Assembly (NCBI GenBank): GCA_030148505.1
Contig: JASBTI010000009.1
Location: 248,001-312,000, forward strand
From: Rhodanobacter sp.
Lineage (GTDB): Bacteria > Pseudomonadota > Gammaproteobacteria > Xanthomonadales > Rhodanobacteraceae
DNA: 64,000 nt
Direction of reading: 5' to 3'
Below the pieces are notes generated by a model. That model made no database searches. It was not told the DNA's origin and was given only the letters and a program-made list of their open reading frames with translations. The position numbers and the translations under genes were made by a program. Shown piece by piece: positions 1 to 64,000 of this stretch (position 1 is its first letter; each line of letters opens with the position of its first letter).

Positions 1-101
1 TGCTGGATGAAAAGCTGCGCTACAGTCATTTCATCTGGCATCTGTTCGTGCTTGCCGGTACCACCTGTCACTTCTTCGCCGTGTTGCTCTACGCGTTCTG
101 A
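1..101 (+). CDS. Hemolysin III family membrane protein (C-terminal fragment)
   Basis: Only the last 32 codons lie in the window; the gene enters from the left edge and stops with TGA at 99-101. The visible tail contains the motif HFIWHLFVLAGTTCHFFAVL, which matches the last transmembrane helix of the hemolysin III/PAQR-like family (YqfA/TrhA). The histidines spaced around that helix are the family's putative metal ligands. These proteins are polytopic inner-membrane proteins of poorly defined role, despite the toxin name. The next gene is on the opposite strand, so this is the end of a rightward unit. Confidence 0.8.
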   Translation, partial: LDEKLRYSHFIWHLFVLAGTTCHFFAVLLYAF

Positions 102-133
102 GGCGGCGCTGGTACGCAGTCCACGGGGCCCGT

Positions 134-1018
134 TTAGCCGCCCACGCCGCTCAGCGCCATGCCTGGCCCTCCATGCCAGTAGCCGTTGCGTGCGCCGATC
201 GGTGACGGTATATCCGGGGTGCGGCGAGCACGGTCGAAATGCGCCACGATGTCGGCCATCCCCTCGACTTGCGGATACAGCCGCAGTATGTCGACGCCGA
301 GTTCTCGCAGCGTGGGTAGCTCCGGGCCGAGGTCGGTGATTTCCTCGCCCTGAATCTGGATGCCGTTGATGCGCAGAAAAGGTTGGCCTTCGCGCGTAGA
401 CAGTGGCATGCCATCGGGGTATTCGATGCAGTGGAATTCGCATTGGTCCTTGCCCACGTCCAGGGCGCGGGCGGTAAAGCAACGTGCCGAGTAGGCCAGC
501 GGCAACCGGCCAAAAGCGATCACCTCGAGTTCGGGCATGCTGAGGCCCTCGGCGAGCACTGCCGCGCGCAGTTCGCGAAGCAGCGTTTCACCCTGCTCGA
601 CACCGGGCACCCAGCGGTGCAGGCCATCGCTCATCAGCAGGGCCAGGGCATGATGGTTGTAGACGTTCAGCGACGGCCCACCGACGAACGGCAGCTTGCG
701 CTCGCGGCACAGTTGCACGGCCGACAGGTCGTTCGCCTCAATCCATCCAGTGCCCTCCCCGATGAGTCTTTTCAGCGCTCCCAGCTCGGACTCGGCCTCG
801 ATCAGCGCCAGCGACGAGAGCACCAGCTGCTTGCCGCTGGCGCGCAGCTCCTCGGCCAGCGCGATCCAGTCGCGGGTACTTAGCTCACGCCGTTTGCTGC
901 AAACGGTCTCGCCAAGATAGATGATGTCGACGGGCCAGCTTGCCGCTTCCCGATAGAACGCCATTGTGCTTTCGCGGGGCCAGAAGTACTGCAGCGGACC
1001 AAGACTCAGTTTCATCAT
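134..1018 (-). CDS. ubiV: UbiV, oxygen-independent ubiquinone hydroxylation subunit (peptidase U32 family)
   Basis: The product is about 294 residues, close to E. coli UbiV. UbiV works with UbiU and UbiT to hydroxylate the ubiquinone ring without oxygen, with prephenate as hydroxyl donor; both UbiU and UbiV carry a 4Fe-4S cluster. Visible support is the N-terminus MKLSLGPLQYFWPRE, the motif GETVCSKRRE, and a later cysteine set in SARCFTARALDVGKDQCEFHC, which fits the cluster ligands. I chose the ATG at 1018, directly followed by a second ATG, because it matches the usual start of the family. An ATG at 1042, four bases after the ubiU stop, is possible and neither has a good ribosome site. It is co-transcribed with ubiU. 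UbiT is not in the window. Confidence 0.9.
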   Translation of the reverse strand: MMKLSLGPLQYFWPRESTMAFYREAASWPVDIIYLGETVCSKRRELSTRDWIALAEELRASGKQLVLSSLALIEAESELGALKRLIGEGTGWIEANDLSAVQLCRERKLPFVGGPSLNVYNHHALALLMSDGLHRWVPGVEQGETLLRELRAAVLAEGLSMPELEVIAFGRLPLAYSARCFTARALDVGKDQCEFHCIEYPDGMPLSTREGQPFLRINGIQIQGEEITDLGPELPTLRELGVDILRLYPQVEGMADIVAHFDRARRTPDIPSPIGARNGYWHGGPGMALSGVGG

Positions 1019-1046
1019 GTCGTTCGTGTTTACCGGGCTCATCGGT

Positions 1047-2045
1047 TCAATGCCAGCGGCGGTGGTAGGGGCCGAGCGTGGTCTGGTGGCCTTCCGCGTG
1101 TGTCGACAGCGCGCGCTGCCAGTCCGCTTGCGGATGCCACTGCTGGGGCGAGGCCTGGTAGCGATCCAGCGCCTCACGCCAGGTACGGGTCACCGATCTG
1201 ACATACGCCACGCCGCGCTGACGGCCCTCGATCTTCAGCGCCGCTACACCGGCCTGCGCCAGCTTGGGCAGAAGCTCCAGCGTATTGAGGCTGGTCGGCT
1301 CCTCCAGGGCATGAAAGATCTCGGCACCGACGTCGAAGCGACCCTTGCATACGGTCGGGTATCCGGCGGGCTCTTGAGGTTCGAAGTGGTCGATCAGCAC
1401 ATCGTTGAGGCGAACGCTGCGGGTGCCGTCGCCGTGCTCTTCCCAGCGCACGAATTTTGCCGGCGAGCACACGCCATGGCGATTCGGCGAGGCGCCGGTG
1501 ACATAGCTGGAGAGCTGACAACGGCCTTCGACCATGATGCACAGACTGCCGAACGCGAACACTTCCAGCGGCACGGGCGATTTCTCACACAGGCGCTCCA
1601 CCTGTTGCAGTGACAATACCCGAGGTAGCACCGCGCGACTGATCCCGAAACGCTCATGCATATAACGCAGCGCCGGCGCTGTGGTCGCGGAACCCTGTAC
1701 CGACAAATGGCGCGCCAGCGCGGGATAGGTGCGGGTGGCATAGTCGAGCACGGCCATCTCGGCGGCGATGATCGCGTCACAACCGAACTCGGCTGCCTTG
1801 TCGACTGCCGCGTACCACTGTGCCATCCGGGCGCTGTCCGGATACGTGTTCAACGCCAGATAGACCTTGCGTCCGCGGGCATGAGCATAGGCGATGCCCG
1901 CGTGCAGTTCGGCGTCGCTGAAGTTGAGCCCAGGAAATGCCCGTGCATTGGTCTGATCGCGTAAACCCGCGTAGACCGAGTCGGCACCGGCGTCGACCGC
2001 CGCCTGCAGGGCCGGCAAATTGCCAGCGGGACAGACCAGTTGCAT
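1047..2045 (-). CDS. ubiU: UbiU, oxygen-independent ubiquinone hydroxylation subunit (peptidase U32 family)
   Basis: This 332-residue protein has the length and layout of E. coli UbiU. It starts MQLVCPAGNLPALQAAVDAG, typical of the U32 family, and carries cysteines in the order expected for the 4Fe-4S site: SLCIMVEGRC, then HGVCSPAKF, then VCKGRF. With UbiV it forms the complex that adds ring hydroxyls during anaerobic ubiquinone synthesis. The start at 2045 is preceded by GAGG about 7 bases upstream; a longer frame to 2171 exists but lacks family similarity. An Fnr-type box 58 bases upstream suggests induction when oxygen falls. ubiV follows directly in the same operon. Confidence 0.93.
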   Translation of the reverse strand: MQLVCPAGNLPALQAAVDAGADSVYAGLRDQTNARAFPGLNFSDAELHAGIAYAHARGRKVYLALNTYPDSARMAQWYAAVDKAAEFGCDAIIAAEMAVLDYATRTYPALARHLSVQGSATTAPALRYMHERFGISRAVLPRVLSLQQVERLCEKSPVPLEVFAFGSLCIMVEGRCQLSSYVTGASPNRHGVCSPAKFVRWEEHGDGTRSVRLNDVLIDHFEPQEPAGYPTVCKGRFDVGAEIFHALEEPTSLNTLELLPKLAQAGVAALKIEGRQRGVAYVRSVTRTWREALDRYQASPQQWHPQADWQRALSTHAEGHQTTLGPYHRRWH

Positions 2046-2102
2046 GCGTACCTCGCGGGTAGAAATCGGATTGCATCGTGTCATGTGCCCCCGAGAGTGT
2101 CG

Positions 2103-2116
2103 TTGACCTGGATCAG
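2103..2116. promoter_or_regulatory. Fnr/Anr/Dnr-type binding site between ubiU and a divergent gene
   Basis: The sequence TTGACCTGGATCAG fits the Fnr consensus TTGAT-N4-ATCAA at 8 of 10 defined positions. Its centre is about 64 bases from the ubiU ATG (2045) and about 70 bases from the divergent ATG at 2180. An activator bound at -41.5 would therefore leave a short leader on either side. On the plus side a TAGCAT at 2139-2144 sits where a -10 box would be expected; the minus-side -10 is weak. Confidence 0.75.
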
Positions 2117-2179
2117 CCGGTATCGGCACGCGCTGAACTAGCATCGGTGCCAGCTGGTTTATAGACATCATTGATCCGT

Positions 2180-2512
2180 ATGACTACCGCAACCGACTAC
2201 ATTCAGGCTTGGCAATGCATCGGCTGTGGCAAGATCGAGGCGCCGCAGCCGTGCATTGGCGTGTGTCGGGATCGAAAAGTATTGATGGTGGCCAAGGACG
2301 AACACGAGCAGGTGCTGGCCGAACTGGCGAATGCAAAGCAGGACTTGCGCGGGCTGCAGGCGGTGCTTGTGCAACTGGCCTGGTCGCAGCCGCACGACGG
2401 TCAATGGGAACGTTGTTGGCGGGCGCTGCAGTTGCGCGCGCGCCAGTGGATCGCCGATCCAGGCAAGGAATTTCCCGGGTTTGCGCTGACTGAGTCGTCA
2501 GCGGATAGCTGA
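2180..2512 (+). CDS. Small four-cysteine protein of unknown function, divergent from ubiU
   Basis: The protein has 110 residues. Near the N-terminus four cysteines (about 13, 16, 25 and 29) have the spacing C-x2-C-x8-C-x3-C, within [19 protein letters not shown]. That arrangement suggests a zinc ribbon or a small iron-sulfur site. The rest is helical and charged ([20 protein letters not shown]), probably a coiled-coil or dimerising helix. I chose the ATG at 2180 over a TTG at 2171. Its last 15 bases overlap the end of ubiD on the other strand. It shares the upstream region and the Fnr-type box with ubiU, so a role in anaerobic metabolism is inferred. I do not recognise a named family. Confidence 0.75.
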
Positions 2513-3976
2513 GCCCGACAGCGTTGCCCACAGGGCATCGACGCGATGCTCGATAGCGGGATCGGACACGATGGGCTTGCTCCAGGCGCGGCTGGTTTCG
2601 GCGGCCCATTTGCTGGTGGCATCGATCCCCAGCTTGGAGCCCAGGCTGGCGGTCGGACTGGAAAAGTCCAGGTAGTCGATCGGGGTATTTTCCACCAGCA
2701 TCGAGTCGCGCGCCGGGTCGACCCGGGTGGCCAGCGCCCAGATCACCTGCGACCAGTCGCGTACATCGATGTCGTCATCAGTGATGACCACGAACTTGGT
2801 ATAGGTGAACTGGCGCAGGTACGACCAGATTCCCATCATCACGCGGCGCGCATGGCCGGGGTACTGCTTGCGGATGCTGACTATCGCGATGCGGTAGGAG
2901 CACGCTTCTGGCGGCAGGTAGAAATCGACGATCTCGGGAAAGACTTTCTGCAGGATCGGCACGAACACGTCGTTCAACGCCATCGACAGCACCGACGGTT
3001 CGTCGTGCGGTGCGCGTCCCATGTAGCTGCCGTGGTAAATCGCATCCTGGCGCAGGCGCATGCGCTCGATGGTCAACACCGGGAAATGATCCTGGGCGTT
3101 GTAGTAACCGGTGTGATCGCCAAACGGGCCTTCCAGCGCGGTATCTCCGGGATGAATGAATCCTTCCAGCAGAATCTCCGCGCCGGCGGGCGCATCCAGC
3201 CCGGTCAGCTCGCTTGCCCATACGCGTGTTCGCTGGCCGCGCAGCAAACCGGCGAACTCGTATTCGGAAAGCGTGTCGGGTACCGGCGCCACCGCGGCCA
3301 GCAGGGTGGCCGGGTCGGCGCCGAGCGCTACCAGCACGGGAAAGGGTTTGTCCGGATGGGCGGCTTTCCAATCCGCGTAGTCCAGTGCGCCGCCGCGATG
3401 CGGCAGCCAGCGCATGATCACACGATTCGGGCCGATCACCTGCTGCCGGTAGATCGCTACGTTCTGTCGCGGCTTGAGCGTGCCCCGGGTGATCACCAGG
3501 CCAAAGGTGATCAGCTTGCCGATATCGCCCGGCCAGCAGTGCTGGATCGGCAGGCAGCTCAGGTCGATCTCGCCGCCGCGCAAGGTCTCGTACCCGAACG
3601 CTGCCTCGCGAACCCGCTGCGGTGCGACATGTGCCAGCTGGGCCAACTCCGGCCAGGTGGCCAGCGCCTGACGCAGACTGGACGGCCAGCGTGGCTCCTT
3701 GATCGCGGCGAGCAGTTGCCCGAGTTCCCGCAGGCTCGCCAGCGGCCGTCCCGCCAGCGCCGCTTCGATCCGCCGACGGTGACCAAACAGGTTGCCAAGC
3801 AGTGCGTGTCGTGAGCCGGACGGTTGCGTCATCAGCAGGGCGGGACCGCCCTCGCGCAGTGCGCGAAGGCACAGTGCGGTGGATTCCAAGTGCGTATCGA
3901 CGGGCTGTTCAACGCGTCGCAGCTGCCGGTCATGTTCCAGATGCCGCAAAAAGCCGCGAAGATCGTGAAAGCTCAC
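2498..3976 (-). CDS. ubiD: UbiD, 4-hydroxy-3-polyprenylbenzoate decarboxylase (prenylated-FMN dependent)
   Basis: At 492 residues this is a full-length UbiD. It removes the ring carboxylate of polyprenyl-hydroxybenzoate in ubiquinone synthesis and needs prenylated FMN made by UbiX, which is not in the window. Diagnostic segments are [19 protein letters not shown] at the N-terminus, the central [11 protein letters not shown], the active-site region [12 protein letters not shown], and [12 protein letters not shown] near the end. Its start overlaps the stop of the upstream TyrA-like gene by four bases (ATGA), so the two are translationally coupled. Placement beside ubiUV makes this stretch a quinone-biosynthesis neighbourhood. 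Confidence 0.95.
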
Positions 3977-4752
3977 GACGCACCTTCGGGCAGGTTGGGG
4001 ATCGCCAGATGACCGTCCTCGTCACCCTCGGTAAGGAGTTTGCCGTGAATCCGCTCCAGTGAGTCCATCAGCTGCGCGCGAGCAGCGGCGGCAAAGGGGT
4101 TTTCCTGCTGGATGGCAGCAAACAGATGACCGGCGTCGCCGCGCACCGCCGCCAGCATGTGTTTCAGGCCCTGGAATGATGGCGGTGCGACCGTCAGGTC
4201 GTCGTCCACGCCCATCTCGACCAGGCCCTTGGCGATAAAGAAGGCCAGTGCATGGGTATTTGCCATCGCTTTGTCATGCACCGCCGGGTCCTGTTCGATC
4301 ACCTCGCAGCCGAGATCGACAAACAGCTGAAGGGTGCGGGCAGCGGCGTCGGGATGGCGCGGGTTGGCGCAGACCACGGTGCGCAATGGATGCTCGCCGC
4401 GGGCTAGGCTGAGGGGTCCGAACAGCGGGTGCGTCCCGGCATGCGGGACCTCCTCGCCAAGCACCTCATCCAGCAGGGTGCAGGGATGCATCTTCACGCT
4501 GCCCACATCGATGACGGTTTGCCCCGCATGCAGGTAAGGGCGCAATGCTTGCAATGCGTTGCGCATGTGCGGGACCGGCATGGCCAGCACGATCCATTGC
4601 GCCCCTTGCGCTGCGGCCCTTGCCGACGGGGCTGCCAAGCCCGCTGGCACTGCAGCATACGGGTCGTAGGCGCGAACCTCATGGCCAGCGTGGCGTAGCA
4701 GCTCGGTGAGGGCGCGGCCGAAGCGACCAAAGCCGAGGATGGCGAACAACAT
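3973..4752 (-). CDS. Prephenate/arogenate dehydrogenase family protein (TyrA-like)
   Basis: The 259-residue product begins with a nucleotide-binding fold, [11 protein letters not shown] (GxGxxG), and contains HPLFGP, corresponding to the HPMFGP motif of TyrA dehydrogenases. A helical second half follows, as in the family. The expected reaction is NAD(P)-dependent oxidative decarboxylation of prephenate or arogenate in tyrosine synthesis. There is no fused chorismate mutase or ACT domain. It overlaps ubiD by four bases. Prephenate is the reported hydroxyl donor for UbiUV, so a dehydrogenase of prephenate beside ubiD/ubiUV is suggestive, but that link is inference. Substrate choice cannot be read from the sequence. 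Confidence 0.82.
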
Positions 4753-4849
4753 GGGCGATTACCTTGGGTCGGATGGGTGGGCAAGACACGGACGCGGGGA
4801 TCCGGGCAAACGATGGCTGCCACGCGTCCAGTGGCATCACGATGATGCC

Positions 4850-4997
4850 TCATGTCAGCTGTTCGCCAGCTGTTTGCCCTTGGCCGTCGTGCAAGATGGT
4901 ACGGATTGCCGTGATCCTGCCGGTGGCGTCGATGCCCCGGGCAGCCCGGAAAGACCTGGGCGTAGCCGAACCGGGCTGCGGTGATCTCAAGCTTCAT
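4850..4997 (-). pseudogene. Possible small gene with a one-base frameshift
   Basis: An ATG at 4997 has a strong ribosome site (GGAGG, with about 5 bases between) overlapping the end of the PLP decarboxylase gene. The frame reads MKLEITAARFGYAQVF and then turns into proline- and histidine-rich low-quality sequence. If one base in the CTTTCC run near 4950 is removed, the frame continues RAARGIDATGRITAIRTIL and stops at 4850-4852, giving about 48 residues with normal GC at third positions. I see this as either a broken small gene or a sequencing error. No family is recognised, and the rest of 4753-5011 holds nothing else I can support. Confidence 0.3.
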
Positions 4998-5011
4998 CGC
5001 CGCCTCCGGTG

Positions 5012-6976
5012 TCAGTCTCGGCCAGCATCGACCACGGGTGCCAGTGCGCGTACACGTCGACCGAGAAATTCGAAATAGCGCTCGATGTAGCTGATGTTGT
5101 TTTCGTGATCGATCAGGTATGGATTCATCAACGTGTGACGCAGGATGATCAGGCGGTCGTTGTCCGGGTCGCTGCCAAAACTGTCCGGATCCAGGCCCAG
5201 TGCTGTGAGGATGCGGGCAGTATCGCTCGGTCCGAGCAGTTCAGGCCGCAGGCTGGTCACCGAGCCAAAAAATTCCTTCAGCTGCAGCGGTTGGCGGGGA
5301 TCGCAGCGCAGCGTGTCGTGCAGCGTGCGTACGTAAGCATTGGCTTGCGCCACGCTACGATTGCCGCAAGGGTTGAGGGCAAGGCAGACCAGATTGCTGT
5401 CCGGCGCAAACGGTACCAATACATGCATCGTATCGGCGACATCCAGCGCGAGACGTCGGGCGCAGGCGTGGAACGCTTCGGCTGCGCGAATCGTGGCGCG
5501 CGGCAGACGGCCGAAGTGCACGTGGTCCAGCGGCAGCACCTTGTGCATGACATAGACTGCCGCCGCCGCTGCGCCGGACTTGGAGCCTTCCGGGACGAAC
5601 TGGCCGAGGCTGCGATAGCGTGCCAGATAGTTGTCGGGAGGGTTGGCATGAAACACGTAGTCGGCACGTTCGGCCAGCAAGGCCATGGCGCGGTGGTCGC
5701 GGCAGATGAAGGCCCCCGAACCGTAAGGAAGATAGCCCAGCTTGTGCGGATCAACCGTGGTCGAGTCAGTGTCCGCCACCGCCGCGAACGCCGCATGGAC
5801 GTCGGTGCTGGGGAAGTGCACATACTCCTTCGCTACTTCGTCGCGTCTGCGCAGGCTGCCGTCTTCGCGCCGGAACAATGTGGCCAGGTAGCCGCCCCAG
5901 GCTGCGTCCACATGTACCGAGAAATCCAGTCCCTGGGAACGGGCTTGGCTTCGTGCGGTAAGCACGGCATCGATAGGGTCGATGGTGCCGTATTCGGTAC
6001 TGCCCAGTACGGCAACACACATCAAGATAGGTTGGTGGTCGCGGGCGCAGCGCGCCAGCGTGTCATGCAGGGCCGTCGTATCCAGCCGCATGCCGCGTGT
6101 TGGCAGAAGTTCCAGCTGATTGTGGCCCAGGCCAAGCAGCTTCAACCCCTTGCTCCATGAATAGTGGGCGGTGACCGGGGCCAGTACCCGTGGTACGCGC
6201 AAGGTGGGATGCGCCGCAAAGAACTCAGCGAGCCCACGTTGCTCGATCCGTTCACCCTCTACTCGCGCATGCCAGTGCTTTTGTACCTGCGGTGGCTGCA
6301 TGGCCAGCCAGGAGAGCCACTGCTCGAGCAGGGCGATGGTGTCTGCCGCGGCGAGATTGAAGGCGCTCCAGTCGTCGGTCGGCAACATCATGTCCGGCAC
6401 CCGTGCAGCGCGCAGCGCCACCGGGAAAGCCTTCAATGCCAGTGCCAGCCGCAACGCCTGATAATTGGCCAACGTGCCGCCGGAGGTAAGGTGGCCGAAG
6501 GCACACGCCGGTTTTGCGGGATCGTGTGGGTAGCCGAGCATGCGTGCGAGTTGCAGGCCAGCCTGCACCTCCATGTCCACGGTAACCGGTGCGGCGTCCT
6601 CACTGACGTTGTTGGGGTTATAGGGTAGCGTCAGCATCTGTGCCGCCAGCCCCGGCAGCAGCAGGTCGGAGGCCATATGGCCAATATATCGGGGGCTATG
6701 GAAGGGTACTGACTTTTTCAGTGCCGCGGACAGCTGGTGCAGCTCGCGCCGCATGCGTGCCTCAAAAGCCAGGTAGTCGGGATGCTGCGCTGAGGAAGTG
6801 GCGATTGCCGGCGGGTCTTCCGGATGGAAGTTGCGCCGCCAGTACACATGGTCGCGCAGGAACTCGACCATGAGTTTTTCCAGCAACGCATCGTTTTCTC
6901 CGTAGGGGCCGAGGAAGCAGGCGTCGAGCGCGTAATCGCGGGATTCCGGTGAAGGTAAAGGCAATGCGGCGCTCAT
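5012..6976 (-). CDS. Group II PLP-dependent decarboxylase (tyrosine/glutamate decarboxylase-like)
   Basis: This 654-residue protein is long for the family and resembles tyrosine decarboxylases of the enterococcal type. PLP-binding elements are HLTSGGTLANYQAL, the aspartate motif VHVDAAWGGY, and the lysine in TVDPHKLGYLPYGSGAF that would form the Schiff base. The likely reaction is decarboxylation of an aromatic or acidic amino acid to an amine; the substrate is not certain. The start at 6976 has GGGAGG about 8-10 bases upstream; a longer frame to 7042 is not convincing. It precedes the TyrA-like gene and ubiD on the same strand. An Fnr-like box lies about 145 bases upstream. Confidence 0.85.
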   Translation of the reverse strand: MSAALPLPSPESRDYALDACFLGPYGENDALLEKLMVEFLRDHVYWRRNFHPEDPPAIATSSAQHPDYLAFEARMRRELHQLSAALKKSVPFHSPRYIGHMASDLLLPGLAAQMLTLPYNPNNVSEDAAPVTVDMEVQAGLQLARMLGYPHDPAKPACAFGHLTSGGTLANYQALRLALALKAFPVALRAARVPDMMLPTDDWSAFNLAAADTIALLEQWLSWLAMQPPQVQKHWHARVEGERIEQRGLAEFFAAHPTLRVPRVLAPVTAHYSWSKGLKLLGLGHNQLELLPTRGMRLDTTALHDTLARCARDHQPILMCVAVLGSTEYGTIDPIDAVLTARSQARSQGLDFSVHVDAAWGGYLATLFRREDGSLRRRDEVAKEYVHFPSTDVHAAFAAVADTDSTTVDPHKLGYLPYGSGAFICRDHRAMALLAERADYVFHANPPDNYLARYRSLGQFVPEGSKSGAAAAAVYVMHKVLPLDHVHFGRLPRATIRAAEAFHACARRLALDVADTMHVLVPFAPDSNLVCLALNPCGNRSVAQANAYVRTLHDTLRCDPRQPLQLKEFFGSVTSLRPELLGPSDTARILTALGLDPDSFGSDPDNDRLIILRHTLMNPYLIDHENNISYIERYFEFLGRRVRALAPVVDAGRD

Positions 6977-7318
6977 GCGATAAAACCTCCCGAGGCGGGC
7001 AGCGGCTGCGCTACGGGTAGCCCGACGTACTCCGCTTGCCATGGTGTTCGGGCGGTGCGCATATGCTGCTCCTGGGAAAGGAGTCCATGCTCCATGGAGC
7101 AGCCACCCAATGCACTGACCTGCGTCAATGGGTTGGCGTCAATGAGTGAGGTGGGTTGTCCGGCTCCATGGCGCCGCGAAAGCGTGTGCGATCAAGAGGT
7201 TTCATCACGGTGGCCGGAGGGCATCGCATTCGCCCGTTCTGAGCGGGATGCCCTCACCTTATCGCCTTGGCTGCCGTGTCGTGGTCTACTGGCGAATTAT
7301 CCATAAAGGAGGTTTCCC
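6977..7318. other. Divergent intergenic region between the decarboxylase and tpx
   Basis: These 342 bases separate two genes that point away from each other. They contain one Fnr-like box (7115-7128), ribosome sites for both flanking genes, and no reading frame with convincing coding character. No hairpin terminator or RNA gene was recognised. Confidence 0.6.
7115..7128. promoter_or_regulatory. Fnr/Anr-like box upstream of the decarboxylase gene
   Basis: CTGACCTGCGTCAA reads on the other strand as TTGACGCAGGTCAG, an imperfect match to the Fnr/Anr dyad with the right four-base spacer. It lies 139 bases from the decarboxylase ATG and about 190 from tpx. The distance is larger than for the boxes at ubiU and ccoN, so function is less certain. 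Confidence 0.45.
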
Positions 7319-7819
7319 ATGTCCAAGGTCGCTCTCAAGGGTCAGCCAGTCCAGGTTGACGGCGCGTTTCCCGGCAAAGGTCAGCAGGCGCCCGCTTTCA
7401 CCCTGGTCGGTGCAGACTTGGCGGACGTTTCGCTGGCGAGCTTTTCCGGCAAGCGCAAAGTGCTGAACATTTTTCCGAGTGTGGACACCGGTGTGTGCGC
7501 GGCGTCGGTCCGCCGTTTCAATGAGCTGGCGGGCCAGTTCATCAATACCGTGGTGTTGTGCGTTTCGGCCGACCTGCCGTTTGCGCAGTCGCGCTTCTGT
7601 GGCGCCGAAGGCTTGGAGCATGTGGTGATGTTGTCGAGCATGCGGGGACGTGAATTTATCCGTGACTATGGCGTGGCGATTGCCGACGGCCCGCTGGCCG
7701 GGGTTGCCGCCCGCGCCGTGGTAGTGCTGGACGAGGACGACAAGGTCATTCACAGCCAGCTGGTCGCCGAAATTACCGACGAGCCCGATTATGCGGCTGC
7801 GCTTGCCGTGCTGGGTTGA
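7319..7819 (+). CDS. tpx: Thiol peroxidase Tpx
   Basis: The 166-residue protein is an atypical 2-Cys peroxiredoxin that reduces lipid and hydrogen peroxides with thioredoxin. The peroxidatic cysteine is Cys60 in [16 protein letters not shown] and the resolving cysteine is Cys94 in QSRFCGAEG, as in E. coli Tpx. Length is normal for the family. The start at 7319 is preceded by AAAGGAGG with 7 bases between, a near-perfect ribosome site. It stands alone, transcribed away from the decarboxylase and toward the convergent truncated haemoglobin gene; 43 bases separate the two ends. Confidence 0.96.
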
Positions 7820-7862
7820 GTTCCGGCCCGCCACAGAGGTAAGGACGGCGTCGTCGCTGGGG

Positions 7863-8297
7863 TTACCCGGGACCGGAGTCATTCCTGATCGGCTGGCGCG
7901 CGGCGCCGATGATCGGGAGATCCAGGGGACATCCCCCTGGCGGTAACCCCAGCCCCATCCGCAGGCCTCGACCGATACGTTCGGCATATTCAATCATAGT
8001 GGCGGCGGCAGAGGCTTCGAGTACCTCGCTGCAGGTTTTTCGCCACAGCGTCAGCCAGCAGTCGAAATGTCGGGCCTCGATCGGATGTGCGCGGTGCGCC
8101 GCCATCGGATTGCCGCGATAGCTGCCCGCACGCAATACGACCGATGCCCAGAAAGAGGTCAGCCGCAGCTTGTGTTCATCCCAATCCTGCACTGCCGGGT
8201 TGAAGACCGGGCCCAGCAAGGGGTCCCCTTGTACCTTGGAATAAAAACGATTCACCAGGGCGGCAAGGGCGTCTTGGTCGAGGAGAGGTGGGTGCAT
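7863..8297 (-). CDS. Group III truncated haemoglobin
   Basis: The 144-residue protein matches group III truncated globins: FYSKVQGDPLLGPVF in the B/C region, then SYRGNPMAAHRAHPIEARHF with the probable proximal haem histidine at about residue 77, followed by a tryptophan helix (CWLTLWRKTC). The glycine motifs of group I/II truncated globins are absent, as expected. Members are often encoded next to cbb3 oxidase genes and are thought to handle NO or oxygen. Here it is the next gene after ccoS on the same strand, 126 bases away, so it may share the low-oxygen regulation or have its own promoter. Confidence 0.9.
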   Translation of the reverse strand: MHPPLLDQDALAALVNRFYSKVQGDPLLGPVFNPAVQDWDEHKLRLTSFWASVVLRAGSYRGNPMAAHRAHPIEARHFDCWLTLWRKTCSEVLEASAAATMIEYAERIGRGLRMGLGLPPGGCPLDLPIIGAARQPIRNDSGPG

Positions 8298-8380
8298 GGG
8301 ATCTCGGAGAGTGAAAAGAAAGCGTACATGGGAATACCCGTACGCATGAATGACACGCTTGGGTTGAGTGTGCTGTTCAT

Positions 8381-8435
8381 CAAGACGGTAAAGGGCCTGG
8401 AAGCCGCAAAATAGCGGCTTGAATCAACCGTCTTG
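8381..8435. repeat. Nested inverted repeats at the ccoS 3' end
   Basis: CAAGACGGT (8381-8389) pairs with ACCGTCTTG (8427-8435), enclosing a second hairpin, AAGCCGC (8401-8407) with GCGGCTT (8414-8420). The outer arm overlaps the ccoS stop codon at 8424-8426. There is no T-run, so it is not a classical terminator. It could be an RNA-stability or attenuation element between ccoS and the globin gene. Confidence 0.5.
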
Positions 8436-8714
8436 GGGGAGAACATGGGGCCCTCGATCGTTTTCCGGCAGGTCGGGGCAAGTGCTACTCCTGCGTGGGT
8501 CATCCCGATTCTCTCCGGCGCTGGGAAAACGGGATGCAGGAGAATCTGGCGGCCTGGCGGTCTCGCCAGCTGGGTCCGGATCGTCGAGCAGCGGCAGGAT
8601 GGCGGGGCTGTCGAGATCGTCGAACTGCTGATGATTGACGGCCCAGAAAAAGATCACCACCGCAATTGCCACCACCAGCAGGGTGACCGGGATCAGCACC
8701 AGCAGGATATTCAT
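8424..8714 (-). CDS. ccoS: CcoS, cbb3-type cytochrome oxidase assembly protein
   Basis: The N-terminus MNILLVLIPVTLLVVAIAVV is a single transmembrane helix, followed by FFWAVNHQQFDDLDSPA. This is the signature of CcoS, which is needed for cofactor insertion into cbb3 oxidase. At 96 residues it is longer than typical CcoS (about 50-70); the last 45 residues are polar, proline-rich and probably disordered. Its ATG overlaps the ccoI stop (ATGA at 8711-8714), so translation is coupled. It closes the cco operon. Confidence 0.9.
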   Translation of the reverse strand: MNILLVLIPVTLLVVAIAVVIFFWAVNHQQFDDLDSPAILPLLDDPDPAGETARPPDSPASRFPSAGENRDDPRRSSTCPDLPENDRGPHVLPQDG

Positions 8715-10948
8715 GCGTGAAGCTCCGGATGTCTTGCGGCATTCTCGCGGCCCACGCGCAAGGCATTGAAAACCACGACCAGGGAGCTGAGCGACATGCC
8801 GATGCCGGCCAGCCACGGTGGCACCAGCCCAAACGCCGCAAACGGTACGCTGAGGAAGTTGTAAGCCAGCGCCCAGCGGCGACTTTGCACGACGATTTGC
8901 TGGACTTGCTGTGAAACGTTACGTGCGTGGACCAGGCCGTCCAAACGTCCATCGATAAGCAACAGGTCAGCCTGCGCCTGAGCCAGGTGGGTGCCGCTGG
9001 CGAGCGCTGCGGATACGTCGGCGCCGGCCAGGACTGGCGCGTCGTTGCCGCCGTCACCGACAGCGAGGACAACGTGGCCTGCGGCCTGTCGGGCCCGCAG
9101 TTGCCGCAGCTTGTCAGCGGGCGTCTGGCGGGAGTGACAGTCAGAAATGTGCAGGCGGGAGGCCATCGCGGCGACGCGTTCGGCGCTGTCGCCGCTGACG
9201 ATGACGGGGACGACGCCGTCGGCACGCAGCGCATCCAGCATGCCGCGCGCGTCGTGTCGGGGTTGTTCATCGAGGTGGAAGGCGGCGAGGGCGCCGTATG
9301 CATCGGCCAGAACCAGTGCGCTGGCGAGGCGTGGCGGAGGAGTCTGGCCGCTGGCTTCAAAGGCAAAGGTGGCCTGGCCGAGGCGGAGTCGACGACCGCC
9401 CACAACAGCACTGATACCACCGCCGGCGACGACTTCGACTTGCCGTGCTTGCAGGCCGGGATATAACGACTGGGCCGCCCCGCTCACGGCACGCGCCAGT
9501 GGATGCGAGCTTTCGCTGGCCAGACGGGCAGCCAGTTGTAACAGCTCTGTTGGGTCATCGCCACGTAACGGTTCGACGCCTGAGCTGTCGAGTCGCGGTA
9601 CGCTGAGGGTGCCGGTTTTGTCGAAAAACGCGCAGTCGACATGGGCCAGGGTGGTCAGTATCGCGCTGTCGGTAACCAGCACGCCTTGGCGCGCCAGCCT
9701 GCCCATGGCCCGGGTCAGCGTGACCGGCAGGGTCAGTGCAAAGGCGCAGGGACAGGCCACCACCAGCACCGCGATCGTGGCATCGAATGCGCGCAAGGGG
9801 TCGACCAGCAGCCAGCCGATGGCGGTGGCAAGGGCCAGTAGCAAGACGCGGCCGACGAAGCGGCTAGCGTCGCGGTCGCTCGAAGCCATCGCGGGGCTGC
9901 GTACTTGCCGGGCATGTCTGGCCAAGGCACCCAAGCGTGCCGCGGTGCCGGTTTCACCGCACGCGGTTACCCGCAATTCGATGGGCCCGGACAGCAGGAT
10001 ACTGCCAGCGACGAGGTGCGCGCCGCGGTGGTGTACGACGGGGCGAGACTCTCCCGACAGCAGGGCTTCGTCGACTTGAGCCATACGGCTTTCGAGTATG
10101 CCGTCAGCCGGTACGGCGGCGCCTTCGCTGATATGCACCCGGTCGCCGGGAAGCAGGGTGACGGCGGCAACGGTTTCCAGCACGCCACGGTCGTCGCGCC
10201 GCTGCGCGAGCAGGGGCGATGCATCGAGGACGGCGTCACCCAGGGCGCTGCTCTGATGGCGCGCGCGCAGCTCCAGATAACGTGCCCCGAGCAGCAGAAA
10301 CACGAACATGCTGACGGAATCGAAATAGATCTCGCCGCCACCCCGCAAGGTGTTCCAGGCGCTGGCCAGAAACACCAGCCCCACCGCCAGTGCAATGGGC
10401 AGGTTGATCCCGATGCGTCGCTCGGCAAGCTCATGCACGGTGCCGACGAAGAACGGTCTGGCCGAATAGAACACCAGAGGAATGGTCGACAGCAGGCCAA
10501 GCCAGCGAAACAGATTGCGCGTACTGAAGTCGACGTAGTCGACCACACCGATATAGATCACGAAGGCATAGGTCATCACCTGCATCGCGCACATGCCGGC
10601 GACCAGCAGCCGCTTGAGCAGGTCGTGCAACTCGCTGGTGCGAGCCTCGTCGAGCCTGTCGTATCGGAGCGGCTGCGCCGGGCAATTCGCGTTCGCAAAC
10701 GCGTCCAACAGCGCCGGCAGCGGGGTGCTGCCGCTATTCCATACCACCCGCATACGGTGAGCGATACGGTCGATGACGATTCGTTGTATGCCGGGCAGGG
10801 CGCGGATTACCTGCTCGATATGCAGGGCCTGTCGGGCGTCGTTCAGCGATTTCACCTGAAGCGCTATTTCGCTGCAGCCATCCTGCCGCGTATGCAATAC
10901 CTGTGCAGCGAGCTGGGGATGCGCCCAAATGGCATAGGATGCGTTCAT
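8711..10948 (-). CDS. ccoI: CcoI/FixI-type copper-transporting P1B ATPase
   Basis: The 745-residue P-type ATPase has the copper channel motif CPC in VACPCAFALTLPVTL, the phosphorylation site DKTGTL and the hinge GDGGNDAPVL. It supplies copper for the CuB centre of cbb3 oxidase. Unlike many CcoI proteins, which carry an N-terminal cysteine-rich segment and a heavy-metal domain with CxxC, the N-terminus here has no CxxC. The ferredoxin-like fold appears kept (ALHIEQVIRALPGIQRIVID) but the metal-binding loop reads SLNDARQALH. It overlaps ccoS and the small upstream gene by four bases on each side. The identity is secure from motifs and operon position. Confidence 0.93.
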   Translation of the reverse strand: MNASYAIWAHPQLAAQVLHTRQDGCSEIALQVKSLNDARQALHIEQVIRALPGIQRIVIDRIAHRMRVVWNSGSTPLPALLDAFANANCPAQPLRYDRLDEARTSELHDLLKRLLVAGMCAMQVMTYAFVIYIGVVDYVDFSTRNLFRWLGLLSTIPLVFYSARPFFVGTVHELAERRIGINLPIALAVGLVFLASAWNTLRGGGEIYFDSVSMFVFLLLGARYLELRARHQSSALGDAVLDASPLLAQRRDDRGVLETVAAVTLLPGDRVHISEGAAVPADGILESRMAQVDEALLSGESRPVVHHRGAHLVAGSILLSGPIELRVTACGETGTAARLGALARHARQVRSPAMASSDRDASRFVGRVLLLALATAIGWLLVDPLRAFDATIAVLVVACPCAFALTLPVTLTRAMGRLARQGVLVTDSAILTTLAHVDCAFFDKTGTLSVPRLDSSGVEPLRGDDPTELLQLAARLASESSHPLARAVSGAAQSLYPGLQARQVEVVAGGGISAVVGGRRLRLGQATFAFEASGQTPPPRLASALVLADAYGALAAFHLDEQPRHDARGMLDALRADGVVPVIVSGDSAERVAAMASRLHISDCHSRQTPADKLRQLRARQAAGHVVLAVGDGGNDAPVLAGADVSAALASGTHLAQAQADLLLIDGRLDGLVHARNVSQQVQQIVVQSRRWALAYNFLSVPFAAFGLVPPWLAGIGMSLSSLVVVFNALRVGRENAARHPELHA

Positions 10949-11157
10949 GCTGCCGGATGGCGACTGCTGTGCGCGCTTACCGGCACGCCGAACACCTTAT
11001 GCGAGGTATCGAGCGGTGTGTCGGTGTGATGGAGGCCAAGCACGATCAGCCAGATGCAGCCGGTCAGCGAGGCCGCAAATACCGCGGCCCCAAGCCATAG
11101 CACCGGTTGCCTGAGCCAGGCGTGGGAGCGGGGTCTCGCAGCGTGGTCACTGCCCAT
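10945..11157 (-). CDS. Small single-span membrane protein in the ccoH/fixH position
   Basis: A 70-residue protein with one predicted helix (PVLWLGAAVFAASLTGCIWLIVLGL) and a short tail, TPLDTSHKVFGVPVS. It lies between ccoP and ccoI, where FixH/CcoH normally sits, but FixH is about 150 residues with a periplasmic domain. It may be a shortened or alternative assembly factor. The ATG at 11157 overlaps the ccoP stop (11147-11149), and the end overlaps the ccoI start by four bases, which supports real translation in the operon. Confidence 0.7.
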   Translation of the reverse strand: MGSDHAARPRSHAWLRQPVLWLGAAVFAASLTGCIWLIVLGLHHTDTPLDTSHKVFGVPVSAHSSRHPAA

Positions 11158-12055
11158 GCGCGTCGTTTTCGTGGGAGAGGTGGTATACGTACGCCGCCAG
11201 GACATGGATCTGTCCATCAGACAGACGTGGCGACCAGGCTGGCATCTGCCCCCGTCGGCCATTGCCAATACTGGCCTCGATATCTGCAGCGGTACCGCCG
11301 TACAGCCAGACCTGGTCGGTGAGGTTGGGCGCACCGAGCGCCTGGTTGCCTTTGCCATTGGCACCGTGGCAGGCGGCGCAAGTTGCGAACAACGGCTTGC
11401 CGGCCGCAGCGCGGGAAGCGTCGTGCGGGGAAGCGGAAATGCGCAGCACATATTGCGCAAGGTTTTTTACGTTGTTTTCGCCCAGGCTCGCCCATGGCGG
11501 CATCACCCCACGGCGGCCATCGTGGATCGAGCGGGTGATCGCCTTGCCGTCACCGCCATAGAGCCAGTCGTTGTCGGTGAGGTTGGGGGCGCCCAGCAGC
11601 GGGTTGCCCTTGCCGTGGCGGCCGTGGCAGGCGGCGCAATTGTCATCGAACAGGGTGCGGCCCATCTGCTGTGCGGCTGGATCATCCGCAAGGTGTTCTA
11701 CCGGATCCCGTGCGAAACGCTGCATCAACGGATCGAGCTTGGCTTCGTTGGCGGCGACCGCCTGCGCCAGTTGTGCGTGCGAAGTCCATCCAAGAACGCC
11801 CTTGGAGTTGCCAAAGCCGGGATACAAAGCGAGATAGAGGAACCCGACAATGAACATGCTGGCCGACAGCAGCAACCACCAGCGGGGCAGACGACGCACT
11901 CCTTCGCGCAGCGTGCCGTGAGCCCACACGTGGCCAGTAGTGCCATCTGGCAACGTAGGAATCTTGACCCGCGGCCCCCAAAGAAACAAAAACAGCGTGA
12001 TACCCAGATTCAGCACGATCAGCGACATCACCCACCACGACCAGAATGTGCTCAT
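11147..12055 (-). CDS. ccoP: CcoP, di-haem cytochrome c subunit of cbb3 oxidase
   Basis: The 302-residue protein has an N-terminal helix (residues 6-26), a second helix around 58-80 and two c-type haem sites, CAACH at 140-144 and CAACH at 226-230. Both sit in repeated segments ending GAPNLT..VWLYGG / GAPNLT..DWLYGG. Two transmembrane helices before the haem domains are typical of CcoP from this group. It passes electrons from cytochrome c to the CcoN core. Its start overlaps the ccoQ stop by four bases. Confidence 0.96.
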   Translation of the reverse strand: MSTFWSWWVMSLIVLNLGITLFLFLWGPRVKIPTLPDGTTGHVWAHGTLREGVRRLPRWWLLLSASMFIVGFLYLALYPGFGNSKGVLGWTSHAQLAQAVAANEAKLDPLMQRFARDPVEHLADDPAAQQMGRTLFDDNCAACHGRHGKGNPLLGAPNLTDNDWLYGGDGKAITRSIHDGRRGVMPPWASLGENNVKNLAQYVLRISASPHDASRAAAGKPLFATCAACHGANGKGNQALGAPNLTDQVWLYGGTAADIEASIGNGRRGQMPAWSPRLSDGQIHVLAAYVYHLSHENDAHGQ

Positions 12056-12246
12056 GGCTGATCTCCTTGCATGCGGGTACTGGTTGGTTTGTCAGCACCG
12101 TTGACGTCGTCCTCCATCGGCAGCTGTGCCATGCGTGTGAAGACCTTGCGGTGACGTCCCTGCCAAGCCCAGATCCAGATGCCGACGAAGATCAACATCA
12201 ACAGTACCGTGATCACTCCGGCCAGTTGTCCCCACAGCGGATTCAC
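12052..12246 (-). CDS. ccoQ: CcoQ, small subunit of cbb3 oxidase
   Basis: The 64-residue protein has one transmembrane helix (GVITVLLMLIFVGIWIWAW) followed by the basic WQGRHRKVF segment seen in CcoQ/FixQ. CcoQ stabilises the association of CcoP with the core complex. It overlaps ccoO and ccoP by four bases on each side, so the genes are translated as one coupled set. Confidence 0.9.
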   Translation of the reverse strand: MNPLWGQLAGVITVLLMLIFVGIWIWAWQGRHRKVFTRMAQLPMEDDVNGADKPTSTRMQGDQP

Positions 12247-12902
12247 GGCGCACCGCCGTTGCCGACCGTGGCGGTTGGCAATGTGGCTGGGGTAGGCTCA
12301 TTGCGGATGCCCAGGCCTTGCAGGTAGGCGATCAAGGCGTCCATCTCGGTTTTGCCGGCGACGGCAGCGGGAACGCTGGCGATGTCGGCGTCACTGTAGG
12401 GGTCACCCAACCGTCGCAGGGTGCGCATGCGCGCCTCGATATCGGCCGCATCCAGTTTTTTCGTGGCCAGCCATGGGTAGCCGGGCATGTTGGATTGCGG
12501 CACGAGCTGACGTGGATTCATCAGGTGCAGGCGCTGCCACTGATCGGAGTACTTGCCGCCGACACGGGCCAGATCCGGCCCGGTGCGCTTCGAGCCCCAC
12601 TGGAATGGGCGGTCGTATACCGACTCTTCCGCGGTGGAAAAATGCCCGTAGCGTTGGGTTTCGAAACGCAGTGCGCGAATCATCTGTGAATGGCACAGGT
12701 AGCACCCTTCGCGCACATAGACATCCCGGCCGATCAGCCGCAACGGGTCGTAAGGCTTGACGCCTGGCGGGGCCTTCACGGCATGGGCTTCCATGAACAA
12801 GGGGGTGATTTCCGCGAGGCCGCCGATTGAGACGAAGATCGCAATCAGGATGCCGAGCAGGCCGACGTGTTTCTCGATCGCTTCGAAATGCTTATAGGCC
12901 AT
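12243..12902 (-). CDS. ccoO: CcoO, mono-haem cytochrome c subunit of cbb3 oxidase
   Basis: The 219-residue protein has an N-terminal anchor helix (residues 13-33) and one c-type haem site, EGCYLCHSQMIR, with Cys67, Cys70 and His71. The following GHFSTAEESVYDRPFQWGSKRTGPDL is the conserved CcoO/FixO body, and NMPGYPWL carries the axial methionine. Length is normal. It lies 10 bases after ccoN and overlaps ccoQ. Confidence 0.96.
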   Translation of the reverse strand: MAYKHFEAIEKHVGLLGILIAIFVSIGGLAEITPLFMEAHAVKAPPGVKPYDPLRLIGRDVYVREGCYLCHSQMIRALRFETQRYGHFSTAEESVYDRPFQWGSKRTGPDLARVGGKYSDQWQRLHLMNPRQLVPQSNMPGYPWLATKKLDAADIEARMRTLRRLGDPYSDADIASVPAAVAGKTEMDALIAYLQGLGIRNEPTPATLPTATVGNGGAP

Positions 12903-12912
12903 GGTGGCGTCC

Positions 12913-14379
12913 TCAACCGGCCACGGGAAGCGGAGTCGGCACCTGGCGTGGTACCGGTTCGGGAATCGGCACCGCGATCGGCTTGATCAGCCGTGCCCGC
13001 GCGTCGGCTGCGGTGTGCCAGAGGTTCCATGCCATCACCCACATGCCCGAAAGAATCAGCACGCCGCCGATCCAGCGGATCAGGTACATCGGCTTGATCG
13101 CGATCAGGCTGTCCAGGAAACCGTAGGTCAGGGCGCCGTCAGGCTGGGTAGCGCGCCACATCAGGCCTTCGGTGACGCCCGCGGTCCACATCGCGCCGAC
13201 ATACAGCAGGGTGCCGGCCATGTGCAGCCAGAAGTGCAGCTCCATGCCGCGCTGCGAATGCATGGCGGGACGACCCAGCGCGCGCGGGGCCATCGCGTAC
13301 AACGAGCCGATGGTGATCATCGCGACCCAGCCGAGCGAACCCGAGTGCACGTGGGCAATCGTCCAGTCGGTGTAGTGCGACAGCGAGTTGACTGTCTTGA
13401 TCGCCATCATTGAACCTTCGAAGGTGGCGGCGGCATAGAACACCAGCGCCATCACCATGAATTTCGCGGCAGGGTCGTTCTTCAGCCGGTGCCAGGAGCC
13501 GTTGAAGGTGAGCAGTCCGTTGGCGGCCGAACCCCAGCTGGGCATCAGCAGGATCAGCGAGAACGCCATGCCGACGGACTGCACCCAGTCCGGCAAGGCG
13601 GTGTACATCAAGTGATGCGAGCCGGCCCACATGTAAACCGAGATCAGCGCCCAGAAATTGACGATCGAGAAGCGATAGCTCCATAACGGCTGCTGCGCCT
13701 GGCGCGGCACGAAGTAGTACATCATGCCGAGGAAACCGGCGGTCAGGAAGAACGCTACCGCATTATGGCCATACCACCACTGCACCATGGCGTCGACCAC
13801 GCCCGAATAGATCGGGTAGGACTTCCACAGCGACGCCGGCAGCGCGAGGTTGTTGACGATGTGCAGCAGGCCTACGGCGATGATGAAGGCGCCGTAGTAC
13901 CAGTTCGCCACATAAATGTGCTTGATGCGCCGACGCGTGAGACTGGCGAAAAACACCACGCCGAAGCTCACCCACACCACCGCGATCAGGATGTCGATGA
14001 ACCATTCGGGTTCGGCGTATTCCTTGCTCTGGGTGATCCCCAGCGGCATGGTCACCATCGCCAGCACGCAAATCAACTGCCAACCCCAGAAGGTAAATCC
14101 GGCCAGGCGGTCCAGCGCCAGCCGCGCATGGCCGGTGCGCTGCACAACGTAGTAGCAGGTGCCCATCAGGGCGGACCCGCCAAAGGCGAAGATCACCCCG
14201 AACGTGTGATCGGGTCGGATCCGGCTGAAGGTCAGCCAGGGGATATCGAGATTGAGGCCTGGCCACATCAGTTCGGCTGCGGCGTACAGGCCGATCGTCA
14301 TGCCAATGATGCCCCATACGGCGGAGGCCAGCAGAAACTGACGCACCACCTTGTCGTTGTAATACTCCGTATTGAGCAT
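12913..14379 (-). CDS. ccoN: CcoN, catalytic subunit I of cbb3 cytochrome c oxidase
   Basis: The 488-residue polytopic haem-copper oxidase subunit has about 12 transmembrane helices. It carries the histidine-rich segments expected for haem b, haem b3 and CuB, including [20 protein letters not shown] and THE-equivalent HVHSGSLGW. It reduces oxygen with high affinity and pumps protons in the inner membrane. I chose the ATG at 14379 because AGGGGG precedes it by four bases; an in-frame upstream ATG at 14406 lacks one. It heads the operon ccoN-O-Q-P-(small gene)-I-S, and a perfect Fnr box lies 55-68 bases upstream. Confidence 0.97.
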
Positions 14380-14433
14380 GCGGCCCCCTGAATGCTGGTC
14401 GCGCAATTTTTTACGTGTCCGCCTATTGGGGTA

Positions 14434-14447
14434 TTGATCTGGATCAA
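14434..14447. promoter_or_regulatory. Perfect Fnr/Anr box controlling the cco operon
   Basis: TTGATCTGGATCAA matches the Fnr dyad at all ten defined bases. Its centre is about 62 bases from the ccoN ATG. On the minus strand TAAAAA (14413-14408) lies about 30 bases downstream of the centre, where a -10 box would be in a class II Fnr promoter. Induction of the operon at low oxygen is expected. Confidence 0.85.
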
Positions 14448-14577
14448 GAGGGAACTGCGATTGCCATCGCTAAGCCGCGACATTTTGCCGCAGACTGAAG
14501 AATCCACGTGTACCGTGCGTGGAGCTGTTACTTGCGGACCAGACGGATTTGCCATGCGAGCAGTGGGTGGCAAATCG

Positions 14578-14607
14578 CAAAAAAAAACCGGGCCATGCCC
14601 GGTTTTT
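14578..14607 (-). terminator. Rho-independent terminator after gap
   Basis: ACCGGGC (14587-14593), a three-base loop CAT, and GCCCGGT (14597-14603) form a tight hairpin. A-runs precede it and a T-run follows, so it can work in both directions. For the leftward gap transcript the U-tract comes from the A-run at 14578-14586. It separates gap from the cco promoter region. Confidence 0.85.
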
Positions 14608-14646
14608 GGGGTGCCGCGCGCGCTGACGGCTCGTCGGCCAGTGGTA

Positions 14647-15660
14647 TTACTTGGCAGCCATCAATGCCACGGTCATGTCCAGCATACGGTTGGAGAAGCC
14701 CCACTCGTTGTCGTACCAGCTCAGTACCTTGACCATGGTGCCGCCCATCACGCGGGTTTGCGTGGCGTCGTAGGTGGACGATGCCGGGTTGTGGTTGAAG
14801 TCGATCGAGACGAGGGGCTTGGTGTTTACCGCCAGGATGCCCTTCAGCGCGCCGTTGGCCGCTTCGTTGATGGCGGCATCGATTTCGTCCTTGCTGGTCT
14901 CGCGGGCAGCGACGAAGCTCAGGTCCACCACCGACACGTTGATCGTCGGCACGCGCATCGCGAAGCCGTCCAGCTTGCCGTTCAACTTCGGCAGCACCAA
15001 GCCGACCGCAGCGGCGGCGCCGGTCTTGGTGGGAATCTGGCTCATCGTGGCCGAGCGGGCGCGGCGCAGGTCGGAATGGTAGACGTCGGTCAGCACCTGA
15101 TCGTTGGTGTAGGAGTGGATCGTGGTCATCAGGCCGTGCACGATGCCGATCTTTTCGTCCAGCACCTTGGCCAGGGGAGCCAGGCAGTTGGTCGTGCAAG
15201 AGGCGTTCGAGATTACCGTGTGCGCAGCCGTCAACTGATCATGATTGACGCCGTAGACGAAGGTGCCGTCGATGTCCTTGCCGCCGGGGGCGGAGATGAT
15301 CACCTTCTTCGCTCCGGCGTCGATATGTGCGCCCGCCTTGGCCTTGGTGGTGAAGAAGCCGGTGCACTCGAGCACCACGTCCACGCCAAGTTCGGACCAT
15401 GGAAGCTTGGCCGGGTCGCGTTCGGCGCAGACCCTGATGCGGTCGCCATTGACCACCAGGTCGCCGCCCTCGACCGAGACAGTGCCGGGGAACTTGCCAT
15501 GTGCGGTGTCGTACTGGGTCAGGTGCGCATTGGTTTCGGCATCGCCGAGATCATTCACTGCGACAATCTTGATGGCGTCGGTGCGACCCGACTCGTACAA
15601 CGCACGAAGCACGTTGCGGCCGATACGACCGTAACCGTTGATGGCGACCTTGATGGCCAT
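14647..15660 (-). CDS. gap: Glyceraldehyde-3-phosphate dehydrogenase, type I
   Basis: The 337-residue enzyme has the NAD-binding start [19 protein letters not shown] and the catalytic cysteine in [16 protein letters not shown]. The C-terminus [15 protein letters not shown] is also diagnostic. It converts glyceraldehyde-3-phosphate to 1,3-bisphosphoglycerate in glycolysis. The ATG at 15660 fits the family; an upstream ATG at 15702 would add 14 unrelated residues. A strong terminator follows the gene. It is one of five glycolysis or pentose phosphate genes scattered through 14.6-31.2 kb. Confidence 0.97.
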
Positions 15661-15822
15661 GGGCAACTCCTCTGGTTCGACGACGGGCAGAGGCGACCGC
15701 ATGCGGTCGCCAGAGCCGGCATTTTAGCCTGAACAGTGAACTTGCTGATCGCGGGTTCTCGACGGTAGCCCAGGAAATGACCTGCCCTCATATACGCTGA
15801 CAGATTGGCGGCGCGGGTTCTG

Positions 15823-15942
15823 CTACCCGGCCGTACCCGCCAGATCCACCTTGCGAGAAGCGCCGGAGCACATGTCCAGCAGTATCTGGCGCGCTTGCTG
15901 CAGCGCATCGTTGGGTTGAAACCCGCGTTCCATGCGGCTCAA
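15823..15942 (-). CDS. Possible short protein encoded after the ArsR-type regulator
   Basis: A short frame begins with TTG at 15942, overlapping the TGA of the regulator gene, or with ATG at 15933. It reads SRMERGFQPNDALQQARQIL and then LLDMCSGASRKVDLAG, giving 36-39 residues. Composition and codon use look protein-like rather than random, with an amphipathic helix in the middle. No family is recognised and there is no clear ribosome site apart from coupling to the upstream stop. Low confidence. Confidence 0.3.
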   Translation of the reverse strand: MSRMERGFQPNDALQQARQILLDMCSGASRKVDLAGTAG

Positions 15943-16316
15943 TGTGGGTCGGCGGCAGGCAGGTCAGTGCGACTTTCTGACGCACACAACGGATGTGCAT
16001 CGGTGGTGCAGTAGACGCCATAGAGGATAGCGATGATTTGTTCCGCCGGGCCCTGCTCCAAGGCGTACCAGATAGTCTGGGATTCACGGCGGGTACGCAC
16101 CAGACCTTCCTCCCGCAGCTTGGCCAAGTGTTGCGACAGTGCCGACTGACTGAGATCCGGTAACTGTTCATTGATCTGGCCGACCGACATTTCCTGGTCG
16201 ACCAGCAGGCACAACACGCGCAAACGCTGTGCATTGCCCAGCGTCTTGAGCAGGCGTGAGGCTTCTTCGGCGCGAGACTGCATGGCAGTCAGGTCTGGAT
16301 GGGCCGGTAACGGCAT
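15939..16316 (-). CDS. ArsR-family regulator with two cysteines (BigR/SqrR/YgaV-like)
   Basis: The 125-residue winged-helix protein has LLKTLGNAQRLRVLC and the recognition helix SQSALSQHLAKLREEGLV, typical of ArsR/SmtB. Cysteines at 36 (RVLCLLV) and 103 (YGVYC) are 67 residues apart. They fall where BigR and SqrR have the pair that forms a disulfide or polysulfide link in response to sulfide. A third cysteine is at 111. The start at 16316 has GAGAGGA about 6 bases upstream. It is divergent from a DUF2892 membrane protein, the usual BigR/YgaV partner. Sulfide or persulfide sensing is inferred. Confidence 0.8.
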   Translation of the reverse strand: MPLPAHPDLTAMQSRAEEASRLLKTLGNAQRLRVLCLLVDQEMSVGQINEQLPDLSQSALSQHLAKLREEGLVRTRRESQTIWYALEQGPAEQIIAILYGVYCTTDAHPLCASESRTDLPAADPH

Positions 16317-16360
16317 GGATTCCTCTCCCGGGCGTGCAGCCCGTCGTGTGATTTTGCCTG

Positions 16361-16401
16361 TTGACTTTATCACATTGTACTAATTAAGATGTATCTAATT
16401 A
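16361..16401 (+). promoter_or_regulatory. Divergent promoter with AT-rich dyad, probable regulator operator
   Basis: TTGACT (16361-16366) and TAAGAT (16385-16390), 18 bases apart, form a plausible promoter for the DUF2892 gene. An AT-rich dyad covers the -10 region: TAATTA at 16381-16386 and again at 16396-16401, with AAGAT and ATCTA facing each other between. BigR-type regulators bind AT-rich dyads in such positions, so repression from here is likely. Confidence 0.55.
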
Positions 16402-16471
16402 ATCGAGGTCTGATGTATGTCTTGTTGCGTCGTTCCTCGATAGCACAGCGCGCAGGCGCAGGAGAGTTGTC

Positions 16472-16678
16472 ATGAATGTTGATCGTATCGTGCTTGGTTT
16501 CGCCGGAGCCGTCGTACTGGTGAGCATCGGCCTGGCGCATTTTGTGGCCGCAGGCTGGATCTGGGTGGCGGTATTCGTGGGATTCAATCTGTTGCAATCC
16601 TCGTTTACCGGCTTTTGCCCATTGGCCAAGGTGCTGCGCAAATTCGGTTTGAAAGCCGGTTGCGCGTTTCCCTCCTGA
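16472..16678 (+). CDS. YgaP-type DUF2892 small membrane protein
   Basis: The 68-residue protein starts MNVDRIVLGFAGAVVLVSIG and ends in the conserved FTGFCPLAKVLRKFG. This matches the membrane module found at the C-terminus of E. coli YgaP and as a stand-alone DUF2892 protein in BigR regulons. Two transmembrane helices are evident (about 7-26 and 29-45). The rhodanese part of YgaP is absent. The ribosome site AGGAGAG lies just before the ATG. It is divergent from the ArsR-type regulator. A role in sulfur or persulfide handling follows from the family context only. Confidence 0.85.
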   Translation: MNVDRIVLGFAGAVVLVSIGLAHFVAAGWIWVAVFVGFNLLQSSFTGFCPLAKVLRKFGLKAGCAFPS

Positions 16679-16951
16679 ACCATCGCACCCGGCGGGCACC
16701 GTGGAAAGGTAGTCTTGCCGACTGCCTTGTCCTCACATGTACCCGAGCATACTGGGCGGGCATCCGCTCAAGCTGGGCCATGCTCGATCTCGTCTAGAGG
16801 CTGATGGCTATGACGGGAGGTGCCGAATCCGGGCCTTGCGGTAGTACTCCGGCCTCGACCGGCTGGCACGGGGCTGCCGTTGCAAACCATTCACAGCATG
16901 CCGGGGTGAAAGAAAAAACCTGCGCATGATCGACGAAGCTAAGGTGACACA
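16679..16951. other. Intergenic region before the RND efflux genes
   Basis: These 273 bases show no convincing gene, terminator or RNA. The last part contains an A-run and AAGGTG, which serves as ribosome site for the efflux adaptor gene. Confidence 0.5.
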
Positions 16952-18058
16952 GTGGCCATGATCCGCAACGTACGTATGGTGCTTCTGCTGACGGCTTTGG
17001 GCTCGTTGCTAGCCTGTGGTGGCAAGCCTTCCGAGGGCAACCGGGCCAAACCGGCAGCGCCGGCGCTCGCGTCGCGGGTTGTCCATGCCGAGAAGGCGAC
17101 CCGCGAGCAGGTATGGGATGGGGTGGTCGAGGCCGTGCACCAGGTGACCCTGACCGCGCAGACCAATGCTCGTGTTCTGGAGTTGCCTTACGAGGTCAAT
17201 GACGTGGTACCGAAGGGCGCTGTGCTGGTGCGGTTTACCGACGTCGAGCAGAAATCCGCGCGCAACGCCGCACGGGCGCAGATTGCCTCAGCCGAGGCGA
17301 CCTACAAGGAGGCACTGTCTTCCTACAACCGCTTCGCGGCCATTGCGCCGCAAGGCTATGTGTCCAAGGCTCAGCTGGACCAGGAGCGGGCGCGACGGGA
17401 TGCCGCCAAGGCGGCCTTGCAATCGGCGCGGGCCAGCCTCAGTCAGGTTGGCCAGCAGCTCGACTACACAGTCATTCGCGCGCCCTACGCGGGCATCATC
17501 ACGCGGCGGTATGTACACGTGGGGCAGGCGGTGCAGGCGGGTCCACCTTCGCCGCAGCCGCTGATTGCGCTGGAATCGCTGAATGACCTGCGGGTCAATG
17601 TGCAGGTACCGCAAAGCGCGGTCGCGGCGATCCGCCATTTCCACGTCGCCGCCGTGCTCCCGGAAGGGAGCAATGGCCCTCGCGTGGCGGCCAGCAGTGT
17701 CAGCGTGTTTCCCTACGCTGACCCCGACACGCATACCTTCAATGTGCGCCTGCAGCTGCCGGCGGACACGGTCGGCTTGTATCCGGGAATGACGGTGAAG
17801 GTAGCTTTTGCCGTCGGTGAAGCGCGCCGCCTGCTGGTGCCAAAAACTGCCTTGGTCCGGCGCGGCGAGATTGTGGGCGTCTACGTCATCGGCGATCAGG
17901 GGGTGACGCTGCGCCAGGTGCGCACTGGGTATGTCTACGGCGACCAGGTCGAGATACTGGCGGGACTTGACGATGGCGAGCGCATTGCCACCGATCCGAC
18001 GGCGGCGATGAAGTATCTCAGCCAGCAGCACGCCGGAGGCGCATCGACCGATGAGTGA
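16952..18058 (+). CDS. RND efflux periplasmic adaptor lipoprotein (HlyD/AcrA family)
   Basis: The product is about 368 residues. It has a lipoprotein signal (VLLLTALGSLLAC, with the modified cysteine near residue 22), a barrel-sandwich domain (AQTNARVLELPYEVNDVVPKG), a coiled-coil hairpin (about 95-160, SAEATYKEALSSYNRFAA) and beta-barrel domains. It links the inner-membrane pump to an outer-membrane channel; no TolC-like gene is nearby. The GTG at 16952 has AAGGTG at 5-base spacing; an ATG at 16958 is the alternative. It overlaps the pump gene by 8 bases. Confidence 0.9.
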   Translation: MAMIRNVRMVLLLTALGSLLACGGKPSEGNRAKPAAPALASRVVHAEKATREQVWDGVVEAVHQVTLTAQTNARVLELPYEVNDVVPKGAVLVRFTDVEQKSARNAARAQIASAEATYKEALSSYNRFAAIAPQGYVSKAQLDQERARRDAAKAALQSARASLSQVGQQLDYTVIRAPYAGIITRRYVHVGQAVQAGPPSPQPLIALESLNDLRVNVQVPQSAVAAIRHFHVAAVLPEGSNGPRVAASSVSVFPYADPDTHTFNVRLQLPADTVGLYPGMTVKVAFAVGEARRLLVPKTALVRRGEIVGVYVIGDQGVTLRQVRTGYVYGDQVEILAGLDDGERIATDPTAAMKYLSQQHAGGASTDE

Positions 18059-21000
18059 GTCACCCAAGCTGGGCATCTCCGGGCGCATCGCGCGGGCTTT
18101 CCAGATTTCCCAGATCACACCGTTGCTTGCGCTGGCGGGGCTTCTTCTCGGTATCGCGGCGGTCATCATCACGCCGAAGGAAGAGGATCCGCAGATCGCG
18201 GTAACCATGGCCAATGTGATGGTGCCGTATCCCGGCGCCAGCGTTCGCAGTGTTGAAAACCTGGTGTCCTTCCCGCTCGAACAGAAACTGTCCGAGCTGA
18301 AGGGCATCAAGCATGTTTACTCGGTCAGCCGCCCGGGCATGGCGGTGGTCACGGTGCAGTTCCAGGTCGGCGTGCCACGGCAGCAGGCGCTGGTCAGTCT
18401 CTACAACAAGCTCTACTCCAATGCCGACTGGGCTCCACCGGGACTGGGGATCGGCCAGCCACTGGTGAAGCCCTACGGCATCGACGACGTGCCGATGATG
18501 GCTGTCACCCTGTGGTCCGATCGCGCCGACGTCGGCGCGCTGCAGCTGGCCAAGGTCGCCCATACCCTCGAGACCGATCTCAAACGTGTGCCGGGCACCC
18601 GTGACGTCTATACCATCGGCGCCCCAGACCGTGCGGTGATGGTCGAGATCGATCCGGGCAAGCTGGCCAGCTTCAACCTGACCGTGGGCGATCTGGCACG
18701 GGCACTCAAGTCCGCCAATGTAGCCGCCGACGTCGGTGATCAGATCAGTGGCAACACGAACGTCCCGATCAAGGCCGGGACGCTGTTGATGAACGCCAGC
18801 GAGGTCTCGCAGCTCGTCATCGGTCTGGCTGGCGGCAAACCGATCTACCTGTCCGAGGTGGCGCATGTGGTATCGGGCGCCGACTATCCGTCGCGCATGG
18901 CGTCCTACGGCACGCCGCCGGGTCATGCAGGACCGCTGGAAGGACTTGCGCCGGCGGTCACGCTGGCGATTGCCAAGAAGGCCGGTACCAACGCCCATAC
19001 CATTGCCACGGCGGTACGCACGCGGTTGACTGAGCTGCGCGGTATCGATATCCCCGCCGGGGTACACGCAAGTGTGACCCGCGACTACGGCTTTACCGCG
19101 AACCAGAAAGCCGACGAATTGATGATGCATCTCGGGCTGGCCGCGCTTGCGGTGGTGCTGCTGGTGCTGCTGGCCCTGGGCTGGCGCGAGGCCGTAGTGG
19201 TCGGTACCGCGGTGATCATCACCCTCGCCCTGACCCTGTTCGCTTCGTGGGCGATCGGTTTCACCATCAACCGCGTCTCGCTGTTCGCGCTGATCTTCTC
19301 GATCGGCATCCTGGTGGATGACGCTATCGTGGTGGTTGAAAACATTCACCGGCACATGGCGCGTGGCGACAAGCGCCTGCTGGAGGCGATTCCTGCGGCG
19401 GTGGACGAGGTCGGCGGCCCGACCATCCTGGCCACCTTCACGGTGATCGCGGCGTTGTTGCCCATGGCGTTTGTGGGAGGGCTGATGGGGCCCTACATGC
19501 GGCCCATCCCCATCAACGCTTCGGTTGGCATGCTGATCTCGCTGGCGGTCGCCTTCATCGTCACCCCGTGGCTGGCGTATCGGTTGCTGCGCAGGCACAT
19601 GGATCGCCCGGAAGGGGAGGTGTCGCCGCACCGGGTGATGGAAGAGTCGAAGATCGACGGTTTCCTGCAGCGGCTGTTCGGGCGTGTGATGACACCCTTC
19701 CTGACCAGTCCGAAAGCGGCGCGCAAACGGCGTTGGCTGTTCCTCGGTATGGGTCTGTTGGTGTTGCTGGCCGTCGGCCTGGTCGGGATGAAGGCGGTGA
19801 TCCTGAAAATGTTGCCGTTCGACAACAAGTCCGAATTCCAGGTGGTACTCAACATGCCCGCGGGATCGACCCTCGAGCAGACCAACCGGGCGCTGGTGGA
19901 TATGAGCCTGGTATTGAACCGGGTGCCGGAAGTCAAGGACTATCAGCTTTATGCCGGTACCTCGGCACCGATGAATTTCAATGGGCTGGTGCGTCAGTAC
20001 TATCTGCGCAACCAGCCCTACCAGGGAGACATTCAGGTCAATCTGGTCGACAAGGACAAGCGCTCGCGGCAAAGCCACCAGATCGCAATGGCGGTGCGTC
20101 CGGCGCTGGCAGCGGTGGCACGGCGTTTTCATGCGCACCTGGTGGTGGCCGAAGTACCACCGGGGCCACCGGTCATGGCGCCGATCGTGGCCGAGATCTA
20201 TGGTCCAAGCTACAAGGACCAGCGTGCCATAGCGCTTGCGTTGGAGAAAGTTTTCGAGAAAACGCCGGGTATTGTCGACGTCAACCTCAGTGTCGAAAAC
20301 CCGCATGCCACCCGCAAAGTCATCGTGATCGACCGCGCTCGTGCGGCGACCCTGGGAGTGAATCAGAGCGAGATCATCGACGCCCTGGGTGCGGCAGTCG
20401 GGGGGGATGCGGCCGGTTACCTGGCGGATGGCAATGCAAAATATGCCGTGCCGTTGATGCTTAGGCTTACCCCGGCCGCGCTGGGCTCGATGGACTCGAT
20501 CCTCACCTTGCGTGTGCGCTCGCGTTCAGGTCAGTTGGTCCCGATCTCGGAGGTGGTCAAGGTCATCGACGAACCCTGGGCCGACACCATCTATCACAAG
20601 GATCTGCTGCCCTATACCTTTGTCACGGGGGATGATGCCGGCAGCGAAGACAGCCCTGTCTACGGCATGTTCCGTTTGGTCAGCAAGATCAGCCATATCC
20701 GCGTTGACGGCCACCATCTGAGTCAGCACTTCATTGGGCAACCGGCCAGCGATGCGCACTTCTCGATCAAGTGGGGTGGCGAATGGCAGATCACCTACGA
20801 GACATTCCGTGACATGGGCATTGCCTATTCGGTAGGTCTCCTTCTGATCTACTTGCTGGTAGTCGGCCAATTCAAGAGCTATGTGGTGCCCTTGATCATC
20901 ATGGCGCCGATCCCGCTGACCGTGATCGGCGTGATGCCGGGACATTGGCTGCTGGGGGCGCAGTTCACCGCCACCTCGATGATCGGCATGATTGCGCTGG

Positions 21001-21308
21001 CCGGCATCATCGTGCGCAATTCGATCCTGCTGGTGGATTTCATCAACCATTCGCTGGCCGCCGGGCTGACGCTGGAAGAGGCCGTCATCGAGGCCGGAGC
21101 GGTTCGCGCAAAGCCGATCATCCTGACCGCGGTAGCCGCCATGCTGGGTGCATTCTTCATTCTCAGCGACCCGATCTTCCAGGGCCTGGCCGTGTCGCTG
21201 GTATTCGGCGTGCTGGTTTCGACGGTGCTGACCCTGCTGGTCATCCCCTTGCTCTACTACACCTGGTTGAACCGCGCTCGACGCGTGGCAAAAGGAGTGA
21301 ACGCATGA
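18051..21308 (+). CDS. RND-family efflux pump, inner-membrane permease
   Basis: The 1085-residue protein has the RND layout: one N-terminal helix, a large periplasmic loop (PGASVRSVENLVSFPLEQ), a first helix bundle with SIGILVDDAIVVVENIHR (the proton-relay aspartates), a second loop, and a final bundle with MIALAGIIVRNSILLVDF. It is close in type to the small-molecule/AcrB-like branch seen in environmental proteobacteria; the substrate is unknown. It is translated with the adaptor (8-base overlap) and followed by an OsmC-like gene overlapping by 4 bases. The divergent BigR-like regulator lies 0.6 kb upstream with one gene between, so co-regulation is possible. Confidence 0.93.
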   Translation: MSESPKLGISGRIARAFQISQITPLLALAGLLLGIAAVIITPKEEDPQIAVTMANVMVPYPGASVRSVENLVSFPLEQKLSELKGIKHVYSVSRPGMAVVTVQFQVGVPRQQALVSLYNKLYSNADWAPPGLGIGQPLVKPYGIDDVPMMAVTLWSDRADVGALQLAKVAHTLETDLKRVPGTRDVYTIGAPDRAVMVEIDPGKLASFNLTVGDLARALKSANVAADVGDQISGNTNVPIKAGTLLMNASEVSQLVIGLAGGKPIYLSEVAHVVSGADYPSRMASYGTPPGHAGPLEGLAPAVTLAIAKKAGTNAHTIATAVRTRLTELRGIDIPAGVHASVTRDYGFTANQKADELMMHLGLAALAVVLLVLLALGWREAVVVGTAVIITLALTLFASWAIGFTINRVSLFALIFSIGILVDDAIVVVENIHRHMARGDKRLLEAIPAAVDEVGGPTILATFTVIAALLPMAFVGGLMGPYMRPIPINASVGMLISLAVAFIVTPWLAYRLLRRHMDRPEGEVSPHRVMEESKIDGFLQRLFGRVMTPFLTSPKAARKRRWLFLGMGLLVLLAVGLVGMKAVILKMLPFDNKSEFQVVLNMPAGSTLEQTNRALVDMSLVLNRVPEVKDYQLYAGTSAPMNFNGLVRQYYLRNQPYQGDIQVNLVDKDKRSRQSHQIAMAVRPALAAVARRFHAHLVVAEVPPGPPVMAPIVAEIYGPSYKDQRAIALALEKVFEKTPGIVDVNLSVENPHATRKVIVIDRARAATLGVNQSEIIDALGAAVGGDAAGYLADGNAKYAVPLMLRLTPAALGSMDSILTLRVRSRSGQLVPISEVVKVIDEPWADTIYHKDLLPYTFVTGDDAGSEDSPVYGMFRLVSKISHIRVDGHHLSQHFIGQPASDAHFSIKWGGEWQITYETFRDMGIAYSVGLLLIYLLVVGQFKSYVVPLIIMAPIPLTVIGVMPGHWLLGAQFTATSMIGMIALAGIIVRNSILLVDFINHSLAAGLTLEEAVIEAGAVRAKPIILTAVAAMLGAFFILSDPIFQGLAVSLVFGVLVSTVLTLLVIPLLYYTWLNRARRVAKGVNA

Positions 21309-21775
21309 GTGAAGCATTGAGCATCGACCTGACCCTCGAACAGATCGACGACTACGAGTTTCGGGTGCGTTTTGACGACACCGGGCTTGCCGACCTGATC
21401 ACCGACGAGCCCTCGCCACTGGGTCGGGATGCCGGCCCGAACCCTACGCGTCTGCTGGCCGCCGCAGTGGCCAATTGCCTGTCGGCCAGTCTGCTGTTTG
21501 CCCTGCGCAAGTACAAGAATGACCCGGGTCGCATCGTCACTCATGCACACGCCACGCTTGAACGCAATGCGCAGGGCCGCCTGCGGGTCAGCCACCTCGC
21601 CGTGGAACTGAGCATGACCGGGGTCGCCGCAACCCTGCAGCACCTGGATCGCCTGCTCGCGCAGTTCGAGGATTTTTGCGTCGTGACCGAAAGCGTGCGT
21701 GATGGCATTGCGGTGGATGTCGTGGTGCGCGACGGTAACGGCATGCAGGTGCATCCGGTCGTGTCCGTGGGCTAA
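21305..21775 (+). CDS. OsmC/Ohr family protein
   Basis: The 156-residue protein starts at 21305, overlapping the pump stop by four bases, with AAGGAG upstream. It contains the OsmC pattern LGRDAGPNPTRLLAAAVANC, with one reactive cysteine after the helix start (Cys in VANCLSAS). The second is in FEDFCVVTESVRDG. OsmC-like proteins reduce organic hydroperoxides or act on reactive sulfur species. Coupling to an efflux pump is unusual enough to suggest a shared stress, with sulfur stress inferred from the nearby BigR-like regulator. Confidence 0.85.
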   Translation: MSEALSIDLTLEQIDDYEFRVRFDDTGLADLITDEPSPLGRDAGPNPTRLLAAAVANCLSASLLFALRKYKNDPGRIVTHAHATLERNAQGRLRVSHLAVELSMTGVAATLQHLDRLLAQFEDFCVVTESVRDGIAVDVVVRDGNGMQVHPVVSVG

Positions 21776-21784
21776 GCCCGTCCC

Positions 21785-22257
21785 ATGGCACCGCGGGACT
21801 GTGACGATGGCCAGTACTGTGTCTGTGGTCGCCGCGTTGCGGCATTTTGTCGCCGTGCTGGCGGAGCGCAGCCAACCAACCGGTTGCAGTCCGTCGTCAG
21901 GCGTTGAAATTCGTGGTGCAATTTGCCGGAGACATCCACCAGCCCTTGCATGCCGGCTACCGCGATGATCGCGGCAGCAACCTGCATCCGGACCGGGGAT
22001 GCCGCCTGGCTGTGCCCTCGTGGGCTAGGATGGAGCGCCTACGCGAATGCGCTGGATACCCGCATCGGAGAGTATTTGTCCGGGCCGAGTTGCTGGTCGC
22101 CGAGCGGCGTCTGCGCGAAGCAGGTCGGCGGCTGGCCGAGGTGCTGAATACGGCGTTGGCCCCTTGGACCAGCTGGTTATTCGGCATCGTCGACAGCACG
22201 AAACAGCCGTTGCATACGTTTGCAGCGTGGCGCATCCCGGGGATTCTGTTAGCCTGA
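21785..22257 (+). pseudogene. Remnant of an S1/P1 nuclease gene
   Basis: Two frames carry pieces of one S1/P1-type nuclease. The first (to about 21890) reads RHFVAVLAERSQPT, matching the segment before the zinc-binding helix. After a frameshift the second reads ALKFVVQFAGDIHQPLHAGY, the most conserved metal-binding motif of the family, and later AERRLREAGRRLAEVLN, the usual C-terminal helix. Between them the sequence is degraded. The N-terminus with the first zinc ligand is missing, and the remnant begins right after the OsmC stop. It is a decayed gene that fills the space before pyk. Confidence 0.75.
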
Positions 22258-22261
22258 ACAG

Positions 22262-23731
22262 ATGACTGAAAACACCTTTCGCCGTACCAAGATCGTCGCC
22301 ACCCTGGGCCCCGCAACCGATGTGCCGGGGATGCTGGAAAAACTGATTGCCGAAGGCGTCGATGTGGTCCGACTCAATTTGTCGCATGGCCAGCCCGACG
22401 ATCATCGCGCGCGGGCCACCGCCGTGCGCCAGGCGGCTTCGGCAGCAGGTCGTGAGGTTGGTGTACTAGCCGATCTGCAAGGTCCGAAAATTCGCATCGA
22501 GACCTTCGCCAACGGTCCGGTAGAGCTTGCCGAGGGCGCCAGCTTCGTGTTGGATTGCCAGCCTGGCGTGCCGCCGGGCGATGTCACCCGTGTCGGCGTC
22601 AGTTATTACGGACTGCCGCAGGACGTGCAGGCCGGCGACGTCTTGCTGCTGGATGACGGGCTGATCGCGCTGACCGTGCAGGAAGTAGTTGGCGCCGAGG
22701 TGCGTTGCCAGGTGTTGATCGGCGGCAAGTTGTCCAATCGCAAGGGTCTCAACCGGCAAGGCGGTGGCCTTTCGGTGACGGCGCTGTCGGACAAAGACAA
22801 GGCCGACATCGAATTGGCCGCGGAGATTGGGGCGGATTTTCTGGCCGTGTCGTTCGTGCGCTCGGCGGAGGACATGCATCAGGCGCGTCGCCTGTTGCAT
22901 GAGGCTGGCGGCCACGCCTCGCTGGTGTCGAAGATCGAGCGCGCCGATGCGATTCCGGTGTTGGGCGAGATCATCGATGCCTCTGATGTGGTGATGGTGG
23001 CGCGCGGCGATCTGGGTGTGGAAATCGGTGATGCCGAACTGCCCGGGCTGCAGAAGAAAATCATCCGCGAATCGGTTGCGCGCAACCGTGCGGTGATTAC
23101 CGCCACCCAGATGCTGCAGTCGATGGTACGCTCGCCGATCCCCACCCGCGCAGAGGTGCTCGACGTGGCCAACGCGGTGATCGATGGCACCGACGCGGTA
23201 ATGTTGTCCGAGGAAACGGCCGCCGGCGCACACCCGGACAAAGCGGTAGCCGCGATGCGCCGCATTTGCCTCGGCGCGGAACGGCAGTTTGAGCCCAAGG
23301 AGCGCTCGGTAACGGCCGCCTATCGACTGGACCGCACCGATCAGGCGATTGCCCTTGCGGCGATGTTGCTGGCCAGTGAGTTGGGTGTGCGCGCTATCGT
23401 CGCACTGACGGAGTCTGGTGCCACGGCACAGTGGCTGTCGCGTCACCGCACGGCAGTGCCCATCTATGCCTTGTCACCGCTAGCCGATGCGCGCCGGCGC
23501 ATGCTGGTGTTACGTGATGTTCACCCGGTGGCATTTACCCACGAGGGCCGCAATTCGGCGGCTACCGCGCGTGCCGCAGTGCAACAGCTGTTCGCCCAGG
23601 GCCAGCTGGCTGAGGGCGATCGCGTGGTGCTGACCCATGGCGACCACGTGGGTCGCGGCGGCGGCACCAATACCCTGAAGCTGCTGTCTGTCGGCGCCGA
23701 TGGCATGGTCGAGAGTCTGCGCGATCTGTGA
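22262..23731 (+). CDS. pyk: Pyruvate kinase
   Basis: The 489-residue enzyme has the family start TKIVATLGPATDVPGMLEKL, the catalytic lysine region SLVSKIERADAI, and the metal-binding block MVARGDLGVEIGDAELPGLQ. The signature TATQMLQSM and the C-terminal allosteric domain are also present. It makes pyruvate and ATP from phosphoenolpyruvate. Length is normal for a type II enzyme. The ATG at 22262 is in good agreement with homologues although the ribosome site is weak. It is followed 107 bases later by a small secreted protein and then fba. Confidence 0.97.
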   Translation: MTENTFRRTKIVATLGPATDVPGMLEKLIAEGVDVVRLNLSHGQPDDHRARATAVRQAASAAGREVGVLADLQGPKIRIETFANGPVELAEGASFVLDCQPGVPPGDVTRVGVSYYGLPQDVQAGDVLLLDDGLIALTVQEVVGAEVRCQVLIGGKLSNRKGLNRQGGGLSVTALSDKDKADIELAAEIGADFLAVSFVRSAEDMHQARRLLHEAGGHASLVSKIERADAIPVLGEIIDASDVVMVARGDLGVEIGDAELPGLQKKIIRESVARNRAVITATQMLQSMVRSPIPTRAEVLDVANAVIDGTDAVMLSEETAAGAHPDKAVAAMRRICLGAERQFEPKERSVTAAYRLDRTDQAIALAAMLLASELGVRAIVALTESGATAQWLSRHRTAVPIYALSPLADARRRMLVLRDVHPVAFTHEGRNSAATARAAVQQLFAQGQLAEGDRVVLTHGDHVGRGGGTNTLKLLSVGADGMVESLRDL

Positions 23732-23808
23732 ATGCTGACGCTGCGCTGTCCGGCGTATCGACGCCGGTGTGCCAGTCGGTGGCGGGACAGCTACACTGGA
23801 AGTCCGGA

Positions 23809-23828
23809 TTTGCAACGCGTCTTGCAAA
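23809..23828 (+). promoter_or_regulatory. Inverted repeat overlapping a ribosome binding site
   Basis: TTTGCAA (23809-23815) and TTGCAAA (23822-23828) are separated by CGCGTC. The right arm runs into AAAGGAGG (23826-23833), the ribosome site for the gene at 23839. Folding could partly hide this site, or the dyad could bind a protein. Confidence 0.4.
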
Positions 23829-23838
23829 GGAGGCTGCG

Positions 23839-24279
23839 ATGAAATCGATGTATCGCCCGTTCCGTCAGGGTCTGTCGTTGCTGCTGGCTTTGGGCTGCGC
23901 TGCACCGGTGCTGGCACAGGTCAACAAGGTCGACCCGCAAAACCTGTATCGCCACTGGATTTTGCTCAACACCAGCGTAAAGATGGAGGCGCCCAACAGC
24001 GGCCTGAACATTCTCAAACCAGGCTGCGCAGCCGTCACCTACACTGTCGGTTCGGATGGGGTGCCGATTGACGTCCGCCTGGCCAAGCTGGTGCCAAAAA
24101 GCGACCTGGGTCCTGCGGCAATCAGCGCCGTCTCCAATTTTCGCTACGGCCCCTCGCTGAGCAACCGGATTGGTCAGCCGGTGGCAACTTATTACATCGT
24201 GCCGTTCAACGCACCTGCCGACAAGGCGCAGCGCGAGAAACTGATCGCTCCCTGCAAGCTCCCGGGTTACGGCGAGTAA
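23839..24279 (+). CDS. Secreted protein with a TonB C-terminal-like domain
   Basis: The 146-residue product has a clear signal peptide (RQGLSLLLALGCAAPVLAQ). A domain follows that resembles the C-terminal region of energy transducer TonB: CAAVTYTVGSDGVPIDVRLA, then AAISAVSNFRYGPSLSN. There is no N-terminal anchor or proline-rich linker, so it is not a functional TonB. I chose the ATG at 23839 because AAAGGAGG precedes it by 5 bases; a longer frame from 23728 lacks signals. It sits between pyk and fba. Function unknown; two cysteines in the mature part may pair. Confidence 0.75.
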   Translation: MKSMYRPFRQGLSLLLALGCAAPVLAQVNKVDPQNLYRHWILLNTSVKMEAPNSGLNILKPGCAAVTYTVGSDGVPIDVRLAKLVPKSDLGPAAISAVSNFRYGPSLSNRIGQPVATYYIVPFNAPADKAQREKLIAPCKLPGYGE

Positions 24280-24318
24280 GACAGAAACCGGCCGCCCGCC
24301 ATCGGCAGCGTTCTGGCC

Positions 24319-24324
24319 TATAAT
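24319..24324 (+). promoter_or_regulatory. Probable -10 box of the fba promoter
   Basis: A perfect TATAAT lies 84 bases upstream of the fba start codon in the gap after the preceding gene. No good -35 box is visible at 17 bases, so the assignment rests on the -10 alone. Confidence 0.45.
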
Positions 24325-24407
24325 CCGCGTTTTGAATCGTGCCGCTTCGATACCGAGGCGGCATTCACCCGTGTGGGCAGGCCGCGCCCTCGCGCCATGG
24401 AGTTGTC

Positions 24408-25412
24408 ATGAGTATTGAAGATCTCGAAAGCATCGCCCTGGCGATGGTTGCACCCGGCAAGGGCATCATTGCCATCGACGAGTCGACCCGGACCATCAAG
24501 AAGCGCTTCGAGGCTGTCGGCATCGACTGCACCGAGGAAAACCGCCGCGCCTACCGCGAGCTGCTGTTGACTGCTCCGGGTCTGAACGAACATATCTCCG
24601 GCGCCATCCTGTACGACGAGACGATCCGGCAATCGACCCGCGAAGGCGTACCGTTTACCGAGGTGATGAAGAAGGCTGGGATCATTCCGGGAATCAAGGT
24701 GGACAAGGGCCCCCAACCGCTGGCGGGTTTTCCGGGCGACGTGGTGACCGAAGGTCTCGACGGCCTGCGCGAGCGATTGCAGGAGTACGCCAGGCTGGGC
24801 GCCAAATTCGCCAAGTGGCGTGCCGTGATCAACATCAGCGAGGACAATCCCAGCTCCACTGCGATCGAGGCGAACTGTCACGTGCTCGCCCGCTATGCGG
24901 CCCTATGCCAGGAAGCGGGCATCGTGCCGATGGTTGAGCCGGAGGTGATCATGGACGGTGATCACAGCATCGAAGTGAGCTACGAAGTGCATGAGGCGGT
25001 GCTGCGCAGTCTGTTCAATGCGCTGTACGAGCAAAACGTGATGCTGGAAGGCACCATCCTCAAGATCAGCATGGTGATTCCAGGCAAGGATTCCGACCAG
25101 CCGGTCGATGCCGAGGAGGTCGCCGAGGCAACCGTCCGCGTACTCAAGTCCACCGTGCCGGCGTCGCTGCCGGGCATCGTGTTCCTGTCAGGGGGGCAGA
25201 CTGATGAGCAGTCCACGACCCATCTGAATGCGATCAACCGGATTGGTCCACATCCCTGGCCGCTGTCGTTCTCCTACGGTCGGGCCATGCAGCAGGCTGC
25301 GCTGAAACTGTGGGCGAAAGACATGAAGGCAAACTATGCCGAGGCGCAGAAGACCGTGTATGCGCGGGCGCGTGACAATGGCCTGGCAGCGTTGGGGCAA
25401 TGGAACGGATGA
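24408..25412 (+). CDS. fbaB: Fructose-bisphosphate aldolase, class I
   Basis: The 334-residue protein matches eukaryote-type class I aldolase: APGKGIIAIDESTRTIKKRF at the N-terminus, GIIPGIKVDKG, FAKWRAVINIS, and the Schiff-base lysine region EGTILKISMVIPGKDS. Near the C-terminus are LSGGQTDEQSTTHLNAIN and SFSYGRAMQ. It cleaves fructose-1,6-bisphosphate without metal. The ATG at 24408 has GGAG upstream; an earlier in-frame ATG at 24339 is unlikely. A strong terminator follows. Confidence 0.96.
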   Translation: MSIEDLESIALAMVAPGKGIIAIDESTRTIKKRFEAVGIDCTEENRRAYRELLLTAPGLNEHISGAILYDETIRQSTREGVPFTEVMKKAGIIPGIKVDKGPQPLAGFPGDVVTEGLDGLRERLQEYARLGAKFAKWRAVINISEDNPSSTAIEANCHVLARYAALCQEAGIVPMVEPEVIMDGDHSIEVSYEVHEAVLRSLFNALYEQNVMLEGTILKISMVIPGKDSDQPVDAEEVAEATVRVLKSTVPASLPGIVFLSGGQTDEQSTTHLNAINRIGPHPWPLSFSYGRAMQQAALKLWAKDMKANYAEAQKTVYARARDNGLAALGQWNG

Positions 25413-25448
25413 GGGCGCGGCTGAAGCAGTTGTCAGCCTGATATCCGC

Positions 25449-25476
25449 AAAAAGGGCGCCAGACGGCGCCCTTTTT
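25449..25476 (+). terminator. Rho-independent terminator after the aldolase gene
   Basis: AAAAAGGGCGCC (25449-25460) and GGCGCCCTTTTT (25465-25476) form a 12-bp stem with a four-base loop. The T-run makes it an efficient rightward terminator, and the A-run lets it serve the convergent outer-membrane protein gene as well. Confidence 0.93.
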
Positions 25477-25500
25477 GTCTTGCGTGCCGCTACGTCTGGA

Positions 25501-26094
25501 TCAGAAGCGGTATTCCGCACTGACCGAGAGCATGTTGGAACTCAGATCGACATTGTTTTTCTTGGCATTGTAGTGATCGTAGTTCAGGCCCAGGCTGACG
25601 TTGTTGGTGAAGTCATAGCCGAAACCTGCCCCCGCATACCAGCTCGTGTTGTCCAGGCCTACGCGTATCGGATTGGCGTCATTGCTCAGACCATGGCCTT
25701 TCCAGCCGTAGACGCCGGTACGGGCACTGACATACCAGTTCGGCGTGAGGTTGAAATGACCGTTGACGCCGGCGGTCCAACCATGCAGCTGGGATTTGTC
25801 ACGCGCCACCACCGGCTGGTTGTTGAACACATTGCTGGGGTGGATGTTGCCCAGATCGTTGTAGCCGACCTCGGCTCCGATCGCCGCCGACGGGCTCAGT
25901 GACCAGCGGTAGCCGCCATTGATCGCGTAGCTGGTGTCATGGCCGTTGTATGGACCGTGATTCAGGGAGCTGCGGCCGATATTGCCGTTGACAAACCAGC
26001 CGCCATTCTCTCCCGGCGCGTTCTGCGCGAAGGCGGCGGGAACGGCAAGCAGACCAGCGGAGGCGAGTGCGAGGGCAAATAAGGTCTTTTTCAT
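25501..26094 (-). CDS. Outer-membrane beta-barrel protein (first of two tandem paralogues)
   Basis: The 197-residue protein has a signal peptide (MKKTLFALALASAGLLAVPA, cleaved after AFA) and about eight alternating beta strands ending in the terminal YRF typical of outer-membrane barrels. Glycine/aromatic repeats such as GWFVNGNIGRSSLNHGPYNG and YAGAGFGYDFTNN fit an OmpX/OmpA-like eight-stranded barrel. The ATG at 26094 has AGGAGA upstream. It lies 186 bases from a clear paralogue on the same strand. Function is unknown. Confidence 0.85.
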   Translation of the reverse strand: MKKTLFALALASAGLLAVPAAFAQNAPGENGGWFVNGNIGRSSLNHGPYNGHDTSYAINGGYRWSLSPSAAIGAEVGYNDLGNIHPSNVFNNQPVVARDKSQLHGWTAGVNGHFNLTPNWYVSARTGVYGWKGHGLSNDANPIRVGLDNTSWYAGAGFGYDFTNNVSLGLNYDHYNAKKNNVDLSSNMLSVSAEYRF

Positions 26095-26280
26095 GGGAGA
26101 TTCTCCTGTTGTCATGGGCAGTCGACGCTTTGGGGACAGCGCCGCTGCTGAAAGTGCCCCTCCCGATTGGGACAGGGACACGGGGATTAGATGGAGCGTG
26201 TGCGCAAAGATTCAATACTCATGAGTTTATTATTAAGCCGTGGTTAATCCGCTGCCTGCGGATCAGCTGACCGTCGTTGT

Positions 26281-26997
26281 TCAGAAGCGGTATTCGGCGT
26301 TGAGCGATGCCGCGTCGGTGGACAGGTTTATGCCGTTCTTGCTGGCGTGGTAATAGTCGTAGGACAGGCCCAGGCCAAAGTGGTTGGTGAAGTCATAGCC
26401 AACGCCGGCACCGGCGTAGTAGTCGACCTTGTTCAGATCGTGGCGGTTGATGTCCTGGTTGCTGTAACCATGGCCTTTCCAGCCGTAGATACCGGTGCGA
26501 CCGCTGATGTACAGACCTCGCCATACGTTGATGTGGCCGTTCACGCCAGCGGTCCAGCCGCGCAGCGCGTTGCGACGGGAGGTCTGGTTGACGCTGCTGC
26601 TGTACAGCACATTCTTGACTCGGAAATTGCCCAGATCGTTGTAGCCGATATCGACGCCAAGGCCGACGTCAGGCCCCACCTTCCAGCGGTAGCCGCCATC
26701 GATGGCGTAGGTGGTCGGGTGATCCCGGTAGGGACCCTTGTTGATATGCGCCTGGCCGATGCGACCATCGATGAACCAGTTGCCGCTGCCGATCGCCTGA
26801 GTCGGCAAGTAGTTGCCCGCGGCAACGCCCTTGTCGCTGCTCGATGGGGCGGCCAAGCCCGAATCGGCGGGTGCCATCGAAGAGGAGTTGTCCATCCCGG
26901 TGGCAGGTTGCGGGGATGGCTGGGTTTGCTGGGCCAGCACTGGCAAGGTACAGAGCGCGCCGGAAACTAGGGCAAGGGCAAGTAGGGTCTGTTTCAT
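26281..26997 (-). CDS. Outer-membrane beta-barrel protein (second paralogue, with a linker)
   Basis: The 238-residue protein has a signal peptide ending VLAQ. Shared segments with the neighbour include YAIDGGYRWKVGPDVGLG, IGYNDLGNF, RGWTAGVNGHI, RTGIYGWKGHG and the terminal AEYRF. It carries an extra polar linker of about 45 residues after the signal (QPSPQPATGMDNSSSMAPAD), absent in the first paralogue. The barrel fold is the same. The two genes likely arose by tandem duplication and have diverged substantially. Each has its own ribosome site and spacing, so separate regulation is possible. Confidence 0.85.
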   Translation of the reverse strand: MKQTLLALALVSGALCTLPVLAQQTQPSPQPATGMDNSSSMAPADSGLAAPSSSDKGVAAGNYLPTQAIGSGNWFIDGRIGQAHINKGPYRDHPTTYAIDGGYRWKVGPDVGLGVDIGYNDLGNFRVKNVLYSSSVNQTSRRNALRGWTAGVNGHINVWRGLYISGRTGIYGWKGHGYSNQDINRHDLNKVDYYAGAGVGYDFTNHFGLGLSYDYYHASKNGINLSTDAASLNAEYRF

Positions 26998-27256
26998 GGG
27001 AGTAACTCCTCATTGATTACGTGGGACATCACACCGCCGACACTTGGGGACGTATCGGGCAGCGGCGCGAGCAAGACTGCGCGCGGGGCCATTGAACGCA
27101 CCCGAACCTGAAGCTCCACGGTATGAGGTGATGAAAAATTAAGGTCGAATTAATCTTTTGTCGCCAGCGCGGCGCTTGGCTGACTGCGCGCTGAAAAGGC
27201 GACAGCTATTCGCCGGATAGGCGACAATGCGCGCTTTGTGCTTTCCGGAGACTGCA
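26998..27256. other. Divergent intergenic region between the barrel gene and tkt
   Basis: 259 bases hold promoters for both flanking genes. An AT-rich stretch (AAAATTAAGG, AATTAAT) lies around 27132-27157. No open frame, terminator or RNA gene is evident. Confidence 0.45.
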
Positions 27257-29266
27257 ATGACCACCCGTCGCGAACTTGCCAATGCTGTACGCGCTCTTGC
27301 CATGGACGCCGTCGAAGCGGCGAAGTCTGGTCATCCCGGCATGCCGATGGGTATGGCCGATATTGCCGAGGTGCTGTGGAACGACTTCCTGCACGTCAAT
27401 CCCGCCAACCCGCAGTGGTTCAACCGCGATCGCTTTGTGCTCTCCAACGGTCACGGTTCGATGCTGCAATACGCGCTGTTGCATCTGAGCGGCTTCGATC
27501 TGCCGATCGATCAGTTGAAGCGCTTCCGTCAGCTGCATTCGAAGACGGCCGGTCACCCCGAGGCCAGCGAAACCCCGGGTGTCGAAACCACTACCGGGCC
27601 GCTCGGCCAGGGCCTGGCAAACGCGGTAGGCTTTGCGCTGGCGGAGAAAGTGCTGGCCGCACGCTTCAACCGCCCCGGCCACCAGGTCGTGGACCATCAC
27701 ACCTATGTCCTTCTTGGTGATGGCTGCATGATGGAAGGCATTTCGCACGAGGTTGCCTCGCTGGCCGGAACCTGGAAGCTGGGCAAGCTGGTGGCGATCT
27801 ACGACGATAACGGTATCTCGATCGACGGTGAGGTCGAGGGCTGGTTCACCGATGACACGCCGGCGCGCTTCGAGGCCTACGGTTGGAACGTGATCCGCGG
27901 TATCGACGGACATGACGCTGAGGCCGTGGCTCAGGCACTGAAGGCGGCCGTTGCACAAGCCGACAGGCCCACGCTGATTTGCGCAAGAACGGTAATCGGC
28001 TTCGGCGCACCGAACAAGCAGGGCAAGGAAGAAAGTCATGGCGCCGCGCTGGGCAAGGACGAAGTGGCCGCCGCCCGTGAACAACTGGGCTGGCCCCACG
28101 CGCCGTTCGAGATCCCAGACGAAATTTATGCGGCGTGGGATCACACCAAGGCCGGCAATGATGCCGAGAAGGCGTGGAACGCAGAGGTCGCGCAGTACGC
28201 CATCGCCCATCCGGAGCTGGCCGCCGAGTTCCAGCGCCGCCTCGCCGGTGAGCTGCCGGTCGACTGGGCGAAAAACTCGCAGGCGTACATCGCCAAACTG
28301 CAATCCGACGGCCCGGAGGTAGCGTCGCGAAAGGCGTCGCAGATGACTCTGGATGCATTTGGTCCCTTGCTACCGGAGTTGATCGGCGGCTCGGCGGACC
28401 TGGCAGGTTCCAACCTGACCAAGTGGAAAGGCAGCCTCGATGCTGTTGCCGACCAAAGCAGCAGCGGCAACGGCAACTACATCCATTACGGGGTGCGCGA
28501 ATTTGGCATGAGTGCGATCGCCAACGGTATTGCTCTGCACGGCGGCTTTATCCCCTACGACGCGACCTTCCTGGTGTTTTCCGACTATGCGCGCAACGCG
28601 GTGCGCATGAGCGCGTTGATTCCGGCCCATGCCATTCACGTCTACACGCATGATTCGATCGGTCTGGGCGAGGACGGCCCGACCCACCAGCCGGTCGAAC
28701 ATCTGGCCAGCCTGCGCTATATCCCGAACAATCGGGTCTGGCGTCCCTGCGATGCTGTCGAGTCGGCGGTGTCGTGGAAAGCGGCGATCGAGCACAAGGG
28801 CGCGCCGGCTTGTCTGGTGTTCTCCCGCCAGACGCTGAAGCATCAGCAGCGCAATGCGCAACAGGTGGCTGATATCAGCCGTGGTGGTTACGTGCTCTCC
28901 GATCCGCTGGATACCACGTTCCAGGCGATCCTCATTGCCACCGGCTCCGAAGTCGAGCTGGCGATGGAGGCGGCTCGGACTCTGGCCCAGCAAGGGGTGG
29001 CCGTTCGCGTGGTATCGATGCCGTGTACCGAGGTATTCGATGCCCAGCCGCTGGAATATCGCGAGGGTGTGCTACCGGGCTGGTGCCGTGCCCGCGTGGC
29101 AGTGGAAGCGGCAACCGCCGACTTCTGGCGCAAGTACGTCGGGCTGGATGGCGAGGTAGTGGGGATGACCACGTTCGGTGCCTCGGCGCCGGCGCCGCAG
29201 TTGTTCGAGCATTTCGGCTTCACGGTGGCGCATGTGGTCGACGCAGTGAAGCGCACCATCAAATAG
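27257..29266 (+). CDS. tkt: Transketolase
   Basis: The 669-residue enzyme has the thiamine-pyrophosphate region: [19 protein letters not shown], then [12 protein letters not shown], and [20 protein letters not shown]. The pyrimidine domain has [20 protein letters not shown]. It transfers two-carbon units in the pentose phosphate pathway. The ATG at 27257 has GGAG 7 bases upstream. Length and motifs are complete. Confidence 0.97.
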
Positions 29267-29282
29267 GACGCTTTGCGATGGG

Positions 29283-29307
29283 GTCCTCTCCGCGCCAGGG
29301 AGAGGAC
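29283..29307 (+). terminator. Hairpin after tkt, probable weak terminator
   Basis: GTCCTCTC (29283-29290) pairs with GAGAGGAC (29300-29307) across nine bases. There is no T-run, so it may act as an RNA-end stabiliser or need Rho. Confidence 0.5.
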
Positions 29308-29384
29308 TGAGGTGGAAGCCGGGAGCCAGGTGCAGGCTTGCCAGGGATGACCAGCAAGGCAGAGGTGAACCGCGCCCATGGTTA

Positions 29385-30038
29385 TTATGCAGCCGGCGTA
29401 ATCGCTTCCAGGAGCGTGGCCAGCGCGTCCGGCGTCGCCGCCATGGCGTCTGCGCCGGCGTACATCAGCTCCTCGCGACTACCGAAGCCCCACAGCACAC
29501 CGATCCCACGTACCTGGTTGGCGCGGGCACCTTCGATATCGAAGTGGCGATCGCCGATCATTACCGTGTCCGCGGGCGGACAGTCAAAATCGGTCAGCGC
29601 TGCAGCGATCATGCTCGCCTTCTCGCTGTGCGCGCTCTCCGAAGGTGGTCCGTACAGGCGAAGGAAGGCTGTACCGAAGGGCAGATGGGCAACGATGGGT
29701 GCGGCATGTCGGTGCGGCTTGCTGGTGACTACCGCCAGCCGATGGCCGGCGAGCAGTAGTCGATCGATCAAGGCTCCGATGCCGGGATAGATCGTGTGCT
29801 CGCGCCAGCCGTCGGTGTCGAAGCGCTCTCGGTAGTGGGCTACTGCGGCTTCGATGCGGTCCGCGTCGTGATCGAGCAGTGGCGCGAAGCTGTGCCGCAA
29901 CGGCGGTCCGATCCAGCTTCGCAGTTCCTCGTCTGTCGGTGCCGGCACCTCCAGCCGCGCCAGGGCGTGCTTAACGCAGGCGTTGATGCCCGGTTCGGAA
30001 TCGATCAGCGTGCCGTCGAGGTCGAACAGGCAGAGCAT
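29385..30038 (-). CDS. HAD-family phosphatase (phosphoglycolate phosphatase-like, Gph type)
   Basis: The 217-residue protein begins [18 protein letters not shown], with the nucleophilic aspartate of HAD phosphatases and the typical DGTL motif. It continues with a helical cap and the later motifs VTSKPHRHA and MIGDRHFDIEGA. It is similar to phosphoglycolate phosphatase and to the 5'-nucleotidase-like branch; the substrate cannot be assigned. Its ATG overlaps the pgk stop (TAATG), so it is translationally coupled and follows pgk in an operon. Confidence 0.88.
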   Translation of the reverse strand: MLCLFDLDGTLIDSEPGINACVKHALARLEVPAPTDEELRSWIGPPLRHSFAPLLDHDADRIEAAVAHYRERFDTDGWREHTIYPGIGALIDRLLLAGHRLAVVTSKPHRHAAPIVAHLPFGTAFLRLYGPPSESAHSEKASMIAAALTDFDCPPADTVMIGDRHFDIEGARANQVRGIGVLWGFGSREELMYAGADAMAATPDALATLLEAITPAA

Positions 30039-31204
30039 TATTTCGCCGCGCGCGCCTTCAGTGCGCTGACCGCGGGTAACTCCTTGCCTTCCAGAAACTC
30101 GAGGAAGGCGCCACCGCCGGTGGAGATATAGGAGACCTTGTCGGCAATGCCGTATTTGTCGACCGCGGCCAGGGTATCGCCGCCACCGGCGATCGAAAAC
30201 GCGGGGGAGCTGGCAATCGCCCGTGCCAGCGTCTCGGTGCCCTTGCCGAAGGCATCGAACTCGAACACGCCGACCGGACCGTTCCACACCACGGTCCCGG
30301 CGGCGGCGATCAAGGTGGCGTAATGCGCTGCCGTGCGAGGGCCGATATCGAGGATCATCTCGTCGTCGTTGACCTGGTCGATCGCACGTACCGAGGCCGG
30401 GGTCATGGCCGAAAATGACGCGCCTACCACCACATCTACGGGCATCGGCAGGTCGACGCCGCGGCGTTTGGCATCGGCGATCACGCGTTTGGCGGTATCG
30501 AGCAGATCCGCCTCGTAAAGGGAGTTGCCGATGGAGTGACCCATCGCTGCGATAAAGGTGTTGGCGATGCCGCCGCCGACGATCAGTTGATCGACCCTGC
30601 CGATAAGATTGTCCAGCAGGGAGAGCTTGGTCGAGACCTTGGAACCGGCCACGATCGCCAGCAATGGATGCGCGGGCTGTTCCAGTGCCTTGCTCAGCGC
30701 GTCGAGCTCGGCACTCAGCAGCGGGCCGGCTGCAGCCACCGGGGCGAACTTGATCACGCCATGGGTCGAGGCCTGTGCGCGATGGGCAGTACCGAAGGCA
30801 TCCATCACGAAGATGTCGCAAAGCGCTGCATACTTCTTCGCCAGCGCGTCGTCGTCCTTGCTCTCGCCCACGTTCATGCGGCAGTTTTCCAGCAACACCA
30901 CCTCGCCAGCCTGCGTGGTGACGCCATCGAGGTAATCGACCACCAGCCTTACCGGTGTACCCAGGTGCTCGCGCAGCCACTCGGCGACCGGCGCCAGCGA
31001 CGCGGCCGCGTCAAACTGGCCTTCCTTGGGCCGACCCAGATGGGACAGCACCATGACATGAGCGCCCGCGTCGCGGGCGGCGCGGATTGTCGGCAGGGCA
31101 GCCTCAAGCCGTTGACTGGAGGTGATCCGGCCCGCGTCGTCGACCGGCACATTCAGGTCTTCGCGGATCAAGACGCGGCGGTTACGCAAATCGAGGTCAC
31201 TCAT
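30038..31204 (-). CDS. pgk: Phosphoglycerate kinase
   Basis: The 388-residue enzyme has the N-terminal [43 protein letters not shown], the hinge [17 protein letters not shown], and the C-terminal nucleotide loop [17 protein letters not shown]. It makes ATP from 1,3-bisphosphoglycerate. The ATG at 31204 is chosen by family alignment; the frame opens to 31303. Together with gap, pyk, fba and tkt it forms a loose central-carbon cluster. Confidence 0.97.
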
Positions 31205-31396
31205 GCGGATGACTGACAAGGTGCAACTCCGGTGATATGTTGAGGACACGCGCCATGAAAGGCTTCGCCCGGTCATTGTCCGGTGCCTCACGCGTCGATG
31301 CAAACTGCCTGCGTGTGCGGCTACCTTCGAGGGCCGGTATGGCCCAGTAACGGGTGAGGCTAAACTGATGTTTTAGGGTGCTGAGAGGGTGTGCGG

Positions 31397-32059
31397 ATGA
31401 CCGGTCTGGTGCTCTACGATTACTGGCGATCCAGTGCTGCGTACCGTGTACGCATCGCGTTGAAGTTGAAGGGCCTGGATTTCGAATCGCGGGCGGTACA
31501 TCTGTTGCGCGATGGGGGGCAACAACATATGGCCGACTACCGTCAGCTGAATCCCCAGGAGCTGGTTCCGTGCCTGCTCGATGGTGATCGGGTGATCTCC
31601 CAGTCGCTGGCGATCATGGAGTATCTCGACGAGACACGCCCGTCGCCGCTGCTGCTGCCGGTGGATGCACGGGGACGGGCGAGGGTACGGGCCTTGGCCA
31701 TGGTGATGGCCTGCGATACCCACCCGCTGGGTAATCTGCGCGTACTCAATCGCCTCGCCAGCCAGTTCGGTGCGGACGAGACGCAGCGTGCCGAATGGTC
31801 ACGGCACTGGATTGCTACCAGCTTCAGTGCGCTGGAGTCGATGCTGGCGGAAAATGCGGCGACGGGACGCTATTGCCATGGGGATACGCCGGGCTACGCC
31901 GACGCCTGCCTGGTGCCGCAGTGCTATGGCGCTCGGCGCTGGGACGTGCCGCTTGACGACTATCCCACCGTGCAGCGGATCTGCGCAGCCTGCAACGAAC
32001 TCGACGCCTTCAGGCTGGCGGCACCAGAAGCCCAGGCGGATGCCCCGGTAGCGGCCTGA
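31397..32059 (+). CDS. maiA: Maleylacetoacetate isomerase (zeta-class glutathione transferase)
   Basis: The 220-residue protein has the zeta-class motif YDYWRSSAAYRVRIALKLKG, where the serine and cysteine/alanine pair activates glutathione. NPQELVPCLLDGD follows, then SLAIMEYLDE. The C-terminal helical domain includes GDTPGYADACLVPQ. It isomerises maleylacetoacetate in tyrosine degradation or acts on related substrates. The ATG at 31397 has AGAGGG at 7-base spacing; a GTG six bases earlier is less likely. No other homogentisate-pathway genes are nearby. Confidence 0.9.
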   Translation: MTGLVLYDYWRSSAAYRVRIALKLKGLDFESRAVHLLRDGGQQHMADYRQLNPQELVPCLLDGDRVISQSLAIMEYLDETRPSPLLLPVDARGRARVRALAMVMACDTHPLGNLRVLNRLASQFGADETQRAEWSRHWIATSFSALESMLAENAATGRYCHGDTPGYADACLVPQCYGARRWDVPLDDYPTVQRICAACNELDAFRLAAPEAQADAPVAA

Positions 32060-32200
32060 ACAGCGCCACCGCAATCCCCCTGTTGTTCCCGTGAGCATGG
32101 CCGACAATCCTGCCGATGGCTCGGCACGATGCAGAGGGTCGTGGTCGGCTGCATCGCCGACCTGCCTGCCGCACCAGCAGTGCCGTGCGCCGACGGTACA

Positions 32201-33313
32201 TCAGAAACCCATGCCGTAGGGATCGTTACCGGCCAGCTCCTCCGTGTTGCTGCCGCCCTCGGCAAGACGGATCTTCAGCGCCAGGCCGTCGCGTGAGTCG
32301 GACTTGTTGAGGGCTTCTTCCAGTTCAATGCGGCCGTTCTTGTACAGCCGATACAGCGATTGGTCGAAGGTTTGCATCCCCTCCTGCAGGCTGCGGTCCA
32401 TCGCTTCCTTGATCTCGTGGGTTTGCCCGCGACGGATCATGTCGCGGATCAACGGCGTATTCAGCAAAACCTCGGTGGCGGGAATGCGCCGCCCGTCCTT
32501 GCCGATCACCAGACGCTGGCTGATCACCGCGCGCAAGTTCAGCGCCAGGTTCATCAGCACGTTCTTGTGTGCCGACTCCGGGAAGAAGTTGAGAATGCGC
32601 TCCAGCGTCTGGTCGGCATTGTTGGAGTGCAGCGTAGCCAGGCAGAGGTGGCCGGTTTCGGAAAATGCGATAGCCGCCTCCATCGTGTCGGTATCGCGGA
32701 TCTCGCCGATCATGATCACGTCCGGCGCCTCGCGCATCGCGTTCTTCAGTGCTTCGTGATAGCTGTGAGTGTCCAGCCCCACTTCGCGTTGATTGACGAT
32801 CGACTTCTTGTGCCGGTGCAGGTATTCGATCGGGTCTTCGATGGTCAGGATATGGCCCGGGGTACTCTGGTTGCGCTGGTCGATCATCGCTGCCAGCGTG
32901 GTCGACTTGCCCGATCCGGTAGCGCCGACCACCAGGATCAACCCGCGCGGCTCCATAATCAGGTCGCGGAAGGTGCTGGGCAACTGCAACTGCTCGATAC
33001 TGGGGATCTCGTTCTTGATCGCCCGGATCACCATGCCCACTTCGCCGCGCTGTTTGAATACGTTGATACGGAAGCGACCAGTCTCCTTGACTGCCAGCGC
33101 CATGTTCAGCTCGAGTGTGCGTTCGAACTGGGGCACCTGCCCTTCGTCCATTAGCGAATACGCGATCTTCTTGACCATTCCCGCTGGCAGGCCAGTATTG
33201 CCCAGGGGGTAGAGCTTGCCCTCGACCTTGATGTTTACCGGCGCGCCCGTGCTCAGGAACATGTCCGACGCGCCCTTGTCTACCATGAGCTTGAGGAAGT
33301 ATCCGATATCCAC
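32201..33313 (-). CDS. pilU: PilU, type IV pilus retraction ATPase
   Basis: The 370-residue protein has the Walker A motif VVGATGSGKSTTLAAMID, the Asp box TIEDPIEYLHRHKKSIVNQ, the catalytic glutamate segment IMIGEIRDTDTMEAAIAF, and the His box HLCLATLHSNNADQ. This set and the N-terminus fit PilU rather than PilB. It acts with PilT in pilus retraction. The start is a GTG at 33313 preceded by AGGGGA at 7 bases. pilT, its usual upstream neighbour, is not adjacent here. The gene is divergent from a lipoprotein gene 81 bases away. Confidence 0.93.
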   Translation of the reverse strand: MDIGYFLKLMVDKGASDMFLSTGAPVNIKVEGKLYPLGNTGLPAGMVKKIAYSLMDEGQVPQFERTLELNMALAVKETGRFRINVFKQRGEVGMVIRAIKNEIPSIEQLQLPSTFRDLIMEPRGLILVVGATGSGKSTTLAAMIDQRNQSTPGHILTIEDPIEYLHRHKKSIVNQREVGLDTHSYHEALKNAMREAPDVIMIGEIRDTDTMEAAIAFSETGHLCLATLHSNNADQTLERILNFFPESAHKNVLMNLALNLRAVISQRLVIGKDGRRIPATEVLLNTPLIRDMIRRGQTHEIKEAMDRSLQEGMQTFDQSLYRLYKNGRIELEEALNKSDSRDGLALKIRLAEGGSNTEELAGNDPYGMGF

Positions 33314-33394
33314 GTATGTCCCCTGTTCCGGTATGCATTGCAATGCTGGATTATGCCTGCCCACAATACGCTGCGACACTCTATGAGGAATGTG

Positions 33395-33976
33395 ATGGCG
33401 CACATCTTTTTTCCACTGGCTGCCTCGCGTGGCCGGATTTGTATGGCAACGATGGCCGCGCTGGTGCTTTTGGCATTGGCGGGTTGCGCCACGATGCCAC
33501 CGCCGAATGATGCGATGAACCTGGCGCAGGCGCGGTTGCAGGCGGCTCGTGATGCCGACGCGTCCGCCTATGCGCCGGTCGACCTGGGTTTTGCCCAGGA
33601 TAAATTCCAGCAGGCGCAGGCAGCGATGGCCGAACGCAAGTATGCGGACGCGGCCCATCTGGCCGAGGAGTCGCGCGCCGATGCCGAACTGGCCCGCGCC
33701 AAGGCACAGCTGGGTGCGGCGCGAGCACAAATTCAGGCAAAGCTAAAAGAAAACGATCGCCTGCGTCAGCTGGGCGAGAAGATCGATGCCAGTGGCCAGC
33801 AGCAAACATCGCCGTCTACGCCGGCCGCCACACCGGCGGCGTCCGAGATGCCGGCTCCTGCCTCCTCCACCTTGTCGACACCGCCGCTAGGTGGCGGCTT
33901 CCAGACGGTACCGGCGCCACCGAGCAGCGGTTCCGGCCAACCCCACGCCACGCCTGTTCAGGGAGGTCAGCCATGA
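33395..33976 (+). CDS. DUF4398-type lipoprotein
   Basis: The 193-residue protein has a lipoprotein signal, MAALVLLALAGCATMPPP, with the modified cysteine in the lipobox LAGC. A helical region follows with FAQDKFQQAQAAMAERKYAD, then HLAEESRADAELARAKAQL, a DUF4398 pattern. The C-terminal 60 residues are rich in Pro, Ser, Thr and Ala, likely a linker through peptidoglycan. The ATG at 33395 has GAGGA upstream; further in-frame starts at 33338 and 33383 are possible. Its end overlaps the next gene by four bases. Confidence 0.8.
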   Translation: MAHIFFPLAASRGRICMATMAALVLLALAGCATMPPPNDAMNLAQARLQAARDADASAYAPVDLGFAQDKFQQAQAAMAERKYADAAHLAEESRADAELARAKAQLGAARAQIQAKLKENDRLRQLGEKIDASGQQQTSPSTPAATPAASEMPAPASSTLSTPPLGGGFQTVPAPPSSGSGQPHATPVQGGQP

Positions 33977-34635
33977 AGCGGTCTTCAAAAATTCTGGGTG
34001 GCATCCTGCTGACCGTTGCGATGGCTGGCGCCGCGCACGCACGCAAGGACGATCTCGACGTCAGTCGACTGACCAGTAGTCTCGATCAACTTGCCAACGA
34101 CCCCACGCTTGGCAGCTACGCCCAGGCCGAACAGGCGCGCGCGCGCGATGCGATCAGTCGACTGGCGCAGGCCGGCTCGCGTGAGCGTGCCCACGATCTC
34201 TATCTGGCCGAACGGCGGGTTGATCTCGCCAAGGTCTCCGCGGAGTTGCAGGGCGCCCGCGCCAAGCTGATCCAGTTGGATCGCGAACATGACCAGATTC
34301 TGCTGGCCAACAGTCAGCGAGAGGCACGGCTGGCTCGGCTGCAACTGGAGCGCCAGCGTATGCAATACCAGATGGCGCAGGAAGAGGCCGCCCGTCTGCA
34401 GCAGCAGGGGCAGGCATATTCGCAGGCTGCCCAGCAGGCACTTGCGGAAGCCGAACAGGCAAAAAAACTGGCAGCGGCACAGAGCCGGGTCGCCCGCTCG
34501 GCCCGGCGCGAGGCGGCGTTGGCTGCCAAGGCCGCCCGCGCTATGCGTTCGGAGCTGAAAAGTCAGCAAGAGGCCAGTGAGGCGAAGTCGAACAAGGCAA
34601 AGAAGCCCGCCGAGAAGCGTGAGGGGCACCGTTGA
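33973..34635 (+). CDS. Secreted coiled-coil protein paired with the DUF4398 lipoprotein
   Basis: The 220-residue protein has a signal peptide (SSKILGGILLTVAMAGAAHA). It is almost entirely helical and rich in Ala, Glu, Gln, Arg and Lys: EARLARLQLERQRMQYQMAQ, then QQALAEAEQAKKLAAAQSRV. The C-terminus is very basic (KSNKAKKPAEKREG). It overlaps the lipoprotein by ATGA, so they are made together. In related genomes an OmpA-like gene often belongs to such pairs; none is here. The function is unknown; an envelope-stabilising role is a guess. Confidence 0.75.
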   Translation: MKRSSKILGGILLTVAMAGAAHARKDDLDVSRLTSSLDQLANDPTLGSYAQAEQARARDAISRLAQAGSRERAHDLYLAERRVDLAKVSAELQGARAKLIQLDREHDQILLANSQREARLARLQLERQRMQYQMAQEEAARLQQQGQAYSQAAQQALAEAEQAKKLAAAQSRVARSARREAALAAKAARAMRSELKSQQEASEAKSNKAKKPAEKREGHR

Positions 34636-35013
34636 GACGGGCGCCGCTCAGGTAGATGGCCGATTCTCAGGCACTGCGCAGGATGGCACCGGCAGCTGGC
34701 GGTGAAGGCTTTCTTATCTTGCCGTTAATGGAATGTAAATTATTGTTTGCAAGGTGTTTTCAGCGACGGCGACTAGCTGTCACAACACCTTTCTTACGGG
34801 CTTGCGAGGCCTTGGGCGGGAGAGTAGGGTCGAGTCACCACCACGCATAATGCCTTGTGGTCCATTGATCTGAACCATGCCCTCATCCCTCGTCACATTG
34901 CTTCCCTGTGTGCTGTATCCCCAGCATGCGGCGTGGGTGTCTGCATGCGTTCAATCGTCTGCGGACTTCCCTGGATCCAGCGGTTCGCAGGCCCACTCGT
35001 GAGGAGGTCGATC
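34636..35013. other. Intergenic region without a recognised gene
   Basis: 378 bases between the coiled-coil gene and ydcH. An AT-rich island (TGTAAATTATTG, about 34734-34745) could hold a promoter. No convincing reading frame, hairpin terminator or RNA gene is seen. The end contains GAGGAGG, the ribosome site for the next gene. Confidence 0.5.
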
Positions 35014-35241
35014 ATGTTTGAAAACCAGCAGCGAGATGATGTCGAGGCTTTGATGAAGGCAGACGCCGAGTTCCGTCGTCTCTACCAGCGTCACAGGCAG
35101 CTCGACAGCAAGGTGCATGACGCCGATATCGGGGTGCTCCCCATCGACGGCGTCACCCTGGCCAGCATGAAGCGGGAAAAGCTGCAGGCGAAGACGCAAC
35201 TGGAACGCATGTGGAGTGATCGGGCGCACCTCATCCACTGA
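35014..35241 (+). CDS. YdcH family protein (DUF465)
   Basis: The 75-residue protein is a helical hairpin: DDVEALMKADAEFRRLYQRH, then LDSKVHDADIGVLPID, and LASMKREKLQAKTQLERM. This is the pattern of the DUF465/YdcH family, small cytoplasmic proteins of unknown function, often stress-linked. The ATG at 35014 has GAGGAGG at about 8-base spacing; a longer frame begins upstream but has no signal. It is a single gene, followed by a strong hairpin. Confidence 0.85.
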   Translation: MFENQQRDDVEALMKADAEFRRLYQRHRQLDSKVHDADIGVLPIDGVTLASMKREKLQAKTQLERMWSDRAHLIH

Positions 35242-35262
35242 CTCTGCCCTGGGACCCGATGC

Positions 35263-35304
35263 GCGGCCCCGGCACTTTCCACTGCAGCGGAAAGCCGGGG
35301 CCGC
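35263..35304 (+). terminator. Strong GC-rich hairpin after ydcH
   Basis: GCGGCCCCGGC (35263-35273) pairs exactly with GCCGGGGCCGC (35294-35304), and TTCC/GGAA extends the inner stem. The short tail TTCG lacks a full T-run, so it is a probable but non-classical terminator. Confidence 0.6.
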
Positions 35305-35491
35305 TTCGTGTCCGGCGTCTCGGCCTCGGGAAATCCCTGCTTCAACTCCTTAATCTGCGGGTCAGGCTGACCTTGTCACGGCGTCTGAGCAGGCGCTGCC
35401 GGGTCAAGGGTAGGCGCCTCGGTTATTATCGGCAGCTCGTCCGGCGGCGACGCAAGTACGCGGCCCGTTTTTCTCATTTTCCGGAGTCCCC

Positions 35492-36862
35492 ATGACGGTT
35501 CACCAAAGCGTGCTTGAACTGATCGGACATACCCCGATGGTGCGCGCGCAGCGCCTGGACACCGGGCTGTGCGAGCTGTTTCTCAAGCTTGAAAGCGCCA
35601 ACCCGGGGGGCTCGATCAAGGATCGCATCGGCCTGTCGATGATCGAAGGCGCCGAAAAAGCCGGCAAGATCAAGTCCGGTGCCACCCTGGTCGAGGGTAC
35701 CGCCGGCAACACCGGCCTGGGTCTGGCCCTGGTGGCGCAGCAGAAAGGCTATCGCTTGATCCTGGTGGTGCCGGACAAGATGAGCCGGGAGAAGATCTTC
35801 AACCTCAAGGCGATGGGCGCTGAAGTGGTGCTGACCCGCTCGGACGTCGCCAAGGGTCATCCGGAGTATTACCAGGACATGGCCGAACGGATCGCGCGCG
35901 AGACGCCGGGGGCCTTTTTCATCAATCAGTTCGGCAATCCGGACAACCCGCGGGCGCATTACGAGACCACCGGGCCCGAAATCCTCGAGCAGATGGACGG
36001 ACGCGTCGACGCGATAGTGTTCGGTTGTGGTTCGTCGGGCACGATGACCGGGTTGTCGCGCTATTTTGCCGAGTATTCGCCATCGACCGAGCTGATTCTC
36101 GCCGACCCGGTCGGCTCGATCCTTACCGAGTACATCAACGAGGGCACACTCTCGACCAAATCCGCCAGCTGGATGGTCGAAGGCATCGGTGAGGATTTCC
36201 TGCCCTCGATCAGCGATTTTTCGCGAGTGAAAAAAGCCTACTCGATCGCCGACCGGGACAGCTTCCTGGCCGGTCGTGAGCTGTTGGCCAAGGAAGGCGT
36301 GCTGGGAGGGTCTTCCACCGGCACCCTGCTGGCCGCAGCGCTGAAATATTGTGCCGAGCAGACCACGCCGAAACGGGTGGTGAGCCTGGTCTGCGATACC
36401 GGCAACAAATATCTGTCGAAGATGTACAACGACTACTGGATGCTCGATAACGGCTTCCTTGAGCGTGAGCAACACGGCGATCTGCGCGACCTGCTGCTGC
36501 GTCCCTACGCGCAGCGCGATACCGTGGTGATCGGCGCGAACGAGTTGCTGATTACCGCCTACACCCGCATGAAACTGTACGATGTGTCGCAGCTGCCGGT
36601 GATGGACGGCCACCGACTGGTAGGTATCGTCGACGAATCGGATGTGTTGATGCATGTGCATGCCGACCAGGCGCGCTTTCGCGATTCGGTCTCCACCGCC
36701 ATGATGAGCAATCTGCAGATGCTGGCGGTGAGCGAGCCGATCGAGGCGCTGCTGCCGGTATTCGAGCGCGGTCACGTCGCCATCGTGATGGATGGCGAAC
36801 AGTTTCTAGGCTTGATCACGCGTATTGATCTCTTGAACTATCTTCGGCGCAAGGTGAATTGA
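35492..36862 (+). CDS. cbs: Cystathionine beta-synthase
   Basis: The 456-residue protein has a PLP-dependent catalytic part (1 to about 320) with SANPGGSIKDRIGLSM (Schiff-base lysine), VEGTAGNTGLGLALVA and GCGSSGTMTGLSR. Two CBS domains follow (about 335-456: TAYTRMKLYDVSQLPVM and VFERGHVAIVMDG). It condenses serine with homocysteine. The CBS pair distinguishes it from cysteine synthases. The gamma-cleaving partner may be the metB-type gene at 46.9 kb; the two together allow transsulfuration, but they are not in one operon. Confidence 0.92.
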   Translation: MTVHQSVLELIGHTPMVRAQRLDTGLCELFLKLESANPGGSIKDRIGLSMIEGAEKAGKIKSGATLVEGTAGNTGLGLALVAQQKGYRLILVVPDKMSREKIFNLKAMGAEVVLTRSDVAKGHPEYYQDMAERIARETPGAFFINQFGNPDNPRAHYETTGPEILEQMDGRVDAIVFGCGSSGTMTGLSRYFAEYSPSTELILADPVGSILTEYINEGTLSTKSASWMVEGIGEDFLPSISDFSRVKKAYSIADRDSFLAGRELLAKEGVLGGSSTGTLLAAALKYCAEQTTPKRVVSLVCDTGNKYLSKMYNDYWMLDNGFLEREQHGDLRDLLLRPYAQRDTVVIGANELLITAYTRMKLYDVSQLPVMDGHRLVGIVDESDVLMHVHADQARFRDSVSTAMMSNLQMLAVSEPIEALLPVFERGHVAIVMDGEQFLGLITRIDLLNYLRRKVN

Positions 36863-36881
36863 ACACGCTTGTCTGAACTGA

Positions 36882-36902
36882 CCCGGCCCCGCGCGGGCCG
36901 GG
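36882..36902 (+). terminator. GC-rich hairpin after cbs
   Basis: CCCGGCCC (36882-36889) and GGGCCGGG (36895-36902) form an 8-bp stem with a five-base loop 20 bases after the cbs stop. Only two T bases follow, so it may be a weak or Rho-aided terminator. Confidence 0.5.
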
Positions 36903-36996
36903 GTTGGACGAAAGCCTGCCGTAATGCGGCACCGTGCAGAATGCACGCCCGGATCGGGCCGGTCGCCCGGTTATCCAATCAACAGGAGTCCTGCTT

Positions 36997-38826
<1,830 letters not shown>

Positions 38827-38899
38827 ACCGTCTGGCCATTGGAGAGATCCGCATGTCCCATGCGCCGGACCACCTCGCCGACAATCGGAGGTCAGGCGC

Positions 38900-40591
38900 A
38901 TGAGCACGAAGCCGCCGGCTGGCGGTTCCGATGCCTTGTCGAAATGGCTGTTCGGCGGGTTGTCGCTGGGCTGGTTGGTGCTGTGGTTTGCGGGGCTCGG
39001 GTCGCGCCCGCTGGGCGAGCCCGATGAGGGCCGCTACGCCGAAGTGGCGCGCGAGATGTTTGCCTCGGGCAACTGGCTGACGCCGAAGCTGGACGGCTTC
39101 AACTTCTTCGACAAGCCGGCCTTGCAATACTGGGCGACCAGCATTTTCTACACCTTGTTCGGCGTGCATGAATGGACAGCCCGACTGTGGGTTGCGCTCA
39201 CCGGCATGCTGGCGATCGCGGTTGCGGGTTGGGCCGCCAAGCGGCTGTATGGCGTGCGCACAGGTTGGACCACGGTGCTGGTTCTCGGCAGTGGCCTATT
39301 GTTCATGGCCGGTGGCCATATCAATACCATCGACATGGGCGTGGCGGCGTTTCTCGGCGTGGGCATCTGTCTGTTCCTGGTATCGCAGTTCGATCCTTCG
39401 GCCGAACCGCTGCGCACCCGCCTGAACCTGCTTGGCTGGGCCAGCCTGGCGCTGGCCGTGCTGTCGAAAGGGCTGATCGGCGTGGTGTTGCCGGCGGCGG
39501 CGCTGTTCGTGTTCATGCTGTGGGAGCGCGACTGGAGCATCCTGCGGCGGATGACCATGGGCTGGGGCCTGCTGCTGCTGCTGGTGATTACCGCGCCGTG
39601 GTTTGTGGCGATCAGCCTGCGGCATCCCGATTTCTTCGACTATTTTTTCATCCGCGAACACTTCAGCCGCTTTCTTACCAGCGTCGACGGGCGCGACCAG
39701 CCGTGGTGGTTCTTTCCGGTGATAGTCGTGCTCGGCCTGTTCCCGTGGACGGTGTTCCTGCCCATCAACCGCAGCAGCTGGCGCAGTGTGCATGACGGTG
39801 CGAGCGCCAGCCGATTCCTGCTGTGCTGGGTCGGTGTGGTCGTGGTGTTTTTCTCGGTCTCGCACTCCAAGCTGCCGTTCTACATTCTGCCCGTATTTCC
39901 GGCAGTGGCGATCCTGCTGGCAAAAAGCATCTCGCACCTGCCGATGAAAGTCCTGGTGTGGCGATTCATGGCCGTGGCGCTGCTGGCCGCCATTGTCGTG
40001 GTCGCCGCGTTGATGCAGCCCACCGGCAGCGGCTATTTCGCCCGCCACACCGACATGCAAGGCGTCTTGCTGAAGCTGGCGCTGGGCTTCGGCGTACTGG
40101 TCGCTGCGGCCTCCCTGGGCGGCCTGCTGATCGTGTTCCGGCGTCGCGTATTGGCGGCGGTGAATCTGCTTGGTTTTGCCTCGTTGTTCGTATGGCAGAC
40201 GCTGTTTGCCAATCTCGGCAGCGTGGCCAACGATTTGTCCGCCGCGCCTGCGGCGAAGCTGATGCAACCCTACCTGCAGGCGAATACCGAAGTGTTTACC
40301 GTGCATGCCTATCTGCGCGGACTGTCGTTCTACCTGCAGCGTCTGGTCACCGTCGTCGACGACAGCCCCGACGACATCACCCCTGGGCGTTTGTCGCGGC
40401 CCGATGGTTACGTGCCGCATATCGCCGATTTCGAGGCCCGTTGGCGCGCTGCGCCCAGTGCGCTGGCGGTGGTCGACACCCGGCTGCTGCCGCAACTGCA
40501 AGCCGACAAGTTGCCGATGGTCGTCCTCGGCACCCTGCCCAAACGCACCGTGATCCGTCGCCCACCCGCCGCCGAGCCCGCCAACCCGTAG
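38900..40591 (+). CDS. ArnT/PMT-family polyprenyl-phosphate glycosyltransferase
   Basis: The 563-residue integral membrane protein has about 12 helices. The N-terminal RPLGEPDEGRYAEVAREM carries the catalytic aspartate/glutamate pair of the GT-C family (DEGRYAE). FDKPALQYW follows, then HSKLPFYILPVFPAVAILLA. It resembles ArnT (Ara4N transferase to lipid A) and protein O-mannosyltransferases. It would transfer a sugar from an undecaprenyl-phosphate carrier on the periplasmic side; the acceptor is unknown. It precedes the GDP-mannose and rml genes on the opposite strand. Confidence 0.85.
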   Translation: MSTKPPAGGSDALSKWLFGGLSLGWLVLWFAGLGSRPLGEPDEGRYAEVAREMFASGNWLTPKLDGFNFFDKPALQYWATSIFYTLFGVHEWTARLWVALTGMLAIAVAGWAAKRLYGVRTGWTTVLVLGSGLLFMAGGHINTIDMGVAAFLGVGICLFLVSQFDPSAEPLRTRLNLLGWASLALAVLSKGLIGVVLPAAALFVFMLWERDWSILRRMTMGWGLLLLLVITAPWFVAISLRHPDFFDYFFIREHFSRFLTSVDGRDQPWWFFPVIVVLGLFPWTVFLPINRSSWRSVHDGASASRFLLCWVGVVVVFFSVSHSKLPFYILPVFPAVAILLAKSISHLPMKVLVWRFMAVALLAAIVVVAALMQPTGSGYFARHTDMQGVLLKLALGFGVLVAAASLGGLLIVFRRRVLAAVNLLGFASLFVWQTLFANLGSVANDLSAAPAAKLMQPYLQANTEVFTVHAYLRGLSFYLQRLVTVVDDSPDDITPGRLSRPDGYVPHIADFEARWRAAPSALAVVDTRLLPQLQADKLPMVVLGTLPKRTVIRRPPAAEPANP

Positions 40592-40608
40592 GGCGGACAC
40601 CGTCCGCC
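40589..40608. repeat. REP-like 20-base palindrome, copy 1
   Basis: TAGGGCGGACACCGTCCGCC lies just after the stop of the ArnT-like gene and partly overlaps it. Near-identical copies occur at 40681, 46050 and 46697, with variant copies on the minus strand at 40645 and 42314. Confidence 0.75.
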
Positions 40609-40644
40609 GCCTGCTTGCCGACCCCGCGTCAGCGCTCCACCATC

Positions 40645-40664
40645 GGCGGGCATTGCCCACCCTA
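40645..40664 (-). repeat. REP-like palindrome, variant copy 2
   Basis: On the minus strand TAGGGTGGGCAATGCCCGCC. It keeps TAGGG and the inverted GGGC/GCCC core and lies between copies 1 and 3 in opposite orientation, so three elements crowd 112 bases. Confidence 0.6.
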
Positions 40665-40680
40665 CGGGGGGGGCGGGGGC

Positions 40681-40700
40681 TAGGGCGGACACTGTCCGCC
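40681..40700. repeat. REP-like palindrome, copy 3
   Basis: TAGGGCGGACACTGTCCGCC differs from copy 1 by one base. It lies between the converging ArnT-like gene and the xanB-type gene. Confidence 0.75.
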
Positions 40701-40760
40701 GTGCTATTGCCGCCCATCGAACGCGGCCCGATATAACGTCAGGCCGCCAAACCGGTTCGC

Positions 40761-42173
40761 TCAGGCGCGACCGTAGACGTCGTCGAAGCGCACGATGTCG
40801 TCCTCGCCGAGGTAGCTGCCGGACTGCACCTCGATGATCTCCAGCGCCACCTTGCCGGGATTGCGCAGCCGATGCGTGCTACCCAGCGGGATGTAGGTGC
40901 TCTGGTTCTCGCCGAGCAGGAATACCTTGTCGTCGCAGGTGACCTCACCGGTACCGGAGACCACGATCCAGTGTTCGGCCCGATGATGATGTTTCTGCAG
41001 GCTCAGCGATGCGCCGGGCTTGACCACGATCCGCTTCACCTGGAAGCGATCGCCGGCTTCCAGTGAGTCGTAGCTGCCCCACGGGCGATGCACCACGCGA
41101 TGGAACGAATGCTCGCTGCGCCCAGACTGTTTCAGCTGCTCCACCACCTGCTTGACGTCCTGCGCGGCATCGCGATGCATCACCAGGGTGGCATCGGGCG
41201 TGCTCACCACCACCAGGTCATCGACGCCGACGGTGGCGACCAGATGGCGGTCGTGCGAGCGCAGCAGCGAGTTGCGGGTGTTGACCGCCAGCGTGTCGCC
41301 CTCGCGCAGGTTGCCGTCAGCGTCCTTGCTGCCGCTCAACCACAAGGCATCCCAGGAGCCGATATCGCTCCAGTCGCAGGCCACCGGAACCACCGCGGCG
41401 CGGCGGGTCTTTTCCATGACGGCGTAGTCGATCGAATCGTCGGGCACCTTGGCAAACAGTTCGCGGTCGATGCGCACGAAATCCAGGTCGGCGGCAGCGC
41501 CGGCGTGGGCAGCACGCACGGCATCGAGCATTGCCGGCGCATGGGTCGCCAGTTCCTCCAGATAACGCGACGCCTTGAACAGGAACATGCCGGAGTTCCA
41601 GTCGTAGCCGCCATCGGCCAGATACCCCTCGGCCGTAGTTCGACCCGGCTTCTCGACAAACTGCTCGACCCGGTAGCCTTCGCTGCCGACCGCCTCGGCA
41701 CGGCGGATATAGCCGAAGCCGGTTTCCGGACGATCCGGGCGGATGCCGAAGGTCACCAGCCAGCCCTGGTCCGCCAGGGACATGGCTTGTTTTACGGCGG
41801 CCATAAACGCGTCGGTATCGCCGATCAGGTGATCGGCCGGCAACACCAGCAGTACGGCTTCGGCATCGCGTTGCATCGCCTGCAGCGCACCCAGCGCGAT
41901 CGCCGGTGCCGTGTTGCGGGCCAGCGGCTCCAGCACGATCGACGCCCCCTCGATACCCAGCTCCAGCAACTGGTCGGCCGCCAGAAAACGGTGGTCCTCG
42001 CTGGCTACCACGATCGGGGGCGCCACACCGGGCAGTTGTCGCGTGCGCGAAATCGTCTGCTGGAACAAGGTGCAGTTACCGGACAGCGTCAGGAACTGCT
42101 TGGGTAGGTTCTTGCGCGACACCGGCCACAGGCGGGTGCCGCTGCCGCCGCTGAGGATAAGGGGAGTCAACAT
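40761..42173 (-). CDS. xanB: Mannose-1-phosphate guanylyltransferase / mannose-6-phosphate isomerase (XanB/ManC/AlgA type)
   Basis: The 470-residue bifunctional protein has the nucleotidyltransferase signature LTPLILSGGSGTRLWPVSRK and LLVLPADHLIGD. Then come FVEKPGRTTAEGYL and NSGMFLFKASRYLEEL. The C-terminal cupin isomerase has RPWGSYDSLEAGDRFQVK, then HHHRAEHWIVVSGTGEV. It makes GDP-mannose, feeding gmd/rmd at 58.4 kb. The ATG at 42173 is set by homology; the upstream frame has no signal. The end is bounded by REP-like elements. Confidence 0.95.
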   Translation of the reverse strand: MLTPLILSGGSGTRLWPVSRKNLPKQFLTLSGNCTLFQQTISRTRQLPGVAPPIVVASEDHRFLAADQLLELGIEGASIVLEPLARNTAPAIALGALQAMQRDAEAVLLVLPADHLIGDTDAFMAAVKQAMSLADQGWLVTFGIRPDRPETGFGYIRRAEAVGSEGYRVEQFVEKPGRTTAEGYLADGGYDWNSGMFLFKASRYLEELATHAPAMLDAVRAAHAGAAADLDFVRIDRELFAKVPDDSIDYAVMEKTRRAAVVPVACDWSDIGSWDALWLSGSKDADGNLREGDTLAVNTRNSLLRSHDRHLVATVGVDDLVVVSTPDATLVMHRDAAQDVKQVVEQLKQSGRSEHSFHRVVHRPWGSYDSLEAGDRFQVKRIVVKPGASLSLQKHHHRAEHWIVVSGTGEVTCDDKVFLLGENQSTYIPLGSTHRLRNPGKVALEIIEVQSGSYLGEDDIVRFDDVYGRA

Positions 42174-42313
42174 GTCATCCAGCCTGCCTTGATCAGAAAA
42201 ATCCGCACGATTGTCGCCGAAACGGGCTGCGGCTGTCTGCAGGCGGTCGCTGCGCGTCCGCCGTCCATGGCTGTCAGCGCACGCCAGCTGCCGCGTTGAT
42301 GCCTGTGACCCAT

Positions 42314-42333
42314 GGCGGGCGGTGCCCGCCCTA
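42314..42333 (-). repeat. REP-like palindrome, variant copy 4
   Basis: On the minus strand TAGGGCGGGCACCGCCCGCC, a GC-shifted version of the same element. It lies in the 289-base gap between rmlD and the xanB-type gene; nothing else was recognised in that gap. Confidence 0.6.
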
Positions 42334-42462
42334 CGCCGAAATATGGTCTGCAAGAAAGGCTGTCTCTTCCTCATGATGAGCCGGGAAGGAGCCGCCGTTG
42401 TCAGCGGTCGAGATGCCATCCCGGCTGCATGCCGTCAAACCATCGTCTCTCGAAGGCTGATT

Positions 42463-43407
42463 CTACGAGCCCCCGCCGGCGTGTCGCACCAGTTCGCCCA
42501 CCACGTCCGCCAGTCCCGTGCGCCAGTCAGGCAGGTCAAAGCCGAACTGCTGCTGAAAGCCGCTGTTGTCCAGCAATGACCAGGCCGGTCGTCGTGCAGG
42601 CGTGGGAAAATCGGCGCTGCTGATGGGTATCACCCGCGGCGCGCGTTCGATCAATCCTTGCGCCAGCGCCTGTTCGAAAATGGCGGTGGCAAAGCCATGC
42701 CAGGTAGTGGCGCCGCTGGCCACCAGGTGATGGGTACCGCCCAACGCCTGGCGTTGCACCGCATCGGCCCGCTGCCAGCGATCGAGCGCCGCCAGGCTGG
42801 CGCGCACGATCAGCGCCGTATCGGTCGGGGCGCCGTGCTGGTCGTCCACCACGCGCAGTTCCTCGCGCTCGGCTCCTACTCGCAACATGGTGCGCAGGAA
42901 ATTCTTTCCGTGCGCGGCATAGACCCATGCGGTGCGCAGGATCAGGTGATCGGCACCGCTCTCACGCAGGCTCTGTTCGCCTGCCAACTTGCTGCGGCCG
43001 TAGGCGCCCAGTGGAGCCACGGGTGCCTCGACGGCGTAGGGGTGCGACTGCGCGCCGTCAAACACGTAGTCGGTCGAATAGTGGATCACCAGCGTGCCAT
43101 GCGCCGCCGCCCAGCGCCCGAGTACGCCCGCCGCTTCGGCATTGACCCGCATGGCCAGCGGCTCTTCCTGCTCGGCGCGATCGACGGCCGTATAGGCCGC
43201 CGCATTGACGATCAGCGTCGGTTGAAGCCGATCAAGCAGGGCGGGGAGACTGGTCGGCTCGGCAAGATCGGCAATCTCACCGTGGCCACCACCTGTCAAC
43301 ATGCCATCACGGCTGGCCGCCAGCAGCGTGCCGCGCGCCGCCAGGCCTCCATGCGCCAGAAACGTGCCGCCCAGCTGGCCATTGGCACCGAGCAGCAGAA
43401 TTTTCAC
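42463..43407 (-). CDS. rmlD: dTDP-4-dehydrorhamnose reductase (RmlD)
   Basis: The 314-residue reductase begins [16 protein letters not shown] (Rossmann motif) and has NAAAYTAVDRAEQEEPLAMR, STDYVFDG, and the catalytic YGRSKLAGE. It performs the last step of dTDP-L-rhamnose synthesis. It overlaps rmlC by four bases and is the last of rmlB-A-C-D. Length is slightly long for the family; no oddities. Confidence 0.95.
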   Translation of the reverse strand: MKILLLGANGQLGGTFLAHGGLAARGTLLAASRDGMLTGGGHGEIADLAEPTSLPALLDRLQPTLIVNAAAYTAVDRAEQEEPLAMRVNAEAAGVLGRWAAAHGTLVIHYSTDYVFDGAQSHPYAVEAPVAPLGAYGRSKLAGEQSLRESGADHLILRTAWVYAAHGKNFLRTMLRVGAEREELRVVDDQHGAPTDTALIVRASLAALDRWQRADAVQRQALGGTHHLVASGATTWHGFATAIFEQALAQGLIERAPRVIPISSADFPTPARRPAWSLLDNSGFQQQFGFDLPDWRTGLADVVGELVRHAGGGS

Positions 43408-43961
43408 GGCACGAATACCGGCAACCGCTCCGGCGCCACGTCTTTGAGAAACGGCGTCTTGCGATCCTTGTCCGACAGCAGCGGTTCGCTCAGTGGCCAG
43501 TCGATGCCCAGCTCGGCGTCATTCCAGCGGATGCCGGCATCGGCTTGGGCGTCGTACAGCGCCGTGCACTGGTAGCTGAACGTGGCGAACTCGGACAATA
43601 CGCAAAAGCCGTGGGCAAAACCTTCGGGCACCCAGAAATGGCGATGGTTTTCCGCCGTCAGCATGACCCCGGTCGACTGCCCGAAGTTGGGGGAGCCGCG
43701 GCGGATATCCACCGCCACGTCGTAGACCTCGCCTTCGAGCACGCTGACTAGCTTGGCTTGCGGGTTCGGCCACTGGTAGTGCAGGCCGCGCAGCACGCCA
43801 CGTGCGGAGCGTGAGACATTGGTCTGGATGAACTCGACGTCGATGCCGGCATCGCGCCACGTACCCTGGTTGTAGCTTTCGTAAAAAAAGCCACGCGCAT
43901 CACCGAACACCTGTGGCTCGATGATAATCGCACCGGGCAGTGAGGTCTCGATCATCTTCAT
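43404..43961 (-). CDS. rmlC: dTDP-4-dehydrorhamnose 3,5-epimerase (RmlC)
   Basis: The 185-residue cupin enzyme has [20 protein letters not shown], then the active-site [17 protein letters not shown] (His base), [15 protein letters not shown] and [16 protein letters not shown]. It converts dTDP-4-keto-6-deoxy-glucose to the L-lyxo isomer. The ATG at 43961 overlaps the rmlA stop by four bases. An N-terminal extension to 44093 is excluded because it is antisense-like filler. Confidence 0.95.
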
Positions 43962-44863
43962 CGGGCACGCCCCTCGCGCACCAGGTTTTGCAGGTACTGG
44001 CCGTAACCGGTCTTGGCCAACGGGGCAGCCAGGCGCAACAGCTGGTCGTCGTCGATCCAGCCGTTGAGATGGGCAATCTCCTCCGGGCAGCACACCTTGA
44101 GCCCCTGCCGGTTCTCGATGGTCTCGATGTAGTTGCCCGCTTCCATCAGCGACTCGTGAGTACCGGTGTCAAGCCAGGCGAAGCCGCGACCGAGCTGTAC
44201 CAGGTGCAGCGAGTCGTCGTCGAGGTAGCAGCGGTTGAGGTCGGTGATTTCCAGTTCGCCGCGCGCCGAGGGTTTCAGCGACGCCGCGTAATCGCAGACG
44301 CGCTCGTCGTAGAAATACAGACCGGTTATCGCGTAATGGGATTTCGGGATGGCCGGCTTTTCCTCCAATCCGATCACCTTGCCGTTGCCATCGAATTCCG
44401 CTACGCCATAGCGTTCGGGGTCCTTCACCCAGTAGCCGAACACGGTCGCGCCGCGTTCACGCGCCGCGGCGCGCTTCAGCCGCTCGGTAAGGCCTACACC
44501 ATAAAAAATGTTGTCACCCAGCACCAGACAGCTCGGCTTGCCGCCGACAAAGTCGCGGCCGATGGTGAATGCCTGTGCGAGGCCGTCCGGCGAGGGCTGC
44601 ACCGCGTAACGAATGTCGATACCCCATTGCGAGCCGTCACCCAGCAGCCGCTGGAACATCTCCTGCTCGTGCGGGGTGTTGATCATCAACACTTCGCGGA
44701 CGCCGGCCAGCATCAAGGTGGCCAGCGGGTAGTAGATCATCGGTTTGTCGTACACTGCCAACAGCTGCTTACTGACCGCGCGGGTGATCGGATAAAGCCG
44801 CGTGCCGGAGCCGCCGGCCAGGATGATGCCCTTGGTGGTGTTGCCTGCGCTGTCGCTCTTCAT
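43958..44863 (-). CDS. rmlA: Glucose-1-phosphate thymidylyltransferase (RmlA)
   Basis: The 301-residue protein has [19 protein letters not shown], the dTTP and sugar-phosphate site, then [20 protein letters not shown]. Later come [29 protein letters not shown] and [14 protein letters not shown]. It starts the dTDP-rhamnose pathway. The ATG at 44863 overlaps the rmlB stop by four bases. Confidence 0.96.
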
Positions 44864-45924
44864 GATCCCAGGCGCTCCAGGCGGTAGCTGCCATCGAGCA
44901 CGCGTTGCACCCACGGCTGGTGGTCCAGATACCAGTCCACCGACTGCGCGACGCCGCTTTCGAACGTCTGCGAGGGACGCCAGCCCAGTTCGTCCTGCAA
45001 TTTGCTGGCATCGATGGCGTAACGGCGGTCATGACCGGGGCGGTCCTTCACATAGGTTATCAACGATTCGCGCGCCCGACCATCGGCCAGCGGCCGGCGC
45101 GCATCGAGCAGGGCGCAGATCATCGTCACCACGTCGATGTTGGTGCGCTCGGCGTTGCCACCGACGTTGTAGGTTTCACCTACCCGGCCCGCCTCCAACA
45201 CCCGACGGATCGCACTGCAATGGTCACCCACATACAGCCAGTCGCGGATGTTCAGGCCGTTGCCGTAGACCGGCAGCGGCTCGCCAGCCAGTGCCTTCTG
45301 GATCACCAGCGGAATCAGCTTCTCGGGAAACTGATACGGCCCGTAGTTGTTCGAGCAATTGGTGGTCAACACCGGCAGACCATAGGTGTGATGAAACGCC
45401 CGCACCAGATGGTCGGAAGCCGCCTTGGAGGCAGAGTACGGCGAGTTCGGCGCATACGGCGTCTGCTCGGTGAACTTGCCCTCGGCGCCCAGTGAGCCAT
45501 AGACCTCGTCGGTCGACACATGCAAAAAGCGGAACGCTTCCTGTGCCGCACCTTCCAGGCTGCGCCAGTAGTCGCGGGCGCCTTCCAGCAAGGCCACGGT
45601 GCCCACCACATTGGTTTGCACGAATTCGGCCGGACCGTCGATCGAGCGATCCACATGCGATTCGGCGGCGAAATTGACGATGGCGTCGGGGCGGTGTTCA
45701 GCCAGCAGCCTGACCGCCAGCGCGCGATCGCCGATATCGCCGTGCACAAACACATGCTGCGGGTTACCCTGCAGCGAAGCCAGCGTGTCCGGATTGCCGG
45801 CGTACGTCAGCTTGTCCAGATTGATCACGCGCAAGCCATCGGCCACCGCCTGCAGCACGAAATTGGCGCCGATAAAGCCGGCGCCGCCGGTGACCAGTAG
45901 CGTCTTGATACCTGGGGATGTCAT
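44860..45924 (-). CDS. rmlB: dTDP-glucose 4,6-dehydratase (RmlB)
   Basis: The 354-residue dehydratase has the NAD site [17 protein letters not shown], then [38 protein letters not shown] and the catalytic [12 protein letters not shown]. It makes dTDP-4-keto-6-deoxy-glucose. It is the first gene of the rmlBACD operon; all four genes overlap by four bases, a tightly coupled set. Confidence 0.97.
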
Positions 45925-46049
45925 CGAGTACGTCCATGAGTGCGGTGAATGAAGATCGTCCAGCCGGGCAGGCCGACTAACCTCCAATAATGCCCGTTCC
46001 CGTCGCAACCACCAAGGGCAGATGGCCAAGACGCCCTCGCCCTACCCGG

Positions 46050-46069
46050 TAGGGCGGACACCGTCCGCC
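46050..46069. repeat. REP-like palindrome, copy 5
   Basis: TAGGGCGGACACCGTCCGCC, identical to copy 1, followed by GCTCTGC, which is shared with copy 6. It lies between rmlB and the HigA-like gene. Confidence 0.75.
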
Positions 46070-46114
46070 GCTCTGCCATAACTCATGGTCGGATCAATTG
46101 CTGCAGTACCAGGC

Positions 46115-46396
46115 TCAGGCGGCCTCCAGCTCCACGTGGACCCGCCGGCCCAGTGCCGTGGCAATGTTCACCAGTGCATCCAGCGAGAAGCGCGACACGC
46201 GGCCGCGCAGCAGATCGTTGACACGCGGCTGGGTTACGCCGCAGTGTTCGGCCGCCTCGGTCTGTTTCCAGCCGCTGGCGCTGATGATCGCGACGATTTG
46301 CTGCATGAGTTCTGCCCTCGCGCGCAGATTGGCAGCTTGCTCCGGCGTATCGCCAATGGCGTCCCACACACTGTCATAGGTTTCGTGCTTCGTCAT
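46115..46396 (-). CDS. HigA/XRE-type antitoxin
   Basis: The 93-residue protein has a helix-turn-helix domain: SGWKQTEAAEHCGVTQPRVN, then DLLRGRVSRFSLDALVNIA. This fits the XRE/HigA antitoxins found after Gp49-like toxins. The ATG at 46396 lies inside the end of the upstream toxin fragment. It would bind its own promoter and neutralise the toxin. The protein looks intact although the partner is truncated. Confidence 0.85.
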   Translation of the reverse strand: MTKHETYDSVWDAIGDTPEQAANLRARAELMQQIVAIISASGWKQTEAAEHCGVTQPRVNDLLRGRVSRFSLDALVNIATALGRRVHVELEAA

Positions 46397-46550
46397 GGTG
46401 GCCTTTGCCGATGCCCGGCATCGGTTTGAAATCGTTCGGCTGCTTGCCTCTTTGCACGCTGTCCAGCTGATAGCCGGCGTCCTGCCTGGCGGCCTCTGGA
46501 AACTCGCGCAGGCTTTTGAGCGAGTCGCCAAGAAATCGAAGGGGCTTCAT
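46374..46550 (-). pseudogene. Truncated HigB/Gp49-like toxin
   Basis: The 58-residue frame begins MKPLRFLGDSLKSLREFPEA, then ARQDAGYQLDSVQRGKQPND, typical of the start of Gp49/DUF891 RelE-like toxins. A normal toxin is about 100-120 residues and continues with the strands holding the catalytic residues. Here, after MPGIGKG, the frame shifts into filler and stops inside the antitoxin start. The missing half suggests a deletion joining the toxin front to the antitoxin. The antitoxin remains as an orphan. Confidence 0.7.
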
Positions 46551-46559
46551 GATTGGGAA

Positions 46560-46577
46560 TATACTCATATGGATATA
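46560..46577. promoter_or_regulatory. Probable operator of the HigBA-like pair
   Basis: The dyad TATACTCATATGGATATA matches its own reverse complement at 14 of 18 positions, with a perfect CATATG centre. It lies 10-27 bases upstream of the toxin ATG, where HigA-type antitoxins usually bind to repress the operon. Confidence 0.5.
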
Positions 46578-46696
46578 AACGCGCAACAACGCTGCTGCAA
46601 CTGGTTCGGGCGGGTTTGGGCGAATTAGCCCGCCGTATCGTTACCGTTCCTTCTCCTCCACCGGCAGGCCGGCGGCAAGGGACCGCCTACCGCGTG

Positions 46697-46716
46697 TAGG
46701 GCGGACACTGTCCGCC
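46697..46716. repeat. REP-like palindrome, copy 6
   Basis: TAGGGCGGACACTGTCCGCC followed by GCTCTGC, like copy 5. The two copies flank the toxin-antitoxin remnant at about 0.65 kb distance. Confidence 0.75.
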
Positions 46717-46923
46717 GCTCTGCTAAAAGCTCATGTGGCCTTGCCTCCGAGACATGTATCCCAGCCGCCAAACCACGCCATTCCAAACGCGCCACGCCAC
46801 CGATCTGCGACCGCTGCATGAACGCAAAGCACACCCACCCGTCGGCAGCGTCCGGCAATAAAGCTAAGATGACGCACTTACACGACAAGGAGACAGCCCG
46901 CCGGGCGGGTTGTGAAAGAGCTG

Positions 46924-48093
46924 ATGACCACCGGGAAGAAACCCAAGCAACACGGACTCGGCACCCGCGCGATCCATGCCGGACAATCCCCCGATCCCTC
47001 CACCGGCGCCATCATGACGCCGATCTACGCCACCTCCACCTACGTGCAGGAGAGTCCCGGCAAGCACAAGGGCTACGAGTACTCGCGCAGCCAGAATCCC
47101 ACACGGATGGCCTACGAACGTTGCGTGGCGGACCTGGAAGGCGGCGTTGCCGGCTTTGCTTTCGCCTCGGGTCTGGCCGCCGCCGCGACCGTGCTGGACC
47201 TGCTCGATTCGGGCAGTCACGTGATCGCGATGGACGACTTGTACGGTGGCAGCTATCGCCTGTTCGAAAAGGTGCGCCGCCGTTCCGCCGGGCTGGACTT
47301 CAGCTTTATCGATCTCAACGACGGCAAGGCGCTCAAGGCGGCGTTGAAACCCAATACCCGGATGATCTGGGCCGAAACCCCGACTAACCCGATGCTCAAG
47401 CTGGTCGACCTGGCCAAAGTCGCTGCGTTTGCGAAAAAGCACGGCCTGATCCTTGTGGTCGACAACACCTTCTGCTCGCCGATGATCCAGCGCCCGCTCG
47501 AATTCGGTGCCGACCTGGTGCTGCATTCGGCCACCAAGTACCTCAACGGTCACTCCGACATGGTCGGCGGCATCGTGGTGGCGGGCAGCAAAGAGCTGGC
47601 CGAGCAGATGGGCTTTCTGCAGAACTCGGTCGGCGCGGTGGCCGGCCCGTTCGATGCCTTCCTTGCCATGCGCGGCCTCAAGACCCTGCACCTGCGCATG
47701 AAGGCGCACTGCGAAAGCGCGCTGGAGCTAGCCAAGTGGCTTGAAAAACAACCTGCCGTCGAGCAGGTGATCTACCCGGGCCTCAAAAGCCATCCGCAAC
47801 ACGCCTTGGCCAAACGCCAGATGGATGGCTACGGCGGCATCATCACAATCGAGATCAAGGGCGGCCTGAAAAAGGCGAAACGCATGCTGGAGCGCTGCAA
47901 GCTGTTTGCGCTGGCCGAGTCGCTCGGCGGTGTTGAAAGCCTGATCGAACATCCCGCGATCATGACCCATGCCTCGGTTCCGGCGGCCAACCGAAAACGG
48001 CTGGGGATCAGTGACGGGTTGGTGCGGCTTTCCGTGGGCGTGGAGGATATCGCCGATTTGCGGGAAGAACTGACCCTCGCGTTGGGCAAGTGA
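46924..48093 (+). CDS. metB: Cystathionine gamma-synthase/lyase family PLP enzyme (MetB/MetC type)
   Basis: The 389-residue enzyme has GLGTRAIHAGQSPDPSTGAI, then YEYSRSQNPTRMAYERCVAD, the PLP lysine in VLHSATKYLNGHSDMVGG, and ESLGGVESLIEHPAIMTHAS. It catalyses gamma-replacement or gamma-elimination on cystathionine or O-succinylhomoserine. The GTG at 46912 is an alternative start; the ATG at 46924 has GAAAGAG upstream. In Xanthomonas a metB-type gene borders the variable LPS locus, as it does here. Confidence 0.9.
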   Translation: MTTGKKPKQHGLGTRAIHAGQSPDPSTGAIMTPIYATSTYVQESPGKHKGYEYSRSQNPTRMAYERCVADLEGGVAGFAFASGLAAAATVLDLLDSGSHVIAMDDLYGGSYRLFEKVRRRSAGLDFSFIDLNDGKALKAALKPNTRMIWAETPTNPMLKLVDLAKVAAFAKKHGLILVVDNTFCSPMIQRPLEFGADLVLHSATKYLNGHSDMVGGIVVAGSKELAEQMGFLQNSVGAVAGPFDAFLAMRGLKTLHLRMKAHCESALELAKWLEKQPAVEQVIYPGLKSHPQHALAKRQMDGYGGIITIEIKGGLKKAKRMLERCKLFALAESLGGVESLIEHPAIMTHASVPAANRKRLGISDGLVRLSVGVEDIADLREELTLALGK

Positions 48094-48148
48094 AGTCGGG
48101 CTATTATGTGCTTTCGCCAATCGCTGCATTGACGATGGGGCTAGTGTC

Positions 48149-49540
48149 TTGAGCATCATCAATAGATGGCGGCGGGTGGACTTGGGCTTTGGGCTATTGC
48201 ACCTGTCAACATGGATTCGCCGACAGTCATGGCTCAGAGCGGTCTACCGTCATTTGCCGACAACATTCCGTTCCAAAATGTCCGAAACGTTGGCCGAGCG
48301 TGCGCGGGCACAGCTCAGGTTTCCTAGAACTTCGAACTGGCAAGGTCATGGGCAACAGCCAGAGTGGGCTGTGCCTGCGCCGGGGGCGGAATATGCCCAT
48401 GCCGTTGGCGTCAACATCTTTGCCTATGCCCGCGGCCAATTCGGGCTCGCCGAAGGAGCTCGTCTGTATGCGCGGGCGTTGTTGGCCGAAGGCTATCCAG
48501 TCGCCATCCACAATATCGCCATCGACGTGCCGCACGGCATGGATGACAACAGTCTGGACGCGCATATTGGCGAGGAAACGCCATACGGCGTCAACCTGAT
48601 TTTCGTCAATCCTGACTATCTGGACGAGGCCATTGCCGTCATCGGGCGCGAACGCCTGGGTAATCGTTATCTGATTGCGTGCTGGTTCTGGGAGTTGGAG
48701 GCGTTTCCGGATGCGTGGCTGCCCGGACTGGAACTCGTCGACGAAGTCATGGTTGCCACCCAGTTCATTGAAAAGGCGATCAAGCGCATCACCGACAAGC
48801 CCGTATGGTATGTCCCGTTGCCGGTCGGCGAGGCGAACGACAGCGGATTGATGCGTGCGGACTTTGGTTTGGAAGATGATGCTTTTATCTTCCTCAGCAG
48901 CTTCGACTTCAATTCCTTTTTAACGAGAAAAAATCCGCTCGCGGTAATTAGCGCGTTTCAGCTGGCCTATGCCGATGGCAGGCCTGATGTCAGGTTGCTG
49001 ATCAAATCAAGTAATGGGCATCGGTATCCAATGATGCTGCAGGAGTTGCTGGCAGCGGCGTCCGGCGATAAGCGTATCATCATCCGTGACGAGGTGATCC
49101 ACCGCAGTGACGTGCAGGCGCTGCAGCGTTGTGTTGATGCGTATGTCTCGCTGCATCGTGCTGAAGGTTTTGGTCTGGGGCTTGCCGAGTGCATGCGCTT
49201 GGGAAAGCCGGTGATCGCCACGGCCTGGTCAGGCAATATGGATTTCATGACGGATGCCAACAGCTGTCTGGTGGACTACAATCTCGTCCCTCTACATGAG
49301 GGTGAGTACCTTCATTGCGAAGGGCAGCATTGGGCAGAACCCAGCGTTTCACATGCTGCTGAGCAGATGCGTCGAATCGTTGACGATAGGAGTTTTGCGG
49401 CAAGGATAGGCGCGCGTGCTGCGCAGGACGTCCGGGACAGGCTCTCGCCCCATGTCACAGCGCAGCTAATCATTCAACGCCTTGAGGCTTTGTCGTCCTC
49501 AGCCATCGGCGATACCGCGACGACCATTTTTCATCATTGA
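48149..49540 (+). CDS. Group 1 glycosyltransferase (GT4 type)
   Basis: The 463-residue protein starts at a TTG (48149) downstream of GGGG; the nearest ATG at 48278 would cut 43 residues. N-terminal region GVNIFAYARGQFGLAEGARL resembles family GT4 acceptor-binding loops. The C-terminal SLHRAEGFGLGLAECMRLGK and PVIATAWSGNMDF contain the E-x7-E motif and nucleotide-sugar site. It opens the ABC-type O-antigen block, and 23 bases separate it from wzm. Its base composition is more AT-rich than the flanking metB, a sign of transfer. The sugar is unknown. Confidence 0.8.
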   Translation: MSIINRWRRVDLGFGLLHLSTWIRRQSWLRAVYRHLPTTFRSKMSETLAERARAQLRFPRTSNWQGHGQQPEWAVPAPGAEYAHAVGVNIFAYARGQFGLAEGARLYARALLAEGYPVAIHNIAIDVPHGMDDNSLDAHIGEETPYGVNLIFVNPDYLDEAIAVIGRERLGNRYLIACWFWELEAFPDAWLPGLELVDEVMVATQFIEKAIKRITDKPVWYVPLPVGEANDSGLMRADFGLEDDAFIFLSSFDFNSFLTRKNPLAVISAFQLAYADGRPDVRLLIKSSNGHRYPMMLQELLAAASGDKRIIIRDEVIHRSDVQALQRCVDAYVSLHRAEGFGLGLAECMRLGKPVIATAWSGNMDFMTDANSCLVDYNLVPLHEGEYLHCEGQHWAEPSVSHAAEQMRRIVDDRSFAARIGARAAQDVRDRLSPHVTAQLIIQRLEALSSSAIGDTATTIFHH

Positions 49541-49563
49541 CGCCATCAACAGGAACGGGTTAC

Positions 49564-50358
49564 ATGAAAGAGATTCTGGCGGCAATCTGGAGTTATCGCC
49601 ATTTCATCGTGTCGTCGATCAAAAACGATCTTCGCTCGCGGTTCGCGCGCAGTAAGTTGGGCGGGCTGTGGATGATCTTGCAGCCACTGGCACAGGTGGC
49701 AATTTATGCGCTCGTTTTGTCGCGCATCATGGCGGCCAAGCTACCAGGTATCAATAATCGCTACGCCTACGTTATCTACCTGATGGCAGGGATGATTGCC
49801 TGGTCATTGTTTGCCGAAGTAGTGACTCGATCGCTGACATTATTCGTCGATAATGGCAATCTCATGAAGAAGATGGCATTTCCACGGGTATGTTTGCCTA
49901 TCATTGTCGGCGGCTCATCCTTGGTGAATAACCTTCTTTTACTCGTGACGGCCATAGGTGTATTCCTCCTGATCGGTCACCCGCTCAGCCTGGCAATGCT
50001 TTGGCTCCCTCTTTTGATTGTCATCAACCTGGCTTTTGCTATCGGATTAGGGTTGATTCTTGGCATATTGAATGTTTTTGTGCGGGATGTCGCCCAGGTT
50101 ATGACGGTGGTACTTCAGCTGTTGTTTTGGCTAACCCCGATCGTCTACATGCCAAGTATTATTCCGGATCGATTGCGTTCCATATTGGAATTCAATCCGA
50201 TGATGCATATGGCTGTGGCATTTCAGGATGTCATCCTTTACGGACGCCCCCCTCCGATTCAAGGGCTGGCCATTATTGCCTTGGCGGCGATCGTACTGTT
50301 GCTGTTTTCATTGATCTTGTTCAGGCGCGCAGCGCCGGAAATGGTGGACGTACTGTGA
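49564..50358 (+). CDS. wzm: Wzm, O-antigen ABC transporter permease
   Basis: The 264-residue membrane protein has about six helices and the ABC-2 motif SKLGGLWMILQPLAQVAIYA near the N-terminus. FWLTPIVYMPSIIPDRLRSI and EFNPMMHMAVAFQDVILYG follow, typical of Wzm. It exports undecaprenyl-linked polysaccharide across the inner membrane. The ATG at 49564 has AGGAACGGG upstream; an in-frame ATG at 49537 overlaps the glycosyltransferase end. It overlaps wzt by four bases. Confidence 0.93.
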   Translation: MKEILAAIWSYRHFIVSSIKNDLRSRFARSKLGGLWMILQPLAQVAIYALVLSRIMAAKLPGINNRYAYVIYLMAGMIAWSLFAEVVTRSLTLFVDNGNLMKKMAFPRVCLPIIVGGSSLVNNLLLLVTAIGVFLLIGHPLSLAMLWLPLLIVINLAFAIGLGLILGILNVFVRDVAQVMTVVLQLLFWLTPIVYMPSIIPDRLRSILEFNPMMHMAVAFQDVILYGRPPPIQGLAIIALAAIVLLLFSLILFRRAAPEMVDVL

Positions 50359-51581
50359 GTGAATCCCTTCTTACTGTGAGTGGACTTGGCAAGGCCTTTC
50401 GCGATTATGGGTCGGAGTTGCGGCGATTTGCCTCATGGTGTGGGTTGCATGTGCAGGTAAAAGCAGAAACTTGGGTCCTGCGTGGCGTTTCATTTAATGT
50501 CGAGCATGGCGAGTCGATCGGCATTGTCGGTCAGAATGGTGCAGGCAAGAGCACGCTGCTCAAGTTGATCACGGGCACGCTCAGGGGAACCGAGGGTACC
50601 ATTGGCGTGCACGGTCGCATTGCGGCCATCCTCGAACTTGGCATGGGCTTCAGCCCCGATCTGAGTGGTCGGGCGAACGTTCGTCATACGGCCGGCTTGA
50701 TGGGCTTCTCCCATGAAGACATATCTGGTGCCATGGCAGCGATCGAGGCATTTGCAGAGATCGGTGAATATTTCGACGAACCTGTGCGGACCTATTCGAG
50801 CGGTATGCAAATGCGTATTGCGTTTGCCGTGGCAACCGCGTTCCGTCCGGACATTCTCATCGTCGACGAGGCGCTTTCCGTAGGAGATTCCTATTTTCAG
50901 CATAAGTGCTTCAAGCGGATACGTGAGTTCCGCGAACAAGGCACCAGTCTGCTGATCGTCTCGCACGATGCTGGCGCAGTACAGAGCCTGTGCGATCGTG
51001 CGCTGCTTCTGGAGAACGGCGCCCTCATTAAAGACGGCGATCCTGCGGAAGTCATGGATCTCTACAATGCGTTGATTGCGGAGCGAGAGAACAGCACGAT
51101 CACGATTTCGAACCACGCCAGCGGTCGCGTTCAGACCATTTCAGGCAGCGGTGAGGCGGTGGTTGAGACCATCATGCTCCTCAACGATTCCGAGGAGCAG
51201 GTGGAGTTTGTTGACGTTGGTCAGCCTGTGACGCTCCAAATTCAAGTGATGGCGCGAGAGGACATCCCGCGACTGGTGCTGGGCTACATGATCAAAGATA
51301 GGTTGGGACAACAGGTTTTTGGCACCAATACACACCATACGGAGCAGGTATTGGAAGAAGTGCGTGCTGGTCAACGTGTACAGTTTCGCATCAGCTTTCC
51401 GATGAATTTTGGGCAGGGAAGCTATTCGGTTTCGACGGCGCTGGTCAGCACCGATACCCATCTTGTCAATAACTACGAATGGAGGGATCTGGCGCTGGTC
51501 TTCACTGTTTCCAATATGTCACAACCGATATTTGTAGGTTCGGCCTGGGTCCCGCCTAGTATCGAGGTTTGCACTCTATGA
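50355..51581 (+). CDS. wzt: Wzt, O-antigen ABC transporter ATPase with C-terminal sugar-binding domain
   Basis: The 408-residue protein starts with GTG at 50355 inside the wzm stop (GTGA). The ATPase domain has Walker A GQNGAGKSTLL (about residues 59-69), the signature YSSGMQMRIAFAVA and Walker B ILIVDEALSVGD. From about residue 250 a beta-sandwich follows (LGYMIKDRLGQQVFGTNTHH, then FPMNFGQGSYSVSTALVST), the Wzt C-terminal domain that recognises the modified end of the finished chain. Such a domain implies that a chain cap exists and is read by the exporter. It overlaps the next gene by ATGA. Confidence 0.94.
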   Translation: MSESLLTVSGLGKAFRDYGSELRRFASWCGLHVQVKAETWVLRGVSFNVEHGESIGIVGQNGAGKSTLLKLITGTLRGTEGTIGVHGRIAAILELGMGFSPDLSGRANVRHTAGLMGFSHEDISGAMAAIEAFAEIGEYFDEPVRTYSSGMQMRIAFAVATAFRPDILIVDEALSVGDSYFQHKCFKRIREFREQGTSLLIVSHDAGAVQSLCDRALLLENGALIKDGDPAEVMDLYNALIAERENSTITISNHASGRVQTISGSGEAVVETIMLLNDSEEQVEFVDVGQPVTLQIQVMAREDIPRLVLGYMIKDRLGQQVFGTNTHHTEQVLEEVRAGQRVQFRISFPMNFGQGSYSVSTALVSTDTHLVNNYEWRDLALVFTVSNMSQPIFVGSAWVPPSIEVCTL

Positions 51582-53500
51582 GTTTTACCTCCTACGCCCA
51601 GAACTACGAGGATGTAATGCTCATTCGCGCGCTGCGCGGAATTGAGCACGGTTTCTATATCGACGTGGGTGCTCAGGATCCAGTTGATGACTCGGTCACC
51701 AAGGCATTTTACGAGTTAGGTTGGCGCGGTATCAACATCGAGCCGGTCACACACTGGTTCCACCGGCTGGTTTCCGATCGTCCGCATGACATCAATCTGC
51801 AGATCGCGGTATCTGACAGTCCAGGCCAACTGCATCTGTTCGAGGTGGAGGCTAGCGGACTGTCAACGACCGACCCCGAATTTGCGGCACGACATACGCA
51901 GGCTGGACATCAGATTCGAGAGTCGGATGTGGAATGCGTGACTCTGGACGAGATTTGCGATACGTATTGGTCTGGTGAAGTTCACTTTCTCAAGATTGAC
52001 TGCGAGGGAGGTGAGACCGCAGCGTTGCGCGGCCTTTCGCTCGATCGGATACGGCCGTGGATTATCCTGATTGAGGCTACCGAACCCAACAGTCAGAAGC
52101 CCGCGTACGCGGAATGGGAGCCGCTGCTAACAGGGCGCGGTTATCATTTCGTCTATGAAGATGGGTTGAACCGCTTTTACGTGGCCGATGAGCGCAGCGA
52201 ACTGGATTCAGCGTTTTCGCATCCACCGAATGTTTTTGATTATTTCGTGCGGGCCTCTGAGGCCGCGGCGCGCGCTCACTTGCAGGTGGCGGAGGGCGAT
52301 TTGTTGGCGTTGCGGGACGCGCAGCGCTTGGCACAGCTCGAATCGGAATGCGAACAGCTGCGAATCGGTGCCGAATTCCTTAACAGTGAGAACGAGCGAC
52401 GAGAGGCGGCTTTGGTTGAGCATCGACGGTTGCGGGATGAGGCCGCCGAGCGCGAAGCGCAGGGCCTGTCGCGCATGCAGGCGGAATGCGAACAGCTGCG
52501 GGTCCGTGTCGAATTCCTCAACAGTGAGAACGAGCGACGGGAAGCGGCTTTGGTTGAGCATCGACGGTTGGTGGACGAGGCGGCCGAGCGCGAAGCGCGG
52601 AGTGCGGAGCGCGTGCAGGTTGAACGAGAGCAATGGCGGGCCGAGAACGAACGTCGCGAGGAAATTTCGCGGAAAATGGTGAGTGACGCACACGAACGCA
52701 TCAGTGAATTGAGTGAGCGGTTGGATAGAGAACGCACGGTTCGGCGCATTCTGGGACGGCAATGTCGTTCGGCACAGGAGAGCGTTGAGCTGCTGCGTCA
52801 ACAACTTGACTCGGTCGAACTTGAGCGAAGCAGTTTCAATGAGCAGCTGAAGACTTTGCAGGCAGAACGGTTGGACCTCTACGAGCGTGTCGCCGAACTC
52901 ATTGACTCAGTCGCGAATTCGCATTCCACTCACAGCGAATTTTCCCGCGATCTTCATAACGCACAGGCTGTGATCGGCGAGAAGGTTGCCGCTTGCGAGC
53001 AACTACAGGCAAAGTTGCATGAGCTGCAGGCTAGCCATGCTCATGCTACCGATGAATTGCTGCACCTACGCGCTGAACTGACCCGCAGCCAGGAACATGG
53101 CAAAACTCTGCAATCGCTCCTGATCGAGGTCCAGGCGACCCGATCATGGCGCATGACAGCGCCGTTGCGTAAGCTTCGTCGTGGCTATCGCCAGGGTGCG
53201 CAAGCTAGTCGTTTTGCGATGGTTAAAATTGTTAGAATAGCGGTGCGCACATTGGCCCGTGTGCCTGGTATGCGTCTGATTGGGCGACGTATTGTCGGGC
53301 GAAGCCCACAAATCAAGAAAAGATTGGTTACGCTGGGCTGGGGCCAGCCGACGGCTTCCTCAGTTCCCCGATCGGCAATTGGGTCCGCAACGGCGGAGTC
53401 CAATGGTGGCCAAGAGATGCTCTCACGCTCGGCGCGGGAAGCGTTGGTGCTGTTGAAGGAATTTCGTTCAGGGCAGGAAGGATCCAGGAAGGATCCCTGA
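51578..53500 (+). CDS. FkbM-family methyltransferase fused to a long coiled coil
   Basis: The 640-residue protein has three parts. Residues about 10-215 are an FkbM methyltransferase (EHGFYIDVGAQDPVDDSVTK, VHFLKIDCEGGETAALRGLS). Residues about 230-520 are a charged, heptad-like coiled coil (AECEQLRVRVEFLNSENERR, EEISRKMVSDAHERISELSE). The tail contains SWRMTAPLRKLRRGYRQGA, an amphipathic basic segment common at the ends of envelope glycosyltransferases. It directly overlaps wzt and precedes a multi-domain polymerase, the position of WbdD in O8/O9a loci. By analogy it may methylate the chain end and measure length. Confidence 0.85.
   Translation: MSFTSYAQNYEDVMLIRALRGIEHGFYIDVGAQDPVDDSVTKAFYELGWRGINIEPVTHWFHRLVSDRPHDINLQIAVSDSPGQLHLFEVEASGLSTTDPEFAARHTQAGHQIRESDVECVTLDEICDTYWSGEVHFLKIDCEGGETAALRGLSLDRIRPWIILIEATEPNSQKPAYAEWEPLLTGRGYHFVYEDGLNRFYVADERSELDSAFSHPPNVFDYFVRASEAAARAHLQVAEGDLLALRDAQRLAQLESECEQLRIGAEFLNSENERREAALVEHRRLRDEAAEREAQGLSRMQAECEQLRVRVEFLNSENERREAALVEHRRLVDEAAEREARSAERVQVEREQWRAENERREEISRKMVSDAHERISELSERLDRERTVRRILGRQCRSAQESVELLRQQLDSVELERSSFNEQLKTLQAERLDLYERVAELIDSVANSHSTHSEFSRDLHNAQAVIGEKVAACEQLQAKLHELQASHAHATDELLHLRAELTRSQEHGKTLQSLLIEVQATRSWRMTAPLRKLRRGYRQGAQASRFAMVKIVRIAVRTLARVPGMRLIGRRIVGRSPQIKKRLVTLGWGQPTASSVPRSAIGSATAESNGGQEMLSRSAREALVLLKEFRSGQEGSRKDP
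52344..52619 (+). repeat. Tandem 138-base repeat inside the coiled coil
   Basis: Unit 1 begins at 52344 and unit 2 at 52482, a 138-base (46-residue) step. Both read ECEQLR, then EFLNSENERREAALVEHRRL and DEAAEREA. At the DNA level long blocks are identical, such as AACAGTGAGAACGAGCGACG, so the duplication looks recent. The frame is kept. Confidence 0.85.
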
Positions 53501-53519
53501 AAAGGATTGGAATACATTC

Positions 53520-56500
53520 ATGCGTCTTGTATTGGATTTACAGGCTTGCCAAACGTCTGGCAGCCGCTTTCGTGGAATTGGACGCTATTCGGCGGCGCTG
53601 GCGGTTGCCATGCTGCGACAGGCGGGTGAGCATGAGTGCTGGATCGCACTCAATGGTGCGTTTCCTGCATCCGTCGACGCGGTTCGCAAGGACTTCGCAA
53701 ATCTCGTTGCACCCGAGCGCATCCGCGTCTGGAACCCGATCGGCGCTGTAGAAGCGTGTGATCCCGCAAATACGGGGCGTCGTCGTCTGGCTGAGGTTCT
53801 GCGAGAGGACTTCATGCGCAAATTGCAGCCCGATATGCTGCACGTAAGCAGTTTGTTCGAAGGACTTGAGGGAGATGCGGTCACCAGCATTGGCGGTGCC
53901 AGATCACCCACATCTGCGGTTACGCTGTATGACCTCATTCCTCTCATTTATCAGGATATCTATCTGGCCAACCCGGTCGTGCGTGACTGGTACCAGGACA
54001 AGCTGGCCTCGTTGCATCGGGCGCGCCTCTTGCTGGCGATCTCGGAAAGTTCGCGACGCGAGGCGATCGATTACCTCCAGCTTCCGGCAGCCAATGTCGT
54101 GAACATATCCTCGGCGGCCGACCCGATGTTTCGACCGCTGCAGCTGTCAGCGGATGAAGAGCTGGCCCTGCGCTCCAAGTTTGGCCTGCATGGCTCTTTC
54201 GTGATGTATACAGGTGGCATTGACCACCGCAAGAATATCGATGGCTTGATTCGAGCGTTTGCCTTGCTGCCATCGGCTGTTCGCAAGCAACATCAGCTGG
54301 CGATCGTCTGCTCTGTACAAGCAGAGGAGCGTTCGCGGCTGGAGTTGCTCGCTCGCAGTATCGGCTTGCGCCCCGGTCAATTGGTCATGACGGGATTCGT
54401 CACGGATCAGGAGCTGGTTGCTCTATGCAATCTTTGCAAGCTCTTCGTGTTTCCGTCATGGCATGAAGGTTTCGGTCTGCCGGCACTGGAAGCCATGGCC
54501 TGTGGCGCAGCAGTCATCGCCGCCAACACTTCCAGCCTTCCAGAGGTGATCGGGCGCGAGGATGCGCTGTTCGACCCGCGCAATGACAGCCGCATGGCAG
54601 CCGCCATGTATCAATCGTTGACCGACGAGGCCTTTCGTCTTGATCTGGCTGCGCACGGCCCATCGCAGGCGAGTCTTTTCTCGTGGCAGGAGAGCGCACG
54701 GCGCGCGCTCGGTGCGATGGAGGCGGATTTCGAGTCGCGCCGTGCTCGTCGCACGGCGGTATCGGTCGAGAACGTCAAGCCGCGATTGGCCTTTGTTTCA
54801 CCTTTGCCGCCCGAGCGCAGCGGCATCGCCGATTACAGCGCGGAGTTGTTGCCTGCTTTGGCGAAGTATTACGAGATCGAGGTGATTACCGATCAGCAAG
54901 CCATTGAAGGCGATACCGTGGCTTCTCGCTTCCCCAAGCGCGGTGTAGATTGGTTTGCTGCGAACGCGGGACGTTATCAGCGGGTGCTGTATCAGTTCGG
55001 CAATTCGCCATTTCATGGGCATATGTTCAAGCTGGCGCGTGACATTCCGGGTGTCATCGTCCTTCATGACTTTTATCTGGGGCATATCCTTCGACATCTC
55101 GAGGTCAGCGACGAGATACCGTCGCCATGGGATCAGGCGTTGTTCCAGTCGCATGGTTACCAGGCGCTGGCTGAGCGTTATCGATTCGGTGATTCGGAAG
55201 CCGTCGTTTCCAGATATCCCTGCAGCGGGAGTGTCATCGCCGCAGCGAACGGCGTCATCGTGCACTCCGAGTTCTGCGAGACCCTGGTTTCGACCTGGTA
55301 CGGTGGATCGGCCACGAAGCACATACGCCACGTCCCCCAGCTGCGGCGATCGGTGAGAAGCACGACTGACCGGGCAGGCTCACGAATGCAGTTGGGTATA
55401 GCCGATGACGCGTTTGTTATTGCGACGTTCGGTATCATTAACCCCTACAAGCAGGCGCACCGACTGATCGATGCTTGGGCTTCGTCCGAGCTGGCCGGAC
55501 GGGAGCATAGTGTGCTGCTGCTGGTCGGTGAGGTGCATGACTCGGAGTACGCGGAAATGCTCAAGAGGCGGATTGCCGCCGCAGGGATTGGCCCGACGGC
55601 GATTCGTATCACCGGATTTGTCGAAAGCGCCGACTATGAGCGCTATCTCCAAGCCACCGATGTAGCGGTGCAGCTGCGTACCGATACTCGTGGCGAAACA
55701 TCGCGCGCCGTGCTGGACTGCCTCGCCTATGGGGTACCTGTGGTCATCAACGCGCATGGCTCAGCGGCGGAGTTGCCCGATGGCGTGGTGCTCAAGATCG
55801 CTGACGAATTTACCGATGTCGAGCTTTCGGCTGGCCTCGAAGCTTTACACCATGAAACAGACCTGCGCGAAGAGTTGTCCCGGGCGGGGATCCAGCACGT
55901 CGCCACCGTGCTCTCCCCGAAGCATGTGGCCGAGTTGTATCGGGATGCCATCGAGCACTTTCAACAGACTGGGCCTCGCACGAGTTTAGCTCGCTTGGTC
56001 AGGCATGTAGCCGATGCAACAACCGACTTGGTGCTGAGTGAGTCGCAGTTGCGTGAGATGGCAGCTACCGTGGCGCGATACCGGCCGATTGGATCCATCC
56101 AGAAGCAACTGCTAGTGGATATATCAGTGCTGGTGATTACGGACGCGAAGAGCGGTATCCAGCGCGTGGTCCGCAGCGTTCTCGGTGAACTGCTGGCCAA
56201 CCCGCCTGCGGGTTACCGGATCGAGCCGGTTTACGCGGACGGATCAGGCAGCTATCGCTACGCCCGCCGCTTCACATGTACTTTCCTCGGGATTCCGCAT
56301 GCGCCATTCCCCGACGAGCCGATCGAGGCAGGCGCAGGCGACATCTTTCTGGGTCTCGACCTGGCGGCGCATATCGTCCCAGCCATGGCCGGCTATTTCC
56401 AAGAGATGCGCAAGGCCGGGGTACGGGTGCACTTCGTGCTCTACGATCTGTTGCCTGCGCTGCAACCGCAATGGTTTCCATCCGATTTGGTGGGTCACCT

Positions 56501-57692
56501 GCAACGCTGGTATACCGCCATTGGCGAGCTATCGGACAGCGTGATTGCCATATCCAAGGCGGTGGCGGCCGAATACGGTGAATGGCTCGACATCAACCAA
56601 CCGGGACGCAGCGATTCATTGCGCATCGATTATTTCCATCTGGGCGCGGATATCGAATCCAGTACTCCGACGCAGGGCATTGACGAAAAGACCCGTGGCG
56701 AGATCGCCTCTCTGACTGATCGTCCATCATGGCTCATGGTCGGCACGGTGGAGCCACGCAAGGGGCATGCGCAGGCTTTGGATGCATTCGAGCAGCTTTG
56801 GGCTGAGGGTCTCGACGTCGTCCTGGTTGTGGTCGGGAAGCGAGGTTGGCGAGTGGATGAGCTAGCCAACCGCTTAAGTTCGCATGTCGAGCTTGGGCGT
56901 CGTTTGTTCTGGTTCGAAGGAATCAGCGATGAAGCACTCGAAGCCGTCTACGAAAATGTGTCCATGCTGTTGGCCGCATCCATGGGGGAAGGTTTTGGCT
57001 TGCCCTTGGTGGAGGCTGCACGTCACCGCCTGCCGGTGCTGGCGCGAGATATACCCGTATTTCGTGAAGTGGCCGGAGCTGGTGCGATGTACTTCGTCGC
57101 CGATTCCGCAGATATGCTCGCCGATGCATTACGCGATGCGATGGAGCGACTGGGTAGTGGCCGATGCCCCGATCCACAGGTGATTGAAGTGCTTTCCTGG
57201 GCCCAGAGCACAAAGCGTTTGCTGAGAGCCATCGAGGGTGATTCCGAGGTTCTCACGTGGCAGCTGGGCAAACGCCTCCTGTTTCCAGCAGGTCATGCGC
57301 GGCTGCACTCCCAGGTAGGATCGCTCGACGATGATCTGTTGTCGACTACGTCGATGGACGGATATCTGGTATTTGGCCCCTATGTGGCATTGCCAGCAGG
57401 TAGTTACACCTTGCGTCTACTGGGTAGTGTGGAGAGTCCGTCCCAGGCGAACTTCGATGTGGTTGCCGAACGCGGTCAGAAGGAATTGATACCGGCTTCC
57501 ACTCTTGAAAACGAGGTGCAACCTGGCGTTATTGCGGAGCGAGAGCTTTATCTGGACCGAGCTGTCCAGGATATGGAGGTGCGGCTATGGGTGGATGCCG
57601 GGGCTCAATTGCATTTCAGGGCGCTTGAGATACAGGTCACGGATGTCTCGATCACCCCACTGCCGACGCCAAGCCTGGAAAGCATGATTTGA
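53520..57692 (+). CDS. Giant three-domain glycosyltransferase with C-terminal beta-sandwich
   Basis: The 1390-residue protein has three GT4-like domains. The first (1 to about 395) contains VMYTGGIDHRKNIDGLIRAF and SWHEGFGLPALEAMACG. The second (about 420-830) starts PRLAFVSPLPPERSGIADYS and holds TRGETSRAVLDCLAYGVPVV. The third (about 860-1245) has MVGTVEPRKGHAQALDAFEQ and MGEGFGLPLVEAARHR. A beta-sandwich follows (about 1258-1390: GYLVFGPYVALPAGSYTLRL). It starts 20 bases after the methyltransferase gene. It probably builds the repeat unit of the O-chain, as WbdA-type polymerases do. Second-domain catalytic residues are less typical (no E-x7-E in EGFG form). Confidence 0.85.
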   Translation: MRLVLDLQACQTSGSRFRGIGRYSAALAVAMLRQAGEHECWIALNGAFPASVDAVRKDFANLVAPERIRVWNPIGAVEACDPANTGRRRLAEVLREDFMRKLQPDMLHVSSLFEGLEGDAVTSIGGARSPTSAVTLYDLIPLIYQDIYLANPVVRDWYQDKLASLHRARLLLAISESSRREAIDYLQLPAANVVNISSAADPMFRPLQLSADEELALRSKFGLHGSFVMYTGGIDHRKNIDGLIRAFALLPSAVRKQHQLAIVCSVQAEERSRLELLARSIGLRPGQLVMTGFVTDQELVALCNLCKLFVFPSWHEGFGLPALEAMACGAAVIAANTSSLPEVIGREDALFDPRNDSRMAAAMYQSLTDEAFRLDLAAHGPSQASLFSWQESARRALGAMEADFESRRARRTAVSVENVKPRLAFVSPLPPERSGIADYSAELLPALAKYYEIEVITDQQAIEGDTVASRFPKRGVDWFAANAGRYQRVLYQFGNSPFHGHMFKLARDIPGVIVLHDFYLGHILRHLEVSDEIPSPWDQALFQSHGYQALAERYRFGDSEAVVSRYPCSGSVIAAANGVIVHSEFCETLVSTWYGGSATKHIRHVPQLRRSVRSTTDRAGSRMQLGIADDAFVIATFGIINPYKQAHRLIDAWASSELAGREHSVLLLVGEVHDSEYAEMLKRRIAAAGIGPTAIRITGFVESADYERYLQATDVAVQLRTDTRGETSRAVLDCLAYGVPVVINAHGSAAELPDGVVLKIADEFTDVELSAGLEALHHETDLREELSRAGIQHVATVLSPKHVAELYRDAIEHFQQTGPRTSLARLVRHVADATTDLVLSESQLREMAATVARYRPIGSIQKQLLVDISVLVITDAKSGIQRVVRSVLGELLANPPAGYRIEPVYADGSGSYRYARRFTCTFLGIPHAPFPDEPIEAGAGDIFLGLDLAAHIVPAMAGYFQEMRKAGVRVHFVLYDLLPALQPQWFPSDLVGHLQRWYTAIGELSDSVIAISKAVAAEYGEWLDINQPGRSDSLRIDYFHLGADIESSTPTQGIDEKTRGEIASLTDRPSWLMVGTVEPRKGHAQALDAFEQLWAEGLDVVLVVVGKRGWRVDELANRLSSHVELGRRLFWFEGISDEALEAVYENVSMLLAASMGEGFGLPLVEAARHRLPVLARDIPVFREVAGAGAMYFVADSADMLADALRDAMERLGSGRCPDPQVIEVLSWAQSTKRLLRAIEGDSEVLTWQLGKRLLFPAGHARLHSQVGSLDDDLLSTTSMDGYLVFGPYVALPAGSYTLRLLGSVESPSQANFDVVAERGQKELIPASTLENEVQPGVIAERELYLDRAVQDMEVRLWVDAGAQLHFRALEIQVTDVSITPLPTPSLESMI

Positions 57693-57881
57693 GCTTGGGT
57701 GAGGCTTATCAGTACCTTCCGGCTTCGTCACGCGACTCCCGTCCCCTGTGGTTAAGCCTTCTCTCATCTCGGAATATCCAAACGAATTTCTGATCGCGGA
57801 TCCAGCTTTCACCGAGATGACAGCGTATACGGTCGAGACCTTTCCTCCAGTTATCCACAAACGACAGAGGATAATCAATTT
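57693..57881. other. Intergenic region before the frameshifted lipoprotein
   Basis: 189 bases, more AT-rich at the right end. GATAAT (57869-57874) may be a -10 box; GAGG just before it could serve as ribosome site for the lipoprotein. No gene or terminator hairpin was recognised. Confidence 0.4.
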
Positions 57882-58417
57882 ATGACTTCATCCATCAAGC
57901 GCTTGGCCACGTTGGCACCGTTCTTCTTGCTGGCTGCCTTGTCGGCATGCGGCAGTAACAAAAACGGCACGAATGCTACCGCAAGTAATAGCCATCCCGC
58001 GATGACGGAGGTCGCCCACATCAGGGCTCCGACAGTCGAGTGGGTTCGCTCGTGGGCACCAAGGACCCTGCCAGAGGCCTCATAAGCGACCAGCGCGGTG
58101 GCGTACTCATGTACGGGCCGTACATCGCGATTCAGCCTGGCAAATACCAGGTCGTCATTCGCGGTCAGTACGTTGCTCCTGCACCAACGGCATCCATGAC
58201 GCTCGATGTGGTGCATGACAAAGGCAAAACGACCCTCTTCACGACATTGATTGTCAAGCCGGAAGATCAAGCGCAAGGTGTTCTGGCTACACTGGATTTC
58301 GAAGCCTCCAATGGAGCGGCGGATCTGGAGGTGCGCGCCATTGTTCCCGCCAGGCGGATGCTACGATCAGCGGTTATAGCATCTACAAATTTCAGTGAAG
58401 CAATACATTGGCGATGA
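57882..58417 (+). pseudogene. Lipoprotein with a GT-linked beta-sandwich domain, frameshifted
   Basis: The first frame has a lipoprotein signal (APFFLLAALSACGSNKNG, lipobox LSAC) and runs to HIRAPTVEWVRS; it then goes out of phase and stops at 58085. The frame one base back continues LVGTKDPARGLISDQRGGVL, then MYGPYIAIQPGKYQVVIRGQ, and ends at 58417. Restoring one base near 58050 gives about 178 residues. This domain aligns with the C-terminal beta-sandwich of the preceding glycosyltransferase (GPYxA.. G.Y, DVV, LEVR). It may be a real mutation, a sequencing error or a programmed shift. Confidence 0.75.
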
Positions 58418-58436
58418 TTACTTTGGAAATAATTGA

Positions 58437-59471
<1,035 letters not shown>

Positions 59472-59472
59472 G

Positions 59473-60375
59473 GTGGGGCGTCCACGCGCACTTTTGACCG
59501 GTCGGAACGGGTTCACCGGCAGGTATGTCGGCGCCGAACTGGAGGCGGCCGGTTACGAAGTCGTCGGCCTGAGTGACCGCCAGGAGCCTGTCGACACTGG
59601 CTCGATCACCGTCAACCTGCTTGATCGCGAGGCGGTGCTTGCGGCGGTGGCCGCGGTTCAGCCCGAAGTGGTGCTGCATCTGGCGGCGATTTCGTTCGTT
59701 GCCCACGGTGATGTGGATGAGATCTACCGTGTCAACGTCGTCGGCACCCGCAACCTGCTCGATGCATTGGCAAAGCTTGTACAGAAGCCAAGGATTGTGG
59801 TGCTCGCCAGCAGCGCCAACGTCTACGGCAACGCCGAGGTCGAGCCGATCACCGAGGACACCCCGCCGGCGCCGGCGAACGACTACGCAGTGAGCAAGCT
59901 GTCCATGGAGTACATGGCCAGATTATGGATGGATCGGCTGCCCATCGTGATCACTCGGCCGTTCAACTACACCGGCGTGGGCCAGTCAGAACAGTTCCTG
60001 ATTCCCAAGATTGTCAGCCATTTTCGGCGCGGCGAGAAGGTGATCGAGCTAGGGAACACCGGTGTGGCACGCGACTTTGGCGATGTCCGGGATGTTGCGA
60101 GGGCGTACGCGGCGATTGTGCAGGCATCCCCGGTAGGCGAGACCCTGAATATTTGTACTGGCGTTGGGCACTCGCTGGGTGATGTGCTCGACATGATGGC
60201 CACCATTGCTGGGTATCCGATTGCGGTACGTGTCAATCCAGCTTTTGTAAGAAGCAAGGAAGTGGCGCGGCTCGTTGGATCGCCCGCCAGGCTTGGCGAG
60301 CTTGCGGGGTGGCATGCGCAGCACACGCTACCGCAGACGCTTGCTTGGCTTTATGCAAGCACGGTGGGGCGATGA
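59473..60375 (+). CDS. rmd: GDP-6-deoxy-4-keto-D-mannose reductase (Rmd type)
   Basis: The 300-residue reductase begins at a GTG (59473) one base after the gmd stop; an earlier TTG would overlap gmd. It has ALLTGRNGFTGRYVGAELEA, then LLDREAVLAAVAAVQPEV, HLAAISFVAHGDVDEIY and YAVSKLSMEYMARLW. It resembles Rmd, which makes GDP-D-rhamnose, more than fucose synthase. The neighbouring gmd and ABC export suggest a D-rhamnose-containing chain. Stereochemistry is inferred. Confidence 0.85.
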   Translation: MGRPRALLTGRNGFTGRYVGAELEAAGYEVVGLSDRQEPVDTGSITVNLLDREAVLAAVAAVQPEVVLHLAAISFVAHGDVDEIYRVNVVGTRNLLDALAKLVQKPRIVVLASSANVYGNAEVEPITEDTPPAPANDYAVSKLSMEYMARLWMDRLPIVITRPFNYTGVGQSEQFLIPKIVSHFRRGEKVIELGNTGVARDFGDVRDVARAYAAIVQASPVGETLNICTGVGHSLGDVLDMMATIAGYPIAVRVNPAFVRSKEVARLVGSPARLGELAGWHAQHTLPQTLAWLYASTVGR

Positions 60376-60445
60376 TGCGGCATTGCCGGCGCAGGATTTC
60401 GCTTGCAACACCATTTACTAGCGGACTCAGGGAAACCATCTGATC

Positions 60446-61786
60446 ATGAAGTGTTTCAAGGCGTACGACATTCGCGGACGAGTCCCGGACGAATTGAACG
60501 AAGATATTGCGTACTGCATTGGACGTGCATTCGCCGAGCGTCTGCGGCCTGATGAAGTTGTTGTTGGCCGCGATGTCAGGTTGGACAGTCCTCTACTTGC
60601 TGCCGCGGTCACACGTGGCCTGACGGATGCCGGCGTTTCGGTGATTGATATCGGGCTGTGCGGTACCGAGGAGGTTTATTTCCAGACCGCGAATCGTGGT
60701 GTTGGCGGCGGCATCATGGTAACGGCCAGCCACAATCCCATGGACTACAACGGCATGAAGCTGGTGCGCGAAGGTTCACGACCAGTCAGTGGCGATACGG
60801 GCCTGCGTGATATCGAGACGTTGGCCGAGTCAGGCAAGTTCTCATCTGCGCAAAGGAAGGGGGTTGTGCTTGTGGATGCCGACAAGTCGGCCTATATCGA
60901 GCATCTGTTGGGTTACGTCGATCGCGCAGTCTTGCGTCCCCTAAAGATTGTTGTCAACGCAGGCAACGGCGGTGCCGGGCTAGTGATTGACCAACTCGAT
61001 GAATATCTTCCGTTCGAGTTTATTCGCATCCACCACGAGCCAAATGGCAGTTTTCCGCACGGAATACCCAATCCGCTATTGCCAGAAAATCGTGCCGCCA
61101 CGGCTGAGGCGGTTCGCGCGCACGGTGCGGATTTTGGTATTGCCTGGGATGGCGATTTCGACCGCTGCTTTTTCTTCGACGCCGAAGGACAATTCATCGA
61201 AGGCTACTATCTGGTCGGCCTGCTAGCGGCTCAGCTGTTGGAGAAGTCGCCGGGCGGGAAGATCGTCCACGATCCGCGATTGACCTGGAACACAATGGAC
61301 ATGGTCACGGCTGCGGGTGGGGTGCCAGTTCTCAGCAAGACCGGCCATGCCTTTATCAAGGAACGCATGCGGTTGGAGGATGCCGCCTACGGCGGCGAGA
61401 TGAGCGCCCACCATTACTTCCGGGACTTCGCCTATTGCGATTCCGGCATGATTCCTTGGTTGTTGATTGCCGAGCGCATCAGCAGCATGGGCGTGCCGCT
61501 GGCACAGATGGTGGAGCGGCGCATCGCCGCCTATCCATGTAGCGGCGAGATTAACTTCAAGGTGGGTGACGCGGCTGCCGTGGTGCAGCGACTGCATGAT
61601 CACTATGCGGCGCAGGCGATCATGGAAGATCGGACCGACGGTCTGACGCTCGAGTTTGAGCAGTGGCGCTTCAATGTGCGGTCTTCCAACACAGAGCCGC
61701 TGCTCCGACTGAACATCGAAACACGCGCAGACACAGCACTGCTGCATTCCAGGACGTTGGAGTTGCGTAGTCTAATTGTCGGTTGA
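60446..61786 (+). CDS. manB: Phosphomannomutase (ManB/CpsG type)
   Basis: The 446-residue mutase has [20 protein letters not shown], then the phosphoserine loop [19 protein letters not shown] and the metal loop [19 protein letters not shown]. The substrate loop is [19 protein letters not shown], followed by [18 protein letters not shown]. It supplies mannose-1-phosphate for GDP-mannose. It lies 70 bases after rmd on the same strand, so gmd-rmd-manB likely form one unit. Confidence 0.95.
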
Positions 61787-61787
61787 T

Positions 61788-61819
61788 ACGGACAGGGGCC
61801 ATTATTGGTCCCTGTCCGT
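61788..61819. terminator. Long hairpin between manB and a convergent lipoprotein gene
   Basis: ACGGACAGGG (61788-61797) pairs with CCCTGTCCGT (61810-61819), with CCA/TGG extending the stem. It begins two bases after the manB stop and ends eight bases before the convergent lipoprotein stop, so it may terminate both. There is no T-run. Confidence 0.65.
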
Positions 61820-61827
61820 GAAGGCAA

Positions 61828-62415
61828 TCACTTTGCGGGGAGGGTAGCCAGTGGCTTGCCGTCCGTGCCACAGACCTTGCTGACATCGTTTACATTGCAG
61901 CTCAGGAATGGGCCTACAACCATCGGCTTGGTACCCAAAGAATCGAACCATGCAACTTGCTCCTGTACCGGCAACAACTGCACGCTGTAGTTGAGCGTCT
62001 TGTCAATCGGCAGCAAAATAGTCACTTGCGCGGAGCTGCCTGGAGCGATGACCGGAATATTGGCCCTAGCAAGGTCATTTTCGATGACCTTGCCGTCCGC
62101 GGCCACGCTATGCGCGCCCAAGTGCACGGGATATTTGCCTGTCGAACTTAAAGCCACTTTGCCGCTATTGCCCAAGTCAACTGTCACAACGATGTCTTTG
62201 CCGTCTGGGCTGACCGACGCCAAACCCTGCTGCGAAAGCTGGACGTTCACCTGATCCGCGGTCAGTGCCTGATTCATGCCTGAGGCCGCAGCAGGTGATG
62301 GCGCGGTCTCAGGAGCGGCCTGCTGCGTGCTGGCGGTATCCTGGCCAGAGCTGCATGCTGCGAGCGTAAGGGCTGAGCAAATGGCCAAGCCAAGCAGCGA
62401 AAAACGTATTTGCAT
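61828..62415 (-). CDS. Lipoprotein of unknown function
   Basis: The 195-residue product has a lipoprotein signal (LLGLAICSALTLAACSSGQD, with the modified cysteine in LAAC). A Ser/Ala/Pro-rich linker follows, then a probable beta domain (GKDIVVTVDLGNSGKVALSS, then IPVIAPGSSAQVTILLPIDK). The C-terminal part includes CNVNDVSKVCGTDGKPLA, with two cysteines that could pair. It lies within the polysaccharide locus on the opposite strand. No named family is recognised; a role with surface sugars is only suggested by position. Confidence 0.75.
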   Translation of the reverse strand: MQIRFSLLGLAICSALTLAACSSGQDTASTQQAAPETAPSPAAASGMNQALTADQVNVQLSQQGLASVSPDGKDIVVTVDLGNSGKVALSSTGKYPVHLGAHSVAADGKVIENDLARANIPVIAPGSSAQVTILLPIDKTLNYSVQLLPVQEQVAWFDSLGTKPMVVGPFLSCNVNDVSKVCGTDGKPLATLPAK

Positions 62416-62502
62416 GTCAGTTCCTTGTGTAAAAGATTGCGTAAACTAGAGGTGGCTGCGCACATTCCGAAAACATTAACGGGTAGAGCTCTACTGACAA
62501 TT

Positions 62503-63204
62503 TCAACAACCTAATAGAAAAATTACCGATTCACCTGTGCCCGCTTTCAATATAAGGCGACCTGCAGCGAATTGGACAAGGGTTGGCCAGCCGCGGAGCC
62601 CTACGTCAAAAATCCTGGATTTTCTCGGTGGATAGGGGAAGTCGTAAAGTCCATCCGCCGCTTCTTTTAGCACCAGGAAGCCCTGCTCCGCGAAAAATGA
62701 ACGCCATTCTGCATGGCCTTTCAGATTAATGTGGGTAGGGTCGCTGAGCGCGAGCCACGACCTTCCCTTGACTTTGGAAGCCCAGCCCGAAGCATCAGGC
62801 GTCACGATCAAAAGGCGGCTTCCGGGCTTGAGAATGCGCTTAAATTCTGCCAACACTGCAACCAATCTTTCATCTTCGATGTGCTCTACGACATGGATCG
62901 AAACGATGCCAGAATAACTAGCGGTCGGAATCTCTTCGAGCGATTGAAAGACCGTAGAAGTGGGGCAATTTTGGCGCGAGGCAGACGCTGCCCACTCGCT
63001 TGCCTCGACACCAGCTGCGGTACGATCCCGACCTAGACGCTTAAGCAAATGCCCCATCCCGCAACCAAAATCCAAAACCGGACCTGTAGGAAGATATCGG
63101 CGGACGAGGCGTTGGTAAAGAGCAAGGGCGGGACGATCGCGATCTTGCTGGTTTCCCTGATAATAGGAGTCATCGTAGTCAAGTGCGGGTTTCCGTTTAC
63201 TCAT
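62503..63204 (-). CDS. Class I SAM-dependent methyltransferase
   Basis: The 233-residue protein has the SAM motif GPVLDFGCGMGHLLKRLGRD, then YSGIVSIHVVEHIEDERLVA and EFKRILKPGSRLLIVTPDAS. It is the UbiG/Methyltransf_11-like type common in polysaccharide clusters. The start MSKRKPALDYDDSYYQG is like small envelope methyltransferases. It is divergent from the O-antigen genes and follows a partial glycosyltransferase on the same strand. The substrate is unknown. Confidence 0.85.
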   Translation of the reverse strand: MSKRKPALDYDDSYYQGNQQDRDRPALALYQRLVRRYLPTGPVLDFGCGMGHLLKRLGRDRTAAGVEASEWAASASRQNCPTSTVFQSLEEIPTASYSGIVSIHVVEHIEDERLVAVLAEFKRILKPGSRLLIVTPDASGWASKVKGRSWLALSDPTHINLKGHAEWRSFFAEQGFLVLKEAADGLYDFPYPPRKSRIFDVGLRGWPTLVQFAAGRLILKAGTGESVIFLLGC

Positions 63205-63338
63205 TAATCATCATCCCCTCGATGGCAACTTATCTGAATTTAAGTGTAAGCATATAAGTTTACATCTGTCTTCTTTCATGAATAGATTGACTATAAAAAT
63301 GCATTTTTGAAGCTATGGTCGCCGCGTGATGTCTATTT

Positions 63339-64000
63339 CTACTGGGGCTCTTTGGTGTCGATGAGCGACAAATATCTTTGAATAAAAGCCCTGTTGGAAA
63401 ATACTTCTATCGCCGCGAGGCGTACATCGGCGCGCTCGCGGCGCGAGTCGGCTGAAACGACCTCAATGATTGCTGCTGCGAGCTCTTCAGCGTCACCCGC
63501 TGGGGCGAGTCGACCGACACCGGTTAGCTGAACGGGTACCCGGACGCCGCGCATGTCGCTTGCGACCACGGGAACTCCAGCCAGCATTGCCTCGACCTGC
63601 ACCATCCCGAATGCCTCATAGGCGTTGACACTAGGCAGTACGAAAATATCCAGACGTGCATAGAACTTCGGGAGGTCAGCTTCCTCTATGCGGCCAAGCA
63701 GTTCAACACGCTTGCCGAGACCTTCGATGCGAGATTTGAGTTGTGGATAGATCGAGCCGCCAGCCACGGCCTTGTAGTCGCCACCCAGCAGCAATCGTGC
63801 ATTCGGATAGGTCATAAGGATACGTTCAAAGGCGCTGAGAAGGACATCAATACCCTTCTCAGCTACAAAACGACCGAGAAATCCTACAACTGGGAAGTCC
63901 CCGTGGTCGCCGAGCCTGGATGCACTGGGTAGCCCGATGTCCTTGATAGGGGCGTAACCCTCGACAACTGAGCCGCTATTGTTGCTAAGAAGGCTCGAGC
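63339..64000 (-). CDS. Group 1 glycosyltransferase, C-terminal part (runs off the right edge)
   Basis: The frame continues beyond 64000 without a start. Visible segments are VGFLGRFVAEKGIDVLLSAF, then YPNARLLLGGDYKAVAGGS, FVLPSVNAYEAFGMVQVEAM and LAGVPVVASDMRGVRVPVQL. This is a GT4 nucleotide-sugar domain with an E-x7-E motif. An internal ATG at 63815 is not the true start because the upstream 60 codons align with the family. 134 bases separate it from the methyltransferase. It is part of the same surface-polysaccharide region. Confidence 0.85.
   Translation of the reverse strand, partial: SSLLSNNSGSVVEGYAPIKDIGLPSASRLGDHGDFPVVGFLGRFVAEKGIDVLLSAFERILMTYPNARLLLGGDYKAVAGGSIYPQLKSRIEGLGKRVELLGRIEEADLPKFYARLDIFVLPSVNAYEAFGMVQVEAMLAGVPVVASDMRGVRVPVQLTGVGRLAPAGDAEELAAAIIEVVSADSRRERADVRLAAIEVFSNRAFIQRYLSLIDTKEPQ

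Follow-up and report, generated by a model that had tools for sequence, protein, structure and literature searches.

The presence of an FkbM-family methyltransferase gene directly behind wzt raises the question of which enzyme ends the O chain in this locus, and of what sets the length of that chain. The window, a 64,000-nucleotide stretch of a Rhodanobacter sp. contig, probably carries an ABC-transporter-dependent export system for a D-rhamnan O antigen; unless stated otherwise, the genes given here lie on its forward strand. The probable operon starts with a single-domain GT1-type glycosyltransferase (48149..49540, Glycos_transf_1 4.6e-10), homologues of which stand before wzm in L002-L006. 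It is followed by wzm for the membrane subunit of the transporter (49564..50358, ABC2_membrane 2.3e-24) and by wzt (50355..51581), which has a GTG start codon, overlaps wzm by 4 nt and encodes an ATPase with a C-terminal cap-binding domain (ABC_tran 3.3e-21, Wzt_C 8.2e-37). The methyltransferase gene (51578..53500, 640 aa) overlaps wzt by another 4 nt (ATGA), and its product is our proposed chain terminator and ruler. The proposed polymerase, a GT1-type glycosyltransferase of 1390 aa, is encoded from 19 nt further 3' (53520..57692). The earlier note had described wzm, wzt, a methyltransferase joined to a coil of about 290 residues and a three-domain glycosyltransferase, with overlaps or 20-base spacing; profile matches, the two 4-nt overlaps and the 19-nt gap bear this out, and coordinates and coil length were likewise correct. 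It mentions neither gmd, rmd and pmm further downstream nor the duplication in the coil nor the C-terminal domain of the glycosyltransferase, all described below.

A WbdA-type polymerase is a single polypeptide with one glycosyltransferase module per linkage type. The 1390-aa protein contains three Glycos_transf_1 stretches (8.3e-67), and its C-terminal tail, a beta-sandwich in the predicted structure, is carbohydrate-binding-module-like as judged from a model with pLDDT 90 and a best Foldseek match to the CBM6 entry 5fui (1.0e-4). Downstream of the tightly packed genes follow gmd for GDP-mannose 4,6-dehydratase (58437..59471, TIGR01472 9.7e-143, above cut-off), an rmd-like reductase gene as the proposed source of GDP-D-rhamnose (59440..60375) and a phosphomannomutase-type gene for GDP-mannose supply (60446..61786, PGM_PMM domains I-IV, CpsG model 2.5e-197, below cut-off). 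Note that the reductase matches the GDP-6-deoxy-D-lyxo-4-hexulose reductase 2pk3 at 4.6e-43, while its top PDB match is instead a 'putative epimerase' (4lw8, 2.8e-90), not a characterised Rmd. The window has both gmd and rmd, as do 10 of 12 further distinct FkbM loci from Rhodanobacter, Frateuria, Dyella and genomes of the same family. Genes for dTDP-L-rhamnose are also located nearby, so that the sugar of the polymer is uncertain.

The methyltransferase-coil protein joins a terminator-type domain to an extended coiled coil. Its head (residues 1-223, 51578..52246) belongs to the FkbM methyltransferases (PF05050), as evidenced by a full-length FkbM/Methyltransf_21 match in Pfam (1.5e-25, residues 29-191, profile positions 1-173 of 173), by the NCBIfam model fkbM_fam (4.2e-17) and by residues G31, E55, D141, E143, G144 and E146, which are invariant in 20 sequences and comprise SAM-site and KIDxEGxE positions. 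Residues 226-520 (52253..53137, about 295 residues) form the proposed ruler. A COILS-type score, with matrix and parameters entered by hand, called coiled coil at 204 of the 305 residues of 226-530, whereas 60 shuffles of this region averaged 46 such residues and reached at most 117. The structure prediction that the earlier note had suggested, an AlphaFold2 run on a single chain with an alignment of 20 sequences, yielded a confident head (blocks mostly around 90) and helices at 226-307, 328-447, 452-520, 522-588 and 617-635 with moderate confidence (blocks mostly 65-84, below 50 at 306-311 and 314-321, pTM 0.42). The remainder (53141..53500) comprises the motif SWRMTAPLR (residues 523-531), a helical region and a C-terminal helix with LSxxAR, as seen in the alignment and the predicted helices, and we propose it as the putative docking end for membrane and polymerase. 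The arrangement of head, coil and SWR motif is common to the 20 aligned homologues, in which SWRxTAPLR is nearly invariant.

In E. coli O8/O9a the gene order is wzm-wzt-wbdD-wbdA. According to two published accounts, these strains and Klebsiella O3/O5 combine a cap-reading Wzt, a methyltransferase on a coiled coil and a multi-domain polymerase (PMC11231755, PMC5082667), as is the case here; the window differs from them in its FkbM head, in the lack of a kinase domain match (Pfam, E 0.01), in gmd-rmd, in a coil of about 295 residues with tandem repeats and in the CBM-like tail of the polymerase. Insertions and truncations in the WbdD coil, some 200 Å in length, alter O9a chain length (PMC5082667), and a C-terminal amphipathic helix and a polymerase recruitment site of WbdD are described in PMC11231755. 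Terminator heads on coiled coils have already been presented as widespread (PMC11231755, PMC10629545). Other catalytic heads occur on such terminators in Klebsiella (PMC11231755): O7 ORF6 is a methyltransferase-kinase-coil-glycosyltransferase with a CgnL-like methyltransferase plus kinase as its head, and O4 ORF7 joins a new Kdo transferase to a coil, where the window has FkbM. The word FkbM is absent from the main text of PMC11231755, and no FkbM enzyme named as a chain terminator was found in the literature searched, the 2019 survey by Mann et al. lying outside that search.

Judged from domain profiles and a PDB search, the protein is not a member of the WbdD family: no PDB entry matches its sequence at E up to 0.1, and WbdD is absent from the best 50 of 845 Foldseek rows (E up to 10). 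Whole-model fold matches are weak, with none at 0.001 and a mycobacterial MeT1 as the best at 3.3e-3. The earlier note had called the catalytic domain unrelated to that of WbdD; the head is indeed from another methyltransferase family, but since those best 50 rows are mostly methyltransferases, unrelatedness was overstated. The claim that the locus reaches the same solution as WbdD/WbdA is supported as far as the layout, the recurring gene order, a Wzt resembling a solved 3-O-methyl binder and a variable coil between conserved ends are concerned. Should this reading hold, the WbdD head would be exchangeable for a methyltransferase of another family, with coil and tail remaining comparable.

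The nature of the cap can be approached from the Wzt side. The closest solved Wzt proteins are those in the Aquifex aeolicus Wzm-Wzt structures (PDB 8dku, 8dl0, 6o14), with 8dku as the best match (4.2e-81); the isolated Aquifex cap-binding domain 8dky matches at 1.5e-15 and, with the Wzt_C profile, identifies a cap-binding Wzt of the type known from coiled-coil terminator systems. The Aquifex domain binds 3-O-methyl-D-mannose, not mannose, and the D-rhamnan/mannan O antigen carries 3-O-methyl-Rha and -Man caps (PMC9445017). At the ten pocket sites the window reads YMNSAVDHWV, and the hydrophobic methyl pocket with its Trp362 lid is present. Trp362, Ala348, Asn313 and His355 are common to both proteins, whereas Ile299 is changed to Tyr, Leu300 to Met, Thr346 to Ser and His350 to Val; the latter residue contacts O-2 in Aquifex Wzt and is His in none of the 27 FkbM-linked domains. 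These 27 stem from 26 loci, two of them from L022, and include L140, where FkbM is 1.8 kb from wzt, and L038, with only an FkbM fragment at a contig end. They retain Trp362 and Asn313 in 27/27 and Ala348 and His355 in 26/27 cases, while the 40 same-family loci without FkbM show 27, 30, 16 and 8, respectively; in other loci of the class, Trp362 is found in 15 of the 37 (among 54 fetched) that gave an alignable domain. The cap is thus probably a 3-O-methyl group, and if so, pocket residues of Wzt help in predicting the cap from sequence.

The pocket signature was also compared with the presence of gmd and rmd in 77 non-FkbM loci (table 8, 6, 1, 62; Fisher 1.2e-6). This value is not independent evidence because the signature follows clades, and the idea that the two track each other independently of descent was dropped, an independent-pairs test being without power. 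Short copies of L074-L078 entered this comparison, so that absence of gmd/rmd is overcounted among the FkbM loci, where 8 of 27 counted as positive. Five same-family loci (L147, L152, L155, L164, L166) encode coil proteins with a Methyltransf_23 domain and share with the window the signature YMNSA..HW and Gmd and Rmd-like matches, the latter weak (142-154 bits) in L155, L164 and L166. Unlike in the window, the methyltransferase is of another family and located at the C-terminal end; in L147 and L152 its gene stands 3.6-5.0 kb away from wzt, and in the other three the two are adjacent.

From the genes, their domains and order, the coil prediction, the pocket residues and the repeats we infer substrates, cap position, polymerase docking and length control as follows, a reading to which we assign a probability of roughly 0.7. 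Pmm, Gmd and Rmd would provide GDP-D-rhamnose, and polymerisation by the three-domain glycosyltransferase would take place at the membrane, where the FkbM-coil protein would have its base. As a single continuous helix with a rise of 1.5 Å per residue, the 295 residues could place the head at a distance of up to about 44 nm. Once a chain had grown far enough to meet the head, its terminal sugar would receive a methyl group, most probably on O-3, and elongation would cease; the C-terminal domain of Wzt would then bind the methyl cap and Wzm-Wzt export the chain. Coil length would set chain length and evolve by in-frame tandem duplication, often of whole heptads.

Such a duplication is seen in the window, where two copies of a 138-nt unit (46 codons), 83% identical, lie in frame inside the coil (52312..52587). 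Tandem repeats occur in the coil DNA of 18 of 44 FkbM relatives, and in 12 of these 18 the unit is a multiple of 21 nt, that is, of whole heptads. Composition does not account for them: codon shuffles (20 repeats) gave arrays in 0-2 of 44 regions, and shuffles preserving codons per heptad position in 0-1. In genes of the same loci, arrays with a score of at least 50 are found in 2/141 (L030, L031) and at score 40 in 15/141; FkbM heads have none in 47 at score 40. The rod appears to lengthen by duplication of short DNA repeats, and it is these repeats that are new here, the coiled-coil terminator strategy itself being already published as widespread. If this holds, they constitute natural length variants of the ruler, the model becomes testable without engineering, and O-chain length should be predictable from repeat number. 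More tentatively, terminator rulers of several families might be length-tunable repeats, the coil gene acquiring and losing heptad-sized DNA repeats so frequently that O-chain length would differ between close strains as a repeat-number trait, with an FkbM enzyme supplying the cap in the present case.

The same data bear on an unlikely alternative, in which capping of the chain end by the head and recognition of the cap by Wzt take place as proposed, but the coil merely serves oligomerisation or membrane anchoring and chain length follows from enzyme stoichiometry or export rate. The distance from head to SWR motif ranges from 46 to 298 residues among relatives, and a variation of more than sixfold would suit a simple anchor; yet both ends are conserved, the repeats are mostly whole heptads and so keep the rod, and ruler behaviour is on record for WbdD (PMC5082667). 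The 54 class loci contain 8 further ORFs with SWRxTxPLR-like motifs, which also fits an anchor, as does the distribution of the coil. A predicted coil of at least 28 residues is present in 21 of 24 distinct FkbM loci adjacent to Wzt_C, window included, and in 16 of 20 non-adjacent ones, counts based on 68 FkbM rows after removal of 17 repeat copies and of 7 rows that scored below 200 bits, with L002, L015, L027 and L033 ending at contig ends and the coil of L006 interrupted by an assembly gap. A coil specific to Wzt_C neighbours is rejected by these numbers; the coil characterises the FkbM subfamily as such and does not prove that the protein is coupled to a transporter which reads caps.

Occurrence of FkbM-coil proteins away from Wzt_C is also in line with a quite improbable reading, by which the target of the protein is an internal or side-chain residue or some different glycan, and the cap comes from another enzyme, such as the Methyltransf_23 protein encoded at 62503-63204. 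FkbM is a broad O-methyltransferase family, and this second methyltransferase gene is 9 kb away; however, it is encoded on the opposite strand, with 0 residues of its product predicted as coil, while the FkbM-coil gene overlaps wzt and adjoins Wzt_C in all 24 loci of the adjacent group. That the locus is degenerate or silent and O-antigen production lost is hardly credible: a neighbouring lipoprotein-like gene appears frame-broken (57882-58085 versus 57992-58414), but the reading frames of the core genes are open, with overlaps of 4 nt, and the residues invariant in relatives are retained.

Returning to the proposed FkbM-capped ruler, record titles show the order Wzt-FkbM-glycosyltransferase again in other Proteobacteria, in Syntrophobacteraceae and in one cyanobacterium. 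The class sample holds one other genome, G242, with FkbM directly adjoining Wzt_C among the matches listed; its frame has 288 aa and no predicted coil. FkbM as the usual head near Wzt_C was rejected, as none of 20 hand-picked proteins scanned contained it at E 0.001. Seventeen of them belonged to other methyltransferase families, two were of sulfotransferase type (L180 weakly, 3.1e-6) and one was Wzz-like (L116); heads adjoining other Wzt_C genes comprise Methyltransf_11/12/23/24/25 and sulfotransferase domains. The SWR motif is found in 5 of 10 proteins of one scanned set near Wzt_C (L082, L084, L088, L095, L111). As to the repeats, 4 of 13 arrays in one scan lie mostly outside the predicted coil (L169, L171, L175, L185), and the 46 codons of the window's unit do not divide evenly into heptads, although 5x7+11 would preserve the heptad phase.

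Comparison of the window with its relatives gives good support to an O-antigen system of the known terminator-ruler kind, here with an FkbM head whose chemistry is putative. As passages of two papers already term the terminator strategy widespread (PMC11231755, PMC10629545), its novelty is limited. In the window's own genome, which is 3.68 Mb in size and Rhodanobacter-like, a cystathionine gamma-synthase/lyase-type gene (46912-48093) is followed on the + strand by genes for a GT1 glycosyltransferase, Wzm, Wzt, the FkbM-coil protein (51578-53500) and a 1390-aa glycosyltransferase (53520-57692), and then by gmd, rmd and pmm. The wzm/wzt and wzt/FkbM junctions are 4-nt overlaps, and 19 nt separate the FkbM-coil gene from the large glycosyltransferase gene. 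A metB match was also present in 30 of 40 fetched loci from the same family that have Wzt_C, the cap-binding domain (CBD) of Wzt, without FkbM (L147-L186, picked from the stronger Wzt_C matches), so that this is an established O-antigen site whose contents vary. At one further place (L139:7429-15975, the same as L072) the order is metB-FkbM-GT-gmd-rmd with the metB match immediately upstream of FkbM; no Wzt match was found in the fetched 19 kb, and the transporter seems to have been lost or relocated.

The nearest named relatives of the FkbM-coil protein are from Rhodanobacter and Frateuria. Its FkbM domain is full, comprising residues 1-223, and is modelled by AF2 with high confidence, the helices with moderate confidence. 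In an alignment of 20 homologues from Rhodanobacteraceae-type genomes, other Proteobacteria, Syntrophobacteraceae and one cyanobacterium, the head is conserved, with G31, E55, D141, E143, G144 and E146 invariant, and the coil is the variable part. The C-terminal end consists of S-x-SWRxTxPLR, a helical region and a final helix with LSxxAR; note that one row (L009) contains an assembly gap and another (L014) ends shortly past the SWR motif. The distance from head to motif, which was found in 23 of 44 distinct FkbM regions (47 minus three duplicate loci), ranges from 46 to 298 residues, the window being the longest.

The most useful new lead is the heptad repeats. The window coil contains an in-frame tandem duplication of 138 nt, and three units, likewise spaced by 46 residues, occur in a relative (L003); the unit is single in L004, L005 and L072, and L005 additionally carries eight 21-nt (7-codon) repeats. 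In L006 (10744-11074) 5.7 copies of a 21-nt repeat with 100% match adjoin an assembly gap, a run of N, and the L002 contig ends (4090) within the coil, past the first unit; both fit assembly breaks caused by repeats. Arrays with a TRF score of at least 50 occurred in 18 of the 44 FkbM regions, 14 of these belonging to the 24 that adjoin Wzt_C. Their period was divisible by 3 in 17/18 and a multiple of 21 nt in 12 of those 17 (P 2e-7 against 1/7). Codon-shuffled controls yielded arrays in 0-2 regions, the FkbM heads in 0/47, and neighbouring Wzm/Wzt/GT genes, at the same score, in 2/141. Other coil proteins near Wzt_C bore arrays in 13/43 cases, lying mostly outside the predicted coil in four of the 13, and the best period was a multiple of 21 in 8/13. 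One such protein (L177:7753-11523, +), whose gene overlaps the Wzt_C gene, has within its coil 17.8 copies of a 21-nt repeat with 76% match. We take repeats to be a general growth mode of such coils, in which FkbM is not special. Long coiled coils frequently grow by duplication, and the interest of the repeats thus lies in their putative link to chain length.

The closest solved relative of the window Wzt is the Aquifex transporter. According to passages of PMC9445017, its CBD recognises 3-O-methyl-D-mannose but does not bind mannose, and Trp362 forms the lid of the methyl pocket, LPS binding being essentially abolished in W362L. The residues at ten sites of the pocket are Y-M-N-S-A-V-D-H-W-V in the window, compared with I-L-N-T-A-H-M-H-W-V in Aquifex. 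Trp362 and Asn313 are present in all 27 FkbM-linked domains, versus 27 and 30, respectively, of 40 same-family domains without FkbM, and His355 in 26/27 versus 8/40. Five loci of the same family (L147, L152, L155, L164 and L166) have the same Wzt pocket signature as the FkbM type together with a different methyltransferase protein, a coil with a C-terminal Methyltransf_23 domain and, in four of the five, an N-terminal DUF4214, so that the terminator layout is apparently turned round. All five contain Gmd and Rmd-like matches. Such a pattern would be expected if two methyltransferase families produce the same cap; common descent of the CBDs may account for it as well.

Wzt_C was found in 58/274 class genomes and 101/117 family genomes, and FkbM at E <1e-80 in 12/117 family genomes, the window's own counted, with two further weak matches. 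Among 54 fetched Wzt_C places out of 62 outside the window in the class sample (eight below cut-off were left out), none adjoined a strong FkbM and one a weak FkbM (37 bits, L119 = G242); the PF05050 result, among the matches listed, agrees with this. FkbM is thus a minority head. The other heads scanned were of the Methyltransf_11, 12, 23, 24 and 25 types and sulfotransferases. Two coil proteins near Wzt_C, one with a Sulfotransfer_2 head (7e-25) and a GT1 domain (L101:6151-8460, -), the other with a weak Sulfotransfer_3 head (3.1e-6; L180:5853-7259, -), are candidates for capping glycan chains with sulfate.

Elsewhere in the genome, on contigs other than that of the window, there are three matches to Wzy_C and a single weak one to Wzz. 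The large glycosyltransferase, the proposed polymerase, comprises three GT1-type modules and ends in a beta-sandwich (pLDDT 90). In Foldseek this domain is matched best by carbohydrate-binding modules (5fui CBM6, 1.0e-4; 7zvo; 6sgf), the 37 matches at 0.001 also containing non-CBM jelly rolls. Gmd scored above its NCBIfam cut-off, and the top PDB match of the rmd-like reductase is a 'putative epimerase', followed by GDP-6-deoxy-D-lyxo-4-hexulose reductase and GDP-6-deoxy-D-mannose reductase. Beside the O-antigen locus, ManC-type and rmlD, rmlC, rmlA and rmlB-type genes (40761-46029, -) would supply GDP-mannose and dTDP-L-rhamnose, and L-rhamnose may therefore be used too.

Directly past the cluster, on the opposite strand, lie a second methyltransferase (Methyltransf_23), for which no coil is predicted, and a glycosyltransferase (62503-63815, -). 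The product of a further small gene (61828-62415, -) carries a signal of lipoprotein type (LAAC) and had no Pfam match at 1e-5. A second signal of this type, a signal peptide with the end LSAC, is encoded at 57882-58085 (+). Overlapping it in a different frame is a separate copy of the CBM-like tail of the polymerase (57992-58414, +; 30% identity over 106 aa), and the pair looks like a frame-broken gene.
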